Source: Geminicoccaceae bacterium (GTDB lineage Bacteria; Pseudomonadota; Alphaproteobacteria; Geminicoccales; Geminicoccaceae). From it: a stretch of DNA of 49,149 nucleotides. Location: contig JAGREO010000146.1 in assembly GCA_020446525.1 (NCBI GenBank), positions 1 through 49,149 of the forward strand, in the 5' to 3' direction. A model generated the notes under the pieces. It was not told where the DNA came from. It ran no database searches and saw only the letters and a list, made by a program, of their open reading frames with translations. Shown here piece by piece: positions 1 to 49,149 of the stretch; positions within the stretch are counted from its first letter, which is position 1, and each line of letters begins with the position of its first letter. Position numbers and translations under genes: made by a program.

Positions 1-360
1 CGCCTGCCGATCCGCGTCGAGCTGGACGCGCTGCGCCGCGAGGATCTCGTGCGCATCCTGAAGGAGCCCGAGGCGAGTCTGGTCCGCCAGTACATCGCCC
101 TGCTCGCCACCGAGGACGTCACGCTCGAGATCGACGACGAGGCGATCGACGAGATCGCCGGGCTGGCGCACGACATCAACGGCCGGGTCGAGAACATCGG
201 CGCGCGCCGGCTGCAGACGGTGATGGAAAAACTGGTCGAGGACATCAGCTACACCGCCTCCGACCGTCGCGGCGAGACGCTGCACATCGACCGCGCCTAT
301 GTCGGCCGTCAGGTGGGCGACCTCGTCGAAGGCGCCGACCTCTCCAAGTTCATCCTCTGA
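1..360 (+). CDS. hslU: HslU ATPase subunit, C-terminal part (5' end outside window)
   Basis: C-terminal 119 residues of the AAA+ unfoldase of the HslUV (ClpYQ) protease, which unfolds cytoplasmic proteins and feeds them to the HslV peptidase. The frame is open from base 1 and ends in TGA at 358-360. Visible family features are the helical C-domain segment [19 protein letters not shown], with the sensor-2 style GARRL arginines, and the terminal DLSKFIL. The free C-terminal tail of HslU inserts into HslV, and the tail here looks complete. The gene begins before the window, so hslV, usually adjacent upstream in this class, cannot be seen. Confidence 0.95.
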
Positions 361-637
361 CGGTCGGCGAGACCGGCGGCCCGTAAAACGCGGGCAACGC
401 GGGACGGTAGATCGCCCTGTAGGGTGCCAGAGATACGAACGCATCACCTAAGGTTGAGCTGCATCGTATTCCCGTACATCTCCAGTACATAAGCAGCCGG
501 TCAATCCGTCTTTTCGCGCCGCGGGTCCGTCCGGTCGCCGAAGATGGGCGGCGATCCGGCCATCGCGCCGGTTCCGCTGATCCATCGATGCGCGCGGTGA
601 CGCCCGCGCCCGCGACACCACGAGACGGGAGAAAGAG
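361..637. other. Intergenic region between hslU and the acyltransferase gene
   Basis: 277 bases without a convincing gene. Antisense open frames here have no recognisable motifs and overlap the next gene. Part of it (around 425-500) is less GC-rich and contains GTACAT twice (474-479 and 485-490), but no good -35/-10 pair was found. No hairpin followed by a T run was seen after hslU. Confidence 0.5.
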
Positions 638-1714
638 GTGCCGGGGCCACGGGTGTCGTCTTGGCCGATCGCCTGGGGCCGTGCGCGCGACGTCGTGGCG
701 GGCCCCGGGGCGTGGCTCGCTGCGCCGGACCGGGCGGTCACGCCCCGGCTGTTGAGCAATCTGCAGATCCTCCGGGCTTTCGCCGCGCTGAACGTCGTCT
801 TCTACCACGTGATCGTCACGTCGCGTCTCTACGGCCAGCCGGTCGATCATATGGCTTTCCTGCAGGACTGGGGACAGAGCGGCGTCGATCTCTTCTTCGT
901 CATCAGCGGCTTCGTCATGGTCCACGTGCAGGCACGGGCACCCCGCTCACCCGCGGCGTTTCTCGCCGGCAGGATCACGCGGATTGCTCCGGTCTACTGG
1001 GGCCTGACCCTTTTCGTCGTCGCTCTTTATTACCTCTGGCCGGCGGTTTTCCGCGACATGCCGATGTCGTGGGAGAATGTCCTGACCTCGCTGCTCTTCG
1101 TCTCCCGCTGGTTCGGTCATGAAGAGCCGCTGATCTACCTGGGCTGGACCCTCGAATACGAGATGCTCTTCTATGCCGCCTTCGCGCTGGGCATCGCATC
1201 GGGCGACGCGGCGTTGCGCCTGGCGCTGGTGACCCTGATTCTCGCCGGCGCCGTAGCGTCGGGTACGGTCGGCCCGATGGCGTTCGAGTTCGTCTTCGGC
1301 ATGGTCATCGGCCATCTGTCGATCCGGTGGGGTCGTTTTCCGAACGCGACCCTGCTGGCGCTCCTGGGCTCGATCGCGCTTGGTGCCAGCATCTTCGTCG
1401 AGACCGACTGGGATCGCCTTCTGGTCTGGGGGGTGCCGGCAGCACTGATCGTCGCCGCGGCGGCGGGCGCGCGGCAATGCGCGCAGCCGCTGCTGGTCCT
1501 GCTCGGCGACGCGTCCTACAGCATCTATCTCGTGCAGATCCTGACCATCGCCGCCTTCTACCGGGCGTCTCCACACCTGCTGTCCTGGGTCGATTACGAC
1601 CTGCTGGCGCTGTTCTGTCTGGTGTTCACCGGCGCGTTCGGCGTCGTCGTACATCTTTGCATCGAGCGGCCGATCACCGCCCTCGTGCGTACGCGAACGA
1701 TCTTCGCCTCGTAG
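638..1714 (+). CDS. Acyltransferase 3 family membrane protein (OafA/YrhL-like)
   Basis: 358 residues from a GTG start at 638, with GGGAG at 627-631. The first ~38 residues are not typical; family similarity begins around LLSNLQILRAFAALNVVFYH, so a later TTG near 751 is an alternative start. Visible features are the R-A-F-A-A-x-N-V-V-x-x-H motif of the first membrane helix, with the catalytic-type His, the GVDLFFVISGFVM segment, and about ten hydrophobic helices. Members O-acylate sugars of LPS, exopolysaccharide or other acceptors at the inner membrane. The type III polyketide synthase lies 142 bp downstream on the same strand, so an acylated polyketide or glycolipid is possible but only inferred. 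Confidence 0.85.
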   Translation: MPGPRVSSWPIAWGRARDVVAGPGAWLAAPDRAVTPRLLSNLQILRAFAALNVVFYHVIVTSRLYGQPVDHMAFLQDWGQSGVDLFFVISGFVMVHVQARAPRSPAAFLAGRITRIAPVYWGLTLFVVALYYLWPAVFRDMPMSWENVLTSLLFVSRWFGHEEPLIYLGWTLEYEMLFYAAFALGIASGDAALRLALVTLILAGAVASGTVGPMAFEFVFGMVIGHLSIRWGRFPNATLLALLGSIALGASIFVETDWDRLLVWGVPAALIVAAAAGARQCAQPLLVLLGDASYSIYLVQILTIAAFYRASPHLLSWVDYDLLALFCLVFTGAFGVVVHLCIERPITALVRTRTIFAS

Positions 1715-1856
1715 CATCCGGCTTCGTCGCCGCGACCTTTTGCACCAACCGGCAGGCATCACCATTGCCGCCGGACCCTTTCGGTCGATCTGACACGAGA
1801 CACCGGCGCACGATCGAGGGTCGGTCGTCTGTGGCGGAGCAACAAGAGGACGGGAC

Positions 1857-2969
1857 GTGGCGGCATATCTCAACGGGCTCGCCTGTGCGGTGCCGCGGCA
1901 CGAACTGCCGCAAAGGCTCGTCCAGCACGAGGCGCGGGCGATCTTCGCCACGGGCTATCCGCAGATCGACAAGCTCATGACGACCTTCGCCACCGCCGGC
2001 ATCGAGCGGCGCTACTCGGTCGTTCCGCTCACATGGTTCGCCGGGCCCAAGAGCTGGCGCGAGCGCAATGATCTCTATCTTGAGACGGCGACGGCCCTCT
2101 TCGTCGAGGTGGCGAGAGCGGCGCTCGACGATGCGGGCTGGCGGGCCGATCAGGTCGATTGCGTCGTCGGCGTCTCGTCGACGGGTGTCGCCACCCCGAC
2201 CCTGGATGCCCGTGCTTCGAGTGCGCTCGGCCTGCGCCCGGACGTGCGGCGCGTCCCGCTCTTCGGGCTCGGATGTGCGGGCGGTGTCACGGGCCTCTCG
2301 GTCGCACAGGGGCTGGCCGCGGCACGGCCGGGATCGAAGGTGCTGCTCGTGGTGGTGGAGACGTGCAGCCTCTCGTTCCGCGCCGATCGCCTGCAGAAAG
2401 CCGACATCATCGCCGCCGTGCTGTTCGGCGACGGTGCGGCGGCGGCCTGCGTCTCGACCATCGCTCCGACGGACGGGCTTGCCCTGGTGACGCTGGGCGA
2501 AGGGATCGAGCACACTTGGCCCGACACGCTCTCCATCATGGGTTGGGACGTCGACGATGCGGGGTTGGGGGTGGTGTTCGACCGGTCGATTCCCGATTTC
2601 ACCCTGCGCCGGTTCGCCGATGCCGTGGACGCGGCCTTGCGGGCGTCCGGTGACGAGCGTGCCGCGATCGACCGCTTCGTCTGTCATCCGGGCGGGCTCA
2701 AGGTGATCGAGGCGATCGAACGCGCGCTCGATCTCGGCCCGGGCCGGCTCGATGCCGAGCGGCAGGTGCTCCGCCGGTTCGGCAACATGTCCGCGCCGAC
2801 CGCACTCTTCGTTCTCGAGACCGTGCTGGAGCAACGAACCGCCGGACGCATGCTGCTCTGCGCACTCGGTCCGGGCTTCACCGCCTCCTTCGTGCCGCTG
2901 ATGGTCGAAGCACCAATCGCGTCGCCGGAACGGGCCCGCGAGCCGGCCGTGGTCGACGAACCTACGTGA
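1857..2969 (+). CDS. Type III polyketide synthase (chalcone/stilbene synthase-like)
   Basis: 370 residues from GTG 1857, preceded by GAGGACGG about 7 bases upstream. Homodimeric thiolase-fold enzyme that extends an acyl-CoA starter with malonyl-CoA on the active-site cysteine and cyclises the chain, usually to alkylpyrones or alkylresorcinols in bacteria. The triad is visible: Cys140 in LFGLGCAGG, His277 in FVCHPGG and Asn310 in RRFGNMSAPT. GDGAAAACV (about 191-199) is the conserved lower-domain loop. The next gene, a putative O-methyltransferase, starts on the stop codon (TGATG), so the two are translationally coupled. This is the arrangement of Bacillus BpsA-BpsB, which makes alkylpyrone methyl ethers. 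Starter specificity cannot be read from sequence. Confidence 0.93.
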   Translation: MAAYLNGLACAVPRHELPQRLVQHEARAIFATGYPQIDKLMTTFATAGIERRYSVVPLTWFAGPKSWRERNDLYLETATALFVEVARAALDDAGWRADQVDCVVGVSSTGVATPTLDARASSALGLRPDVRRVPLFGLGCAGGVTGLSVAQGLAAARPGSKVLLVVVETCSLSFRADRLQKADIIAAVLFGDGAAAACVSTIAPTDGLALVTLGEGIEHTWPDTLSIMGWDVDDAGLGVVFDRSIPDFTLRRFADAVDAALRASGDERAAIDRFVCHPGGLKVIEAIERALDLGPGRLDAERQVLRRFGNMSAPTALFVLETVLEQRTAGRMLLCALGPGFTASFVPLMVEAPIASPERAREPAVVDEPT

Positions 2970-3502
2970 TGAGCGGGAGCGGTGTGGCGAGCGGCCTGCT
3001 GCTCGGCTTCGTCATCGTCCAGCGTCTGGCCGAGCTGGCGCTAGCACGACACAATACGGTGCGCCTTCGCGCCCGGGGTGCGCGCGAGGTCGGCTCGACG
3101 CACTATCCGGCGATCGTCGCCCTGCACGTCGCATGGCTCGGCGGGCTCGTCCTGTTCGGCTACGGGCGGACCGTCCAGCCCTTCTGGCTCGGCGTCTTCG
3201 TGGTGCTCCAGGCGTTGCGGGCCTGGATCCTCGTCTCACTCGGCCCCCGCTGGACCACGCGGATCCTCGTGCTGGACGAGCCTCTGGTGGCGCGCGGCCC
3301 CTATCGCTTCATGCGCCATCCCAATTACGCCCTGGTGGCGGCCGAACTCGCCGTGCTGCCGCTGGCCCTCGGTCTGCCGTGGTTCGCGCTGGTGTTCACC
3401 CTCTTGAACCTGCCGCTGATGGCGATCCGTATCCGCGCCGAGGACCGCGCGCTGGCCCGTGCGGGGACGACCGGCTTCAGTGGATCAGCGACCCGCCATT
3501 GA
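2969..3502 (+). CDS. Isoprenylcysteine carboxyl methyltransferase (ICMT) family membrane protein
   Basis: 177 residues from ATG 2969 (a GTG at 2966 also fits). The C-terminal half carries the ICMT/PEMT signature GPYRFMRHPNYALVAAEL followed by a hydrophobic hairpin and a basic/acidic tail (IRAEDRAL), the SAM-binding region of this small membrane methyltransferase family. Four to five membrane segments are visible. Immediate coupling to a type III PKS matches the BpsB/YpbQ partner that O-methylates alkylpyrones, and that role is inferred from context. The last 26 bases overlap the 3' end of the convergent SDR gene. Confidence 0.88.
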   Translation: MSGSGVASGLLLGFVIVQRLAELALARHNTVRLRARGAREVGSTHYPAIVALHVAWLGGLVLFGYGRTVQPFWLGVFVVLQALRAWILVSLGPRWTTRILVLDEPLVARGPYRFMRHPNYALVAAELAVLPLALGLPWFALVFTLLNLPLMAIRIRAEDRALARAGTTGFSGSATRH

Positions 3503-4229
3503 CGTCGACTTCGGAGCCGGTGACATAGGCCGAGAGGTCGCTCGCGAGAAAGAGACAGCAGCCGGCGACGTCCGAGGCGGCACCGGCACGGCCCAGCGGA
3601 ATGCCGGCCACGATGGCACGGCGCTGCTCGTCGCTCATGCCGGCGGTGATGTCGGTATCGATCAGACCCGGACAGACCGCGTTGACGCGAATCCCGTCCG
3701 GCGCCAGCTCGCGCGCCATCGCCTTGGTCAGACCGAGCACGCCGGCCTTGGCGGCGGAATAATGCGGCCCGCCGAAGATGCCGCCGCCGCGCTGGGCCGA
3801 TACCGACGAGATGTTGACGATCGAGCCCGAGCGCCGTGCGCGCATGTGCGGGATGACCGCCTGGCTCATCTGCAGCGTGCCGCGCAGATTGACGTCCGTC
3901 ACCGCGTCGTAGTGCTCCGTGCCGATCTCCATGATCTTGAGCGGCTGGCTGATGCCGGCATTGTTGACCAGCACGTCGACCGGTCCCAACCGCTCGCACA
4001 CCCCGTCGATCGCGCGCCGGCAGGCGCCGGCGTCACGCACGTCGCAGGCCATGCCGAAATGGGCCGGCCCGATATCACGTGCGGCGGCCACGGCCGCGGC
4101 CTCGTCGAGATCGAGAAGCGCCACGCGCGCACCATGCTCGGCGAAGAGCCGTGCGGTGGCCTTGCCCAGACCGCGCGGCGACGCCGCACCGGTGACGACG
4201 GCGATCCGACCCTCGAGCAGTCCCCTCAC
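3477..4229 (-). CDS. SDR family NAD(P)-dependent oxidoreductase
   Basis: 250 residues, classical short-chain dehydrogenase. Start is GTG at 4229, overlapping the stop of the upstream transketolase gene by four bases (GTGA). The Rossmann motif TGAASPRGLG is at 13-22 and NNAG at 89-92. Catalytic Ser is at 141/142 in NISSVS, Tyr157 and Lys161 are in YSAAK, and PG at the cofactor loop is in VCPGLIDTDI. Aspartate at the end of beta-2 (LLDLDE) favours NAD(H). It is the last gene of an operon with agmatine deiminase and a split transketolase. A sugar or polyol oxidoreductase acting with the transketolase is plausible, but the substrate is unknown. Confidence 0.93.
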   Translation of the reverse strand: MRGLLEGRIAVVTGAASPRGLGKATARLFAEHGARVALLDLDEAAAVAAARDIGPAHFGMACDVRDAGACRRAIDGVCERLGPVDVLVNNAGISQPLKIMEIGTEHYDAVTDVNLRGTLQMSQAVIPHMRARRSGSIVNISSVSAQRGGGIFGGPHYSAAKAGVLGLTKAMARELAPDGIRVNAVCPGLIDTDITAGMSDEQRRAIVAGIPLGRAGAASDVAGCCLFLASDLSAYVTGSEVDVNGGSLIH

Positions 4230-5206
4230 GCCAGCCACGCCCGGATCCGGGCGACCACCGCCCGAAGCGAGATGCCGTAGCGGTCGTGCAGGGTCGGCAG
4301 GGCGCCGGCGTCGAGAAAGGCATCCGGCAGAGCGATCTGACGAAAGACCGGCGTCACCCCGGCGCGCAGCAGCACGGCGGCGACCGCCTCGCCGAAGCCG
4401 CCGGTGATGCCGTGATTTTCCGCGGTGACCACGAGACGGCCGCCTGCCGAGCAGGCCTCGACGATGGCCGCGGTATCGAGCGGCTTCACCGTCGGCACGT
4501 GGAGCACGGCGGCGCCGATCCGATCGGCCGCGAGCCGGTCGGCGGCATCGAGCGCGCGCATGGTCATGAAACCGGTCGAGACGATCAGCACGTCGGCGCC
4601 CTGGCGCAGCATCTTCGCCTTGCCGAGCTCGAAGCGGTAGTCGTCGCCCAGCACCCGCGGCACCTGTCCGCGCAGAAGGCGCATATAGACCGGACCCGGA
4701 TGATCGGCGATCGCGCGTGTCGCCTGGCCGATCTCGACCGCGTCGCAGGGATCGACGATGGTCAGACCCGGCACCGCGCGGAAGATCGCCAGATCGTCGG
4801 TCGCCTGATGGCTCGGACCGTATCCGCTGGTGAGGCCCGGCAGAGCGCAGACGATCTTCACGTCGAGTTTCTCCTCGGCGATCGCCAGACAGACGAAGTC
4901 GTAGGCACGCCGCGCCGCGAACACCGCATAGGTCGTGGCGAACGGCTGAAAGCCCTCGCGCGCCAGCCCCGCCGCCGCGGCGAGCAGTGCCTGCTCGGCC
5001 ATGCCCATCTGGTAGAAGCGATCGGGATGGGCCCGGGCGAAGACGTCGAGATCGGTGTATTTGGCCAGATCGGCGCTCAGGCCGACGATTGCCGGACGCT
5101 CGCAGGCGAGATCGGCGAGTGCGTGGCCGAAGGGTGCGGCGATGGTCGGCCGGCCCTCGGCATCGAGCGAGGCGATCATCGCCGAAGTGGTGCGGCGCGC
5201 GCTCAC
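4226..5206 (-). CDS. Transketolase, C-terminal subunit
   Basis: 326 residues starting at GTG 5206, which overlaps the N-subunit stop (GTGA). It carries the pyrimidine-binding and C-terminal domains of a two-subunit transketolase. MGMAEQALLAAAAGLA holds the TPP-activating glutamate, followed by FATTYAVFAARRAYD and the GYGPSHQATDDLAIFR loop. The C-terminal domain contains the ENHGITGGFGEAV element. With the N subunit it should form a TPP-dependent two-carbon transferase of alpha2beta2 type. Split transketolases occur in dedicated sugar pathways (for example apulose-phosphate or sulfosugar transketolases), so a role outside the housekeeping pentose phosphate pathway is likely. Confidence 0.92.
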   Translation of the reverse strand: MSARRTTSAMIASLDAEGRPTIAAPFGHALADLACERPAIVGLSADLAKYTDLDVFARAHPDRFYQMGMAEQALLAAAAGLAREGFQPFATTYAVFAARRAYDFVCLAIAEEKLDVKIVCALPGLTSGYGPSHQATDDLAIFRAVPGLTIVDPCDAVEIGQATRAIADHPGPVYMRLLRGQVPRVLGDDYRFELGKAKMLRQGADVLIVSTGFMTMRALDAADRLAADRIGAAVLHVPTVKPLDTAAIVEACSAGGRLVVTAENHGITGGFGEAVAAVLLRAGVTPVFRQIALPDAFLDAGALPTLHDRYGISLRAVVARIRAWLA

Positions 5207-6051
5207 GACGGCATCGCCGCATCGAGCAAATCGAGCGCCTGTCCCCATTCGTCCGGCTCCACGCGAATGAAATGGGTCCGCTCGCGCGCTTCAAGAAAGG
5301 GTACGCCCTTGCACATCCGGGTGTCGCAGACGATGACCCTGGGCCGCGGCTCCGTAACCGCGCGCGCCTCGTCGAATGCATCGACCAGAGCGTCCAGATC
5401 GTTGCCGTCGACCCGTTGCACGTGCCAGCCGAAAGCCGCCCATTTGGCGTCGACGGGCTCGGCAGAGAGAGTAGCCGTCGACGGACCGTCCGCCTGCTGG
5501 TCGTTGAAGTCGACGAGGGCGATCAGATTGTCCAGACGGTGGTGCGCGGCCGCCATCGCCGCTTCCCATGTCGAACCCTCGCCCAGCTCGCCGTCCGACA
5601 TGAGGTTATAGACCAGCGACGGCGAGTTCTTGCGCTTGAGACCCAGACCCATGCCGACGGCGATGCCGAGGCCGTGGCCGAGCGAACCGCCGCTGATTTC
5701 CATGCCGGGCGTGCAGGAGGCCATGCCGGACATCGGCAACCGGCTGTCGTCGACGCCGTAGGTTGCGATCTCCTCCTCGGCCAGCACGCCGGCCTCGATC
5801 AGCGCGGCGTAGAGCGCGATGGCGTAATGCCCGATCGACAGCAGGAAGCGGTCACGTTCCTCCCAGTCCGGTTCGGTCGGCCGATAGCGCAGCGCGTGAA
5901 ACCAAGTGACGGCCAGCAGGTCGGCGACACCGAGTGCCTGGCCGATATAGCCCTGCCCCTGCACCTGTCCCATGCGCAGGGCGTGCCGCCTGATCCGCCA
6001 GGCGCGCAACGGCAGACCGACGTTCGAGCCCGCGTGCGGTGTCCCGCTCAC
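5203..6051 (-). CDS. Transketolase, N-terminal (TPP-binding) subunit
   Basis: 282 residues from GTG 6051, overlapping the agmatine deiminase stop by four bases. It is the thiamine-diphosphate domain of a split transketolase. Visible are the active-site histidine region SIGHYAIALYAAL, GGSLGHGLGIAVGMGLG, and the TPP/Mg motif SDGELGEGSTWEA ending at VDFN. A full-length transketolase is about 660 residues; this gene and its partner together give about 608, normal for split forms. An in-frame ATG exists upstream (6081) inside the preceding gene, but the family N-terminus and the NTGA overlap pattern favour the GTG. Confidence 0.92.
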   Translation of the reverse strand: MSGTPHAGSNVGLPLRAWRIRRHALRMGQVQGQGYIGQALGVADLLAVTWFHALRYRPTEPDWEERDRFLLSIGHYAIALYAALIEAGVLAEEEIATYGVDDSRLPMSGMASCTPGMEISGGSLGHGLGIAVGMGLGLKRKNSPSLVYNLMSDGELGEGSTWEAAMAAAHHRLDNLIALVDFNDQQADGPSTATLSAEPVDAKWAAFGWHVQRVDGNDLDALVDAFDEARAVTEPRPRVIVCDTRMCKGVPFLEARERTHFIRVEPDEWGQALDLLDAAMPS

Positions 6052-7079
6052 GGCACCGCCGGCTGCTGCTGGGTGATGCAATGAATACCGCCGCCGCCCT
6101 GCAGGATGACGTCGGCGTCGATCTGGATCACCTGCCGGTCGGGGAAGGCGGCCTGCACCAGCTTTTGTGCCGTCACGTCGGCCGAATCGTCGAAAGCCGG
6201 CATGATGACGGCGTCGTTGGCGACGTAGAAATTGACGTAGCTGCGGGTAGCGCGTCGTCCGTCCTCGCGCCGGGCCATGGCGGGCGACGGCAGTGCGATC
6301 ACCTCGAGCTTGCGGCCTGCGGCGCCCTCGGCCTGCCGCAGGGCGGCCAGATTGGCCTCGAGGCCGGCCCGGTCGTCGGCCGCGGCTCCGGCCGGATCGA
6401 GGGCGAGCACCTTACCCGGTGCGGCGAAGCAGGCGAGATTGTCGACATGGCCCGCGGTCTCGTCGTCGATCAGCCCGTGCTCCAGCCAGATCGTGCGGGA
6501 GACGCCCAGGGTCCGCTGAAGCTCGGCTTCGACGTCGGTCTTCTCCAGGCTCGGATTGCGTCCAGGATCGAGGATCGAGGCGGTGCAGACGAGCGCGGTG
6601 CCCTCGCCGTCGACATGGATGGCGCCGCCCTCGGTGCAGAGCGTGGACGCGATGATCTCTGCGCCGACATGCTCGGCCACCCGCCGCGCCATGCGGGCGT
6701 CGCGCGCATGGTCGGGATGGGCGCCGCCCCAGCCGTTGAACCGCCAGTCCACCGCGGCGAGCTTGCCCTCCCGGGTGATCACGAAGGTGGGCGCGGTGTC
6801 GCGGGTCCAACTGTCGTCGTGGTCGAGCGGCAGGATCGACATGCCCTGACCGAGCGTGAGCGAGGCATCGGCGGTGAGATCGGAGCGCGCGATCATGGTG
6901 ACCGGCTCAAAGGCGGCGATCGCGCGTGCCACCTCGGCATAAGCCTGACGCGCGGCCTGCAGATGCGGCCCCCAGAGACTCTCGCGGCAGGGCCAGGCCA
7001 TCCAGCAGCGCGTATGTGGCGCCCACTCGGCCGGCATGAGCGGGCCCGTCCTCGCGGCCCCGTCGTCGACGTCGCCCAA
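6048..7079 (-). CDS. aguA: Agmatine deiminase family protein
   Basis: 343 residues. The start is TTG at 7079 because GGAGGT lies six bases upstream; the ATG at 7037 (MPAEWAPH) is the alternative. The fold is the guanidine-modifying pentein family. Conserved landmarks are MPAEWAPH, DHDDSWTRDTAP (WTRD at 91-94), HVDNLACF, and the nucleophile Cys334 in GGGIHCITQQ at the C-terminus. Agmatine deiminase converts agmatine to N-carbamoylputrescine and ammonia in the cytoplasm. No N-carbamoylputrescine amidase (aguB) lies nearby, and the co-operonic genes are transketolase subunits and an SDR, which is unusual. A related guanidino compound could be the real substrate. Confidence 0.9.
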   Translation of the reverse strand: MGDVDDGAARTGPLMPAEWAPHTRCWMAWPCRESLWGPHLQAARQAYAEVARAIAAFEPVTMIARSDLTADASLTLGQGMSILPLDHDDSWTRDTAPTFVITREGKLAAVDWRFNGWGGAHPDHARDARMARRVAEHVGAEIIASTLCTEGGAIHVDGEGTALVCTASILDPGRNPSLEKTDVEAELQRTLGVSRTIWLEHGLIDDETAGHVDNLACFAAPGKVLALDPAGAAADDRAGLEANLAALRQAEGAAGRKLEVIALPSPAMARREDGRRATRSYVNFYVANDAVIMPAFDDSADVTAQKLVQAAFPDRQVIQIDADVILQGGGGIHCITQQQPAVP

Positions 7080-7222
7080 ACCCGCACCTCCCGCTTTGCC
7101 GCCTCACCTGCCTTCACAGTCTGCGCGAATTGCCGGCGGTGTACAACAATTCTGCCGTGGGCTTCACCTCGTTCGGGTCGGGCTCTATGTAGGCATCTCG
7201 ACGAAGACCAGGAGGAAGCCCG

Positions 7223-7693
7223 ATGACGAGTGCCGTGGAACGACGCCTGGAGAATGCCGGCATGACGCTGCCCGAAGCCGCGGCCGCTGCCGGCAACTAC
7301 GTGCCCTTCACCAAGAGCGGCACGACCCTCTACGTGTCCGGTCAGGTTCCCTTCGAGGCCGGCCGCATCGCGGTCTCCGGCCGGCTCGGCGACGGCGTCT
7401 CACTCGAGGACGGGCAGGAGGCGGCACGCATCTGCGCCTTGAACATCCTGGCCCAGGCCAGGGCCGCGCTCGACGGCGACCTCGATCGGGTCGTGCGGTG
7501 CCTCAAGCTCGGCGGCTTCGTCGCGGCGACGGCCGAATTCACCGATCATCCCAAGGTGATCAACGGCGCTTCGGACCTGATGGTCACCGCCTTCGAGGAC
7601 GCCGGTCGCCACGCTCGCTTCGCGGTCGGCGTGGCCTCCCTGCCGCTCGGCGCCGCGGTCGAGGTCGACGCCATCTTCGAGATCCGGTCCTGA
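7223..7693 (+). CDS. RidA family protein (YjgF/YER057c/UK114)
   Basis: 156 residues from ATG 7223 with a strong AGGAGG nine bases upstream. A small trimeric cytoplasmic protein; characterised RidA members hydrolyse reactive enamine/imine intermediates from PLP enzymes. The family pattern is visible in GTTLYVSGQVPF, the CALNILAQARAAL helix and the C-terminal LPLGAAVEVDAIFEI. The usual catalytic arginine of the RidA core (in a C-R-V-type strand) is not obvious: the position reads ASLPLGA, so this may be a non-canonical subgroup. It is divergent from agmatine deiminase and coupled to the FemAB-like gene by a four-base overlap. Confidence 0.9.
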   Translation: MTSAVERRLENAGMTLPEAAAAAGNYVPFTKSGTTLYVSGQVPFEAGRIAVSGRLGDGVSLEDGQEAARICALNILAQARAALDGDLDRVVRCLKLGGFVAATAEFTDHPKVINGASDLMVTAFEDAGRHARFAVGVASLPLGAAVEVDAIFEIRS

Positions 7694-8835
7694 GCCTTTT
7701 CGAGGCTCCGTCGATCGATCTGGCCGAAGGAATAGCGGCGATCGACGCCGCCGCATGGGATGCCCTGCGACCGACGGCCAATCCCTTCGTTTCGCACGCG
7801 TTCCTCGACATCCTCGAGCGCAGCGGTTCGGCTTCCGTGGAAACCGGCTGGCAACCGGTCCATCTCTTGTTGCGCGGTGAGGGCCGGTTGCTCGGTGCAG
7901 CACCGCTCTACGTCAAGAGCCATTCCTATGGTGAGTATGTCTTCGACTGGGGCTGGGCGGACGCCTATGAGCGGGCCGGCGGGCGCTACTATCCGAAGCT
8001 GCAGTGTGCGGTGCCCTTCTCGCCGGTGCCGGGTCCGCGCCTGTTGAGCCGCGATCATGCCGCCGAGGTCGCGCGCGGCCTCGTCGCGGCCGCCGAGCAG
8101 ATGCCCGTCTCGTCGCTGCACGTGACCTTCTGCAGTGATCGGGAGGCGGCACTTCTCGCCGAAGCCGGATGCCTGCGCCGTCGGGGGATCCAGTATCACT
8201 GGCACAATCGCGGTTATGCCAACTTCGAGGATTTCCTCGGCACGCTGAAGAGTGCCAAGCGCAAGATGATCCGCCGGGAGCGCCGCGAGGTCGAGGCCGC
8301 CGGCCTGCGGTTCGATACCCTGACCGGCGCCGAACTGACCCCGGAGGTCATGGACGCGTTCTATCCCTTCTATCGCGCCACGGTCGACCGCAAATGGGGC
8401 AGTGCCTATCTCGGTCGCGCATTCTTCCGCATGCTGGGACGCGACATGGCGGACACCGTCGTGCTGGTGACCGTGCATCGGGGTGCCGAGATGGTCGCGG
8501 CAGCCCTCAATCTGCGGGACGAGACGACGCTCTATGGCCGTGTCTGGGGTTGTCTCGACGACTACAGGTTCCTGCATTTCGAGACCTGCTATTATCGTGC
8601 GATCGACTTCGCCATCCGCCACGGTATCTCCAGGGTCGAAGCCGGAGCTCAGGGACCGCACAAGCTCCAGCGGGGCTACGAGCCCGTCCTCACCCACAGC
8701 GCCCACTGGATCCGCGACAAGGCGCTTCGCGATCCCGTTCGGCGCTTCGTCGAATCGGAGTGGCGGCAGTTGCAGGCGCAGATGACCGAATTGCGCGAGC
8801 ACCTGCCCTATCGCGAGGCCGGCATATCCGACTGA
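7690..8835 (+). CDS. FemAB-like GNAT family protein (DUF482, peptidoglycan-biosynthesis-related)
   Basis: 381 residues if read from CTG 7690, which overlaps the RidA stop (CTGA). Family similarity starts within the first residues (IAAIDAAAWDAL, NPFVSHAFLDILERSGS, ETGWQPVHLLL). The first ATG/GTG/TTG after 7690 in this frame is GTG 7837, which would remove these blocks, so a non-standard start is likely. Other landmarks are GAAPLYVKSHSYGEYVFDW, AYERAGGRYYPKLQ, FYRATVDRKWG and EAGAQGPHKLQRGYEP. The family is a tandem-GNAT fold related to FemX-type aminoacyltransferases, and the precise acceptor is unknown. Pairing with RidA recurs in related bacteria as far as I recall. Confidence 0.87.
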   Translation: MSLFEAPSIDLAEGIAAIDAAAWDALRPTANPFVSHAFLDILERSGSASVETGWQPVHLLLRGEGRLLGAAPLYVKSHSYGEYVFDWGWADAYERAGGRYYPKLQCAVPFSPVPGPRLLSRDHAAEVARGLVAAAEQMPVSSLHVTFCSDREAALLAEAGCLRRRGIQYHWHNRGYANFEDFLGTLKSAKRKMIRRERREVEAAGLRFDTLTGAELTPEVMDAFYPFYRATVDRKWGSAYLGRAFFRMLGRDMADTVVLVTVHRGAEMVAAALNLRDETTLYGRVWGCLDDYRFLHFETCYYRAIDFAIRHGISRVEAGAQGPHKLQRGYEPVLTHSAHWIRDKALRDPVRRFVESEWRQLQAQMTELREHLPYREAGISD

Positions 8836-9452
8836 GTTTCGCCGCCGGCGGCGGCGCGTAATGCCGGATCCTCGAGCAAGCGGCGACAAATCTCCTCGTT
8901 CGCCGCTTCGAATGACCGAATCGCGCTTTCGATGCTCGTGTCGGCCGCTGGAATTTCGACATGAAGACGCCGATTGAGGATCGGTCGGCCACGGGTGAGG
9001 TCGACCAGGGTCGCGATCAGATCGACGGTGACGAAGGCATCTGCCTCGCCCACCACCTGCTCGAATTGCAGGAGCCGACCGTCCAGCGAAAATTGGGCCG
9101 TCACGCCGCGCTCGCCGTCGAGCACGAGCGCGAAGGGACCGCGATCGCGCAGACACCGCAGCAACGCACCGCGCACCATGTCCGCCGGCGCCTCCTCGAA
9201 GAAGTCGTGCGCATGCCGCTCGATCCTGCGCCCGTCTCGGCCTTGGCGAAACAGGATGGCGCGCTCGCTCTGCAGCAGGCCGCGCGCCGGGAAAGGCTGG
9301 ACCTCCACCGGCCCGAGCGGTACTGGGACTTCAATGCTCGAAGGCGGCGGCTCGTGCAGACGGTAGAAGCGATCCGGCTCGATCGGCGACCCGCAACCGG
9401 CCAGCACGGTGGCTGCGGCCAGAAGTGCCATGCCGAACCGACTATTCGCCAC
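8808..9452 (-). CDS. ABC-type transport auxiliary lipoprotein (PqiC/DUF330-like)
   Basis: 214 residues from GTG 9452, overlapping the end of the MCE gene by 11 bases. The N-terminus is a lipoprotein signal with lipobox VLAG|C at residues 17-20, so the mature protein is lipid-anchored, probably to the outer membrane. Body features of the ABC_trans_aux family are FYRLHEPP, PFPARGLLQSERAILFR and the acidic-rich C-terminal helix. Such lipoproteins partner with MCE proteins in lipid transport (Mla/Pqi/Let type). The last 28 bases overlap the convergent FemAB-like gene. Confidence 0.87.
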   Translation of the reverse strand: MANSRFGMALLAAATVLAGCGSPIEPDRFYRLHEPPPSSIEVPVPLGPVEVQPFPARGLLQSERAILFRQGRDGRRIERHAHDFFEEAPADMVRGALLRCLRDRGPFALVLDGERGVTAQFSLDGRLLQFEQVVGEADAFVTVDLIATLVDLTRGRPILNRRLHVEIPAADTSIESAIRSFEAANEEICRRLLEDPALRAAAGGETQSDMPASR

Positions 9453-10611
9453 CGCGGGTTCCCCACAAGACGCTGCTCGGGTCACGTTCGAGCGTGCGGG
9501 TGAGACGATTGAGACTGGCCGCGCTCTCGTTGATCGAGCGCAAAGCCGGAGGCACCTCGACGGCGAGCGTGGCAATCACACGGTCGAGGCTCTGCAGCGA
9601 CCGTTCGATCAGCGCGATGTTGGGCGGCGCGGTTACCGGCTGCAGATCGGCGACGCGCGCGCGCAACTCGTCGAGCAAGCGTCCGGTGCCGGCGATCGTC
9701 CGTTCGACCTCCGCGAGCGTCTCGACGAGCGCGGGCAAATCGATGGCATCCATGCCCTCCTCGAACGCCTCCATACCGGCCACGCCCTTGTCGACGAAGC
9801 GGCGGGCGCCGCTGCTCAGGACGCTCGACGTCTCGTCGATCCGCCGCGCGACGTCGGCGACTGTCCGATCGAGGGCGGCGATCAGGCCCGCGGCGGCCCG
9901 GAGGATGCCGTAGGCGCTCTCCGGATCGGTGCCTGCCGTGTCGCCGACGAAAGCGGCCCATCGTTCGGCGGCGACCCGCAGGCTCTCCGCACCGCCGAGC
10001 AGCTCGCCTTCGAGTTCGTCCAGGAGACGCTCGAGCCGTCGCTCCAGAGCCGCCACCGCATCGGCCGCGTCCGGTAGGGCCTCCTTCGACGCGACAGCGA
10101 AATCCTCCACGGACGTCAGCAGGATAGCGACACGCGAGAGGACCGTCGGCGCGCGCGGATCGTCGGCCACGCGGATCTCGCCGCCCGGGGCGAGTACGTG
10201 ATCGTCGGATCCGCCAGGTCCGCCGGCCGTCTCGAAGAGGCCGAGACGCGCCTCCACCATCGGCAGCGGCTGAATGACCTGAAGGCGCGTCCGATCGCGG
10301 ATCAGGTTCAGGGCCGGATCGAGATCGATCGACACGCGAAAACGTATCCCGGCCAATCCCAGCGCCGGCATTTCGGCGTCTATGGCGACGATACGGCCGA
10401 CCGTGTACCCGGCCACCTGCACCGGCGTGTCGACCCTCAAGCCGTCGACGTCGTCGAAATAGGCATGGTAGGATCGGGTGTCCTGCGCAGAAGCGCCACC
10501 GGCGACCGAAGCGAGGAACAGGACCATGGATGCGAAAAGGTGCCACCGCACCGTGCGCTCGCCGATTTCCTTCGACTCCTCCGACCTCGAATTGCCGTTC
10601 GACCGGACCAT
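9442..10611 (-). CDS. MCE (MlaD/PqiB-like) family protein
   Basis: Up to 389 residues. An N-terminal hydrophobic segment (HLFASMVLFLASVAGGASA) is followed by one MCE domain (about residues 45-125) with the DVDGLRVDTPVQVAGYTVGRI motif. The rest is an alanine/leucine-rich, probably coiled-coil helical region, as in proteins that form needle-like hexamers across the periplasm. GTG 10551 (VRWHLF) is a plausible later start; neither start has a clear ribosome site. The segment ends in ASAQ and could be cut like a signal peptide, whereas MlaD normally keeps it as an anchor. The permease (MlaE) and ATPase (MlaF) genes usually found beside it are absent from the window. Confidence 0.87.
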   Translation of the reverse strand: MVRSNGNSRSEESKEIGERTVRWHLFASMVLFLASVAGGASAQDTRSYHAYFDDVDGLRVDTPVQVAGYTVGRIVAIDAEMPALGLAGIRFRVSIDLDPALNLIRDRTRLQVIQPLPMVEARLGLFETAGGPGGSDDHVLAPGGEIRVADDPRAPTVLSRVAILLTSVEDFAVASKEALPDAADAVAALERRLERLLDELEGELLGGAESLRVAAERWAAFVGDTAGTDPESAYGILRAAAGLIAALDRTVADVARRIDETSSVLSSGARRFVDKGVAGMEAFEEGMDAIDLPALVETLAEVERTIAGTGRLLDELRARVADLQPVTAPPNIALIERSLQSLDRVIATLAVEVPPALRSINESAASLNRLTRTLERDPSSVLWGTRGGE

Positions 10612-10685
10612 AAGCGACCGGGTGCCGGACCGGCGAGCCTTTTCGCCGGATGCCTTCGAGCCGGATCGGGCTTAGCCTGCTTCGT

Positions 10686-11924
10686 TCAGCCGATGACACC
10701 CTCTTCGCGCAGACGAGCCAATTCCGGCTCGTCGAGCTGCAGCAGTTCGTGCAGCACCTCGTCGGTGTGCTGGCCGAGCGTGGGCGGCGGTCGTCCGTAA
10801 GCGGGCGGTGTCGCGGTCATCCTGATCGGGTTGGCGAGCAGCGGCACGGTTCCGTCCTCGCCGCGCGCCTGCCTGCCGGCCTGGTGATGCGGCAATTCGA
10901 TCTTCATGCCGCGAGCTTCGACCTGCTCGTCCTCGAACACCTGGGCGATGTCGTTGACCGGGCCGCAGGGCACGCCGAGTGCCGACAACCCGTCGACCCA
11001 TTCGGCCGTGGTCTTGGTCCTGAACGGCGGGATCATCGCCGCGTAGAGTTCCGTTCGGTTCCGCACTCTCAGCGGGTTGCTGGCGAAACGCGGGTCCACG
11101 GCCAGAGCCTCGACACCGGCGAAACGGCACCAGCGGCGGAACTGGGCGTCGTTGCCGGCCGCCAGCACCACCTGACCATCGGCCGTGTCGAAGCGCTTGT
11201 AGGGGACGATGTTGGGATGCTCGTTGCCCAGGCGTTGGGGCACGATGCCTGAGAGCAGGTAGTTGACGCCTTCGTTCGCCAGCCAGGCTACCTGGGTGTC
11301 GAGCAGCGAGAGGTCGATCTCCTGGCCCTCGCCGGTGCGCTCGCGATGACGCAGTGCCGCCAGCACGGCGACGGTCGCATACATGCCGCACATGATGTCG
11401 GCGATGCCGACCCCGACCTTCAGGGGCTCGCCACCGGGCAGACCGGTGATGCTCATGAGCCCGCCATAGCCCTGGGCGAGATAGTCGTAGCCCGCCCGCG
11501 ACGCATAGGGCCCCGTCTTGCCGAAGCCGGAGATCGAGCAATAGACGAGGCCGGGAAACGGCTCCTTCAGGCTCTCATAGTCGAGACCGTATTTCTTGAG
11601 CCCGCCCGCCTTGAAGTTCTGCACGAGCAGGTCCGAGCGGGCGATCAGCGCCCGCGCCAGCTCTTGCCCCTCCGGCCGGGCGATATCGATGGCCACCGAG
11701 CGCTTGGAGCGGTTGGAGGCGAGGTAGTAGGCGCTCTCGTTGGTCTCGCCGCCGGCCTCGTCGCGAAGATAGGGTGGCCCCCATTTGCGGGTATCGTCGC
11801 CGGCCCCGGGCATCTCGACCTTGATCACGTCGGCGCCCAGATCGCCCAGCAACTGGGTGCAGGTCGGCCCCGCCAGAATTCGGGTGAGGTCGAAGACCCG
11901 CACGCCCTCGAGCGCTCGTTTCAT
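10686..11924 (-). CDS. CaiB/BaiF-type CoA-transferase (family III)
   Basis: 412 residues from ATG 11924, with AGAAGAG upstream. Cytoplasmic class III CoA-transferase that moves CoA between carboxylic acids through an aspartyl-CoA anhydride. Landmarks are LEGVRVFDLTRILAGPTCTQLLGDLGADVIKVE at the N-terminus, NRSKRSVAID, the catalytic Asp147 in AGYDYLAQG, GVGIADIMCGMYA and the GVPCGPVND segment. Length is typical of formyl-CoA, succinyl-CoA:acid or carnitine-type enzymes. No dedicated partner (decarboxylase, acyl-CoA ligase) adjoins it, so the substrate remains open. It is divergent from the toxin-antitoxin pair. Confidence 0.93.
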   Translation of the reverse strand: MKRALEGVRVFDLTRILAGPTCTQLLGDLGADVIKVEMPGAGDDTRKWGPPYLRDEAGGETNESAYYLASNRSKRSVAIDIARPEGQELARALIARSDLLVQNFKAGGLKKYGLDYESLKEPFPGLVYCSISGFGKTGPYASRAGYDYLAQGYGGLMSITGLPGGEPLKVGVGIADIMCGMYATVAVLAALRHRERTGEGQEIDLSLLDTQVAWLANEGVNYLLSGIVPQRLGNEHPNIVPYKRFDTADGQVVLAAGNDAQFRRWCRFAGVEALAVDPRFASNPLRVRNRTELYAAMIPPFRTKTTAEWVDGLSALGVPCGPVNDIAQVFEDEQVEARGMKIELPHHQAGRQARGEDGTVPLLANPIRMTATPPAYGRPPPTLGQHTDEVLHELLQLDEPELARLREEGVIG

Positions 11925-12013
11925 ACTCTTCTCACGGCGATTCCGCTCCCTCCCGATCGGTCCCTCGCACCGAGAAACCTTGCATAGCCGGTGGGTGCCC
12001 GGGAGGACAAGAC

Positions 12014-12031
12014 GGTCGGATCGGACCGACC
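12014..12031. promoter_or_regulatory. Inverted repeat in the CaiB / toxin-antitoxin intergenic region
   Basis: GGTCGG-ATCGGA-CCGACC, a perfect six-base inverted repeat with a six-base loop, lies between the divergent CaiB (-) and antitoxin (+) genes. It could be an operator, but the arms are short for a GC-rich genome and no T run follows. Confidence 0.3.
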
Positions 12032-12091
12032 ATGGCCCGTTCGCCCCTCGCTCCGCCGTGCAATCGGATGCCTCAGCGCGATTCGAGAGAT

Positions 12092-12120
12092 TTGATTGTT
12101 GCGTTCATTTCGAATATAGG
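12092..12120 (+). promoter_or_regulatory. Candidate sigma70-type promoter of the toxin-antitoxin pair
   Basis: TTGATT (12092-12097), 17 bases, TATAGG (12115-12120), in a locally AT-rich patch 38 bases before the GTG of the antitoxin gene. The following AAGGAAGGG near 12141-12149 serves as ribosome-binding site. Confidence 0.42.
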
Positions 12121-12157
12121 GTAGGATCCACCAACCAAATAAGGAAGGGAATCACTC

Positions 12158-12616
12158 GTGACCGTGCCGGCTTTCGCCAAAGAGATCGGCCACCGCCTGC
12201 CATCCATCGACGAGCGAGCATCGGCCAATCATCTTCGTCAAATCCTGGCCGCGCAGACGGCGGGTGAGACCAGATTGCGTGTGCTCGACGAGACGAGCAG
12301 GCGACCGACCGAAATAACCCTCACCCCCGGTGTTTCGTCACTGCTGATGGAGTTGCTGCGTCACATCGGACGCGGTGACGCGGTGACGCTCGTGCCGATC
12401 GGGCAGATGCTGACGACGCAGCAGGCGGCCGACATTCTCAACGTGTCGCGTCCCTTTTTGATCTCCCTGCTCGACAAGGGTGCCATCCCCCATGATCTCG
12501 TCGGCCGACACCGGCGGATCAAGGCGGAGGATCTGTTCGAATACAAGCGGCAACGTGATGCGCGACGAAGCGAGGCGCTCGCCGAGTTGGCGGCGCACGA
12601 TGCCGAGCTCTTGTGA
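12158..12616 (+). CDS. Helix-turn-helix (excisionase-type) antitoxin-like protein
   Basis: 152 residues from GTG 12158. The N-terminal half is unassigned. Residues about 84-130 form a MerR/excisionase-type winged helix: MLTTQQAADILNVSRPFLISLLDKGAIP, then VGRHRRIKAEDLFEYK. The C-terminus is charged and helical. It stands three bases before a PIN-domain gene, and this HTH plus PIN order is a known type II toxin-antitoxin layout in which the HTH protein binds its own operator and neutralises the toxin. No phage or integrase gene is near, so a true excisionase role is unlikely. Confidence 0.85.
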   Translation: MTVPAFAKEIGHRLPSIDERASANHLRQILAAQTAGETRLRVLDETSRRPTEITLTPGVSSLLMELLRHIGRGDAVTLVPIGQMLTTQQAADILNVSRPFLISLLDKGAIPHDLVGRHRRIKAEDLFEYKRQRDARRSEALAELAAHDAELL

Positions 12617-12619
12617 CAC

Positions 12620-13216
12620 TTGTTCGCCAACCGCTACACCGCGTTCGTCGATGCCTGCAGCCTGGCGAAAGTCCTGCCACGCAATCTCCTGCTGACCTTG
12701 GCCGAGGCCGAGTTCTTTCGGGTTCGCTGGTCCGCTCCGGTCCTGGCGGAAACCGAGCGTGCCATCGCCGCTATTCTGCTTGGCAAGGACCGTGCCGCAG
12801 CAGACGCATCCGCAATTGCGGCCGAGCAGGTCGAGCGGATGCGCCGCGCGTTCGACGATGCGGAGGTCACCGGCTTCGACGATTTTCGCTCCATCTGCAA
12901 AGACCTTCCGGATCCCGGTGACGTCCATATCGTCGCCGCCGCCCTGAAGACACGAGCCGCAACCATCGTCACGGAGAATCTCAAGCACTTCCCCGAACGG
13001 CTGCTGGTGCCGCTCGACATCGAGGTGCGCACCTCCGACGCGTTCATCGCCGACACGATCGCCCTCGACCCGGGTCGCGCCGTCGCAGCGATCCGCCGCA
13101 TGCGGGAGAGGTTCAAAAGGCCCGAGAAGACAGCGGGGGCCTTGCTGCTCGACATGGAGGCGACAGGACTGACGACGAGCGTGGATATTCTCCGGTCCTT
13201 TCGCGAATTACTCTAG
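12620..13216 (+). CDS. PIN domain ribonuclease toxin (VapC-like)
   Basis: 198 residues from TTG 12620, the only standard start before the PIN core. PIN-family acidic residues are visible: Asp11 in FVDACSLAK, Glu in VLAETERAI, and Asp in LPDPGDVHIVAAAL, followed by TIVTENLKHFP. The C-terminal ~60 residues (FIADTIALDPGRAVAAIRRM to SFRELL) are an extra helical domain seen in longer PIN toxins, so this is larger than the ~130-residue classic VapC. It probably cleaves RNA when freed from the HTH antitoxin. Target unknown. Confidence 0.87.
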   Translation: MFANRYTAFVDACSLAKVLPRNLLLTLAEAEFFRVRWSAPVLAETERAIAAILLGKDRAAADASAIAAEQVERMRRAFDDAEVTGFDDFRSICKDLPDPGDVHIVAAALKTRAATIVTENLKHFPERLLVPLDIEVRTSDAFIADTIALDPGRAVAAIRRMRERFKRPEKTAGALLLDMEATGLTTSVDILRSFRELL

Positions 13217-13350
13217 CAGCCGAACCGTAACCATCTCGACGTGTCCGCTTGGCAACAGGATGTGCAGCGTGGCCATACGGTCGAGATGCGGCTTGCGATC
13301 GGTGAGCTTCGCAAAGCGATGATGCCTACCGCGCGCGGAACGGTGCCGCG

Positions 13351-13379
13351 TTGACCCCGTCGCCGCCTGCGGTTCTAAT
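13351..13379 (+). promoter_or_regulatory. Candidate sigma70-type promoter of the TRAP operon
   Basis: TTGACC (13351-13356), 17-base spacer, TCTAAT (13374-13379); the predicted transcript would start near 13386, 23 bases before the dctP ATG at 13409. The rest of the 192-base gap after the PIN gene shows nothing else. Confidence 0.6.
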
Positions 13380-13408
13380 GTGGTCGACGATCAATAGGGA
13401 GAGCAGAC

Positions 13409-14416
13409 ATGACAGCGATCGCGCGACGTCCCTTGGCGGCCCTGGCCGGATTGCTCGCGGTCGGCCTCGCCGTCGGCGCGGCCCATGCCGAGACCTGGCG
13501 GATGGCCTCGAAGATGCCGCCGGACAGTCCCGAGGGGAAGGTTTTCCAGTTCTTCGCCGACAAGGTGGCGGAATATTCGAACGGTGAGCTGGAGGTGAAG
13601 GTCTTTCCCAACGAGCAGCTCGGCAAGACCGATGCGGTGATGGAACAGATGCAACTCGGCACCGTGCATCTCTATGCCGAAGGCTCCACCTACATGGACA
13701 AGTGGGTGCCGGACATCTCATGGGTCTCGGCCGCCTTCATCTTCGACGATCGCGACCATTGGGTACGGTTCGTCAACTCGGACCTGGTCAAGGGCTGGTA
13801 CGCCGAGGCGGCGGAGCAGGCCGGGGTGGAGATGCTCGGCGATCCGACCGCGGTGCTGCGCGGCCCCTATCGGGTGATGGTCTCCAACAAGCCGGTCGAA
13901 GGGCTCGACGACGTTCAGGGCCTCAAGCTGCGCATGCACCCTGACAAGCTGGCGCACGCCATCTGGACCCATCTGGGCGCCGACGTGAAGACGCTGGCCT
14001 GGACCGACGTCTATCAGGCGATCGACAAGGGCATCGTCGAGGCGGTCAACAGCCCGATCGCCCTGGTCGAGAGCATGCGCTTCGACGAGGTCGCGCCGCA
14101 TATCGCCCGCCACGACGAATATTACCAGTCGATCGGCTTCATGATGAACAAGGAGGCGTTCGACGCGCTACCCCAGCAGCACCGGGAAGCCCTGCTGAGG
14201 GCCTATGCCGAGGCCGGCGACCAGAGCTTCGAGGTGATGAACGCCGCTGCCGATGCGTCGATCGCCCGGATGAAGGAGCGCGGCGTCACCTTCGTCGACC
14301 TCGACCGGCAGCCCTTCGTCGAGAGCATGCAGGCGTTCTACATGGACATGGAAGCGAAGGGCGAATTGCCCGAGGGTTTCCTCGAGGCGGTCGAGTCGAC
14401 ACGCAACGCCAGTTGA
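13409..14416 (+). CDS. dctP: TRAP transporter solute-binding protein (DctP family)
   Basis: 335 residues from ATG 13409 with AGGGAGAG upstream. A Sec signal peptide ends at AHA|ETW (about residue 27), giving a periplasmic protein. DctP landmarks are VFQFFADKVAEYSNGELEVKVFP, EQLGKTDAVMEQMQLGTVHLY, a LKLRMHPDKL-type strand carrying the carboxylate-binding arginine region, and the TDVYQAIDKGIVEAVNSP segment. It delivers a carboxylate-type solute to the DctQM membrane unit encoded just downstream. The linked hydroxyacid dehydrogenase suggests a 2-hydroxy or 2-oxo acid, which is inference. Confidence 0.93.
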   Translation: MTAIARRPLAALAGLLAVGLAVGAAHAETWRMASKMPPDSPEGKVFQFFADKVAEYSNGELEVKVFPNEQLGKTDAVMEQMQLGTVHLYAEGSTYMDKWVPDISWVSAAFIFDDRDHWVRFVNSDLVKGWYAEAAEQAGVEMLGDPTAVLRGPYRVMVSNKPVEGLDDVQGLKLRMHPDKLAHAIWTHLGADVKTLAWTDVYQAIDKGIVEAVNSPIALVESMRFDEVAPHIARHDEYYQSIGFMMNKEAFDALPQQHREALLRAYAEAGDQSFEVMNAAADASIARMKERGVTFVDLDRQPFVESMQAFYMDMEAKGELPEGFLEAVESTRNAS

Positions 14417-14450
14417 TCCGCGCGAGCCGCGGCGGCAAAGGGGCGCAGCG

Positions 14451-14999
14451 ATGGAGGATGAGCGGCTGGTGACGTTCGTGCGCCGCGTCGACACGCTGAT
14501 GACGCGCCTCGCCGACCTCTTCCTCGTCGCCGCCAATCTCTGCCTGTTCGCGATGCTGGCCGCGACCGCGGCGACGATCATCCTGCGGCCGCTGGGGCTG
14601 TCCTTCTACTGGCTCTGGCCCTGGTCGATGCAGGTCTTCGTCTGGATGTCGTTCTTGGGGTTCTTCACCGTCTATCAGCGGCGCAAGGACATCGCCGTCG
14701 ACTTCGTGATGCGCAAGCTGGGCCCTAGGGCGATGAAGGCCAGCCGCTGGTTCGTCGCCGGGCTCGTGGCGGCGGTGATGATCGTGTTGCTGGTCGAGGC
14801 GCCCAAGATCCTCAAGAGCCAGGTGGGCGTGATCGACGGCGTTGTGACGCCCTGGGGTGGCGAGCTCGAGCGCTGGACGCTCTCGGTGCCGCTCTTCGTC
14901 TCCTGCGCCCTGATCCTGCTCAACGCATTGCTCGACATGGCCAAGTCCTGGCTCGGCCTCCCCGAGCCCGTGGCCGAGCATCACGTGGGTGACGAGTAG
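14451..14999 (+). CDS. dctQ: TRAP transporter small permease subunit (DctQ family)
   Basis: 182 residues, four predicted membrane helices (about 20-45, 55-75, 95-115, 140-160). It contains a typical DctQ core with WSMQVFVWMSFLGFFTVYQRRKDIAVDF: the aromatic-rich second helix, then the conserved R-R-x-D-I loop. It binds the large subunit DctM in the inner membrane. It starts 34 bases after dctP and its stop codon directly abuts the DctM ATG. Confidence 0.92.
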   Translation: MEDERLVTFVRRVDTLMTRLADLFLVAANLCLFAMLAATAATIILRPLGLSFYWLWPWSMQVFVWMSFLGFFTVYQRRKDIAVDFVMRKLGPRAMKASRWFVAGLVAAVMIVLLVEAPKILKSQVGVIDGVVTPWGGELERWTLSVPLFVSCALILLNALLDMAKSWLGLPEPVAEHHVGDE

Positions 15000-16286
15000 A
15001 TGACCGCGACCTTGCTCTTCGCCGGCTTCATCCTGCTCATTCTCCTGCGGGTGCCGATCTCGATCGCCATCGGTGCCGCCGTCGTCGCCGCCTTCCTCGC
15101 CTCGGACTTCTCGGGCGATCTCTACATCATCCCCCAGCAGATCCTGGACGGGGTGGACAAGCCGTCGCTCGCCGCCGTGCCCTTCTTCATCATGGCCGGC
15201 AATCTGATGAACGTGGTCGGCATGACCGACCGCATCTTCGCCTTCGCCTCTTCGCTGGTCGGCCATTTCAAGGCCGGTCTGGCGCAGGTCAACGTGCTCT
15301 CCTCGATGATCTTCGCCGGCGTCTCCGGGGCGGCCGTCGCCGATGCCGCGGGGCTCGGAACGATCGAGATCAAGGCGATGAAGGAGCGCGGCTACAGGCC
15401 CGAATTCGCCGCCGCCGTCACCGTCTGCTCGTCGGTGGTGGGGCCCCTGATCCCGCCCTCGATCGGGCTCGTCATCTATGCCTTTCTCGCCCAGCAATCG
15501 GTCGAGCGGATGTTCCTCGCGGGCCTGGTGCCGGGGGTGCTGGTCGGTCTGTCGCTGATGGCGTTCAACCGGTTCCTGGCGATCCGCGAGAACTTTCCCA
15601 CCCAGCCCAGGGCCAGCCGTCGCGAGATCCGTGCGCACGCGCTCGACGGCATCCTGGCGCTCGTGGCACCGGCGATCATCCTGGGCTCGATTCTCTTCGG
15701 TTTCGTCACCGCGACCGAAGCCGGGGTGCTCGCCTGCCTCTATTCGATCGCGCTCGGGCTCGTCTATCGCACGCTGACCTTCGAGCGCTTCTGGTCGGCA
15801 CTGACCGACACCATGCTGATGACCACCGTCATCATGATCATCATCGGCTTCTCGATCGCCATGGGCTGGCTGCTCGCGATCGAGCAGGTGCCGCAGCAGC
15901 TGGGCGACGCGCTCTTCTCGATCACCGAGGACGAGAACGTCTTTCTGGCGCTCCTGATGGTCTTCGTGATCCTGATCGGCTGCGTCGTCGAGGGCGTGCC
16001 GGCCAAGCTGATCCTGGTGCCGATGCTGCTGCCGATCACCGACGCCTACGGCATCGACCGCGTCCATCTCGGCATTATCCTGCAACTGGGCCTTCTGATC
16101 GGCATCGTCACCCCGCCCATGGGCATCGGCCTCTATATCATGGTCGAGGTCGGCAAGGTGCCCTTCGAGAAGGTGACCATGGCCTGCCTGCCCTTCATGA
16201 TCCCGCTGCTGGTCGTCTGGGTGGCGCTCACCTTCATCCCCGGCCTCAGCCTCTGGCTGCCGAACCTGATCCTGGGTCCGGAATAG
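15000..16286 (+). CDS. dctM: TRAP transporter large permease subunit (DctM family)
   Basis: 428 residues with about a dozen membrane segments. It is the Na+-coupled transport subunit. Family landmarks are PFFIMAGNLM, GLAQVNVLSSMIFAGVSGAAVADAAGLG, KERGYRPEFAAAVT, GPLIPPSIGLVIYAFLAQQS, FVTATEAGVLACLYS and ITPPMGIGLYI near the C-terminus. The gene begins on the base after the dctQ stop, so the operon is compact, and 14 bases separate it from the dehydrogenase gene. Confidence 0.94.
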   Translation: MTATLLFAGFILLILLRVPISIAIGAAVVAAFLASDFSGDLYIIPQQILDGVDKPSLAAVPFFIMAGNLMNVVGMTDRIFAFASSLVGHFKAGLAQVNVLSSMIFAGVSGAAVADAAGLGTIEIKAMKERGYRPEFAAAVTVCSSVVGPLIPPSIGLVIYAFLAQQSVERMFLAGLVPGVLVGLSLMAFNRFLAIRENFPTQPRASRREIRAHALDGILALVAPAIILGSILFGFVTATEAGVLACLYSIALGLVYRTLTFERFWSALTDTMLMTTVIMIIIGFSIAMGWLLAIEQVPQQLGDALFSITEDENVFLALLMVFVILIGCVVEGVPAKLILVPMLLPITDAYGIDRVHLGIILQLGLLIGIVTPPMGIGLYIMVEVGKVPFEKVTMACLPFMIPLLVVWVALTFIPGLSLWLPNLILGPE

Positions 16287-16300
16287 GGGATCGGAACGAG

Positions 16301-17230
16301 ATGAGCCTGATCATCCATGTGGGCAATGCCCGGGCGCAGTGGTGGAAGGAGCATCTGCAGACGCTCCTGCCCGAAATTCCGTGCCGCTTGTGGAACGACC
16401 CGGGCGACGACACCGCGGTGCACTACGCCGTCCTGTGGAAACACCCGCCGGGCGGGCTGCTGCGTTTTCCCAATCTCGAGGTGATCGTCTCGATGGGCGC
16501 CGGAATCGACCATGTGCTGGCCGATCCCGAGCTGCCGAGACACCTGCCGATCATCCGCACCACCGGCTTCGATCTGACCCAGCGGATGCGCGAATATGTC
16601 TGCCTGCACGTGCTGCGGCTGCATCGCCGGCTGCCGGAGATCGAGGCGGCGCAGCCCAGGCGCGAATGGCTGCAGCTCGTCAACCCACCGGCCTATGAGC
16701 GCCGGGTCGGGATCATGGGGCTGGGCAATCTCGGCGCCGATTGCGCGCTGGCCTTGAAGGCGATCGGCTTCGATGTCGCCGGCTGGTCCAAGAGCAGGAA
16801 GGAGATCGCCGGTATCACCTGCTTCGCCGGCGACGGCGAGCGCCGGGCCTTTCTCGAGCGCAGCGACATTTTGGTCTGTCTCCTGCCCCTGACCGATGAG
16901 ACCCGCGGCATTCTCGACGCCGACCTCTTCGCCGGCCTGCCCAAGGACGCCTGCATCATCAACGCCGCCCGAGGCGAGCATCTGGTGGAGGCCGATCTCC
17001 TTGCGGCGCTGGACGGTGGCCGGCTGCGAGCTGCGACGCTCGACGTCTTTCACAAGGAGCCGCTGCCCGAGGATCATCCGTTCTGGGATCATCCCAAGGT
17101 GCTGGTGACGCCGCACGTCGCGTCGCTGATCGATCCGGTCGCCGGCGGCAAGGCGATCGCCGCCAATCTCCGCCGGTTCATCGAAGGCGAGCCGGTCGCC
17201 GACATGGTGGAGCCCGGCCGGGGGTATTGA
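16301..17230 (+). CDS. D-2-hydroxyacid dehydrogenase, glyoxylate/hydroxypyruvate reductase A type
   Basis: 309 residues from ATG 16301. NAD(P)H-binding GLGNLGADCALAL is near residues 141-153. Substrate-loop VSMGAGIDHV, INAARGEHLVE with the catalytic Arg, the Glu in DVFHKEPLPEDHPFW and the catalytic His in VTPHVAS complete the family signature. The W-K-H-P-P pattern in the N-domain and the FW-x-H-P-K sequence fit the GhrA branch. It reduces short 2-oxoacids such as glyoxylate or hydroxypyruvate. As the fourth gene of the TRAP operon, it probably acts on the imported acid. Confidence 0.92.
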   Translation: MSLIIHVGNARAQWWKEHLQTLLPEIPCRLWNDPGDDTAVHYAVLWKHPPGGLLRFPNLEVIVSMGAGIDHVLADPELPRHLPIIRTTGFDLTQRMREYVCLHVLRLHRRLPEIEAAQPRREWLQLVNPPAYERRVGIMGLGNLGADCALALKAIGFDVAGWSKSRKEIAGITCFAGDGERRAFLERSDILVCLLPLTDETRGILDADLFAGLPKDACIINAARGEHLVEADLLAALDGGRLRAATLDVFHKEPLPEDHPFWDHPKVLVTPHVASLIDPVAGGKAIAANLRRFIEGEPVADMVEPGRGY

Positions 17231-17303
17231 GGGACCAGCGGGCGGCACTGGACGGGTGCGAACCAACTTGCTCATATGGTCCGCAGATTTTTTCCGGAGC
17301 TGA

Positions 17304-17560
17304 GCCTTCCGGGTTCCAAAGCACGCCGCCAAGACACCGCTTTCCAAGCTCATCGGGGCCGTCTTGCGGGGCGAGGAGGTCTTGATCGCGCAGGATAAGA
17401 CGCCGGTCGTGCGTTCGACGCCTACAAATCGCGAGGGGTTTCGGCTCGGCATGCTCGATGGAATATGCGGCGACGAAATACCGGACTTCATCGAACCGAT
17501 GAGCGACGACGATCTGGCCTCTTGGGAAGGCCGGGGATCACCGTGATCCTGCTCGATGCC
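17304..17560 (+). pseudogene. Decayed vapBC toxin-antitoxin remnant (Phd/VapB-like antitoxin and start of a PIN toxin)
   Basis: An in-frame TGA at 17301 precedes a frame reading KHAAKTPLSKLIGAVLRGEE, then VLIAQDKTPVVR, and ending LASWEGRGSP at 17546. This is a Phd/YefM-type VapB antitoxin with its N-terminus and start codon missing. Overlapping its stop by GTGA at 17543 is VILLDA, the typical first strand of a VapC PIN domain. After that the frame (QTRGTERQRQYDH) has no PIN resemblance. So both genes look degraded: the antitoxin is headless and the toxin is cut after about six residues. The 17231-17653 gap holds nothing else recognisable. Confidence 0.68.
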
Positions 17561-17653
17561 CAAACCCGAGGCACGGAACGACAGCGCCAATACGACCACG
17601 TTGCCGCCGGCACCGCGCCCAAAGGTTCAGGCTCTCTAGCGGCGTTCAACCTA

Positions 17654-19249
17654 TTACGGTCGTACGACGACCGACGGCGCAGACGAGTCCTCCAACACGA
17701 AGGGGGCCGGGGCGGCGGCGCCGCCGATGGGTTGGGAGGGGTCGTTGATGCCGGTGCAGAGGCCCGTGGCCGGGTCGCGGGCGACGCCCGAGGGGCAGGC
17801 GTAGAGCTTGGGGAAGACCAGTAATTGTGCGAGCTCGAGTTCGAAATCGCGTGACAGGGCGCTCACCACCTCGGGACCGAGCCTCGGATCGACGCGGATC
17901 GAGCCGCGGTCGGACGCATCGAGTCGCGGGTGGTTGAAGGCCGCTTCGAGGTCGAGACCGAAATCGATCATCAGGGCGGCGATCTGGGTGGTGGCCGGCA
18001 TGATGTAGTTGGCACCCGAAGCGCCTACGGCGAAGAGAGCCTCGTCCTCGCGGGTGACGATGGTCGGGCACATGTTGGACGCGTTGATCCGCTTGCGGCC
18101 CTGCATGCTGGTGGGGAAGCCGGGGCGCATGTCGAAATAGGAGACGGCGTTGTTCATCAGGATGCCGGTCTCGGGCAGCATCGCACAGCTTCCGAAGCGG
18201 TTGAGCAGGGTGTAGGTCAACGCCACCATATTGCCCTCGGCATCGACGGCGGAGAGATGACTGGTGCAACCACCCTTCTCGGTGGTGCGACCGATGCGCG
18301 CCTTGTGGCTCTTCCAGGCGGCGTTCAGGGCGTCGGCGTAGACCTTCCAGCTTCGGGCGCCGATACCCTCGGACGGGTCGAGGTGGCGTTCAATGTGCGC
18401 CAGGGTCTCGATCAGCCGCGGCCCGCCGCTCGTCGGCCCCGCGGTGTGGAGCGCGGCATCACGGTGCGTGCCGGTCAGCGCCTCGTGCTCGAGCACCGCA
18501 TAGGACGCCAGATCGTCACCGTCGATCCGGCTGCCGCCCGCCTCGAGGTCCCGGATGATCGCCTCGGCCAGCGGGCCGGTATAGAACGTGTCCGGCCCGT
18601 CGGAGGCCAGCGTCTCCAATGTGCGCGCGAGTGCGGCCATCGGCCGGAACTGCTCGGGCTGTGCGGGCGCGCCGTTCGGCAGGAAGATCGAGGCCGCCAT
18701 GGGATCCCGGGCGAGATCGGCCGCGGCCAAGGCGATCTGTAGAGTCGCGAACCAGTCGACCGGCAGGCCACGCCGGGCGAGTGCGATCGCCGGTTCAAGC
18801 ACGCGATCCCAAGGCAGGCGACCGAAGCGGCTCGAGCCTTGTGAGAGCCCCCGAACGGCGCCCGGCACCGTGATCGCGCGGTGGCCGACGATGTTGCGCC
18901 GGTCCAGGACGCCCGGAAAGCCCATGATGCTCGCCGGCACGGCCGGGTCGACGGGATAGTCGGCCGGATCGATCGCGGCCGGCAGCATGCCCTGAAAATC
19001 GAGCACCCAGGACCGCTTTTCCGCCGCCTTCCAGACGACCATGTAGCCGCTGCCACCGAGCCCGCACATCCAGGGTTCAACGGCGGCGAGCGCGAAGGCA
19101 CAGGCCACCGCGGCGTCGACGGCATTGCCGCCGGCGTCCAGCATGGACGCACCGGCCCGCGCCGCGAGGACGTGCTGGGCGGCGACCACGCCGCCTTCGG
19201 AAGCCACCGCCCGCTTGCTCACCCGCCACTGCTCGACGTCGCGATTCAT
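17654..19249 (-). CDS. Gamma-glutamyltransferase family protein
   Basis: 531 residues from ATG 19249, with AGGGAGC upstream. Ntn-hydrolase that self-cleaves into large and small subunits. The catalytic threonine is Thr329 in GGCTSHLSAVDAEGNMVA, the counterpart of the TTHYS motif. Other landmarks are GGNAVDAAVACAFALAAVEPWMCGLGGSGYM, AITVPGAVRGL, and the small-subunit G-A-S-G-A-N-Y-I-M-P loop. No signal peptide precedes the enzyme, so it may be cytoplasmic, unlike the periplasmic E. coli enzyme. Divergent by 56 bases from an RraA-like gene and an ABC importer. The substrate may be glutathione, a gamma-glutamyl amine or a cephalosporin-like amide. Confidence 0.92.
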   Translation of the reverse strand: MNRDVEQWRVSKRAVASEGGVVAAQHVLAARAGASMLDAGGNAVDAAVACAFALAAVEPWMCGLGGSGYMVVWKAAEKRSWVLDFQGMLPAAIDPADYPVDPAVPASIMGFPGVLDRRNIVGHRAITVPGAVRGLSQGSSRFGRLPWDRVLEPAIALARRGLPVDWFATLQIALAAADLARDPMAASIFLPNGAPAQPEQFRPMAALARTLETLASDGPDTFYTGPLAEAIIRDLEAGGSRIDGDDLASYAVLEHEALTGTHRDAALHTAGPTSGGPRLIETLAHIERHLDPSEGIGARSWKVYADALNAAWKSHKARIGRTTEKGGCTSHLSAVDAEGNMVALTYTLLNRFGSCAMLPETGILMNNAVSYFDMRPGFPTSMQGRKRINASNMCPTIVTREDEALFAVGASGANYIMPATTQIAALMIDFGLDLEAAFNHPRLDASDRGSIRVDPRLGPEVVSALSRDFELELAQLLVFPKLYACPSGVARDPATGLCTGINDPSQPIGGAAAPAPFVLEDSSAPSVVVRP

Positions 19250-19305
19250 CGCTTGCTCCCTTCGATCGTTCGCCCACAGTAAAGACACAACCGGGAGACG
19301 ATGCC

Positions 19306-19974
19306 ATGACCTACACGATCCGCGACATGCCGCCCGCCATCGACGCCGCCCTTCTCGCCAAGGCGAAGACGGTCGAGACCGCGACCATCGGCCACAAGCG
19401 GTTCATGGGCTTTCTCGACCCTGCCATCCAGGCGGTCCTGCCCTCGAGGCGGGTCGCCGGCACCGCCGTCACCCTTGCCTTGCCGGGCCAGGATTCGACC
19501 CTGCTGCACCATGTCGTGCAATTCCTGCGGCCCGACGACATTCTGGTGATCGATCGTCTGGGCGACCACAAACACGCCTGTCTCGGCGGTGGCGTGGCCT
19601 GCGCGATCAAGGCGCGCGGTGTCGCCGCGGTGGTCATCGACGGCACCTGCACCGACCTGCCGGAAATCGAGCAGTACGACCTGCCCGTCTGGTGCCGCGG
19701 GCCGTCACCGATCACCACCCGCCTCTACGATGTCGGCGGCGCCTTCAACGTCGACATCGCCTGCGCCGGCGCGGTCGTTCACCCGGGCGACGTGGTGGTG
19801 TGCGACGTGAGCGGTGTACTCGTCATGCCGGTCGACGAAGCCGCAGCCGACATCGACTGGGCACTCTCCAAGCAGAAGGACGAGCCGGCCGGCCACGAGG
19901 CGATCATGAAGGGCGCGCTGCTGGGCGAACGCTCGGGTGCGACGGCCAAGGTCCTAGCGCGCACGGGGCGTTGA
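19306..19974 (+). CDS. RraA family protein (HMG/CHA aldolase-like)
   Basis: 222 residues from ATG 19306 with GGGAG upstream. Alpha/beta-barrel-like trimer family that includes the RNase E regulator RraA and class II 4-hydroxy-4-methyl-2-oxoglutarate aldolases. Visible are VAGTAVTLALP, DDILVIDRLGDHKHACLGGGVACAIKARGVAAVVIDGTCTDL, in which the G-G-x(n)-R-D/T-G-C metal/phosphate loop is partly altered (GTCTD for the usual G-x-x-R-D), and HPGDVVVCDVSGVLVMP. The arginine normally found after DG is Thr/Cys here, so aldolase activity is uncertain. It precedes the sugar-type ABC importer and may process the imported compound. Confidence 0.88.
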   Translation: MTYTIRDMPPAIDAALLAKAKTVETATIGHKRFMGFLDPAIQAVLPSRRVAGTAVTLALPGQDSTLLHHVVQFLRPDDILVIDRLGDHKHACLGGGVACAIKARGVAAVVIDGTCTDLPEIEQYDLPVWCRGPSPITTRLYDVGGAFNVDIACAGAVVHPGDVVVCDVSGVLVMPVDEAAADIDWALSKQKDEPAGHEAIMKGALLGERSGATAKVLARTGR

Positions 19975-20024
19975 GCGACGAAAGCGCGACCATCCGCGAC
20001 GGCAGGATGGTCACGTTTCTTGCA

Positions 20025-20040
20025 TGGCACAACCGTCGCT
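20025..20040 (+). promoter_or_regulatory. Possible sigma54-type -24/-12 element
   Basis: TGGCAC-N5-TCGCT fits the -24/-12 consensus TGGCAC-N5-TTGCW with one mismatch in the -12 block, and the GG and GC pairs are separated by the required ten bases. It sits 51 bases before the binding-protein ATG. No sigma54 activator gene or upstream activator site was identified nearby, so this is tentative. Confidence 0.33.
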
Positions 20041-20053
20041 GGCACACTCGCGC

Positions 20054-20068
20054 ACATCGTGACGATGT
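20054..20068. promoter_or_regulatory. Palindromic operator-like site before the sugar ABC importer
   Basis: ACATCG-TGA-CGATGT is a perfect six-base inverted repeat with a three-base centre. It covers the transcription start expected from the -24/-12 like element and lies 23 bases before the ATG at 20091. The size and form suit a LacI/GntR-type operator. Confidence 0.42.
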
Positions 20069-20090
20069 CGACATCAGGGAGGCTCGCAAC

Positions 20091-21128
20091 ATGACGAAAT
20101 TCAACAGTATGACGCCCGGATCGCGCCGCGCGTTCATCAACAAGGCCACCACCTCGGCCGGCGCCGCCGGTGCCCTCTTCGGCGGCTTCGGTTTCGATCC
20201 GCTCGTCTCGGCCGCCATGGCGCAGGAGACGGGCCGCTCGGAGAAACCGCTCAAGGCCGCCTTCTCGAATGCCGGTCTGCAGGCGACATGGTGCGCTCAG
20301 GGCAAGCAGGCGGCCGAGCATTGGGGGCGGTTGTTCAACGTCGAGGTCACCTGGTTCGACGGCGACTTCTCGACCACCAAGCAGCGCGCCGCGATCGACA
20401 CCATGGCCACCCAGCCGTGGGATTTCGTCGCCATCCAGGCCTTCGGCATCGGCACGCTCACCGATCCGGTCAACCAGATGATCGAAGCCGGCATCCCGGT
20501 CATCGACATGGATACGCTGATCGCTCCGCTCGAGGAGATCGACGTCCACTCCTTCCTCGCCCCGGACAACGAGTTCATGGGCGCGGCCGTCACCCAGGCG
20601 CTGGTCACCGAAATGGGCGGCAAGGGCAAGATCGTCATGACCCAGGGTGCGCTCGGCCATACCGGTGCCCAAGGCCGCGCCCGCGGCTTCCACTCGGTCG
20701 TCGACCAGTATCCCGATATCGAGGTGCTCGACGAGCAGCCGGCCGACTGGGACGTCACCAAGGCGACCCGCATCTGGGACAGCCTTCTGACCAAATACGA
20801 TCAGATCGACGCGGCCTTCTTCCACAATGACGACATGGCGCTCGCCGCCAAGAACGTGATGCAGGCGCGCGGCCGCGATTCGATCCTGGTCGGCGGTGTC
20901 GACGCCATGCCGCCCGCCATCGAGGCGGTCATCGACGGACGCATGTTCGCCACCGTGCGCAATCCCTCCTGCCGCATCCATGGCGGCGCCATCGTCGCCG
21001 GCGTCGCCGCGGTGATGGGCGAGAAGACCAGCGAAGGCATCCCCAAGCACGTGATCACCGACGGTCCGGTGGTCACCAAGGCCAACGCGCCGGGTATGCT
21101 GTGGATGCAGGATCACTTCCTGATCTGA
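20091..21128 (+). CDS. Sugar-type ABC transporter substrate-binding protein (RbsB-like, Tat signal)
   Basis: 345 residues from ATG 20091 with AGGGAGG upstream. The N-terminus carries a twin-arginine motif SRRAFIN (residues 11-17) and a hydrophobic stretch ending in AMAQE, so Tat export to the periplasm is likely; most RbsB proteins use Sec. The body is the Peripla_BP_4 fold: KAAFSNAGLQATWCAQG, TKQRAAIDTMATQPWDFVAIQ, AGIPVIDMD, and the hinge AAFFHNDDMALAAKNVMQARG. It should bind a sugar or polyol-like ligand for the ATPase and permease that follow. The ligand is unknown. Confidence 0.92.
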   Translation: MTKFNSMTPGSRRAFINKATTSAGAAGALFGGFGFDPLVSAAMAQETGRSEKPLKAAFSNAGLQATWCAQGKQAAEHWGRLFNVEVTWFDGDFSTTKQRAAIDTMATQPWDFVAIQAFGIGTLTDPVNQMIEAGIPVIDMDTLIAPLEEIDVHSFLAPDNEFMGAAVTQALVTEMGGKGKIVMTQGALGHTGAQGRARGFHSVVDQYPDIEVLDEQPADWDVTKATRIWDSLLTKYDQIDAAFFHNDDMALAAKNVMQARGRDSILVGGVDAMPPAIEAVIDGRMFATVRNPSCRIHGGAIVAGVAAVMGEKTSEGIPKHVITDGPVVTKANAPGMLWMQDHFLI

Positions 21129-21133
21129 CGCGC

Positions 21134-22663
21134 GTGATCGAACCGTCGGATCCGCCAGCCGCTCCGGCGGCCGGCCGGCCGCTTCTCGAGCTCGAGGGCA
21201 TCGAGAAGCGGTTCGGCGGCGTCCTCGCTCTCGCTGGCGTGGACTTTACCCTGCACGAGGGTGAAATCCACGCGCTCGTCGGCGAGAACGGTGCCGGTAA
21301 ATCGACGCTGATGAAGATCATTGCCGGCGTCCACACCGACTATGGCGGGCGCATGGTGCTGGACGGCCGGCAGGTCCGCTTTCGCTCTGCTCGCGACGCG
21401 CTCGATCGTGGCATCGGCATGGTGCATCAGGAACTGTGCACCGCACCCGATCTCACCGTCGCCGAGAACGTGTTTTTGGGCAACCAGCCGACCGGCCGCT
21501 TCGGGCGGATCGACTGGCGGCGGATGAACCGGGAATCCAGGGAGCAATTGGCGCGGCTGGGCCTCGACCTCGATCCTCGGATGCGGCTCGGGGATCTGCC
21601 GATCGGCCTGCAGCAACTGGTCGAGCTTGCGCGTGTTCTCTTCTCCGGAGCGCGCATCGTCATCCTCGACGAGCCCACCTCGGCTCTTTCGCCGCCCGAG
21701 ATCGAACGTCTCTTCGCGGTCCTCAAGCGGCTGAAGTCGGAGGGCCGCAGCTTCGTCTTCATCTCGCACTTCCTCGACGACGTGCTGGCGATCGCCGACA
21801 GCGTCACCGTGTTCCGCAACGGTGAGCTGGTCGAGACCGCTGCGGCCGCCTCGATCGACAAGACGTGGATCATCGAGCGCATGATCGGCCGCGGCCATCA
21901 CGAACTGGAGGAAACCTACACCGGCTCGATCCGTCTTCCCCGCGCACCGTCGGCTCCGCCCGTCCTGCAGGTCGAGGGGCTGAGCGTGGCGGGTGCATTT
22001 CAGGACGTGAGCTTCTCCCTGGCCGAAGGCGAGATCCTGGGCATCTACGGTTTCATGGGCTGCGGCCAGCTGGAGCTCGCCCGCACCCTCTTCGGCAAGC
22101 TGCGCCCGGATGCCGGCAGCATTAAGGTGGACGGCTCCGCCAGACGTTTTCGCAACACCGCCGATGCGGCCGCCGCCGGGATCGCCTTCGTGCCCGAGAG
22201 CCGTCGCTCGATGCTGTTCGGAGAACAGCCCGTATATCGCAACATGACCATCGCCATCCTGGAGAAGATCGACCGCCTGTGGCTCAGACCGCGCCGGGAG
22301 ATCGAGATTGCCGGACGCCACGTCACCGATCTGGGCGTTCGTCCCGCCGACCCCCTGGCTCGCCTGGGCGCGCTCTCCGGCGGCAATCAGCAGAAGGTGG
22401 CTCTAGGCAAATGGCTCACCGAGCTGCCCAGGGTGCTGGTGATGAGCGAGCCCACCCGCGGCATGGACGTCGGTGCCAAGGAGGACGTGGTGCGCATCGT
22501 CACCGGCCTGCGCGAGAAGGGCGTGGCCATCATCGTCGTTTCCACCGAGCCGGAGACGGTGCTCTCGATGGCCACGCGCGTCCTGGTGATGCGCAAGGGC
22601 CGAATGGTCCACCGATTTGCCGACGAAGCGATCGCCAAGGACGACCTCTTGGCGGCCGCCTGA
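21134..22663 (+). CDS. Sugar ABC transporter ATP-binding protein (RbsA-like, two ATPase domains)
   Basis: 509 residues from GTG 21134, five bases after the binding-protein stop (an in-frame GTG at 21101 would overlap). Domain 1 has Walker A GENGAGKST (about 50-58), signature LPIGLQQLVELARVL and Walker B VILDEPTSAL. Domain 2 has the degenerate P-loop GFMGCGQ, typical of RbsA C-domains, signature LSGGNQQKVALGKWL and VMSEPTRGMDVGAK. It energises carbohydrate import at the inner face of the membrane, with the permease starting 58 bases downstream. Confidence 0.94.
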   Translation: MIEPSDPPAAPAAGRPLLELEGIEKRFGGVLALAGVDFTLHEGEIHALVGENGAGKSTLMKIIAGVHTDYGGRMVLDGRQVRFRSARDALDRGIGMVHQELCTAPDLTVAENVFLGNQPTGRFGRIDWRRMNRESREQLARLGLDLDPRMRLGDLPIGLQQLVELARVLFSGARIVILDEPTSALSPPEIERLFAVLKRLKSEGRSFVFISHFLDDVLAIADSVTVFRNGELVETAAAASIDKTWIIERMIGRGHHELEETYTGSIRLPRAPSAPPVLQVEGLSVAGAFQDVSFSLAEGEILGIYGFMGCGQLELARTLFGKLRPDAGSIKVDGSARRFRNTADAAAAGIAFVPESRRSMLFGEQPVYRNMTIAILEKIDRLWLRPRREIEIAGRHVTDLGVRPADPLARLGALSGGNQQKVALGKWLTELPRVLVMSEPTRGMDVGAKEDVVRIVTGLREKGVAIIVVSTEPETVLSMATRVLVMRKGRMVHRFADEAIAKDDLLAAA

Positions 22664-22721
22664 GCATTCATCCCGGCCCGACACTCATCGAAGCCCGCAT
22701 TCATCGAAGGATTAGAAGAGC

Positions 22722-23720
22722 ATGACGACCGCTTCGAGCGCCGGCGCCAAGAGCTGGATGATCGGCAGCCTGCGCAACGTCGCCCCATTGGTGACGCTGA
22801 TCTTCCTCATCGCCGTCTTCGCCTTCATGAGCCCGTCTTTCGCCACGATGAGCAACTTCGGCAACATTATGCGGCAGATCTCGATCACCGCGATCATCGC
22901 CTCGGGTCTCACCTTCGTCATTCTCTGTGCCGAGATCGACCTCTCCATCGCCGCCATCGCCAACGCCACCGGTATCGCACTGGCCTTCTTCACCCTCCAG
23001 CCGGACTATGTGAACATCGACAACGTGCCGCTCTGGGGTGGGCTGGCGATCGTCATGGCTCTGTTGACCAGCTTTCTCCTGGGCGTGGTCAACGCCATAG
23101 GCGTCACCCGGATCGGCATTCCGTCCTTCATCATGACCCTGGCGATGATGCAGATCGGCGCGGGCATCGGTGCGCTGCTGATCCGCGGACAGATCGCCTA
23201 TGCCGTTCCGGACCTGATCAAGACGCTCGGCTCGGGCCAGATCATGGGCGTCCCCTGGATCGTAGTAATCGCCTGTCTGGTATTGCTGATCAGCCATCTC
23301 GTACTGACCTACACGCGCTTCGGCCGCTACATCTACATGGTCGGCGGCAATCGTGAGGCAGCCGAATATTCCGGCGTCGACGTCAAGCTGGTGATCAGTG
23401 CGGCTCTGGTCATCTCGGCCGTGTGCTGCGGCCTGGCCGGCATGCTCGGCGTCGCCTATTTCGGCAGCGCCCAGCAGAACGAGTTCGACGACTATCTGCT
23501 CGACGGCATCGCCGCCGTCGTCGTCGGCGGCACCAGCCTGTTCGGCGGCCGCGGAGGCATCCCCAACACCATCATCGGCCTGCTCGTTCTGGGCGTGCTC
23601 AACAACGGCCTCGACCACATCGACATCGACAGCTTCCTGAAGGTGTTGATCCGCGGGTTGATCCTGCTGGCGGCATTGATCATCAACGTCTACGCACAAA
23701 GGCTGCGTGCGCCCGACTGA
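22722..23720 (+). CDS. Sugar ABC transporter permease (RbsC-like)
   Basis: 332 residues, eight to ten hydrophobic segments, BPD_transp_2 family. Landmarks are the SPSFATMSNFGNIMRQISITAI opening, GLTFVILCAEIDLSIAAIAN (the conserved E-I-D-L-S segment), GVVNAIGVTRIGIPSFIMTLAM, and GGNREAAEYSGVDV followed by GLLVLGVLNNGL near the end. It pairs with the preceding ATPase and binding protein to make one complete importer. Domain order matches ribose-type systems, but no sugar kinase is present. Confidence 0.94.
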   Translation: MTTASSAGAKSWMIGSLRNVAPLVTLIFLIAVFAFMSPSFATMSNFGNIMRQISITAIIASGLTFVILCAEIDLSIAAIANATGIALAFFTLQPDYVNIDNVPLWGGLAIVMALLTSFLLGVVNAIGVTRIGIPSFIMTLAMMQIGAGIGALLIRGQIAYAVPDLIKTLGSGQIMGVPWIVVIACLVLLISHLVLTYTRFGRYIYMVGGNREAAEYSGVDVKLVISAALVISAVCCGLAGMLGVAYFGSAQQNEFDDYLLDGIAAVVVGGTSLFGGRGGIPNTIIGLLVLGVLNNGLDHIDIDSFLKVLIRGLILLAALIINVYAQRLRAPD

Positions 23721-23772
23721 TCGAGAGCGCGGGCGACGGCAGGGGCCGCGGCCGTCGGGGGGAGAAGATGAA

Positions 23773-26082
23773 ATGAGACGCGCGGCCTCGATGTTCCTTC
23801 TCGTCGCCCTCCTTTTTGCTGGTGTCACGGGCGTGCGCGCGCAGGTGACCCCGGTACCGGCCAACGGCGAGACCACGGACGTAACGTCGCCCATGCCGGC
23901 GACGGAAGAGGCGATCCGGCGACTGCTGTCGGAACTGGACGACGGCCAGGTCCGGGCACTGCTGCTGCAGCGGCTGAGCCTCGAAGCGGAACGGCGCGCA
24001 CGCGAAGCCGACGCATCCGATCCCCGAGGGATCGATGACGTCGTCGCCGACACCGCGGCCGCCCTGGCACTCTTTCTCGCCGACGTCGTCCGCAAGGTGC
24101 CGCGACTCCCGGACGCCGTCGTAACGGCCTTCGAGACCTTCGCCGAACGCAGAGTAGTCGATGGCCCGGGCGCAGAACCTCCGACCGCCGTGCCGCTCTG
24201 GCGCTTCTTCGCGACGCTCGCAGCCTGTGTCGCCGCCGGGGGGCTCGGCTGGTATCTCGCCACCCGCGCGCTGGCGGGCCTGGATCACCACATCGATGGT
24301 GCGCGACCCGTGTCGCTGCTGGATCGTATCCGACTCCTGGCCTTGCGTTTCTGCTCGCAGACGGCGCGGGTGGTTCTCTTCCTGCTGACGGCGCACGCGC
24401 TCAATGCCTGGCTGAATGCGGGCATTCAGGCCGATCGCTCGACCATCGCGGCGATCCTGAAGGCGGTGGGCTGGACATGGATGGCGCTGGTCGTCGCCCG
24501 ATTCCTGCTCGCGCCGCACCGCCCGACGCTGCGGCTGTGTACCATCGACGATGCCGGTGCCGAGGCCCTGACGCAGCGGGCCGTGCTGGTGGTGGGGACC
24601 TTTACCTTCGGCTTCGGCTTCGCCATCTGGCTGAACGAATTCGGCAGCCCCTACCATGAGTCCTGGCACGGCTTCTGGGTCAACCTCGTGGCTCATACGG
24701 TCCTGATCGTTGCCGTATGGCGCTCGCGGTTCGCCTTCGCGCAGATCCTCGAAGCCGGCCGAACCGACATCTCGCCCATCGAGACCTGGTCGATCCGGAA
24801 CTGGGCGCCGATCACCACCGCGTTCGTGATCACGCATTGGCTGGTCGCGGAGATCGTCGTCGCGACGAGCGACGTTCCGCCGGGACTGATCGGCGCCATG
24901 GCATCGACGCTGGTTCTGGTTCTGGGCCTGCCCTTCCTCGATCTGGCGCTGATCGCCATCGTCGGCGAAGCCGTTCCGGACGAAGCGACGAAGAGTGCGG
25001 CGGGGCGTGCGGCGGACCGTTCCACGCGCATCGGCCTCTTGCGCATCGGCCGGGTCACCGGGGTTCTGATGATCGGCCTCCTCCTGTTGTGGATCTGGGA
25101 CGTAGATATCGTTTCGCTGGCCGAGCGAGGCGTGGGCGCGCGTTTCGCCGGTGCGGTGGTGCACACCGTCCTGATCGTCGGCGCCGCCTACGCCGTCTGG
25201 GAGCTCGTCCGCATCGTCACCGACCGACAGATCGCTGTCGAACGAGCCACGCTGGGACTACTCGCCGAGGAGGATGCGGGAGCGACGGAGGGCGAGGGCG
25301 GTGGTGCCGGAGCCCGGCTGGGCACGCTGCTTCCGCTGGTACGGATGGCCGCCGGCATCGTCGTCGTCGTGCTCGCGGTCCTGGCGGTGCTCGGCGAGTT
25401 CGGCGTCAACATCCTGCCGCTGCTCGCCGGCGCCGGTGTTGTCGGGCTGGCGATCGGCTTCGGCGCGCAGACGCTGGTCAAGGACATCGTCTCGGGCATC
25501 TTCTTCCTGATCGACGACGCGTTCCGCAAAGGCGAATATGTCGACGTCGGCGAGGTCAAGGGCACGGTCGAGAAGATCTCCATCCGCTCGATGCAGCTTC
25601 GCCATCACCGGGGGGTGCTCAACACCGTGCCGTTCGGCGACATCCGCAACGTCGCCAACTATTCGCGCGACTGGGTGATCATGAAGTTCCCGCTGCGCGT
25701 CACCTACGACACCGACGCCGAGAAGGTCCGCAAGATGATCAAGAAGCTCGGCGAGGAGCTGCTCGCCCATCCCGAGCACGGCAGCCAGTTCCTCCAGCCG
25801 CTCAAATGCCAAGGGGTCGTGCAGATGGAGGACTCGGCCATGATCATGCCGGTCAAGTTCATGTCGCGGCCGGGTGAGCAATGGATGCTGCGCCGTCTCG
25901 TGCTCACCCGCATCCACGACCTGTTCGAGAAGAACGGCATCAAGTTCGCCAACCGGGAGGTCACGGTCCGTCTCGCCGACGAGAAGGAACGTCCGATCTC
26001 CGACGTCGACCGCCGCGCCATCGCCGGGTCCGCCGCGCGCACCATCCACGACACCGAAACCCCCGCCCCGCAGCCGGGCTGA
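23773..26082 (+). CDS. Large MscS-family mechanosensitive channel
   Basis: 769 residues from ATG 23773, where GGGGAGAAG gives the ribosome site. A cleavable signal (FAGVTGVRAQ, about residues 15-25) precedes a periplasmic helical region (about 25-140), then around ten membrane helices. The MscS core starts near 530: the pore-lining helix reads LAGAGVVGLAIGFGAQTLVKDIVSG, followed by the beta domain (EYVDVGEVKGTVEKISIRSMQLR) and GVLNTVPFGDIRNVANYSRDW. The C-terminal alpha/beta vestibule closes the protein. It opens under membrane tension to release solutes on osmotic downshift. Length is between MscS (286) and MscK (1120). It lies 52 bases after the permease gene but is probably independent. 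Confidence 0.93.
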   Translation: MRRAASMFLLVALLFAGVTGVRAQVTPVPANGETTDVTSPMPATEEAIRRLLSELDDGQVRALLLQRLSLEAERRAREADASDPRGIDDVVADTAAALALFLADVVRKVPRLPDAVVTAFETFAERRVVDGPGAEPPTAVPLWRFFATLAACVAAGGLGWYLATRALAGLDHHIDGARPVSLLDRIRLLALRFCSQTARVVLFLLTAHALNAWLNAGIQADRSTIAAILKAVGWTWMALVVARFLLAPHRPTLRLCTIDDAGAEALTQRAVLVVGTFTFGFGFAIWLNEFGSPYHESWHGFWVNLVAHTVLIVAVWRSRFAFAQILEAGRTDISPIETWSIRNWAPITTAFVITHWLVAEIVVATSDVPPGLIGAMASTLVLVLGLPFLDLALIAIVGEAVPDEATKSAAGRAADRSTRIGLLRIGRVTGVLMIGLLLLWIWDVDIVSLAERGVGARFAGAVVHTVLIVGAAYAVWELVRIVTDRQIAVERATLGLLAEEDAGATEGEGGGAGARLGTLLPLVRMAAGIVVVVLAVLAVLGEFGVNILPLLAGAGVVGLAIGFGAQTLVKDIVSGIFFLIDDAFRKGEYVDVGEVKGTVEKISIRSMQLRHHRGVLNTVPFGDIRNVANYSRDWVIMKFPLRVTYDTDAEKVRKMIKKLGEELLAHPEHGSQFLQPLKCQGVVQMEDSAMIMPVKFMSRPGEQWMLRRLVLTRIHDLFEKNGIKFANREVTVRLADEKERPISDVDRRAIAGSAARTIHDTETPAPQPG

Positions 26083-26224
26083 AGGTGGCGCCTCACGAGG
26101 ATCGGGAGCACTTCGCCACCCTCGCACCTTGGAATTACTCCATTTCCGATGTCGCCGCGTTCGCGTTGCAGCGCCGCCGGGGCAGTGCCAGATACCGCGA
26201 CCGACATCGACGACGGAGATGAAC

Positions 26225-27247
26225 ATGCGCAAGACGACCGGCGCCTGCCTGACCATCGGCGCCCTGCTCGCCGCCTGCACATCGGTTCAGGCGGAGGAAC
26301 TCAACATCTACAGCTCGCGCCATTACGACACGGACGAGCGCCTCTATTCCGGCTTCACCGAAGCGACCGGCATCGACATCAACCGCATCGAAGGCGAGGC
26401 GGACGAGTTGATCGAGCGCATCCGGCTCGAGGGCGACAATAGCCCGGCCGATGTGCTGATCACCGTCGACGCCGGCCGGCTCTGGCGTGCCGAGGAAGCC
26501 GGCATCTTCCAGCCGACCCATTCGGAGTTGCTCGACGAACGCATTCCCGCGGCCTTGCGCCACCCGGAAGGCCTCTGGTTCGGCTTTTCCTCACGCGCCA
26601 GGATCATCGTCTACGACAAGGACGACGTCGACCCGGCGCTGATCCAGACCTACGAGGATCTGGCGCGCCCGGAGCTGAAAGGAAAAATCTGCATCCGCTC
26701 GAGCTCGAACATCTACAACCTCTCTTTGATGGCCAGCCTGATCGAGCATGACGGGCAGGATGCGGCCACCCAGTGGGCGAACGACGTCGTCGGCAATTTC
26801 GCAAGGGCACCTGAAGGCAACGACACGGCGCAGATCGAGGCAGTCGCGGCGGGACAGTGCGACGTCGCGGTCGTCAATTCCTACTACGTCGCACGAATCC
26901 TCAATGCCGACGACGATGCGAGCAAGGCCATCGCCGAGGAAATCGCCGTCGTCTTCCCCAACCAGCAGGATCGCGGCACCCACGTCAACATCTCAGGCGC
27001 CGGCGTGGTCGCCGGCGCACCGCATCCGGAAGCGGCGGTGAAGTTCCTCGAATATCTGGCGAGCGATCAGGCCCAAGCCTACTTCGCCGGCGGCAACAAC
27101 GAATATCCGGTGGTCGAAGGTGTGAAGGTCGATAATCCGGCACTCGAACAGATGGGCGACTTCAAGGCGGACGAAGTCAACGTCGCCGTGCTCGGCGAGA
27201 ACCAGCCTCTGGCGCAGGTCGCCTTCGACGAAGCCGGCTGGCGCTGA
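26225..27247 (+). CDS. Fe(3+)-type ABC transporter substrate-binding protein (FutA/FbpA-like)
   Basis: 340 residues. ATG 26225 is chosen because GGAG sits six bases upstream; ATG 26219 is two codons earlier. The signal ends at SVQA|EE, though ALLAAC also resembles a lipobox. Family marks are LNIYSSRHYDTDERLYSGFTEATGIDINRIEG, DVLITVDAGRLWRAEEAG, and the paired tyrosines in VVNSYYVARIL that bind ferric iron in FbpA-type proteins. The C-terminal NEYPVVEGV is also typical. No permease or ATPase genes adjoin it, so it must work with a transporter encoded elsewhere. A perfect hairpin follows the stop. Confidence 0.92.
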   Translation: MRKTTGACLTIGALLAACTSVQAEELNIYSSRHYDTDERLYSGFTEATGIDINRIEGEADELIERIRLEGDNSPADVLITVDAGRLWRAEEAGIFQPTHSELLDERIPAALRHPEGLWFGFSSRARIIVYDKDDVDPALIQTYEDLARPELKGKICIRSSSNIYNLSLMASLIEHDGQDAATQWANDVVGNFARAPEGNDTAQIEAVAAGQCDVAVVNSYYVARILNADDDASKAIAEEIAVVFPNQQDRGTHVNISGAGVVAGAPHPEAAVKFLEYLASDQAQAYFAGGNNEYPVVEGVKVDNPALEQMGDFKADEVNVAVLGENQPLAQVAFDEAGWR

Positions 27248-27261
27248 ACTCCAACGAAGGA

Positions 27262-27285
27262 GGGCCGCACCTCGTGGTGCGGCCC
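27262..27285. terminator. Hairpin terminator between convergent genes
   Basis: GGGCCGCACC-TCGT-GGTGCGGCCC is a perfect ten-base stem with a four-base loop, 14 bases after the iron-binding-protein stop and 23 bases from the end of the convergent CoxL-like gene. There is no U run on either side, but the position and stem strength suit a bidirectional terminator. Confidence 0.75.
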
Positions 27286-27308
27286 TGCTCGACCTCGAGA
27301 GCTTCGGT

Positions 27309-29597
27309 TCAGGCGGCCTTGCGGGCGAGAACCTGCCACACCTTTTCGGGCGTGGCGGGCATGTCGATGTGATCGACGCCCAGAGCGTCGACCACTGCGT
27401 TGATGACGGCGGCGCAGGAGCCGACCGAGCCCGCCTCGCCGCACCCCTTGACCCCCATCGCGTTGCTCTTGCACGGCACCTCGATGGTCGAGAAATCGAA
27501 GCTCGGCGAATTGTCGGCCCGCGGCATGCAGTAATCCATGAACGAGCCCGAGAGGAGCTGTCCGCTCTCGTCGTAGACCGCGTGCTCCATCAGCGCCTGG
27601 CCGATGCCCTGGACGACACCGCCGTGCACCTGTCCCTCGACCAGAAGCGGATTCACGATGGTGCCGAAATCGTCGACGATGTTGTAGGCGACGATTTCCG
27701 TGACGCCGGTCGCCTCGTCAACGTCCACCTCGGCGATGTGGCAGCCGTTGGGGAAGGTCCAGGCGTCGAGCACGGTGGTCGCCTCGGCGTCGAGCCCGCC
27801 TTCCATACCGGCCACGGTCATTCCACGCGCCTTGTCCGCCAGCTCCATGATGCCGATCTCGCGGTCGGTGCCGGCGACCTTGAAGGTGCCGTCGACGAAT
27901 TGGATGTCGGCCGCCGCCGTCTCGAAATGCTGCGCGGCGTAGGCCTTGCCCCGCTCGATCACCACATCGGAGGCATCCCGGATCGCCATGCCCTGGGCGG
28001 TAAGCGAACGCGAGCCGCCGGTGCCGCCGCCCGCCTTGATGCGGTCGGTATCGCCCTGAACGATGCGTATCTTGTCGAAGGGTACGTCGAGCTGCTGGTG
28101 CAGCACCTGCGCGTAGGCTGTCTCGTGACCCTGGCCGTTGGATTGCGTGCCAACATAGACGGATACGGTGCCGTCTTGGCCGAACTCGACCTTGGCGTGT
28201 TCGGTCGGATCGCCCATCGTCGATTCGATGTAGTAGCACATGCCGATACCGCGCTTCTTGCCGCGGCGTGCGGCTTCGGCCTTGCGCGCGGCGATGTCGG
28301 AATAACTCGCCTTGGCCATGCAGGCATCCATGACCCTGGCGAATTCACCGCTATCGTACTTCTCGCCGACCGCGGTCTTATACGGCATCTGCTCGGGCTT
28401 GATGAAGTTGATCCGCCGCAACTCCGTCGGCTCGATATTCATCTCCCGCGCCGCGGCGTCGATCAGCCGTTCGATGCAATAGATCGATTCGGGCCGCCCG
28501 GCGCCCCTGTAGGCGTCCACCGGCACGGTGTTGGTGAAGACGCCCTGCACCGTGTAGCTCAGGACGGGAATGTCGTAGACGCCGGGCAGCACCTTCACCG
28601 CCGCCCCGGTCGGGATGAACGGCGCAAAGTAATAGTAGTTGGCACCCATGTTGGCACGGGTGTGCACGCGCATCCCGACGATCCGCTTGTCGGCGTCGAA
28701 GGCGAGCTCGGCGGTGGTGACGTGGTCGCGCCCCATGGTGTCGGAGAGAAAGCCCTCCGAGCGATCCGCGGTCCACTTCACCGGCCGGCCCAACTGCTTG
28801 GCGGCGAAGGCGGCCAGCGTGTATTCGGCGTAGAACATCGCCTTCATGCCGAAACCGCCGCCGACGTCCGGGGTCAGAACCCGCACATCGGCCGCATCCA
28901 TGCCGAGGTTCTTCGCCAGCGTATCCTTGAAGGCCCAACCACCCTGGGTGCAGGTATGGACGGTCAGTTTGCCGTCCGCGAATTCGGCGACGGCGGCGCG
29001 CGGCTCCATCGCGTTGCAGACCAGGCGGTTGTTGATCAGCGAAACCCTGGCGACGTGGGCTGCGCCCTCGAACGCCCGGTCCGTCGCCTCCCTGTCGCCG
29101 GCGTGCCAGTCGAACGCGACGTTGTTCGGTGCGCTCTCGTGGACCAGCGGCTTGCCCGGCTCGGAAGCCGTGGCGGTATCGGTGACCGCCGGCAGATCCT
29201 CGTAGTCGACCACGATCAGCTCCGCCGCGTCCTCTGCCTGCGCCTGGGTCTCGGCGACGACGAAGGCGACGATGTCGCCCACGTAATAGACCTTGTCCCG
29301 CGCCAGGATCGGGTGCGGCACGTCCTTGCGCGCGATGCCCTGGGCAGGATCGTTGGCGACGAGGCAGGGTACGTCGGCGTCCAGGTCCCGGCTCGTATAG
29401 ACGCCGAGGACGCCATCGGCCGCCCGCGCCGCTTCGGTGTCGATCGAGACGATCCGTGCGTGGGCGTGCGGCGACCGCAACGCGAAGCCGTATGCCTGCC
29501 CGTCGACGGCGATATCGTCCGTGTAGCGGCCCTTGCCGGTGATCAGGCGTTGGTCCTCGACACGGCGCAGCGGTTGTCCGACACCGAATTTCGACAC
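27309..29597 (-). CDS. Xanthine dehydrogenase/CO dehydrogenase family molybdenum large subunit (form II CoxL-like)
   Basis: 762 residues from GTG 29597, with GGGAGGA eight bases upstream; a TTG at 29612 lies ahead of that site. Molybdopterin-binding large subunit of a molybdenum hydroxylase. It has the RVEDQRLITGKGRYTDD opening, GGGFGMKAMFY and the active-site loop AYRGAGR (362-368), the form II/BMS-type sequence rather than the CSFR form I loop of proven CO dehydrogenases. QSNGQGHETAYAQ and the catalytic glutamate in GCGEAGSVGS are also present. The FAD (CoxM) and iron-sulphur (CoxS) subunits normally adjacent are missing from the window. The substrate is therefore unknown, and CO oxidation should not be assumed. 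Confidence 0.92.
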   Translation of the reverse strand: MSKFGVGQPLRRVEDQRLITGKGRYTDDIAVDGQAYGFALRSPHAHARIVSIDTEAARAADGVLGVYTSRDLDADVPCLVANDPAQGIARKDVPHPILARDKVYYVGDIVAFVVAETQAQAEDAAELIVVDYEDLPAVTDTATASEPGKPLVHESAPNNVAFDWHAGDREATDRAFEGAAHVARVSLINNRLVCNAMEPRAAVAEFADGKLTVHTCTQGGWAFKDTLAKNLGMDAADVRVLTPDVGGGFGMKAMFYAEYTLAAFAAKQLGRPVKWTADRSEGFLSDTMGRDHVTTAELAFDADKRIVGMRVHTRANMGANYYYFAPFIPTGAAVKVLPGVYDIPVLSYTVQGVFTNTVPVDAYRGAGRPESIYCIERLIDAAAREMNIEPTELRRINFIKPEQMPYKTAVGEKYDSGEFARVMDACMAKASYSDIAARKAEAARRGKKRGIGMCYYIESTMGDPTEHAKVEFGQDGTVSVYVGTQSNGQGHETAYAQVLHQQLDVPFDKIRIVQGDTDRIKAGGGTGGSRSLTAQGMAIRDASDVVIERGKAYAAQHFETAAADIQFVDGTFKVAGTDREIGIMELADKARGMTVAGMEGGLDAEATTVLDAWTFPNGCHIAEVDVDEATGVTEIVAYNIVDDFGTIVNPLLVEGQVHGGVVQGIGQALMEHAVYDESGQLLSGSFMDYCMPRADNSPSFDFSTIEVPCKSNAMGVKGCGEAGSVGSCAAVINAVVDALGVDHIDMPATPEKVWQVLARKAA

Positions 29598-29675
29598 TGA
29601 TGGTCCTCCCAAAGAGCCCGCCTTGCCGCGACCGTCGCGAGCGCGGCCTGTATGGCAGAGCTTAAATCCGGCGTG

Positions 29676-29703
29676 ATACTAGTCGCGCGCGGCGCCGATA
29701 CAA
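29676..29703 (-). promoter_or_regulatory. Candidate sigma70-type promoter of the CoxL-like gene
   Basis: On the minus strand TTGTAT (29703-29698), 16-base spacer, TAGTAT (29681-29676). The predicted start lies about 70 bases before the GTG at 29597. Confidence 0.42.
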
Positions 29704-29718
29704 CCACCTGCATACGCT

Positions 29719-29747
29719 TTGTGCCCGCGGCCGGAGGCCTGTAGCAT
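29719..29747 (+). promoter_or_regulatory. Candidate sigma70-type promoter of the methyltransferase/MBL group
   Basis: TTGTGC (29719-29724), 17-base spacer, TAGCAT (29742-29747), about 43 bases before the ATG at 29791. It would run divergently from the CoxL promoter in the same 193-base gap. Confidence 0.32.
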
Positions 29748-29790
29748 CCGTCACAGAGACGCTGCGGGCGACCTGCGATAAGGACGCGTC

Positions 29791-30282
29791 ATGAGTCGCC
29801 TCGACAGTTTCATCCGCCGGATCGTCGCGCAGAAGAAGTGTCTGGAGCAGTGTGCCGCCGCAATCGGCCAAACCAAAGGTCCGGTAGTCGAGCTGGGCCT
29901 CGGCAACGGCCGCACCTTCGACCATCTGCGCGAACTGCTGCCCGATCGCGAGATCTTCGTCTTCGAGCGACGGCCGAACGCGCACGCGGCGAGCACGCCG
30001 GATGCCGCACATCTGATCGAAGGCGATCTGGCCCTGACCCTGCCCAAGGCGCAAAGCCTGTTGCCGGCGCGAGCGGCGCTGCTGCACAGCGACATCGGTT
30101 GCGGCGATGCGGCGATCGACGCGCGTACGGCCGCGTTGATCGCCGAAAATCTCGCACGGGTGATGGCGTCCAGGGGTGTGGTACTGAGCGACCAGCCGCT
30201 GACACACGCCCGCCTCGAGCCCATAGCGCTGCCGGAAGACGTGGAAGAGGGCCGCTACTTCATCTATGAATGGTCCGCCTGA
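29791..30282 (+). CDS. Small class I SAM-dependent methyltransferase
   Basis: 163 residues from ATG 29791 with AAGGA upstream. The SAM-binding loop is in VVELGLGNGRTFDHLRELLPD (about 32-52), followed by the acidic end of beta-2 at VFERRP. A DIGCGDAAID stretch comes later and RYFIYEW closes the protein. The short length and single Rossmann-like core fit the Methyltransf_17-type family found in proteobacteria. Substrate not known. An MBL hydrolase and a second methyltransferase follow on the same strand. Confidence 0.82.
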   Translation: MSRLDSFIRRIVAQKKCLEQCAAAIGQTKGPVVELGLGNGRTFDHLRELLPDREIFVFERRPNAHAASTPDAAHLIEGDLALTLPKAQSLLPARAALLHSDIGCGDAAIDARTAALIAENLARVMASRGVVLSDQPLTHARLEPIALPEDVEEGRYFIYEWSA

Positions 30283-30361
30283 TGCGCCTGCATGGGGAAG
30301 AGCTCGCCCGTTGCGGCCGCTTTCCGGCAGGATCGGATGAGGCGGACGATCGGTGAGGTTG

Positions 30362-31201
30362 ATGGCGGCGCAAGAACGATTCGCGTTGCGGTTCTGGGGT
30401 GTTCGCGGCACCGTGGCGTGCCCCGGCGAAGCCACGCTGCGCTACGGCGGCAACACCTCCTGCATCGAGGTCGTTTGCGGCACCCAGCGCCTGCTGTTCG
30501 ACGCTGGAACGGGAATTCGAGCCCTGGGGCGCGACATGGTCGCCGGCGGCGTGCCGGTCGATGCGCATCTGTTCCTCACCCACACCCACATGGACCACAT
30601 CAGCGGTCTGCCGTTCTTCCGTCCGGCCTATGGCAGCGACCACCGGTTCGACATCTGGGCGGGTCATCTCCTGCCGCAGGGCAAACGGATCGAGCCCACC
30701 CTCGCCAAGTTCATGGAGCCGGCGTTCTTCCCGGTGCCGCTCGAGATCATGCGACCTTGCGTCCGCTTTCACGATTTCGCTGCGGGCGAGCCGCTCGATC
30801 CGGCGCCGGGCGTCCGGATCGAGACGCTGCCGCTCAATCATCCGGGCGGCGCGACGGGCTACAAGGTGCAATTTGCCGGCCGCACCGCCTGCATCGTCAC
30901 CGACACCGAGCATGTGGCGGGCCGGCTGGACGATAGCATCCTGCAGTTCATCGCCGGCAGCGATCTGGTCATCTACGATTCCACCTACACCGACGCCGAA
31001 TATCCCAATTTCGTCGGCTGGGGCCATTCGACCTGGCAGGAAGGCGTGCGCCTGTGTCGTGCCGCCGGTGTGCGCCGCCTCGTGCCGTTCCATCACGAGC
31101 CGGAGCACGACGACGCATTCCTCGATGCGATCGCAAACGACCTCGAGCAGGCATTGCCCGGCTCGCCGGTCGCGTGCGAGGGGCTCGTGATCGAGCTTTG
31201 A
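30362..31201 (+). CDS. MBL-fold metallohydrolase
   Basis: 279 residues from ATG 30362, preceded by GGTGAGG; a GTG three codons earlier is possible. The two-metal site is HTHMDH at 74-79, with further ligands His in LPLNHPGG, Asp in CIVTDTEH and His in VPFHHEPEHDD. The start FWGVRGTVACPG and the GGNTSCIEV strand are typical of the cAMP-phosphodiesterase/RNase Z-like subgroup often annotated as PhnP-like or response-regulator-linked hydrolases. The last four bases (TTGA) overlap the next gene. Substrate unknown: a phosphodiester or cyclic nucleotide is possible. Confidence 0.9.
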   Translation: MAAQERFALRFWGVRGTVACPGEATLRYGGNTSCIEVVCGTQRLLFDAGTGIRALGRDMVAGGVPVDAHLFLTHTHMDHISGLPFFRPAYGSDHRFDIWAGHLLPQGKRIEPTLAKFMEPAFFPVPLEIMRPCVRFHDFAAGEPLDPAPGVRIETLPLNHPGGATGYKVQFAGRTACIVTDTEHVAGRLDDSILQFIAGSDLVIYDSTYTDAEYPNFVGWGHSTWQEGVRLCRAAGVRRLVPFHHEPEHDDAFLDAIANDLEQALPGSPVACEGLVIEL

Positions 31202-32058
31202 CGAGGACGTCCTTCGAGTGGCGCTTCGAGTGGCGCCGCCGCGCGCGGCTGCTGCGGTCCCACTTGGCGACCGCCATCGGCAGACGACCGCGCGGCTTCT
31301 TCATACCCTACCGCCATGCCGCCGACGTGATGCCGATCGACTATCCTCACGTGGCGAAGCGGCTGAAGAGCGCGCGTGGTGAGATCGAACGACACGTGGA
31401 CAAGGTGCAGAGCCATGCCGGCGAACTCACGCGGTTCGGCGGCGCGCCGCCGGCGCCGCGATTCGAGCAGGACTGGTTTCCGCGTCTCGACATGGCGATG
31501 GCCTATGCCGTCGTTCGCGCTCATCGCCCGCGGCGGATCGTCGAGATCGGCTCCGGCCACTCCACACGTGTGCTGGCTCGTGCCGCCGCCGACAATGATG
31601 ATGCGTGCGAGCTGCTGTGTGTCGATCCAGCGCCTCGCGCGGCAATTGCCGGGCTGAACGTCCGCCACCGCCCTGCACTCCTGTCGGATGACGACGAGGA
31701 GATCGTCGCCGCACTCGGGCGGAACGATGTTCTCTTCATCGACAGCAGCCATGTGGCCATGCCCGGCAGTGACGTCGATCGTCTGTTCAACCGCGTGCTG
31801 CCGCGTCTCGCCTCAGGTTGTATCGTTCACGTCCACGACATCTTTCTGCCGTGGGCCTATCCGGTCGTTTGGCGTTGGCGCGGATACAACGAGCAGTTGC
31901 TTCTGGCGTGTCTGCTCCAGGGAAACGCCTTCGACATCCTGTTCGCCAGTCAATGGGCTCTGTCGGATCCGCAGCTGATGGCACGCGCACCCGTCGTGGC
32001 GACCTTGCCACTCCTCGACGGCGCAATGGAAACCAGCTTCTGGTTACGCAAACGCTGA
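31198..32058 (+). CDS. Class I SAM-dependent methyltransferase (Methyltransf_24-like)
   Basis: 286 residues if read from TTG 31198, which overlaps the MBL stop (TTGA); GTG 31174 is an alternative. The N-terminal RRPRGFFIPYRHA is part of the family. The Rossmann core follows: RRIVEIGSGHSTRVLARAA (SAM-binding loop), LLCVDPAP, DVLFIDSSHVAMPGSDVD and GCIVHVHDIFLPW. These residues mark cytosolic O-methyltransferase-like proteins often linked to glycan or exopolysaccharide clusters. The N-terminus carries an exact 12-base tandem duplication coding FEWRFEWR. The 3' end faces the peptide-binding protein gene, four bases apart. Confidence 0.87.
   Translation: MTRTSFEWRFEWRRRARLLRSHLATAIGRRPRGFFIPYRHAADVMPIDYPHVAKRLKSARGEIERHVDKVQSHAGELTRFGGAPPAPRFEQDWFPRLDMAMAYAVVRAHRPRRIVEIGSGHSTRVLARAAADNDDACELLCVDPAPRAAIAGLNVRHRPALLSDDDEEIVAALGRNDVLFIDSSHVAMPGSDVDRLFNRVLPRLASGCIVHVHDIFLPWAYPVVWRWRGYNEQLLLACLLQGNAFDILFASQWALSDPQLMARAPVVATLPLLDGAMETSFWLRKR
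31213..31236 (+). repeat. 12-base perfect tandem duplication within a methyltransferase gene
   Basis: TTCGAGTGGCGC occurs twice back to back (31213-31224 and 31225-31236), adding the repeat FEWR to the N-terminus without breaking frame. It looks like a recent slippage or duplication. Confidence 0.85.
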
Positions 32059-32062
32059 CGGA

Positions 32063-33895
32063 TCAATCCCGATACCAGAAGGTGTCGGGTCGATAGATAC
32101 CGAACTGTGCATGCGGCTCCCAATTGTAGATCGCCTCGGCCGGTACGTTGACCAGGTTCTTCTTGACGGCGATCGGCTGCATGACGTTGGCGACGAGGCC
32201 GACCGTGTAGCACTGCGCCGCGTAGAGCCCGAGCATGTCGCCCCAGACGTCCGCTCGTTGCTCTTCATCGCCGGCCTGTTCCCAGGCCCGCAGCAGGTCG
32301 AGCAGTTGTTGCGCCGCCGGTTCGTCGGGTTCCTGGCCGGCTTCACCCTTGGTTTCGAAATGCTGTCCCCAAGCGGCCCACTGCGGCTGATCATACTGAC
32401 TGGTCGGTGCGAATTCCTTGGGACTGGTGTCGGCCGTGGGTACGCCGTTCTCCAGACCGTACCAGATCGTCATGAGAGCCTCGCCGGCGAAGATGCGGTT
32501 GCGCAGGACTTCGCGCTCGGACGGCTTGGTGTGGATGCGAAAGCCGATCGCCGCCCATTGATCGCGCACCAGCTCCAGTATGTCGCTCTGCTCGGAATCC
32601 TCGCCCGCCGTCTCGACGATCAGTTCGAGCGGCCGTCCATCCGGCAGCAGGCGCAATCCCTGATCGTTGCGCTCGGTCAGTCCCACCTCGTCCAAGAGCG
32701 CATTGGCCCGATCGACATCGTAGCCGAGACAGGCGTTGCCGATCTCCGGCGTGTAGAGCGGGCTAGCCTCCAGCACGGTATTGTTGGCCGGCGTCGCGAG
32801 ACCAAAATAGAGATACTGGCTCAACGCGTCCCGATCGATCGCGATCGAGATGGCTTCGCGAAAGCGCGTGTCGCGAAACAACGTGCGCCAGACTTCGTCC
32901 TTAGCGTTGAGGTTGGGATAGAGCGCGAGGTGTGCGCCGCGTGCTTCCGGCCACAGATACACCTCCAGCCCGCTGCGATCGGCGTTCTCCTTCAGAAAGG
33001 TATAATCCTTGAAGAAGAGCCCGCGACTCTGCAGGTCCGTCTCGCCGGCACCGGTCTTGACCGGGATGAGCTTGCTGTCGACGACCTCCAGCACGAAGGT
33101 GTCGATATAGGGCAACTGCTGGCCTTGCGCGTCCACACGATGGAAGTTGGGATTGCGCTCGGCGACGAAGCGCTCGGCGGGTGGCTGCGTCACCAGCATC
33201 CAGGGCTGCAGGGTCGGCAAGGAGGGATCGTCGAAGTCGTTCATGCGCTCGCGGCGCAGGAAGAACTGGACCCAGTCCCGCGCCTGATCGTCGGCGACCA
33301 TCTTCGCCATCTGGGCGTCGTCTACATATTTCTTGTGGAACTGGCGCATGTGGTGTGCGGGAAGATAGATGAACAGGGGAGACGCGGCGGCGAGTCGACT
33401 GAGGAAATAGGGGTTGGGCTTGGTCCAGCTGTAGCGCACGGTCCGCTCGTCGATCACCTCGAAGCTGGGCAATTCTCCGTCGACCACCATTTCGACCGGC
33501 GGACCCACCGGGCTGAGCTCGGGATCGAGTGCCACGTCTTCCCACCAGAAGCGGAAATCCTCCGCGGTGAACGGTTGCCCGTCCGACCATTTGTGCCCCT
33601 CGCGCAGGCGGAAGGTGAACATCCGGCCTTCCTCGACCTCGAACGATGAGAGGATGTCGGCGATCATGTTCAAGTCGAGATCGTAGTTCACCAGCCGGGC
33701 GTGGCCGTAGACATAGAGCAGGCGGACATCCTTGCTGCGACCGGCGAGCGTCAGCAACTGACCGCCGGGCGTGCCGATTTCCGGGATGTCTTCGAGTATC
33801 AGGGGTTCGGCCGGCGGTCCGGCCACGACCGTCACCGGCATCGAGCAGGCGAGCAACGCCGTCGATGCGAGCAGCCTTGCGAAGGTGTCGGTCAT
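32063..33895 (-). CDS. Peptide/nickel-type ABC substrate-binding protein (SBP_bac_5)
   Basis: 610 residues from ATG 33895, overlapping the upstream ATPase stop (ATGA). A signal peptide precedes about residue 26 (TVVAGPPAEP). Cluster C family marks are FTFRLREGHKWSDGQPFTAEDFRFWWEDV, the PYLRLE-like PYIDTFVLEVV strand and RDTRFREAISIAIDRDALSQYLYFG. Length is slightly above OppA/DppA (about 540). It is the last gene of the eight-gene minus operon. It should feed an oligopeptide-type transporter, but no membrane permease is encoded in the operon. In this glycan setting the ligand might be a peptide, a muropeptide or an oligosaccharide. Confidence 0.91.
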   Translation of the reverse strand: MTDTFARLLASTALLACSMPVTVVAGPPAEPLILEDIPEIGTPGGQLLTLAGRSKDVRLLYVYGHARLVNYDLDLNMIADILSSFEVEEGRMFTFRLREGHKWSDGQPFTAEDFRFWWEDVALDPELSPVGPPVEMVVDGELPSFEVIDERTVRYSWTKPNPYFLSRLAAASPLFIYLPAHHMRQFHKKYVDDAQMAKMVADDQARDWVQFFLRRERMNDFDDPSLPTLQPWMLVTQPPAERFVAERNPNFHRVDAQGQQLPYIDTFVLEVVDSKLIPVKTGAGETDLQSRGLFFKDYTFLKENADRSGLEVYLWPEARGAHLALYPNLNAKDEVWRTLFRDTRFREAISIAIDRDALSQYLYFGLATPANNTVLEASPLYTPEIGNACLGYDVDRANALLDEVGLTERNDQGLRLLPDGRPLELIVETAGEDSEQSDILELVRDQWAAIGFRIHTKPSEREVLRNRIFAGEALMTIWYGLENGVPTADTSPKEFAPTSQYDQPQWAAWGQHFETKGEAGQEPDEPAAQQLLDLLRAWEQAGDEEQRADVWGDMLGLYAAQCYTVGLVANVMQPIAVKKNLVNVPAEAIYNWEPHAQFGIYRPDTFWYRD

Positions 33896-35787
33896 GCCTG
33901 CATCCTCACCAGATGGTCCCTGTCGATTTCCACCATCCGCCCCGACCCGGTCGACAAGGCGAAGGGCGAGGGCCAGTCGGACGGTGTGTTGTTCTGCTCC
34001 CGGGCGATCCGCTCGAAATCAAGAAGATTGTCGAGGTCGGGTTCCGGCACGGCCGCCAGAAGCGCCTTGGTGTAGGGGTGGTGTGGTGCTGCGAAGAGCT
34101 TTTGCGTCGACGCCACTTCCACCATCCGGCCGCGACACATGACTCCGACCTTTTGGGCGACGTAGCGAACCACCGCCAGATTGTGTGAGATGAAGAGATA
34201 GGTCAGACCCAGATCGCGCTGCAGATCCTTGAGCAGGTTGAGGATCTGTGCCTGTACCGAGACGTCCAGTGCCGAGACCGGCTCGTCGCAGATCAGCAGC
34301 TCGGGCTCGAGCGCCAGAGCCCGGGCGATGCCGATGCGCTGACGCTGCCCGCCGGAGAAGCTGTGCGGGTAGCGCCGCATGTGACGGGCATCGAGACCGA
34401 CGGCCTGAAGGAGGTGGCGCACCCGCGCCTGCCGCTCCGCCTCGCTGCCGATCCCATGGATCACCATCGGCTCGGCGACGATGTCGTAGATCGTCATGCG
34501 CGGATTGAGCGAACCGAACGGATCCTGGAAGATGTACTGGATCGACCGCCGGAACGGCAGCAATTGCTGCTCGTCGAGAGCCAGCACGTCGACGGGGCCG
34601 TTCCGGGCGAAAAAGGTGATACGGCCGGAGTCCGGCTCCATGGCCCGCATGATCATTTTCGAGACCGTCGTCTTGCCCGAGCCGCTTTCGCCGACGATGG
34701 CGAAGCACGAGCCGCGACGGACGGTGAACGATACGTCGTCCACGGCCTTGAAGACCCGTTCTTCGCCGAAGCCCCGTCGCAGATGAAAGCTCTTCATCAA
34801 GCCCGACACCTCGAGAATGTCGCCGGTGTCGCCCTGCTCGGGTTTTCGTACGTCGGAGCCGGACGGCGCGGTGCCGATGTCGCGCAGCGAGGTCAGGCGT
34901 TCGCTCGGGTCCATGTGCAGTGTAGGTACGGCGTGCAGCAGCGCCTTGAGATAGGGGTGGCGCGGGCGGCGCAGCAGATTCTCACAAGTGCCCGTTTCGA
35001 CCAGTCGTCCACGATAGAGAACCGCCACGTCGTCGGCGATGTTCGCGACGACGCCCAGGTCGTGGGTGATGAAGAGCATGGCCATGCCGAGCTCACGCTT
35101 GAGCTCTTCGAGCAGTTCGAGGATCTGTGCCTGGATCGTGACGTCGAGTGCCGTGGTCGGCTCGTCGGCGATCAGCAGGGCCGGGCGGCAGATCAGCGCC
35201 ATCGCGATCATCGCCCGCTGGCGAAGGCCGCCCGAGAGCTCGAACGGATAGGTGGCGAAGGCTCTTTGCGGGTGGGGAAAGCCGACGCGGTCCAGCATGG
35301 CGATCGTCTCGCGCTTGGCGGCGCCACGATCGTCCTCGACGTGCAGGCGGTAGGCCTCGCCGATCTGATCGCCGATCGTGTGCAGAGCCGAGAGCGAACT
35401 CATCGGCTCCTGGAAGATGATGGAAATCCGCCCGCCGCGGATGGCGCGGCGTGTCGGATGATCCGATGGTATCGGTGCCAGATCGATCGCGCCCCCCTCC
35501 TGCCGGGGATCATCGAACAGAATCCGGCCCCCGGCGATGCGGGCGTTCGCCGGCAGGATGCCCAGGAGCGCGTGGCTGATCACCGTCTTGCCCGAACCGC
35601 TCTCGCCGACCAGTGCCGTGGTCCGGTTGTGACCGATGTCGAACGACACGCCGTCGATCGCGCGCAACGTGCCCTCGTCCGCCTCGAACGAGATGACGAG
35701 ATTCTGGATGGAGACGAGCGGGCCCGGCGCGTTCAGGACATCGGAGCGCGGTTCGGGCGTGCGAACAGTTCCCTCGACGTGGGCCAT
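33892..35787 (-). CDS. Fused dipeptide/oligopeptide ABC ATPase (DppD-DppF type)
   Basis: 631 residues from ATG 35787 (MAHVEGTV); the start lies 55 bases inside the deacetylase gene. Two complete ATPases are joined. In domain 1 (about 25-310) Walker A is GESGSGKT at 61-68, signature LSGGLRQR and Walker [13 protein letters not shown]. In domain 2 (about 325-600) Walker A is GESGSGKT at 366-373, signature FSGGQRQR and [25 protein letters not shown] and [14 protein letters not shown] are the repeated oligopeptide-transport C-terminal motifs. The two halves usually work as DppD/DppF partners with two permeases, which are absent here. Confidence 0.93.
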
Positions 35788-36485
35788 CGTGTGTTTTCGT
35801 GCCTCCTGAGCGCTTCGAGAACTGTCTCGCAAGAGCGGAACGCAGCTTCGTCCATGTCGAGATGGTGCGTCAACAGGCCGATCGGTCGATCCGCTCGGCC
35901 GGCCAGTTGTTCGCGCACCATACGCGCCAGGTTCTCGGTGTCGGCGAAGGATCGATCTTTGTGCCAGGCGATCGGATCGATGGTCGCATTGTGCTGAACG
36001 AGTCCCTCGATGCCGGCATCGTGTGCGCCGAAGGTCGAAAGGCCGCCAAAGCCCAGGCCCGGCAGCGCTGCGGCCACTTTCGTCGAAATCCGGTTCCAAG
36101 GAGGAACCAGCACCGCATGATGCCCAACGCCCAGTTCGTTTGCCAATCGCTCCTTGCCGCGCGCGAGATCGTCGAGAATGCGCGGCAGGTCACGCGCACC
36201 GCCGAGCTCGATCTTTTTTTGTCCCGGCGCGGCATGATCGGCGTGGCTCCAGCCGTGCTGCAGGATCGCGACTCGCGGGCAGGCATCGAGCGCACGACGG
36301 ACCTCCGGGGTCAACCAGGCCGGAACGACCGCCAGCGCCAGCGGCACGGCCAGCCTTTCCGCCGACGACAGCAGGCGATCGAGGCGCGGTGACGGCCTTC
36401 CGGCGTCATCGTCCCGCCACCAGAAGGTGCACGGCGCATCGAGGCGATCCAAATCGCCCAGCAGCCGCGCACGTTCATTCATCAT
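35733..36485 (-). CDS. Polysaccharide deacetylase-like protein
   Basis: 250 residues from ATG 36485 (MMNERARLL), overlapping the upstream glycosyltransferase stop by 11 bases. The NodB-like carbohydrate esterase fold is suggested by FWWRDDDAG near residue 22 (metal-binding acidic cluster), AILQHGWSHADHA (His-rich motif 2) and PIGLLTHHLDMDE near the C-terminus. There is no signal peptide, so it probably acts in the cytoplasm, which is unusual for this class and consistent with a biosynthetic precursor as substrate. The gene's final 55 bases overlap the ATPase start. Confidence 0.84.
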   Translation of the reverse strand: MMNERARLLGDLDRLDAPCTFWWRDDDAGRPSPRLDRLLSSAERLAVPLALAVVPAWLTPEVRRALDACPRVAILQHGWSHADHAAPGQKKIELGGARDLPRILDDLARGKERLANELGVGHHAVLVPPWNRISTKVAAALPGLGFGGLSTFGAHDAGIEGLVQHNATIDPIAWHKDRSFADTENLARMVREQLAGRADRPIGLLTHHLDMDEAAFRSCETVLEALRRHENTRWPTSRELFARPNRAPMS

Positions 36486-37620
36486 CGGAGCCGGTTGCCA
36501 TGGCGGCGAGAATATCCGCGGATCTCTCGGCCCCGTCGAAGGCCAGTTCGGGCGTGCCGTATGGGAGTGTGAGCGCGCGGTCGATCGCCGCGGCGAGCGT
36601 CGCGGGCTCGAGAATTCGTTCGTGTAAAAATTGTGCTCGTCCCAGCCTCTCGACATGGCGCGCGCGCACGCTCTGCTCGTCCTCACGCGCCGTCTCGAAG
36701 GGAACCAGCACCGCCGGTGTTCCGACCATCAGCGTTTCCGCCACGGTGTTGTAGCCGGCCTGCGAAATTGCGAGTTTCGCGGCGCCGATCCGCTCGGGCA
36801 GGTCGTCGACGGACCCGAGCACCGTGACGTCGCCGACCGCCATCTTCCGCCAGGCTCCGACCTGGGCCGGGTCGGCACGCCTGCCCGCGACGATGGTCCA
36901 GGGTTCGCCGGCGGCCGAACAGAGCGGACGGGCGGCGAGCGCCGCATCGATCAGCCGCGCACCGACGGCACCGCCACCAGCCGACACGACGACGCCGGCG
37001 CGCGGACCCGACGTGGGTGCCACGGGCCGCACGACGTAGCCGGTGTGCTCGGGCTTAACCCGCAGCGCATCGACCGGCGCGAAGGTGGCACGAAAGGGAA
37101 CCAAGCGCGCATCGCCGTGCACCAGCAAGCGATCGAAGTTTGCGTTGAAGCGCTCCACCATCCGTGCCCGACGCGCCTCATCCTTGCTCACCAGTATGTC
37201 GCGCACCGAGGCGACGGCCATCACGGTCGGCCGTACGCGTCGCGCGCAGGTCAGCATTGTGTCGATCTCGTCGTGAAACGCCCCGCGGCCGAACGGGTAC
37301 ATCTCGGTGACGACCACTTCGGGCCGCAGTTCTTCGACCCATTGCACCAGAGCCCGAGCCCGGGCGCGCCAAAGCGACGGCGGCACCGGCTGGCCGCTAT
37401 CGTCGATCAGGGCGAAAGAGGCGGCGTCTTGGGCGCGGATCGCCGGCAGTGCGCGAAGCCGCACGCCACGCGAAAGGCCGTCGGCGATGCCCGGTCCACC
37501 GGCGGCGATCATGACGGACACACCCTTGCGTCCGACGGCTTCGGCGATCGCCATGGCGCGATGCAGGTGCCCGGTGCCGAGCAGATGCTGAACCCAGACG
37601 AGAACACCACCCTCGCTCAT
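36475..37620 (-). CDS. Glycosyltransferase, MurG/GT28-like
   Basis: 381 residues from ATG 37620, overlapping the histidine phosphatase stop by four bases (ATGA). GT-B fold: N-terminal VQHLLGTGHLHRAMAIAEAV (glycine-rich G-x-G-H loop), then a C-terminal nucleotide-sugar domain with VVVSAGGGAVG, GDVTVLGSVDDLPERIGAAKLAISQAGYNTVAETLMVGTPAVLVPFE (the conserved Q-A-G-Y-N-T-V-A-E loop) and EDEQSVRA. The same loop and partner sequence appear in the operon's first gene, which is a paralogue. Probably adds a sugar to a lipid or protein acceptor at the inner membrane. Donor unknown. Confidence 0.86.
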   Translation of the reverse strand: MSEGGVLVWVQHLLGTGHLHRAMAIAEAVGRKGVSVMIAAGGPGIADGLSRGVRLRALPAIRAQDAASFALIDDSGQPVPPSLWRARARALVQWVEELRPEVVVTEMYPFGRGAFHDEIDTMLTCARRVRPTVMAVASVRDILVSKDEARRARMVERFNANFDRLLVHGDARLVPFRATFAPVDALRVKPEHTGYVVRPVAPTSGPRAGVVVSAGGGAVGARLIDAALAARPLCSAAGEPWTIVAGRRADPAQVGAWRKMAVGDVTVLGSVDDLPERIGAAKLAISQAGYNTVAETLMVGTPAVLVPFETAREDEQSVRARHVERLGRAQFLHERILEPATLAAAIDRALTLPYGTPELAFDGAERSADILAAMATGSDDE

Positions 37621-38195
37621 GAGAGGCTCGTCACGCCCACGACGCCACAGCCTCCGTGCAGGTCCAGATCGAGCAGCAGGGCCTCGTCGTCGCGCAAGCG
37701 TATCGGCGGCTTCGTCCGCATGTCCCAACCGGTCGCCATGGCCAGCATCGCCCGTCTCACACCCTTGTGGGTGATCACCGCGCGATCCGCGGGCGCCCGC
37801 CGCCACGATTCGAAGAGCGACGAGAGCCTTTCGACCACGTCGCGCGGGCTTTCACCACCGTCGGGTCGAAAGTCCAGACCGCGCGCCTCGTTTTCCGCCA
37901 TCGCCGCACCCAGAGAACGACGCAACGTGTCGAGCGTTCGTCCCTCGAAACGCCCCCAGTCCATTTCCGTCAAGCGCGGCTCGATCTCGGGTTGCGTCCA
38001 GCGGAGCAACTCCGCCGTCTCGATCGCTCTTGCCAGCGGGCTGGAAAAGCACGGCAGCGCCGCGAGCCGGACGGGCAGCCGCAGTCCCGACACGTATGCG
38101 CGGCCCGGAGCGTCCAGCGGCACGTCGCGCCGTCCCTGGAGGCGTCTTTGCCGGTTCCAGGCCGTGGGGCCGTGACGCAGCACCGTCAGGCGCAT
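37617..38195 (-). CDS. Histidine phosphatase family protein
   Basis: 192 residues from ATG 38195, overlapping the preceding GT4 stop by ten bases. The catalytic motif LRHGPTAWN is at 6-14, with the phospho-accepting His8 flanked by Arg7. LQGRRDVPL and FSSPLARAIETAE follow, then the second histidine near the C-terminus in VITHKGVRRAM. It is similar to cobalamin/phosphoglycerate-mutase-like phosphatases. Placed between glycosyltransferases, it may dephosphorylate a sugar-1-phosphate or lipid-linked intermediate, which is only inferred. Confidence 0.91.
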   Translation of the reverse strand: MRLTVLRHGPTAWNRQRRLQGRRDVPLDAPGRAYVSGLRLPVRLAALPCFSSPLARAIETAELLRWTQPEIEPRLTEMDWGRFEGRTLDTLRRSLGAAMAENEARGLDFRPDGGESPRDVVERLSSLFESWRRAPADRAVITHKGVRRAMLAMATGWDMRTKPPIRLRDDEALLLDLDLHGGCGVVGVTSLS

Positions 38196-39313
38196 GTGCA
38201 GGTCTCTAGGATGCGCGCGAGGCGGGCCCGGGCGACGGGCTCGCCATGCACCTCGCGCGCAATTTGCGCGGCGTTACGCGCCATGGTCGCGCGCAAACCC
38301 ACGTCCGCGATCAAGCGGTCGACGGCGGCGGCCAGCGGCCGGGCTGCAGGGCGATCGACCAGAAGGCCGGTCGTGCCGTGCCGGACGATGTCGACCACCC
38401 CTCCGTCGCTGCAGGCGACGACCGGCAGCCCCGCGGCCTGCGCTTCGAGAAGCGCCATGCCGTAGGCTTCACGCAAGGCCGGCCAAACCATGAAATCCGC
38501 GGCGGCATGAAGGTGCGACAGTGCCGGTCGCGGCAGTTCGCCCAGAAAGGTCACCCGCGAGCGCACCGGCGCGAAGGCACGCTCGATGGTCTCACGTGCG
38601 ATGCCGTCGCCGGCGACGAGCAGGTGCCAGTTGCGGCGGCGCACCTGCTGCAAGCTTCGGGCGAGCAGCCGGTAGGACGTTTTCTTGACGTCGTCGCGCA
38701 TCATCGCGACGGTGATCATCCAGGCCGATCCGGCATCGAGACCGAAGTCTCGCGCCAATTCCCGGCGAGCGGGACCGCGGTCGGCTGGACGCTCGTCGAG
38801 CGAGACGAAGGGCGGGAAGTGGTGCAGCCGGTGCGGTGGGACGAACGGTGCCAGGCCCTCTTCGTCCTGTCGCGTCATCGCCAGCACGGCCGTCGCCTCG
38901 GAGACCGCATGCACGGTCTGGGCGTGACCTCGGGCCCATGGACCATCGGCCTGCTTGCCGGCAATCGATGCTTCGGCGACGACATAGGGTATGGCCGATG
39001 CATGCGCGATCGCGGCGCCGAGCAGGTCCGGTGCCTTGTGATAGGCGTGGTAGGTGAACCAGAGATCCGGCCGCCGTTCGGGTGATCGGGCGTATTGGCG
39101 CAACAGGATGTCCGCGGCCCTTCGGCCCATGCTCTGCAGACGCTGCTGTCTGTGCGCGTCGCCGTCGCGATCGAAGGTGCGCAGGTGACACGCCGTAGTG
39201 ACATCGTGACCGAGCCCGCGCAACAGGCCCATGAAAGCGCGTGCCATGTGACGGTCGCCGGAGGGGGTCGGGTGATCGGGCGCCTTTAGCGGCGCATAGA
39301 AGGCGATACGCAT
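38186..39313 (-). CDS. Glycosyltransferase family 4 protein
   Basis: 375 residues from ATG 39313, one base overlapping the previous gene's stop (TGATG). GT-B fold. The N-terminal acceptor domain begins MRIAFYAPLKAPDHPTPSGDRHMARAFM. The donor-binding domain has HLLVAGDG, SRVTFLGELPRPALSHLHAAADFMVWPALREAYGMALLEAQAAGLPVVACSDGGV, where the E-A-Y-G-x-x-x-x-E motif is the retaining GT4 catalytic/phosphate site. It likely transfers a hexose in glycan assembly. Acceptor and donor cannot be read from sequence. Confidence 0.92.
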   Translation of the reverse strand: MRIAFYAPLKAPDHPTPSGDRHMARAFMGLLRGLGHDVTTACHLRTFDRDGDAHRQQRLQSMGRRAADILLRQYARSPERRPDLWFTYHAYHKAPDLLGAAIAHASAIPYVVAEASIAGKQADGPWARGHAQTVHAVSEATAVLAMTRQDEEGLAPFVPPHRLHHFPPFVSLDERPADRGPARRELARDFGLDAGSAWMITVAMMRDDVKKTSYRLLARSLQQVRRRNWHLLVAGDGIARETIERAFAPVRSRVTFLGELPRPALSHLHAAADFMVWPALREAYGMALLEAQAAGLPVVACSDGGVVDIVRHGTTGLLVDRPAARPLAAAVDRLIADVGLRATMARNAAQIAREVHGEPVARARLARILETCTCA

Positions 39314-40584
39314 CAGCGAGCGATGGCCTCGTCGAGCAGTCCGGCCAGGCGATCGAGGCCCGCGGACGCATCGAACCGTTCCATCACCTTCGCCCGCGCC
39401 GCCATCGCCAGTCTTCGCCGCAGATGTGGCCCGGAGATCAGCCGGGCCAGCGCGTCGCCGGGTCGCGCGCATCCATCCGTTTGCGTCAACAACCCGGTCA
39501 CCTCGTGCTCGACGAACTCCCGGATGCCGTCCATCGGTGTGGTCAAAAGGGCCGCACCGGCCATCGCGGCCTCAAGGAGCACATTCGGCAGGCCGTCACG
39601 GTCACCGCTCCCGGCGATCCGCGCCAGCAGGCAGAAGATGTCGGCCTGCCGCATGTGCTCCATGACCACCGCGCGTGGCTGCGCCCCCAGCCAGCTCGTT
39701 CGTCCTTCGAGACCCGACGCGGCTGCGAGTGTCCGAAGATCGTCGATGAGCTCTCCGCCACCGATATGGACGAACCGCCAGTGCAGATCGTCGGGCAGCG
39801 TCGCCAGCGTCCGCAGGATATCGTCGATCCCTTTCTTTTCCACCGCCCGCGCCACGCTCAGGATCAGGACCGGCGCGTTGGGATCGCGGCCGTCGCGTTC
39901 GTGACGCTGCTCGAGGGTGCGAGCGGCCGCCGGCCAGTGGCGCAGATCGAGCCCGTGATAGAGCAGGTGGACACGCGCCTGCGGGCAGAGCCGGCGCAGA
40001 TGCTCCGTGTTCGTCCGCGTGCAGCAAACCGTCCAGCGGGCTCGCGACAGTTTCTCGCGGAGCTCGGGCTCGGGTGTGGTCCAGATGTCCTTGGCGTGCG
40101 CCGACAGCGCGAACGGCCGCTCGAGCAGCCGGGCGGCGTAGAAAGTGACGGAAGCCGGAGTGTGCAGGAAATGACCGTAGAGCAGGCGGACGGCCGGATC
40201 GATCTCGTGCGCCAGAACCAGGGCTTGGCCGAACCGGCGAAGGCGGTTGCGGGTCGGATCGCGACGCAGGTGAGCCAGCCAGAGCAGGAAGGTCGACCAG
40301 AAGCGCTTTCCTCGCAGCGAAGCCAGCAAGGCACGAGCGACCCGGAGCGGCTCGTCGTGCAGATATTCCGGCAGATAGAGAACCGAAGCGCGAACACGCT
40401 CGTGCACGGGATGGATATGCTCGTCCGTCGGGTGGCGCAGCGAAACGATGTCGAGTTCGAAGCCGCGATGCTCCAGTCCTTCGATCTCCTGTGCCACGAA
40501 GGTCTCGGACAAGCGCGGGTAGCCCTTGACCACGACCGCGACCCGACCACGCCCGATTGCCCGGTCGGGATCAGCCGGCGGCAC
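39313..40584 (-). CDS. Glycosyltransferase family 4-like protein
   Basis: 423 residues. GTG 40584 overlaps the previous gene by 14 bases; an internal GTG just before KGYPRLSETFV is possible. The opening KGYPRLSETFVAQEI, in which the P-R-L-S-E-T-F motif is typical of exopolysaccharide GT4 enzymes, is followed by RPFALSAHAKDIW and LLYHGLDLRHWP. The donor domain carries LILSVARAVEKKGIDDIL, ADIFCLLARIAGSGDRDGLPNVLLEAAMAGAALLTTPMDGI with the catalytic E-A-A/M-A motif. It starts the adjoining GT4 gene by TGATG coupling. Confidence 0.91.
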   Translation of the reverse strand: MPPADPDRAIGRGRVAVVVKGYPRLSETFVAQEIEGLEHRGFELDIVSLRHPTDEHIHPVHERVRASVLYLPEYLHDEPLRVARALLASLRGKRFWSTFLLWLAHLRRDPTRNRLRRFGQALVLAHEIDPAVRLLYGHFLHTPASVTFYAARLLERPFALSAHAKDIWTTPEPELREKLSRARWTVCCTRTNTEHLRRLCPQARVHLLYHGLDLRHWPAAARTLEQRHERDGRDPNAPVLILSVARAVEKKGIDDILRTLATLPDDLHWRFVHIGGGELIDDLRTLAAASGLEGRTSWLGAQPRAVVMEHMRQADIFCLLARIAGSGDRDGLPNVLLEAAMAGAALLTTPMDGIREFVEHEVTGLLTQTDGCARPGDALARLISGPHLRRRLAMAARAKVMERFDASAGLDRLAGLLDEAIAR

Positions 40585-41782
40585 CGACCCGCCTCGGCAC
40601 CACGTGATGCTCGTCGAGCCATGGAGCAGCGAGCGAGGCGATCGATTCGAGCCCCGTGAACATACGGTCGAGCGCCGAAGGATTCGGCTTGGGCCAATGC
40701 GGCAGGTCGCGGAGAGCCTCGGCCATGCGCGCGGCGTCACGAACACCGTCGTCGGCGATGCACCGCACGAGACCGAGGCCCGACGCCCGCTCGGCGCGCA
40801 GTGCCTGCTCGAGGCGTGGCACCGTGCGCGGCATGATGAGGCTCGGTTTGCCGAATGACAGGATCTCGCAGAAGGTGTTGTAACCGCCCATCGCGACGAC
40901 CCCCGCCGCGCGCTCGAACAGCGTCTCGACCTGCGCCTCGAAGGTGGTCGCGCGGACTTTCTCCAACCGGTTCACCCGCGCCTGAAAACGCATGCGATCG
41001 TCGAGATTCATGAACGGGCCGAAGAGGATGAGTGCCGGATAGGGGATGCCCGGATCGTGCTCGTAGGCACGCAGCACCCAGTCGATCAGGTCTTCGCCGT
41101 CCCCGCCGCCACCCGTCGTCACCAGGACGAACGGCTCGGGCGGCAGCGCGTAGCCGGTCGGAACGTGGCCGTGCTCGGGCACGGCCCGCCGGATGTAGCC
41201 GGTAAATGCGAGCTTGTCGGCGAAACGCCGCATGCCGGGCACCTCGCGGAGCGGATCGAAGATCTCCGGCAGACCGTACACCCAGATGTCGTCGTAAAGG
41301 TCCTGCAGGGCGGGAAAGACGCCCTTGCGCTCCCATTCGTCGACCAGCATGCGCGGATCGTCCATCACGTCGCGCAGGCCCAGCACGCAGCGGGTGCCCC
41401 GACGACGCAGGATCGAGAGCGTCCGCTCGACCTCGCCGCGCAGGCCGAGCGGCTCCTTGTCGACGAGAAACAGGTGCGGATCGAAAATCTCGGCGGTGTG
41501 GCGGATGATCGACGCGCGCATCGCCAGGGTCCGCTCGATATCGATGTGCAGCTTGAGCGAGGTGTACTCGCCATTGCGCAGTTTGATGACGCCCGGCACG
41601 CGGACGAAATCCACACGCGCCTTGAAGTCGAAGCTGCCGATGATCGGCGAACCCGACAGGATCAGGACCGAAAGACCCTTGAACCGGTCGACGAGGTCGT
41701 GGGCGATCGCCCGGCAGCGACGCAGATGGCCCAGGCCGAAACTGTCGTGGCTGTAGATGAGAAGCCGGCGTCCCTCGAACAT
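40571..41782 (-). CDS. Glycosyltransferase, MurG-like; first gene of the eight-gene operon
   Basis: 403 residues from ATG 41782, with GGGAG just upstream. GT-B fold: SHDSFGLGHLRRCRAIAHDL (glycine-rich loop with G-L-G-H), LVDKEPLGLRGEVERTL, VLVTTGGGGDGEDL, FERAAGVVAMGGYNTFCEILSFGKPSLIMPRTVPRLEQALRAER. The MGGYNT..E loop is the UDP-sugar site and parallels the GT at 36475. This COG4671-type family is often annotated as predicted glycosyltransferase. Seven overlapping genes follow in the same direction, so one transcript is expected. A 12-base palindrome GTGCGCGCGCAC (41800-41811) sits just upstream and might be an operator. Confidence 0.88.
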   Translation of the reverse strand: MFEGRRLLIYSHDSFGLGHLRRCRAIAHDLVDRFKGLSVLILSGSPIIGSFDFKARVDFVRVPGVIKLRNGEYTSLKLHIDIERTLAMRASIIRHTAEIFDPHLFLVDKEPLGLRGEVERTLSILRRRGTRCVLGLRDVMDDPRMLVDEWERKGVFPALQDLYDDIWVYGLPEIFDPLREVPGMRRFADKLAFTGYIRRAVPEHGHVPTGYALPPEPFVLVTTGGGGDGEDLIDWVLRAYEHDPGIPYPALILFGPFMNLDDRMRFQARVNRLEKVRATTFEAQVETLFERAAGVVAMGGYNTFCEILSFGKPSLIMPRTVPRLEQALRAERASGLGLVRCIADDGVRDAARMAEALRDLPHWPKPNPSALDRMFTGLESIASLAAPWLDEHHVVPRRVGAAG

Positions 41783-41880
41783 GCTCCCGCCTGCGCGTTG
41801 TGCGCGCGCACTATGGCAGATGCACCGATCACGACGAAGGGCGGATTTGTCGGCGCCGACGGCGTGCAAACCGATATTCC

Positions 41881-41909
41881 TTGACGAAATAGGTTTATTA
41901 TCTCATAAT
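41881..41909 (+). promoter_or_regulatory. Near-consensus sigma70 promoter of the spike-like cassette
   Basis: TTGACG (41881-41886), exactly 17 bases, CATAAT (41904-41909), inside a sharply AT-rich patch of an otherwise GC-rich region. Five of six -35 and five of six -10 bases match consensus. Transcription would begin near 41916, 28 bases before the ATG at 41944. Confidence 0.7.
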
Positions 41910-41943
41910 GCGTCGGCCTTTCCTCCTTTTGCCGGAGTATATC

Positions 41944-42270
41944 ATGAGTTTGCTCTTACCCGTGGACGATAACGGCCACCCGATCCAGTGCCTGGGTTTC
42001 GACTATCGTGGAACCCAGTCGATCTCCGTCAGCGCCGTCAGCGGCCGCAACCCGCAACCGATCGCCAGCGACATCGAACTGGTGACGATCATCGCGACCG
42101 GAGCCTGCCGCTTCGAGGTCGGTGACGCGCAGGTGACCGCCGATCCGGCCACCAGCCCCTTCCTCTATCCCGGCGTCTATGTCGACGTACCGCTGGGCCG
42201 CGGCGAAACCCACATCGCCTTCGTCACCGATGGCGAGGCGTGCGTCGCCCATGTGATCGGAAGAATCTGA
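41944..42270 (+). CDS. Small hypothetical protein of the spike-like cassette
   Basis: 108 residues from ATG 41944, with GGAG at 41936-41939; the in-frame ATG at 41908 lies inside the promoter and is rejected. No signal peptide or membrane helix is visible. It is all-beta in appearance, with alternating hydrophobic strands (LGFDYRGTQSISVSAV, VTIIATGACRFEVG, HIAFVTDGEACVAHVIG). I do not recognise the family. Its position before a polyproline protein and a tail-spike-like protein resembles small structural genes of phage tail modules. It may cap or chaperone the downstream spike. Confidence 0.75.
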   Translation: MSLLLPVDDNGHPIQCLGFDYRGTQSISVSAVSGRNPQPIASDIELVTIIATGACRFEVGDAQVTADPATSPFLYPGVYVDVPLGRGETHIAFVTDGEACVAHVIGRI

Positions 42271-42271
42271 G

Positions 42272-42481
42272 GTGTCGTTCAGGCTCGGCATGACGTCGAG
42301 GTCGCTGCGCCTGCTGGACGCGACGTCGACGCCCATACCCATCGCCCCGCCGCCTCCGCCACCCCCTCCGCCGCCTCCACCTCCGCCCCCGCCGCCGGGC
42401 GCACCGGTGCTGCTGGTTACGGAGAACGGTGAGCGGATCGTGACGGAGAACGACGACCCCATCGAACTGGAGTCCGCCTGA
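42272..42481 (+). CDS. Small polyproline protein (17 consecutive prolines)
   Basis: 69 residues from GTG 42272, one base after the previous stop. Residues 1-25 are basic/hydrophobic and 26-42 are seventeen prolines. The tail is a two-fold repeat, LLVTENGERIV then TENDDPIELESA, similar in style to short acidic repeats seen in phage tail-module proteins. Such a proline run would need elongation factor P to translate. The codons vary (CCG, CCT, CCA, CCC), so the run is unlikely to be a simple sequence-slippage artefact. Its stop overlaps the spike-like gene's ATG (TGATG). Possible function: rigid linker or anchoring partner. Confidence 0.72.
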   Translation: MSFRLGMTSRSLRLLDATSTPIPIAPPPPPPPPPPPPPPPPPGAPVLLVTENGERIVTENDDPIELESA

Positions 42482-44817
42482 TGGCGAACAAGCAGATCCA
42501 CGAACTTGCTCCCGCAGCGACCCTGACGCCCGACGACCGCATCGTAGTCTCGACGGCTTCGGGCAATCTCTCGCGCAACACCACACTCGGGGCCCTGCCC
42601 TTCAAGGACGCCGACGGCGCGGCCGTCGTTCGTCCGATCGCCGACAAGCTCGCCGAGCAGGCGTCGGTACGTGATTTCGGTGCCGTCGGCGACGGCTCGG
42701 CCGACGACGCACCGGCGTTTCGCGCCGCACTCGCGGCTCGTGCGTCGATCTTCGTGCCGCCCGGCACCTACAGGCTGGCCGGCATCGTCGACGTGCTCCC
42801 CACCCGCCGCATCCTCGGCGCCGGCCGTGACGTCACCACCATCGTCGCCGAGGGCGATCGGGCCTTCGTCTTCCAGCGCAACGAAGGTGCCTTCGTGGTC
42901 GATCCGGGCAGCGCGTCGGACTGGAACCGCTCGTCGATCGCGGGCCTGACCATCCGCATGACCCGGGGCGGCATCAAAGCCTTCGGTCACGAGTTCCGCG
43001 CCACCGACATCGGCTTTTTCGGCGGCGCCGCCACCGGGCCCGCCGACGAGCACGGCTGGTGCCTCGATCTGGTCGATGCCAACGAGTGCCATCTGTCGGG
43101 GATCAACGCCGGCTATGGCGGCGGCACCCGCCATCGGATGAACGCCAACGGCATTCGCTGGCGGGCGCAGACGGCGGGCGTGAACTATGGAGACAGCCTG
43201 GTTCAGGAGGTCTCCATCAAGCTCGCCTCGGCGGACACCATCGGCGTGCTGCTGGACGGCCACACCGCGACCGGCAGCACCAATCTCTGCAACAACATGG
43301 TGCTGCAGCGGCTGCAGGTGAACGCGCCGCTCAACGGCAGCGGTCTCGTGCCGCTGCCCAACACGATCGGCGTCAAGCTCTGGAACGCCGCCCGGATCTC
43401 CCTCATCGACTGCAACATCGAGGTTGTCGACGTCGCCTTCGAGGAATATTCCCAGAGCGGCGGTGGTGCTGCCGGTGCCTGTGTCGGCAATGCCTACCTC
43501 AACTGCGCGGTGCACAACTGCAACACCCATTACCGCGACAGCAACGCCGCCACGCCCCGATCGGTGATCCAGCGCACCTTTCTGGGCGGCGACAATCTGG
43601 GACCGATCACCACCGGCAATGCCGGCGACGCCTCGGCACGGGCACAGGATGGCGACAGCTTTCTGCAAGGCGCCTGGATCGCCGGCATCGACGGCAGGCC
43701 GGCGGTTCAGCTGCGTGCCCGCGACAAGGACGTCCTCCTGCTGACCGGTGACAACAAGGGTGCGGGTCAGCCGCTGGCCGACGGTCACCCGGCGCAGATC
43801 GCCCCCTATCACGGCTTCGTCTTCGATCTCCGCTCGACGGAAAGTGCCAAGCTGACCCGGCCGGTGGCCACGGGAGCGGCCAATCCCGACGGTGTCGGTC
43901 CGGCCCTGGCCGACGTGCGGCTCGAACTCGGCAACGGCGAGGGCGACGTGCGCGGCGAGCTCGCCCGAGTGCAGGTCAACGATCCGTTGCATCTGCCGGG
44001 CCGGACGACGGAGCCCAAGCGTCCGATCGACGGCCTCGTGCATCATGCCGCCACGGCCGGAGCCCTGCCGCCCACGGGCGAATGGTATCTGGGTCCGGGG
44101 CTCTACGCCCAGGTCAATGGCGGCGAGCATCCGCCCGTCGCGGTGCAGCGCGGGGCGGTGCCGGAGAAGGAGCGCAACGCCGACTTCACGGTGTCACCGG
44201 CCGATTTCGGCAAGATCCTGCGTGTCGCCAATGCGAGCGACCGTCTGGTGACCATCCCGGCGGGCCTGGTGCAGCCAGGGTCCGGTGCCAGGCGGTTCTG
44301 GGTCATCCGTCAAGGCACCGGCCGCGTCACCTTCGCCGGCACGGGTGGTCTGCCGATCCGCTCGACCGGCGGCGAGCTCTCGATCGCCGAGCAATACCAG
44401 ATGGTCGAGGTGGTGCTGACCGCCAGCGAAGCCTACCTGATCCACATCCTGCCCGACGCCCTCGAGCGCTACGAACGGCCGTTGCACTGGACCGGCGGCA
44501 ATTTCGCCTTGCCGGCAAGCTACCTGGGCAAGCTGGTCCGCGTCAGCCACGGTGACACGAGTGCCCCGCGCTACCTGGAGATTCCGACCGGCATCGTGCC
44601 GCTCGGTATGGATGCGGTGAGCTTCTGGGTGATGAAGGCGGGTCCGGCCGACGTCGAAATCCGCGTCGGCGCCGGCATGACGCTGGCCTCGCCGTCCGGC
44701 ACGCCCTATCGGATCACCCAGGCGAACAAGGTGGTCGAGATCGTCGTCACCAACTCCGTCGGGCGCAACCCGGCACTGGCCGGCAAGCAGCCCGACACGG
44801 TCTACGTCATCGACTGA
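42481..44817 (+). CDS. Phage-tail-spike-like pectate lyase superfamily (beta-helix) protein
   Basis: 778 residues from ATG 42481. The N-terminus MANKQIHELAPAATLTPDDRIVV resembles the short virion-attachment motif of tail fibres. VRDFGAVGDGSADDAPAFRAALAA at about 63-86 is the Pectate_lyase_3/GH28-like opening, followed by a right-handed beta-helix (about 85-400). The C-terminus has two similar modules (about 566-655 and 672-775) starting DFTVSPADFGKILRV and NFALPASYLGKLVRV and sharing FWVI/FWVM and EVV/EIV strands. There is no signal peptide. Such proteins bind or cleave polysaccharides. No phage structural genes flank it: it lies between glycosyltransferase genes and an O-antigen ligase. The last 16 bases overlap the convergent ligase gene. 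Confidence 0.85.
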   Translation: MANKQIHELAPAATLTPDDRIVVSTASGNLSRNTTLGALPFKDADGAAVVRPIADKLAEQASVRDFGAVGDGSADDAPAFRAALAARASIFVPPGTYRLAGIVDVLPTRRILGAGRDVTTIVAEGDRAFVFQRNEGAFVVDPGSASDWNRSSIAGLTIRMTRGGIKAFGHEFRATDIGFFGGAATGPADEHGWCLDLVDANECHLSGINAGYGGGTRHRMNANGIRWRAQTAGVNYGDSLVQEVSIKLASADTIGVLLDGHTATGSTNLCNNMVLQRLQVNAPLNGSGLVPLPNTIGVKLWNAARISLIDCNIEVVDVAFEEYSQSGGGAAGACVGNAYLNCAVHNCNTHYRDSNAATPRSVIQRTFLGGDNLGPITTGNAGDASARAQDGDSFLQGAWIAGIDGRPAVQLRARDKDVLLLTGDNKGAGQPLADGHPAQIAPYHGFVFDLRSTESAKLTRPVATGAANPDGVGPALADVRLELGNGEGDVRGELARVQVNDPLHLPGRTTEPKRPIDGLVHHAATAGALPPTGEWYLGPGLYAQVNGGEHPPVAVQRGAVPEKERNADFTVSPADFGKILRVANASDRLVTIPAGLVQPGSGARRFWVIRQGTGRVTFAGTGGLPIRSTGGELSIAEQYQMVEVVLTASEAYLIHILPDALERYERPLHWTGGNFALPASYLGKLVRVSHGDTSAPRYLEIPTGIVPLGMDAVSFWVMKAGPADVEIRVGAGMTLASPSGTPYRITQANKVVEIVVTNSVGRNPALAGKQPDTVYVID

Positions 44818-46070
44818 CCCGGATGGGCGCGGTGGAGCGACGTCTCGTGTCGCTCCACCGCCTCGTCTCGGGGCTCCGTCACGACGGCGAGAATCATCAG
44901 CAGCACGGTCGCGTGATAGACCGTGTTGAAATAGTTCTGCAGCACGCTCTGGGTCACCATGTCGGCGGCGAGCACCAGCATCAACGCGCGCCGGGCCGGT
45001 ACGGCTTCAATCGCCGCGGCGCGCAGCGTGCGCGCGAGCATCCCGCCGATCAGCAGCGTCACCATCAGCAGTCCGGGCAGCCCCGCCTCGAAATAGAACC
45101 GCACGAATTCGTTGTGCGGCCATTCCAGCATCCGCCCGCCTTCGATCCACGGTCGACCTTCGGTCATCATCGACCGGACCGCGCCGATGCCGTGGCCGAA
45201 CGGCCGATCGGCCGCCAGCGCCAGCCAGTGCACCAGGCTGTGCGAGCGGCCGGAGGTGAAATCCGAGGTGCCGTCACCGACCAGTCTCAGCAGGAAAGCG
45301 TCGCTCACGGCGACCGTGTGGACGGCGAACACCACCAGACCCGCGAGCGTCACGAACACGAGCGTGCGCAACTGGCGGCTGCGTTCGGGACCCGCCGCGA
45401 CCGACAGGAGGCCCATCAGCACCAGTGTCAGCAAGGCGGTCCGCGTCGCCGAGAGCAGCACCATGAGCAGGGCCAGGAGCGCCACCAGAAGGGCCGTGAA
45501 GCGTGCGAACCCGCGCCGCTCCACGGCTCCGTTGCAGGCCAGAACGAGGGCGATCGTGCAGAGACTGGCGTGGGTGATGACCGATCCGGTCAGGTCCAGC
45601 CGCATCAGCGCGTCGTGGCCGCGAAGCACCACATTGTCGGCACCGGCGGCGACGGTCACCGCCATGGCCAGCACGTAGAGTCCGAGCACCTTGGCGACGA
45701 GGCCCGCGAGATCGACGTCTTCGAGCGCGTGGGCGAGATGGGGCGCCATCAGCAGGGCGACGATCGGCAGGAGAATCTTGTAGTCCAGGAGATCGAACGT
45801 GCCGCCTGCGTCCAAAAGCGCGATCGTCGTCAGCAGCCACAGGAGCACCACCGGCAGTTCGTGACCGCGGCGGGCGAAGATCGGGCGATACAGGACACAC
45901 GCGCCGGCGAGAAGCGCCACGATCGCCGAGAACAGCGCGACGCGCGCCTGCTGCAGGCCGAGCAGTGCCGCCGCCGAGGAGGACAGGAAGAGAAAGCTCG
46001 TGGCGGCCAGAAAAAGCAGCCGGATCGTGTGCACCATTCGGCCCGTTCGCTCTTGGCGGACCCTCAGCAT
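44802..46070 (-). CDS. O-antigen ligase family protein (WaaL/Wzy-like)
   Basis: 422 residues from ATG 46070; ATG 46034 (MVHTIRLLFLAA) is nearer the first helix and equally plausible. There are about eleven membrane helices, with the conserved Wzy_C loop: SGRSHSLVHWLALAADRPFGHGIG, then EWPHNEFVRFYFEAGLPGLL, in which the R and H residues of the ligase family appear. The R-T-A-L-L-T-L-V segment precedes it. It joins or polymerises lipid-linked glycan on the periplasmic face. No Wzx flippase is in the window. The cytoplasmic tail is charged. The likely substrate is made by the neighbouring glycosyltransferases. Confidence 0.88.
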   Translation of the reverse strand: MLRVRQERTGRMVHTIRLLFLAATSFLFLSSSAAALLGLQQARVALFSAIVALLAGACVLYRPIFARRGHELPVVLLWLLTTIALLDAGGTFDLLDYKILLPIVALLMAPHLAHALEDVDLAGLVAKVLGLYVLAMAVTVAAGADNVVLRGHDALMRLDLTGSVITHASLCTIALVLACNGAVERRGFARFTALLVALLALLMVLLSATRTALLTLVLMGLLSVAAGPERSRQLRTLVFVTLAGLVVFAVHTVAVSDAFLLRLVGDGTSDFTSGRSHSLVHWLALAADRPFGHGIGAVRSMMTEGRPWIEGGRMLEWPHNEFVRFYFEAGLPGLLMVTLLIGGMLARTLRAAAIEAVPARRALMLVLAADMVTQSVLQNYFNTVYHATVLLMILAVVTEPRDEAVERHETSLHRAHPGQSMT

Positions 46071-46098
46071 AAGAGCTGCTTGACGAGTAAATCAACCT

Positions 46099-46809
46099 AT
46101 GATTGATATATTCATCCGGCCAGCCTCGATGGGTTCCATGCTGACGAAAACGAGACCGTTCCCCATGATCGGGCGCGACAGCGCTTTCTTCGGCGTCTCG
46201 CAAACTTGCGCGTTCGTGCTGGCGGCCAATTTCGTCATGCAGGGCATGCGCGGGATGGACAATGGCGAGCTGTGCTTTCGCATCCTGCTCGAAGGTGCCG
46301 TCGCGAGCCTCGTGCTGGCGCTGCTGCCGGCCGCCTGGCCGCCGTCGGCGACGCTGCCGCTGGCGCTCGTGACGGCTCATCTGTTCAACTTTACGCTCAA
46401 CGGCCAGGTGTTCGTCTGCGTCCGCTATTGCCGTTTCTTCCGCCGCTCGCCCGACGTTCTCGACGAGTGGCTGCAAAAGCGCGTCCTCCGTCTCAAAGCC
46501 TCCGGCTGGCTCGACGAGGCCTTGTGTCTGGGCTCGAAGGGCACGGGCGAGAGAGCGCGATCGGCCCGTTCCGACATCGACCTGCGCTTGATCACGCCCG
46601 TCGGCATCGCCGGATGGCTGCGCACCAATCTCCTGCTCCTGTCGTTACGCAGCGAAGCCTTCTTTCGGGCGATCCCGCTCGATCTCTACGCCTATGATCG
46701 CATCGAAAGCCTCAAGCGGTTCGACGGTGCGGAGCCGTTGCTGATCGTCCTCGACCGCAAGGGGCGCCTGGCGCGAACCTTCGCGCACCGGCCCCTGACC
46801 CGCGCCTGA
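46099..46809 (+). CDS. Membrane protein with nucleotidyltransferase-like domain
   Basis: Up to 236 residues. ATG 46099 gives the longest frame, but ATG 46138 (MLTKTRPFPMIG) is possible because AT-rich promoter-like sequence (TTGACG at 46080-46085) covers the first codons. The N-terminal third holds two to three membrane helices (FGVSQTCAFVLAANFVMQG, ILLEGAVASLVLALLP, LALVTAHLFNFTLNG). The C-terminal part has GSKGTGERARSARSDIDLRLI, the G-S...S-D-I-D pattern of NTP_transf_2 enzymes, and PLDLYAYD may supply the third carboxylate. It is coupled (TGATG) to the Alg14-like gene. It may activate or modify the glycan precursor; the substrate is unknown. Confidence 0.7.
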   Translation: MIDIFIRPASMGSMLTKTRPFPMIGRDSAFFGVSQTCAFVLAANFVMQGMRGMDNGELCFRILLEGAVASLVLALLPAAWPPSATLPLALVTAHLFNFTLNGQVFVCVRYCRFFRRSPDVLDEWLQKRVLRLKASGWLDEALCLGSKGTGERARSARSDIDLRLITPVGIAGWLRTNLLLLSLRSEAFFRAIPLDLYAYDRIESLKRFDGAEPLLIVLDRKGRLARTFAHRPLTRA

Positions 46810-47273
46810 TGGCGCTGCACGTCGAACATCGCCGCACCTGCCTCGCCTTTTCGCCGGGCGGCCACCACGCCGAGCTGATGCGCGCGCTCGACGGCATCCG
46901 CTTCACCGACTGCTTCCACGTCACCTTCGCCAGCCAGCGGCCGGACGATCCCCTCGCCCGTCGAACCTATCGCCTGTGCCACCCCCGCCGTGTCCCGGGG
47001 CGCACCCTCGTCAACGTCTTGCAGAGCCTGTGGGTGATCGTTCACGAGCGACCACGCCTCGTGATCTCGAGCGGCGCCGACGTGGCGGTGGCCGTCGTCG
47101 CTTTCGGTCGCCTGCTCGGCGCGCGGACCATTTTCGTCGAGAGTGCCGGCAGCCTCGAGCCGACTCTGGCCGGGCGGCTCGCCTATCCCTTCGCCGACCT
47201 CTTCATCGTCCAGTGGCCCGAGGCGCTCCGCCGCTTTCCGAGAGCCGTGCTGGCCGACGGGCCGCTTCTTTGA
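46809..47273 (+). CDS. Alg14/PssD-like glycosyltransferase subunit
   Basis: 154 residues from ATG 46809, one base overlapping the previous stop. Alg14-family marks are FSPGGHHAELMRALDGI (the G-G-H-x-A-E membrane/UDP-sugar loop), RPRLVISSGADVAVAVVAFGRLLGARTIFVESAG, PTLAGRLAYPFADLFIVQWPE. In eukaryotes Alg14 recruits Alg13 to add the second GlcNAc to dolichol; bacterial PssD/PssE pairs act in exopolysaccharide synthesis. It is the acceptor/membrane half, and the catalytic half follows by a four-base overlap (TTGA). Confidence 0.9.
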   Translation: MALHVEHRRTCLAFSPGGHHAELMRALDGIRFTDCFHVTFASQRPDDPLARRTYRLCHPRRVPGRTLVNVLQSLWVIVHERPRLVISSGADVAVAVVAFGRLLGARTIFVESAGSLEPTLAGRLAYPFADLFIVQWPEALRRFPRAVLADGPLL

Positions 47274-47734
47274 TCACGGTGGCCGTCGGCACCTTCATCC
47301 GCGGTTTCGACGACCTCGTCCGCGCCGCCGACGGTTTGGGTCGTGAAGGTTTCGCGCAAATCGGTCATTCCGCTTTTCGCCCGCAGCATCTCGAATGGGC
47401 GTGCTTCCTGCCGCAGACCGAGCTCTTCGATCGCCTGCGTCGCAGCGAGCTCCTGATCGGCCATGCGGGCATGGGTCTCATCGGCGACGGCCTGCGCGCC
47501 GGATGTCGTCTGATCGTCGTGCCGCGCCGTGGCGCGATCGGTCCGGGCAATCCGATCAACGATCAGCGCGCCTTCGCCCGCAGGCTCGCGAGCATGCTTC
47601 CGATCACGGTCTGCGAGGATTTGCAGCAGCTCCCCGACACCGTCCGCCGGGTTCTTGACGGACCGCGCCCCGGCCCCACACGACGGCGGAGCAACGTGCC
47701 CGAACTGATCGCCGGCTTTCTCGCCCGCGGCTGA
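47270..47734 (+). CDS. Alg13/PssE-like glycosyltransferase subunit
   Basis: 154 residues from TTG 47270, overlapping the Alg14-like stop. GT28 C-terminal domain: ITVAVGTFIRGFDDLVRAAD, FLPQTELFDRLRRSELLIGHAGMGLIGDGLRAGCRLIVVPRR. The H-A-G-x-G loop binds UDP-sugar, and PINDQRAFARRLAS closes the site. Together with the preceding gene it should form a two-chain inverting glycosyltransferase. It ends 47 bases before uvrC and is probably the last gene of a three-gene unit beginning near 46099. Confidence 0.9.
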   Translation: MITVAVGTFIRGFDDLVRAADGLGREGFAQIGHSAFRPQHLEWACFLPQTELFDRLRRSELLIGHAGMGLIGDGLRAGCRLIVVPRRGAIGPGNPINDQRAFARRLASMLPITVCEDLQQLPDTVRRVLDGPRPGPTRRRSNVPELIAGFLARG

Positions 47735-47781
47735 GCCGGCCCGAGCTTGAACGCAGGACGACCACGGCGCACATAGATCGC

Positions 47782-49149
47782 ATGTCCGAAGAGATGGTGC
47801 ACCCTACCGGTCGGGCCGGGGCCCCGACGGGCGCAGCGCTGATCAAATCGCTCTTGCGCAGCCTGCCCAACGAGCCCGGCGTCTATCGCATGATCGACGG
47901 CAAGGGCGCGCTGCTCTATGTCGGCAAGGCTAAGTCGCTCAAGAAACGGGTGGCGTCCTACGTCAAGATCCAGGCCCTGAGTGCGCGTCTCCAGCGGATG
48001 GTGGCGTTGACCCGTGCGATGGAGTTCGTCACGACCTCGAGCGAAGTCGAGGCACTGCTGCTCGAATCGAACCTCATCAAGCGCCATCGGCCGAGCTTCA
48101 ACATCGTCCTGCGCGACGACAAGAGCTTTCCCTACATCTATCTGCGTCACGACCACGCCTTTCCGATGATCGGCAAGCATCGGGGCGCCAAGCGCGAGGA
48201 TATCGACTATTTCGGTCCATTCGCTTCGGCGGGCGCCGTCAACGATACACTCAACGCGCTGCTGCGCGCCTTCCCCTTGCGCAACTGCTCGGATGCCGTC
48301 TTCGACAGCCGCTCGAGACCCTGTCTGCAGTATCAGATCAAGCGCTGCTCGGCTCCCTGCGTCGGGCGTATCGACGCCGCGAGCTACGGCGAGCTGGTGA
48401 GCGAGGTGCACGCCTTTCTGGGCGGGCGCACGCGCGACGTGCAGGAGCGGCTGCAGAAGGAAATGCACGCGGCCGCCGAAGCGCTCGACTTCGAGAAGGC
48501 GGCCGTGCTGCGCGATCGGGTCAAGGCCATCACCCACATCGCCAGCCGTCAGGGCATCAACACGGCGGCGGTCGAGGACGCCGACGTCATCGCCGCGCAC
48601 GAAACCGGCGGACAGGTCTGCGTGCAGGTGTTCTTCTATCGGGGTGGCTGCAACTACGGCAATCGCGCCTACTTCCCGGGCCACACCAGGGATGCCGATC
48701 CGTCCGAGATTCTCGCTGCCTTCGTCTGCCAGTTCTATGCCGAGCGGGCGGCGCCACGCGAGGTGCTGCTCGGTGCCGACATCCCCGAGCGGACGCTGAT
48801 CGAGGATGCGCTCACCACGAAGGCGGAGCATCGCGTGCGGCTTCTCGTGCCGCAGCGCGGCGCCAAATGCCAGCTCGTGCAGATCGCCCGGCAGAACGCC
48901 GAGCAGGCGCTCGCGCGCAAGCTGGCGCAGCAGGAAAGCCAGGCGTTCCTGCTGGGTGCGCTGGCGGAGCGCTTCGCGCTGGACGCCGTGCCCGCGCGCA
49001 TCGAGGTCTACGACAACAGCCACATCCAGGGGGCCCATGCCGTCGGCGCCTTCGTCGTGGCCGGTCCCGAGGGCTTCGATCGCCGCGCCTATCGGACCTT
49101 CACCATCCGCGGCGACGATCTGCAGCCGGGCGACGATTTCGGCATGATG
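47782..49149 (+). CDS. uvrC: UvrC excinuclease subunit, N-terminal part (3' end outside window)
   Basis: 456 residues from ATG 47782, open to the window edge. The GIY-YIG nuclease domain is at about 30-110 (NEPGVYRMIDGKGALLYVGKAKSLKKRV), then a cysteine-rich segment CLQYQIKRCSAPCVGR. The UvrB-binding UVR motif LQKEMHAAAEALDFEKAAVLRDRVKAI follows, and then the start of the RNase H-like C-terminal endonuclease domain (RIEVYDNSHIQGAHAVGAFVV), whose first catalytic aspartate is in YDNSH. With UvrAB it makes both incisions in nucleotide excision repair. About 170 residues, including the helix-hairpin-helix, are missing beyond the window. Confidence 0.96.
   Translation, partial: MSEEMVHPTGRAGAPTGAALIKSLLRSLPNEPGVYRMIDGKGALLYVGKAKSLKKRVASYVKIQALSARLQRMVALTRAMEFVTTSSEVEALLLESNLIKRHRPSFNIVLRDDKSFPYIYLRHDHAFPMIGKHRGAKREDIDYFGPFASAGAVNDTLNALLRAFPLRNCSDAVFDSRSRPCLQYQIKRCSAPCVGRIDAASYGELVSEVHAFLGGRTRDVQERLQKEMHAAAEALDFEKAAVLRDRVKAITHIASRQGINTAAVEDADVIAAHETGGQVCVQVFFYRGGCNYGNRAYFPGHTRDADPSEILAAFVCQFYAERAAPREVLLGADIPERTLIEDALTTKAEHRVRLLVPQRGAKCQLVQIARQNAEQALARKLAQQESQAFLLGALAERFALDAVPARIEVYDNSHIQGAHAVGAFVVAGPEGFDRRAYRTFTIRGDDLQPGDDFGMM

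Follow-up and report, generated by a model that had tools for sequence, protein, structure and literature searches.

A tailspike-like gene trio of Geminicoccaceae as the probable receptor-binding locus of a domesticated T7-like particle

The window analysed here is a stretch of 49,149 nt that makes up an entire contig of a Geminicoccaceae metagenome-assembled genome (MAG; 3.77 Mb, 87% complete). On its forward strand lie three tightly packed genes, as the original prediction had it: prot1 (41944..42270), which opens the trio and encodes an all-beta, putative virion or adaptor protein of 108 aa; prot2 (42272..42481), encoding a polyproline protein of 69 aa with a GTG start, possibly a linker or adaptor; and prot3 (42481..44817), encoding a beta-helix, tailspike-like protein of 778 aa (PF12708). 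Prot1 and prot2 are separated by 1 bp, and the TGA of prot2 overlaps the ATG of prot3, a spacing that, judged from the sequence, is of the translationally coupled operon type. The near-consensus promoter expected upstream was confirmed as a sigma-70-like element on the forward strand at 41881..41909, with a -35 hexamer TTGACG (41881-41886), a 17-bp spacer, and a -10 hexamer CATAAT (41904-41909). It agrees with the consensus at 10 of 12 positions and is the sole promoter-like match in 41700-45100, where 0.4 would be expected. Pfam searches also bore out the placement of the trio between a glycosyltransferase operon and an O-antigen ligase, since glycosyltransferase genes and a Wzy_C ligase gene flank it. 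No capsid, portal, or integrase gene was found near the trio on the window contig, which stops at the window edges, and the modules of a complete prophage (integrase, replication, lysis) do not surround it. The claim that no phage genes lie around the trio thus holds for this contig but not for the genome, which carries capsid, portal, and terminase genes on a different contig.

AlphaFold modelled prot1 as a six-stranded, all-beta protein (pLDDT 86), for which Foldseek returned weak beta-sandwich and cupin matches alone, none of them informative. Neither prot1 nor prot2 has a family in PHROGs, Pfam, or NCBIfam, and tblastn against phage genomes gave no match for prot1 and only short pieces for prot3. 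The plan of prot2 is kept in all full trios examined: a short, conserved N-terminal 'LGL..GLRL', a proline-rich middle with a run of variable length, and a conserved 'LLVTETGEPLVTELGE' tail of the form VTEtGepiVTE. PF12708 is the sole Pfam family recognised in the trio and the only one in prot3 (E 4.6e-10). The prot3 model comprises a high-confidence right-handed beta-helix (residues 62-375; 42664..43605, forward strand), predicted to be a glycan-binding or -cleaving domain, a poorly modelled stretch (residues 376-506), and two C-terminal beta domains (residues 560-654 and 667-777; 44158..44811, forward strand; pLDDT ~80-90), which by eye form a tandem pair. The closest Foldseek matches of the helix include the AlgE4 epimerase, the RbmB lyase, and the CBA120, Sf6, and HK620 tailspikes (E 1e-8 to 1e-4); prot3 is also structurally near phage pectate-lyase tail proteins, and its right-handed beta-helix with a PF12708-type cap is the build of a pectate-lyase-type tailspike. 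In PHROGs, the N-terminus weakly matches tail-spike and pre-neck proteins and the C-terminus matches phage structural modules, the first C-terminal domain matching phrog_21510, phrog_21978, and a phage virion structural protein family. The C-terminal domains are replaced or missing in Geminicoccus and in genome G007 and are therefore modular.

The full trio is present, single-copy and collinear, in 21 of 31 Geminicoccaceae genomes. Homologues of prot1 occur in 22 of the 31 (50-71% identity) and those of prot3, full-length or N-terminal, in 21; prot1 is always immediately upstream of prot3 where both are present, and Arboricoccus pini retains prot1 alone. A pattern scan for prot1 across 84,980 species genomes gave 22 loci: those with a name belong to Geminicoccaceae (Geminicoccus, Arboricoccus, and Geminicoccaceae MAGs), the others include unclassified alphaproteobacterial bins, and one locus is distant (28%). 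The trio is under purifying selection, with dN/dS within genus pairs of 0.08-0.20 for prot1 and 0.11-0.21 for prot3, and a looser 0.44-0.54 for prot2. A glycosyltransferase operon stands beside the trio in g1, g2, g7, g12, g13, g14, and g15, an arrangement that is common rather than general; the trio is not at a glycan locus in g6 and G018. Glycosyltransferase genes are the neighbours in many genera but not in g6, where the trio adjoins a head cluster, namely T7-type portal (PF12236), scaffold (PF05396), and capsid (PF19821) genes, and lies directly downstream of an HTH/S24-type regulator on the same strand.

The genome of the window has its own head cluster of 12 genes and ~10 kb, apart from the trio contig (locus L100 on contig C56). 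It includes the genes for TerL (2663-4210; T7-type terminase NF033889, 398 bits), a gp14-like protein (4247-4684), tail tube B (4639-6570), tail tube A (6567-7136), capsid (7631-8461), scaffold (8651-9421), portal (9696-11216), and a 131-aa protein (11253-11648), and a divergent regulator gene that extends up to 12428. Caudoviricete-derived structural and packaging genes are thus present in a cellular genome, as is characteristic of gene transfer agents (GTAs). A portal search was positive in all trio-bearing genomes except G025 (82% complete). The head cluster is single-copy in 27 of the 31 Geminicoccaceae and in 21 of the 22 high-quality genomes, and it is collinear in 17, with host flanks that differ between genera. 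Integrase, replication, and lysis genes were not recognised in the Geminicoccaceae head clusters, and the flanking genes tested with Pfam (G000, G006, G013, G018) were host genes or had no family; like a GTA, the clusters with their tested flanks thus show no recognised genes for autonomous replication or integration. Across prot1, prot3, and the head genes, dN/dS was 0.08-0.27. The trio and the head cluster are associated in their presence only weakly and not significantly (21/1/6/3; Fisher p = 0.06), owing to six genomes that have the head cluster but not this trio. The GTA_TIM domain (PF13547) was absent from 30 of the 31 Geminicoccaceae, whereas the Caulobacter control was positive, and the single positive genome is 8% contaminated. 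Judged by gene content, with no GTA_TIM megatron or siphovirus-like cluster, the element is not a member of the RcGTA-like group (Rhodogtaviriformidae).

Similar clusters occur well beyond the family. In an even draw of 385 genomes from Alphaproteobacteria, the capsid profile had a full strong match (E < 1e-100) in 58, including genomes of 0.9-1.5 Mb, and most of the 40 class-wide clusters retrieved have the same gene order. In at least 11 of these, a spike gene separates tail tube B from TerL, and the beta-helix start of its product is 33-59% identical to prot3; none of the Geminicoccaceae clusters has a spike at this place. The N-terminus of the class-wide spikes is weakly recognised as T7 gp17-type. 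The corresponding attachment domain (PF03906) was not found in prot3 by Pfam, which counts against reading prot3 as the spike of the particle. In IMG/VR, >600 contigs with such capsid and portal genes are listed as viral; the isolate-derived ones that we inspected are mostly 9-25 kb long and repeat the same 12-gene cluster. One IMG/VR contig with a prot1 match (L139) carries a g6-type head cluster together with the trio and is therefore interpreted as a Geminicoccaceae chromosome fragment, not a phage. Capsids of the bacterial clusters are 55-94% identical among themselves, and the closest isolated phages by capsid are Pelagibacter podoviruses (31-50% identity; Hodr, 50%).

Trees of the head proteins and of rpoB (35 genomes) have 13 of 32 splits in common, with a maximum of 4 in 1000 permutations, and their distances correlate at 0.84 (0.64 once the six deepest taxa are left out); both trees recover Geminicoccaceae as monophyletic. 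The trio and head trees agree in 6 of 9 splits, a level of agreement not seen in any of 2000 permutations. The head cluster is inherited vertically with its host, largely co-diverging with rpoB, as GTAs are. Had widespread temperate or cryptic podovirus prophages been captured repeatedly, leaving the trio as a stray block of tail genes, the phage derivation of all head genes, the listing of the IMG/VR contigs as viral, and the identity of 50% to the Hodr capsid would be accounted for. We consider this very unlikely, because the element is single-copy, no integrase or replication genes were recognised, the examined flanks hold host genes, the head genes co-diverge with rpoB, and the inspected isolate-derived contigs are mostly short and carry one and the same 12-gene cluster. 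A prophage remnant, which would have been indicated by homologues found nowhere but in complete prophages or by phage genes clustered immediately beyond the window, was rejected, since the trio is single-copy, family-wide, mostly unlinked, and co-diverging, without an integrase.

Between the -35 and -10 elements of the trio promoter lies a candidate operator, AATAGGTTTATTATCTCATA (41888..41907, forward strand), which has the AGGwwnnnwTCCT palindrome and is of the RogA GGAA-N4-TTCC type. A matrix trained exclusively on other genomes ranked it first among all positions of the 49-kb window, both strands included (19.9 bits, against 11.1 for the next independent site). The palindrome AGGAAnnnnTTCCT is found at the trio, head, and third-locus promoters. 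When applied to the head loci, the trio-promoter matrix located it in the intergenic region between regulator and operon and again before the portal gene, and these head-promoter sites rank top in nearly every 20-kb head locus tested; G004 has two operator sites. Of 19 class-wide clusters, ~15 also carry the operator in their regulator region. Whole-genome scans of eight genomes returned six sites, at the trio, at the head cluster, and at a third locus before the gene of a 152-aa helix-turn-helix protein. This gene occurs in 21 genomes of the family, with a convincing operator in most; it was not found in the window's own MAG, at its 87% completeness. The 152-aa protein matches small terminase subunits weakly (phrog_16503, E 7e-4), so that 'TerS-like' is a guess. 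In g6, the trio operator is missing or weak, as expected for a trio that stands behind the regulator and uses its promoter.

The cluster regulator of Geminicoccaceae has 210-240 aa (213 in G002) and combines HTH_26 with an S24-like domain that has lost the Ser/Lys residues. RogA, a Caulobacter repressor of GTA activators, is a protein of 213 aa with an HTH and an S24-like domain without catalytic residues, and it binds the inverted repeat GGAA-N4-TTCC (PMC9632790). The features of the RogA regulon, that is, the build of the repressor and a GGAA-N4-TTCC-type repeat at the core promoters, are thus both found here, and by architecture and operator the regulator matches a RogA-like repressor. The original prediction of a solitary spike within a cellular glycan locus is contradicted by these results, because the remaining particle genes lie elsewhere in the same genome and have the operator in common with the trio. 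Nor is the trio the relic of a tail module, since portal, scaffold, capsid, tail tubes, terminase, and repressor are kept elsewhere under purifying selection. The description as a domesticated spike is borne out by a trio that is family-wide, unlinked to the head cluster in most genera, and without an integrase.

A cassette resembling the trio is present inside the head operons of relatives. Using a prot1 profile, we found relatives between scaffold and capsid in the Geminicoccaceae genome G003 and in ~10 IMG/VR contigs with similar head genes. There the prot1-like gene is followed by one for a short 'MTALGL..' prot2-like protein, which has 48-51 aa or is fused to a domain of ~200 aa; the short prot2 relatives inside head operons carry 'LGL..L..PPP'. 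In L284, L287, and L288, the prot2-like gene is followed by the gene of a beta-helix protein of 429-433 aa (PF12708, PF13229), whose terminal VTE.G..RVTESGEE repeat resembles the prot2 repeat. The cassette ties prot1, prot2, and the spike to the particle by a line of evidence separate from regulation. The same results bear on the idea that the trio has nothing to do with particles and is a glycan enzyme of the cell in its own right, such as a lyase or epimerase secreted as part of the adjacent exopolysaccharide locus, an idea to which the adjoining glycosyltransferases in many genera and the presence of AlgE4 and RbmB among the nearest folds might point. We give this idea hardly any credence: inspection of prot3 by eye revealed no signal peptide, and the location of the trio is not conserved (g6, G018). 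A lone glycan enzyme was rejected on the operator in common with the head genes, the adjacency in g6, and the cassette within the head operon of relatives.

With high confidence, we interpret the trio as the locus for the receptor-binding spike of a T7/podovirus-like particle that has been domesticated, is passed on vertically in Geminicoccaceae, and is most likely a GTA. The particle would be encoded by several loci: the head-tail operon (portal, scaffold, capsid, two tail-tube proteins, gp14-like protein, T7-type TerL, and the divergent repressor), the trio, and the third gene for the small helix-turn-helix protein. The RogA-like repressor would keep all promoters shut via the common AGGAAnnnnTTCCT operator, and upon its release the head genes and the spike would be produced together. 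Trimers of prot3, aided by prot1 and prot2, may then sit on the short tail, and the beta-helix may bind or trim a surface polysaccharide of the target cell, presumably of the envelope or matrix, so that the particle docks. Its most likely use would be gene transfer between kin, with packaging and transfer of host DNA. Points against this scheme are the non-significant co-presence of the trio and the head cluster, the failure to find the third locus in the window's own MAG, and the fact that no lysis gene was found.

The same genetic evidence would apply to a domesticated weapon, either a tailocin-like killer or a PBSX-like defective particle, with the trio setting the target range. Spikes with modular C-termini would suit strain targeting, and in PBSX-type particles DNA is packaged but not transferred (a point discussed in PMC12946183). 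We regard this reading as unlikely, because purifying selection (dN/dS ~0.1) maintains a complete set of capsid, scaffold, portal, and packaging ATPase, none of which a head-less killer would need, and because the operator is of the kind that a GTA repressor binds. The retention of capsid, scaffold, and packaging motor together speaks for a GTA rather than a killer particle; going by its genes, the podovirus-like particle is probably a GTA that would transfer DNA.

The whole bacterial class appears to have domesticated a T7-phage-like particle. If so, gene-transfer-like particles were also domesticated from short-tailed phages, hundreds of 'viral' database contigs are explained as cellular, and deletion of the repressor provides a genetic handle on DNA movement by particles. 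The arrangement of the trio suggests that the genes for receptor binding can become detached from the main cluster and yet stay under the same switch. More tentatively, and with somewhat less than even confidence, we propose that Alphaproteobacteria ancestrally hold a second, independently domesticated GTA of T7/podovirus type with its own RogA-like repressor, that Caulobacter RogA is a survivor of it rewired to the siphovirus-type GTA, and that the trio is its detached spike locus.

To our knowledge, the known alphaproteobacterial GTAs are siphovirus-like or, in Bartonella, tailed particles with HK97-type capsid genes. No podovirus-type GTA of Alphaproteobacteria was described in the literature searched, which left out subscription journals and most preprints. 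By its features, the closest functional analogue of prot3 is TspA of the RcGTA of Rhodobacterales (PMC13420450). Like prot3, TspA is a right-handed beta-helix spike of a domesticated particle, and like the trio, its gene lies away from the main cluster, is co-regulated with it, and is conserved with it across an order; TspA is thought to act on extracellular polysaccharide and digests biofilm (PMC13420450). RcGTA, however, is siphovirus-like with a baseplate and TspA has a CBM-like N-terminus, whereas prot3 belongs to a T7-like short-tail system and has a short N-terminus and the partners prot1 and prot2. The FpGTA of Faecalibacterium is likewise a GTA-like element, predicted to be podovirus-like and divided between two loci, the second of which carries the genes for tail fibre and receptor binding; it differs in its Gram-positive host, its lysis genes, and its demonstrated activity (PMC12946183). 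The proposed Geminicoccaceae system is instead alphaproteobacterial and class-wide, with a RogA-type operator and no lysis genes found. RcGTA-like GTAs and CcGTA with RogA are also multi-locus, vertically inherited, phage-derived elements of Alphaproteobacteria (PMC9662315, PMC9632790), and CcGTA has the RogA-type repressor and the GGAA-N4-TTCC operator (PMC9632790). RcGTA-like GTAs differ by the GTA_TIM marker, which all but one of the 31 Geminicoccaceae lack, and the TerL of Geminicoccaceae is of the T7 type; furthermore, RogA represses the activators gafYZ, whereas in Geminicoccaceae the operator is on the structural promoters themselves. The HTVC010P-like and EXVC031P (Hodr) Pelagibacter podoviruses, whose capsids are the closest among true phages (31-50% identity), are autonomous lytic phages of 34-35 kb, in contrast to bacterial clusters of ~10 kb with no recognised replication genes. 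The tailspikes of Sf6, HK620, and CBA120 resemble prot3 in their beta-helix fold and in the glycan target predicted for it, at 12-14% identity, and come from complete phages.

In the window's own genome, a separate contig (C56) carries the T7-like head-tail cluster in complete form (locus L100, positions 2663-12428); the genes on its flanks are OmpA, Hpt, YjeF and GGDEF-EAL. The head cluster of genome G004 (L102) lacks the capsid gene and the 89-aa gene next after it, and the trio is missing from that genome while operators are still present there; decay is likely under way. A rearranged head-gene order with the full head-gene set kept was seen in L373, L377 and L378 (G217, G098, G387) and in L370 (G310), all from genomes of about 0.9 Mb.

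Comparison of prot3 residues 560-778 with L135-L137 revealed that the C-terminal half of the spike was swapped out in Geminicoccus and G007, the first 410 residues being retained. The distal part of the spike is subject to modular exchange. A 724-aa antisense ORF overlying the trio (41956-44130, minus strand) was unsupported as a gene and is a product of high G+C.

The operator also lies upstream of a third regulon locus (L416, 1578-2036; orthologues L421-L444), which encodes a fast-evolving helix-turn-helix protein of 140-150 aa, possibly a small terminase or an activator. The O-antigen ligase gene is preceded, in its upstream intergenic region, by a weak operator-like site (11.1 bits; 46082-46101, minus strand); this site is weak in L065 too, and none was found before the gene in L062, L069 and L077.

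Three copies of GTA_TIM, a marker of RcGTA-like (siphovirus-type) gene transfer agents, were detected in G022, an 8%-contaminated MAG, and their contigs (C364, C20, C619) are probably foreign. The Geminicoccaceae repressors have lost the S24 catalytic GDSM/K residues; these are retained in the L350 and L115 regulators, repressor relatives found across Alphaproteobacteria, which may be SOS-cleavable.

Follow-up and report, generated by a model that had tools for sequence, protein, structure and literature searches.

A membrane-anchored nucleotidyltransferase-fold protein encoded in a conserved four-gene unit of Geminicoccaceae: a possible function in the modification of lipid-linked glycans

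Background

Members of the Pol-beta nucleotidyltransferase (NTase) superfamily share a GS motif, a D-h-D motif and, on a strand that follows, a third acidic residue. To our knowledge, few NTase-fold enzymes outside the LicD type build or decorate glycans. LicD-type proteins of this superfamily, which operate with CDP conjugates, act in capsule building according to the accessible part of PMC11666461, and therefore provide a precedent for an NTase fold working on glycans.

Split glycosyltransferases of the PssD/PssE type, as far as described in the accessible parts of two papers, act on polyprenyl-PP-sugars (PMC7589315, PMC8993221): PssDE of Rhizobium transfers glucuronic acid onto undPP-linked glucose (PMC7589315), and EpsE/EpsF transfers glucose or galactose onto lipid-linked glucose (PMC8993221). 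A search of the open-licence literature retrieved no paper joining an NTase, a split glycosyltransferase and Wzy parts; for Geminicoccaceae and exopolysaccharide it retrieved none apparently dealing with the unit described here, and one species description which, in its accessible part, mentions exopolysaccharide in general terms.

The window analyzed here is a stretch of 49,149 nucleotides from a Geminicoccaceae bacterium (GenBank assembly GCA_020446525.1, contig JAGREO010000146.1), in which genes for these kinds of proteins are located side by side.

Results and discussion

Organization of the four-gene unit

The open reading frame at 46099–46809 (+) codes for a membrane-anchored NTase-fold protein (236 aa), assigned by means of a 22-row alignment and an AlphaFold model. 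Translation probably starts at M14 (46138), yielding a protein of 223 aa, since most relatives begin near this residue and residues 2–12 are the sole segment of the model with pLDDT below 50. Downstream follow the genes for the two halves of a split GT-B glycosyltransferase of 154 aa each, i.e., an Alg14/PssD-like half (46809–47273, +) and an Alg13/PssE-like half with a TTG start (47270–47734, +). Divergently oriented from the NTase gene, a Wzy_C-family polymerase/O-antigen-ligase-like membrane protein of 422 aa (44802–46070, −) is encoded, the product of which scores 49 bits with Pfam Wzy_C (PF04932; cut-off 31.7).

The stop codon of the NTase gene and the start codon of the Alg14-like gene have one base in common (TGATG, 46807–46811), and the TGA of the latter (47271–47273) overlaps the TTG start of the Alg13-like gene at 47270. 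A start codon overlapping the preceding stop codon is available at the NTase/Alg14 junction in 22/22 loci and at the Alg14/Alg13 junction in 20/22, counts which are biased toward overlaps by choosing the start (ATG, GTG or TTG) nearest to each stop. The earlier note described the NTase gene as translationally coupled to the split glycosyltransferase; the overlapping frames agree with this. The Alg13-like gene is followed by uvrC from 47782 onwards, named from a reading of its translation. Two long frames on the respective opposite strands (491 aa at uvrC, 47563–49038, −; 427 aa at the Wzy gene, 44823–46106, +) are probably shadows of G+C-rich genes.

Distribution and conservation in Geminicoccaceae

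Among 191 genomes related to the window's assembly, 23 contain an NTase match, 22 of them in Geminicoccaceae; the remaining one (L023) is a weak match of 74 residues containing a stop and was excluded from every family count. The gene order, i.e., divergent Wzy, NTase, Alg14-like and Alg13-like, is kept in 22/22 loci, although one Alg13 copy is truncated where its contig ends and one Wzy copy runs beyond its contig. The conserved three-gene unit envisaged in the earlier note accordingly stands with respect to the order of its trio, but has to be extended by a fourth member, the Wzy_C gene at 44802–46070, located outside the trio.

Of 31 Geminicoccaceae genomes, one and the same set of 22 contains the NTase, the Alg14-like protein and the unit-type Wzy protein, and the other 9 lack all three; the underlying profiles were built from these very loci, so that a highly divergent copy in any of these 9 might escape. 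Wzy_C proteins in general are commoner, with at least one in 30/31 Geminicoccaceae genomes and five in the genome of the window. The link is therefore to the unit-type Wzy in particular. Three matches of the Wzy profile (G027:C259, G020:C182 and G024:C404) each contain one stop codon, representing either a broken gene or a match running past the gene end. One of the 31 family genomes has an additional, weaker Alg14-like match (G025:C455:2082-2459, L080; E 7.7e-10) and is the only one with two copies.

When 385 genomes sampled from the class and 398 sampled from the phylum were searched, no NTase homologue of full length lay outside Geminicoccaceae; all other matches span only about model residues 109–168. 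Nine of the ten loci with such partial matches (L048-L057) hold NTases lacking the hairpin described below, and L053 yielded no open reading frame under the pattern used. Three of these NTases (L048, L049, L052), from other Alphaproteobacteria, are about 230–240 aa long and have a long C-terminal extension behind the NTase domain, which by our own reading is possibly a fused HEPN-type partner. Searches of plasmid and phage collections revealed no NTase relative.

The 20 confirmed loci, selected from 42 pattern-matching stretches, include several Geminicoccaceae MAGs as well as Geminicoccus harenae and G. flavidas (L038 and L039). The flanks of the unit vary: all 20 named loci keep the four genes, and a uvrC relative is present in 1/20 (some loci being short). 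An AMP-binding (acyl-CoA ligase-type) gene is located on the Wzy side in 13/20 named loci, counting the query's own locus (L025-L028, L031-L033, L035, L037-L039, L041, L042). Its position elsewhere is occupied in the window by a gene convergent with the Wzy gene (42481–44817, +), the product of which is pectate-lyase-like (PF12708) and matches phage tail-spike families. Relatives of this gene lie near the unit in 6/20 named loci; hence, it may encode a cellular glycan-active protein rather than belong to a prophage.

Six Alg14-like relatives from outside Geminicoccaceae were inspected for open reading frames with a GS/GG...DxD pattern, supplemented by inspection by eye, and in 0/6 was an NTase-type neighbour present within about 1.5 kb. 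Glycosyltransferases of this type therefore have no general need of the NTase.

The split glycosyltransferase

Both halves score above their Pfam cut-offs in two adjacent genes (Alg14, 48.4 bits, cut-off 27; Glyco_tran_28_C, 26.1 bits, cut-off 22), i.e., the PssD/PssE arrangement is present, and the split Alg14/Alg13-type glycosyltransferase recognized earlier from the sequence is supported at the family level. The equivalog cut-offs of NCBIfam are not reached (PssD, 84.9 of 110 bits; PssE, 56.9 of 120 bits). The Alg14-like alignment (22 rows) retains SxGGH (S15, G17–H19) and, at ≥90 %, E111; these resemble the histidine and glutamate of MurG-type enzymes discussed in the accessible part of the Agl24 paper (PMC8993221). 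H65, G67, G69, D98 and Q99 of the Alg13-like protein are invariant in 21 rows, L017 being left out because it is cut by a contig end. A search of the Alg14-like profile against PDB sequences yielded no match. Since PssDE and EpsE/EpsF extend lipid-linked glucose, the pair is, by analogy, likely to transfer the second sugar onto the lipid carrier.

Conserved motifs of the NTase protein

The 22-row alignment of the NTase protein contains 31 invariant positions. These include G145-S146 (46531–46536, +), D159, I160 and D161 of the predicted metal-binding motif S158-D159-I160-D161 (46570–46581, +), R163, and P193-L194-D195, in which D195 (46681–46683, +) represents the third acidic residue of the triad. 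The superfamily pattern is thereby satisfied (G145, S146, D159, D161 and D195), the corresponding strands of the model being E140–144, E160–165 and E194–199, and the catalytic triad looks intact from the alignment. Since 22/22 loci keep the gene order together with the GS, DID and D residues, the GS...SDID motif in 46099–46809 is not a chance occurrence. Further invariant residues are located in the membrane part (Q48, G49, R51, G52, M53, E57, R61, H94, N101, G102 and Q103).

The latter residues could also be accommodated if the NTase fold were a non-catalytic anchor or scaffold holding the split glycosyltransferase at the membrane, as could the Alg14-like protein which, read from its sequence, lacks an N-terminal membrane helix and starts near its SPGGH motif. 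However, a scaffold would not need the catalytic acidic residues, all of which are invariant in 22/22 homologues, and the Alg14-like relatives outside Geminicoccaceae manage without such a partner gene nearby (6/6). A purely structural function is therefore regarded as unlikely.

Predicted fold and family relationships

The AlphaFold model, based on the same alignment (mean pLDDT 87.6, pTM 0.83), consists of two long helices (residues 55–75 and 82–100) and an alpha/beta domain from residue 118 onward. Its best match by VIA-align is LinB (3jyy; Z 9.8, rmsd 2.9, 111 residues aligned, 13 % identity), followed by rows in the range of Z 5.9–6.7 (MNT proteins 6.7, ANT(4') 6.3, AadA 6.0); the rows are mostly NTases, and a few designed or unrelated proteins also score Z 5.4–6.3. 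Foldseek matches of the full model are weak, with MNT antitoxins as top rows (best E 0.04). On the sequence level, the family profile retrieved the NTase 2rff from the sequences of known structures (E 0.011) with the GS, DID and LD positions aligned, and the single protein no PDB sequence. A profile-profile comparison with soluble NTases gave a probability of 95.5 over 47 columns, favoured by the choice of these NTases as matches of the same profile.

The protein is covered by no family model. The window's NTase has no match to Pfam NTP_transf_2 (PF01909) at E up to 1, with weak matches in 5/22 members (best E 0.0074); NCBIfam MntA is matched weakly in 2/22 (best E 0.023), and a PHROG search gave no match. 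Taken together with the model, the NTase fold of the 46099–46809 product is well supported. The membrane-anchored NTase proposed in the earlier note is thus upheld by hydrophobic helices within the first 110 residues, the predicted fold and an apparently complete triad; a predicted structure lacking the fold, named there as the decisive counter-evidence, is not what was obtained.

The fold matches to LinB, ANT and MNT would agree with a stray NTase of the MNT/aminoglycoside type, serving in a toxin-antitoxin system or in drug inactivation and located beside glycan genes by chance. The linkage to and joint absence with these genes, spanning 22 of 31 genomes, make such a coincidence highly improbable. 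The toxin-antitoxin/drug-resistance reading was rejected on account of the conserved glycan neighbours, the lack of an adjoining HEPN gene and the lack of the C-terminal half of LinB.

The membrane hairpin

The two long helices are predicted to form a membrane hairpin (46261–46398, +), as indicated by the AlphaFold helices and the charge pattern. Mean numbers of K+R are 4.82 before the hairpin, 0.14 in its loop and 2.95 after it; since positive charges thus flank the hairpin and are scarce in the loop, both ends are predicted to be cytoplasmic (positive-inside rule). Pfam GtrA is matched weakly by 3/22 hairpins (best E 0.012), and comparison of the hairpin profile with 29 collected GtrA proteins gave an hhalign probability of 16.9 over 25 columns (0.7 for the unrelated Wzy control), too low to establish a relationship. 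Structure searches with the hairpin predicted alone were uninformative (Foldseek, best E 2.8; VIA-align, best Z 3.2).

The hairpin bears on two further explanations. Firstly, the NTase might supply the unit with a nucleotide-activated sugar or alcohol under release of pyrophosphate, as the triad should allow transfer of NMP onto a phosphate. A soluble product would not call for membrane anchoring, however, and known sugar-1-phosphate nucleotidyltransferases are built on another fold, so that a function in donor synthesis is considered very unlikely. Secondly, the NTase might be a regulator which nucleotidylates (e.g., AMPylates) the glycosyltransferase or the Wzy protein and thereby switches glycan synthesis, in the manner of MNT proteins AMPylating HEPN toxins. 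The closest sequence and Foldseek matches are indeed MNT-type NTases, and the NTase co-occurs tightly with its would-be targets. However, neither the Alg14-like (22 rows) nor the Alg13-like protein (21 rows) contains an invariant tyrosine; invariant serines of the Alg14-like protein are S15 and S87, and Y132, S163 and Y385 are invariant in the Wzy alignment (19 of the 22 rows, leaving out L007, which runs off its contig, L003 with a stop in its translation, and L020). Regulation alone would also hardly explain the strict conservation of the hairpin. This regulatory function appears quite unlikely.

Proposed role in glycan assembly

Because it belongs to the gene unit, the NTase is tied to the assembly of lipid-linked glycans, and, judging from its triad and fold, it may transfer a group containing phosphate. 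One may therefore propose that the NTase decorates or caps a lipid-linked glycan at the cytoplasmic side of the membrane, within a glycan-assembly unit of Geminicoccaceae. The four genes would form a dedicated unit, in which the PssD/PssE-like pair, judged from its family, would extend an undecaprenyl-PP-sugar by a further sugar at the cytoplasmic side of the membrane. Beside this pair, the NTase would reside with its hairpin in the membrane and its catalytic domain in the cytoplasm, and would transfer the phosphate-containing group onto a hydroxyl of the lipid-linked intermediate. This group would be either NMP, with an NTP as donor, or phospho-X taken from NDP-X in the manner of LicD enzymes. 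The Wzy_C protein may then polymerize or ligate the product.

The reaction suggested in the earlier note, transfer of a nucleotidyl or phospho-sugar group to lipid-linked glycan, is thus inferred from the gene neighbours, both as regards the group transferred and the acceptor. The predicted cytoplasmic ends of the hairpin agree with the proposal by placing the NTase domain where nucleotides are; against it speak the nearest structural matches of this domain, which act on antibiotics or HEPN toxins and not on glycans, the lack of a LicD match and the weakness of the NTP_transf_2, MntA and Foldseek matches, and the lack of an NTase-type gene near the six Alg14-like relatives outside Geminicoccaceae. 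Overall, decoration or capping of the glycan is put forward tentatively, at slightly less than an even chance.

In a more specific version, a new class of membrane-bound NTases would attach a nucleotidyl or phospho-alcohol group to an undecaprenyl-linked disaccharide, thereby capping or decorating it. This would be a committed step, following the second glycosyl transfer and preceding polymerization or ligation. Such an apparently undescribed chemistry, confined to Geminicoccaceae, is speculative and somewhat doubtful at present. The conserved association of a membrane-held NTase with both a split glycosyltransferase and a polymerase/ligase suggests a new step of surface-glycan modification.

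Comparison with known systems

The unit's hairpin resembles the GtrA/DPMS transmembrane domain in ending with an NF..N motif, and differs from it in consisting of two helices instead of four, the number in GtrA/DPMS domains.

The minimal NTases of the MNT/NTP_transf_2 type share with the unit's NTase the GS...SDID...D layout and a profile match over about residues 109–168, whereas the membrane hairpin, the invariant R163 and the weak Pfam score set the latter apart. An adjoining HEPN gene, as typical of MNT antitoxins, is lacking, the immediate neighbours in the window belonging to the Wzy_C and Alg14 families and being kept in the 22 loci. In case of the antibiotic NTases (LinB/ANT), LinB provides the best VIA-align match; however, the unit's NTase ends at residue 236, aligns with residues 1–133 of the 265 residues of LinB, lacks the C-terminal half of the latter and is encoded in a glycan-gene neighbourhood. 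The phosphotransferases of the LicD/fukutin type are comparable in the proposed role only, as glycan-acting members of the NTase superfamily with CDP donors (accessible part of PMC11666461), whereas Pfam LicD (PF04991) does not appear among the families listed, up to an E of 1, for any of the 22 members.

The split glycosyltransferase is like PssD/PssE (Cps14F/Cps14G, EpsE/EpsF, Alg14/Alg13) in the presence of both halves, in their order and in sequence family, differing in scores below the NCBIfam equivalog cut-offs and in the preceding NTase gene. Thus, the unit appears to unite known kinds of parts in a conserved and apparently undescribed combination with a membrane hairpin.
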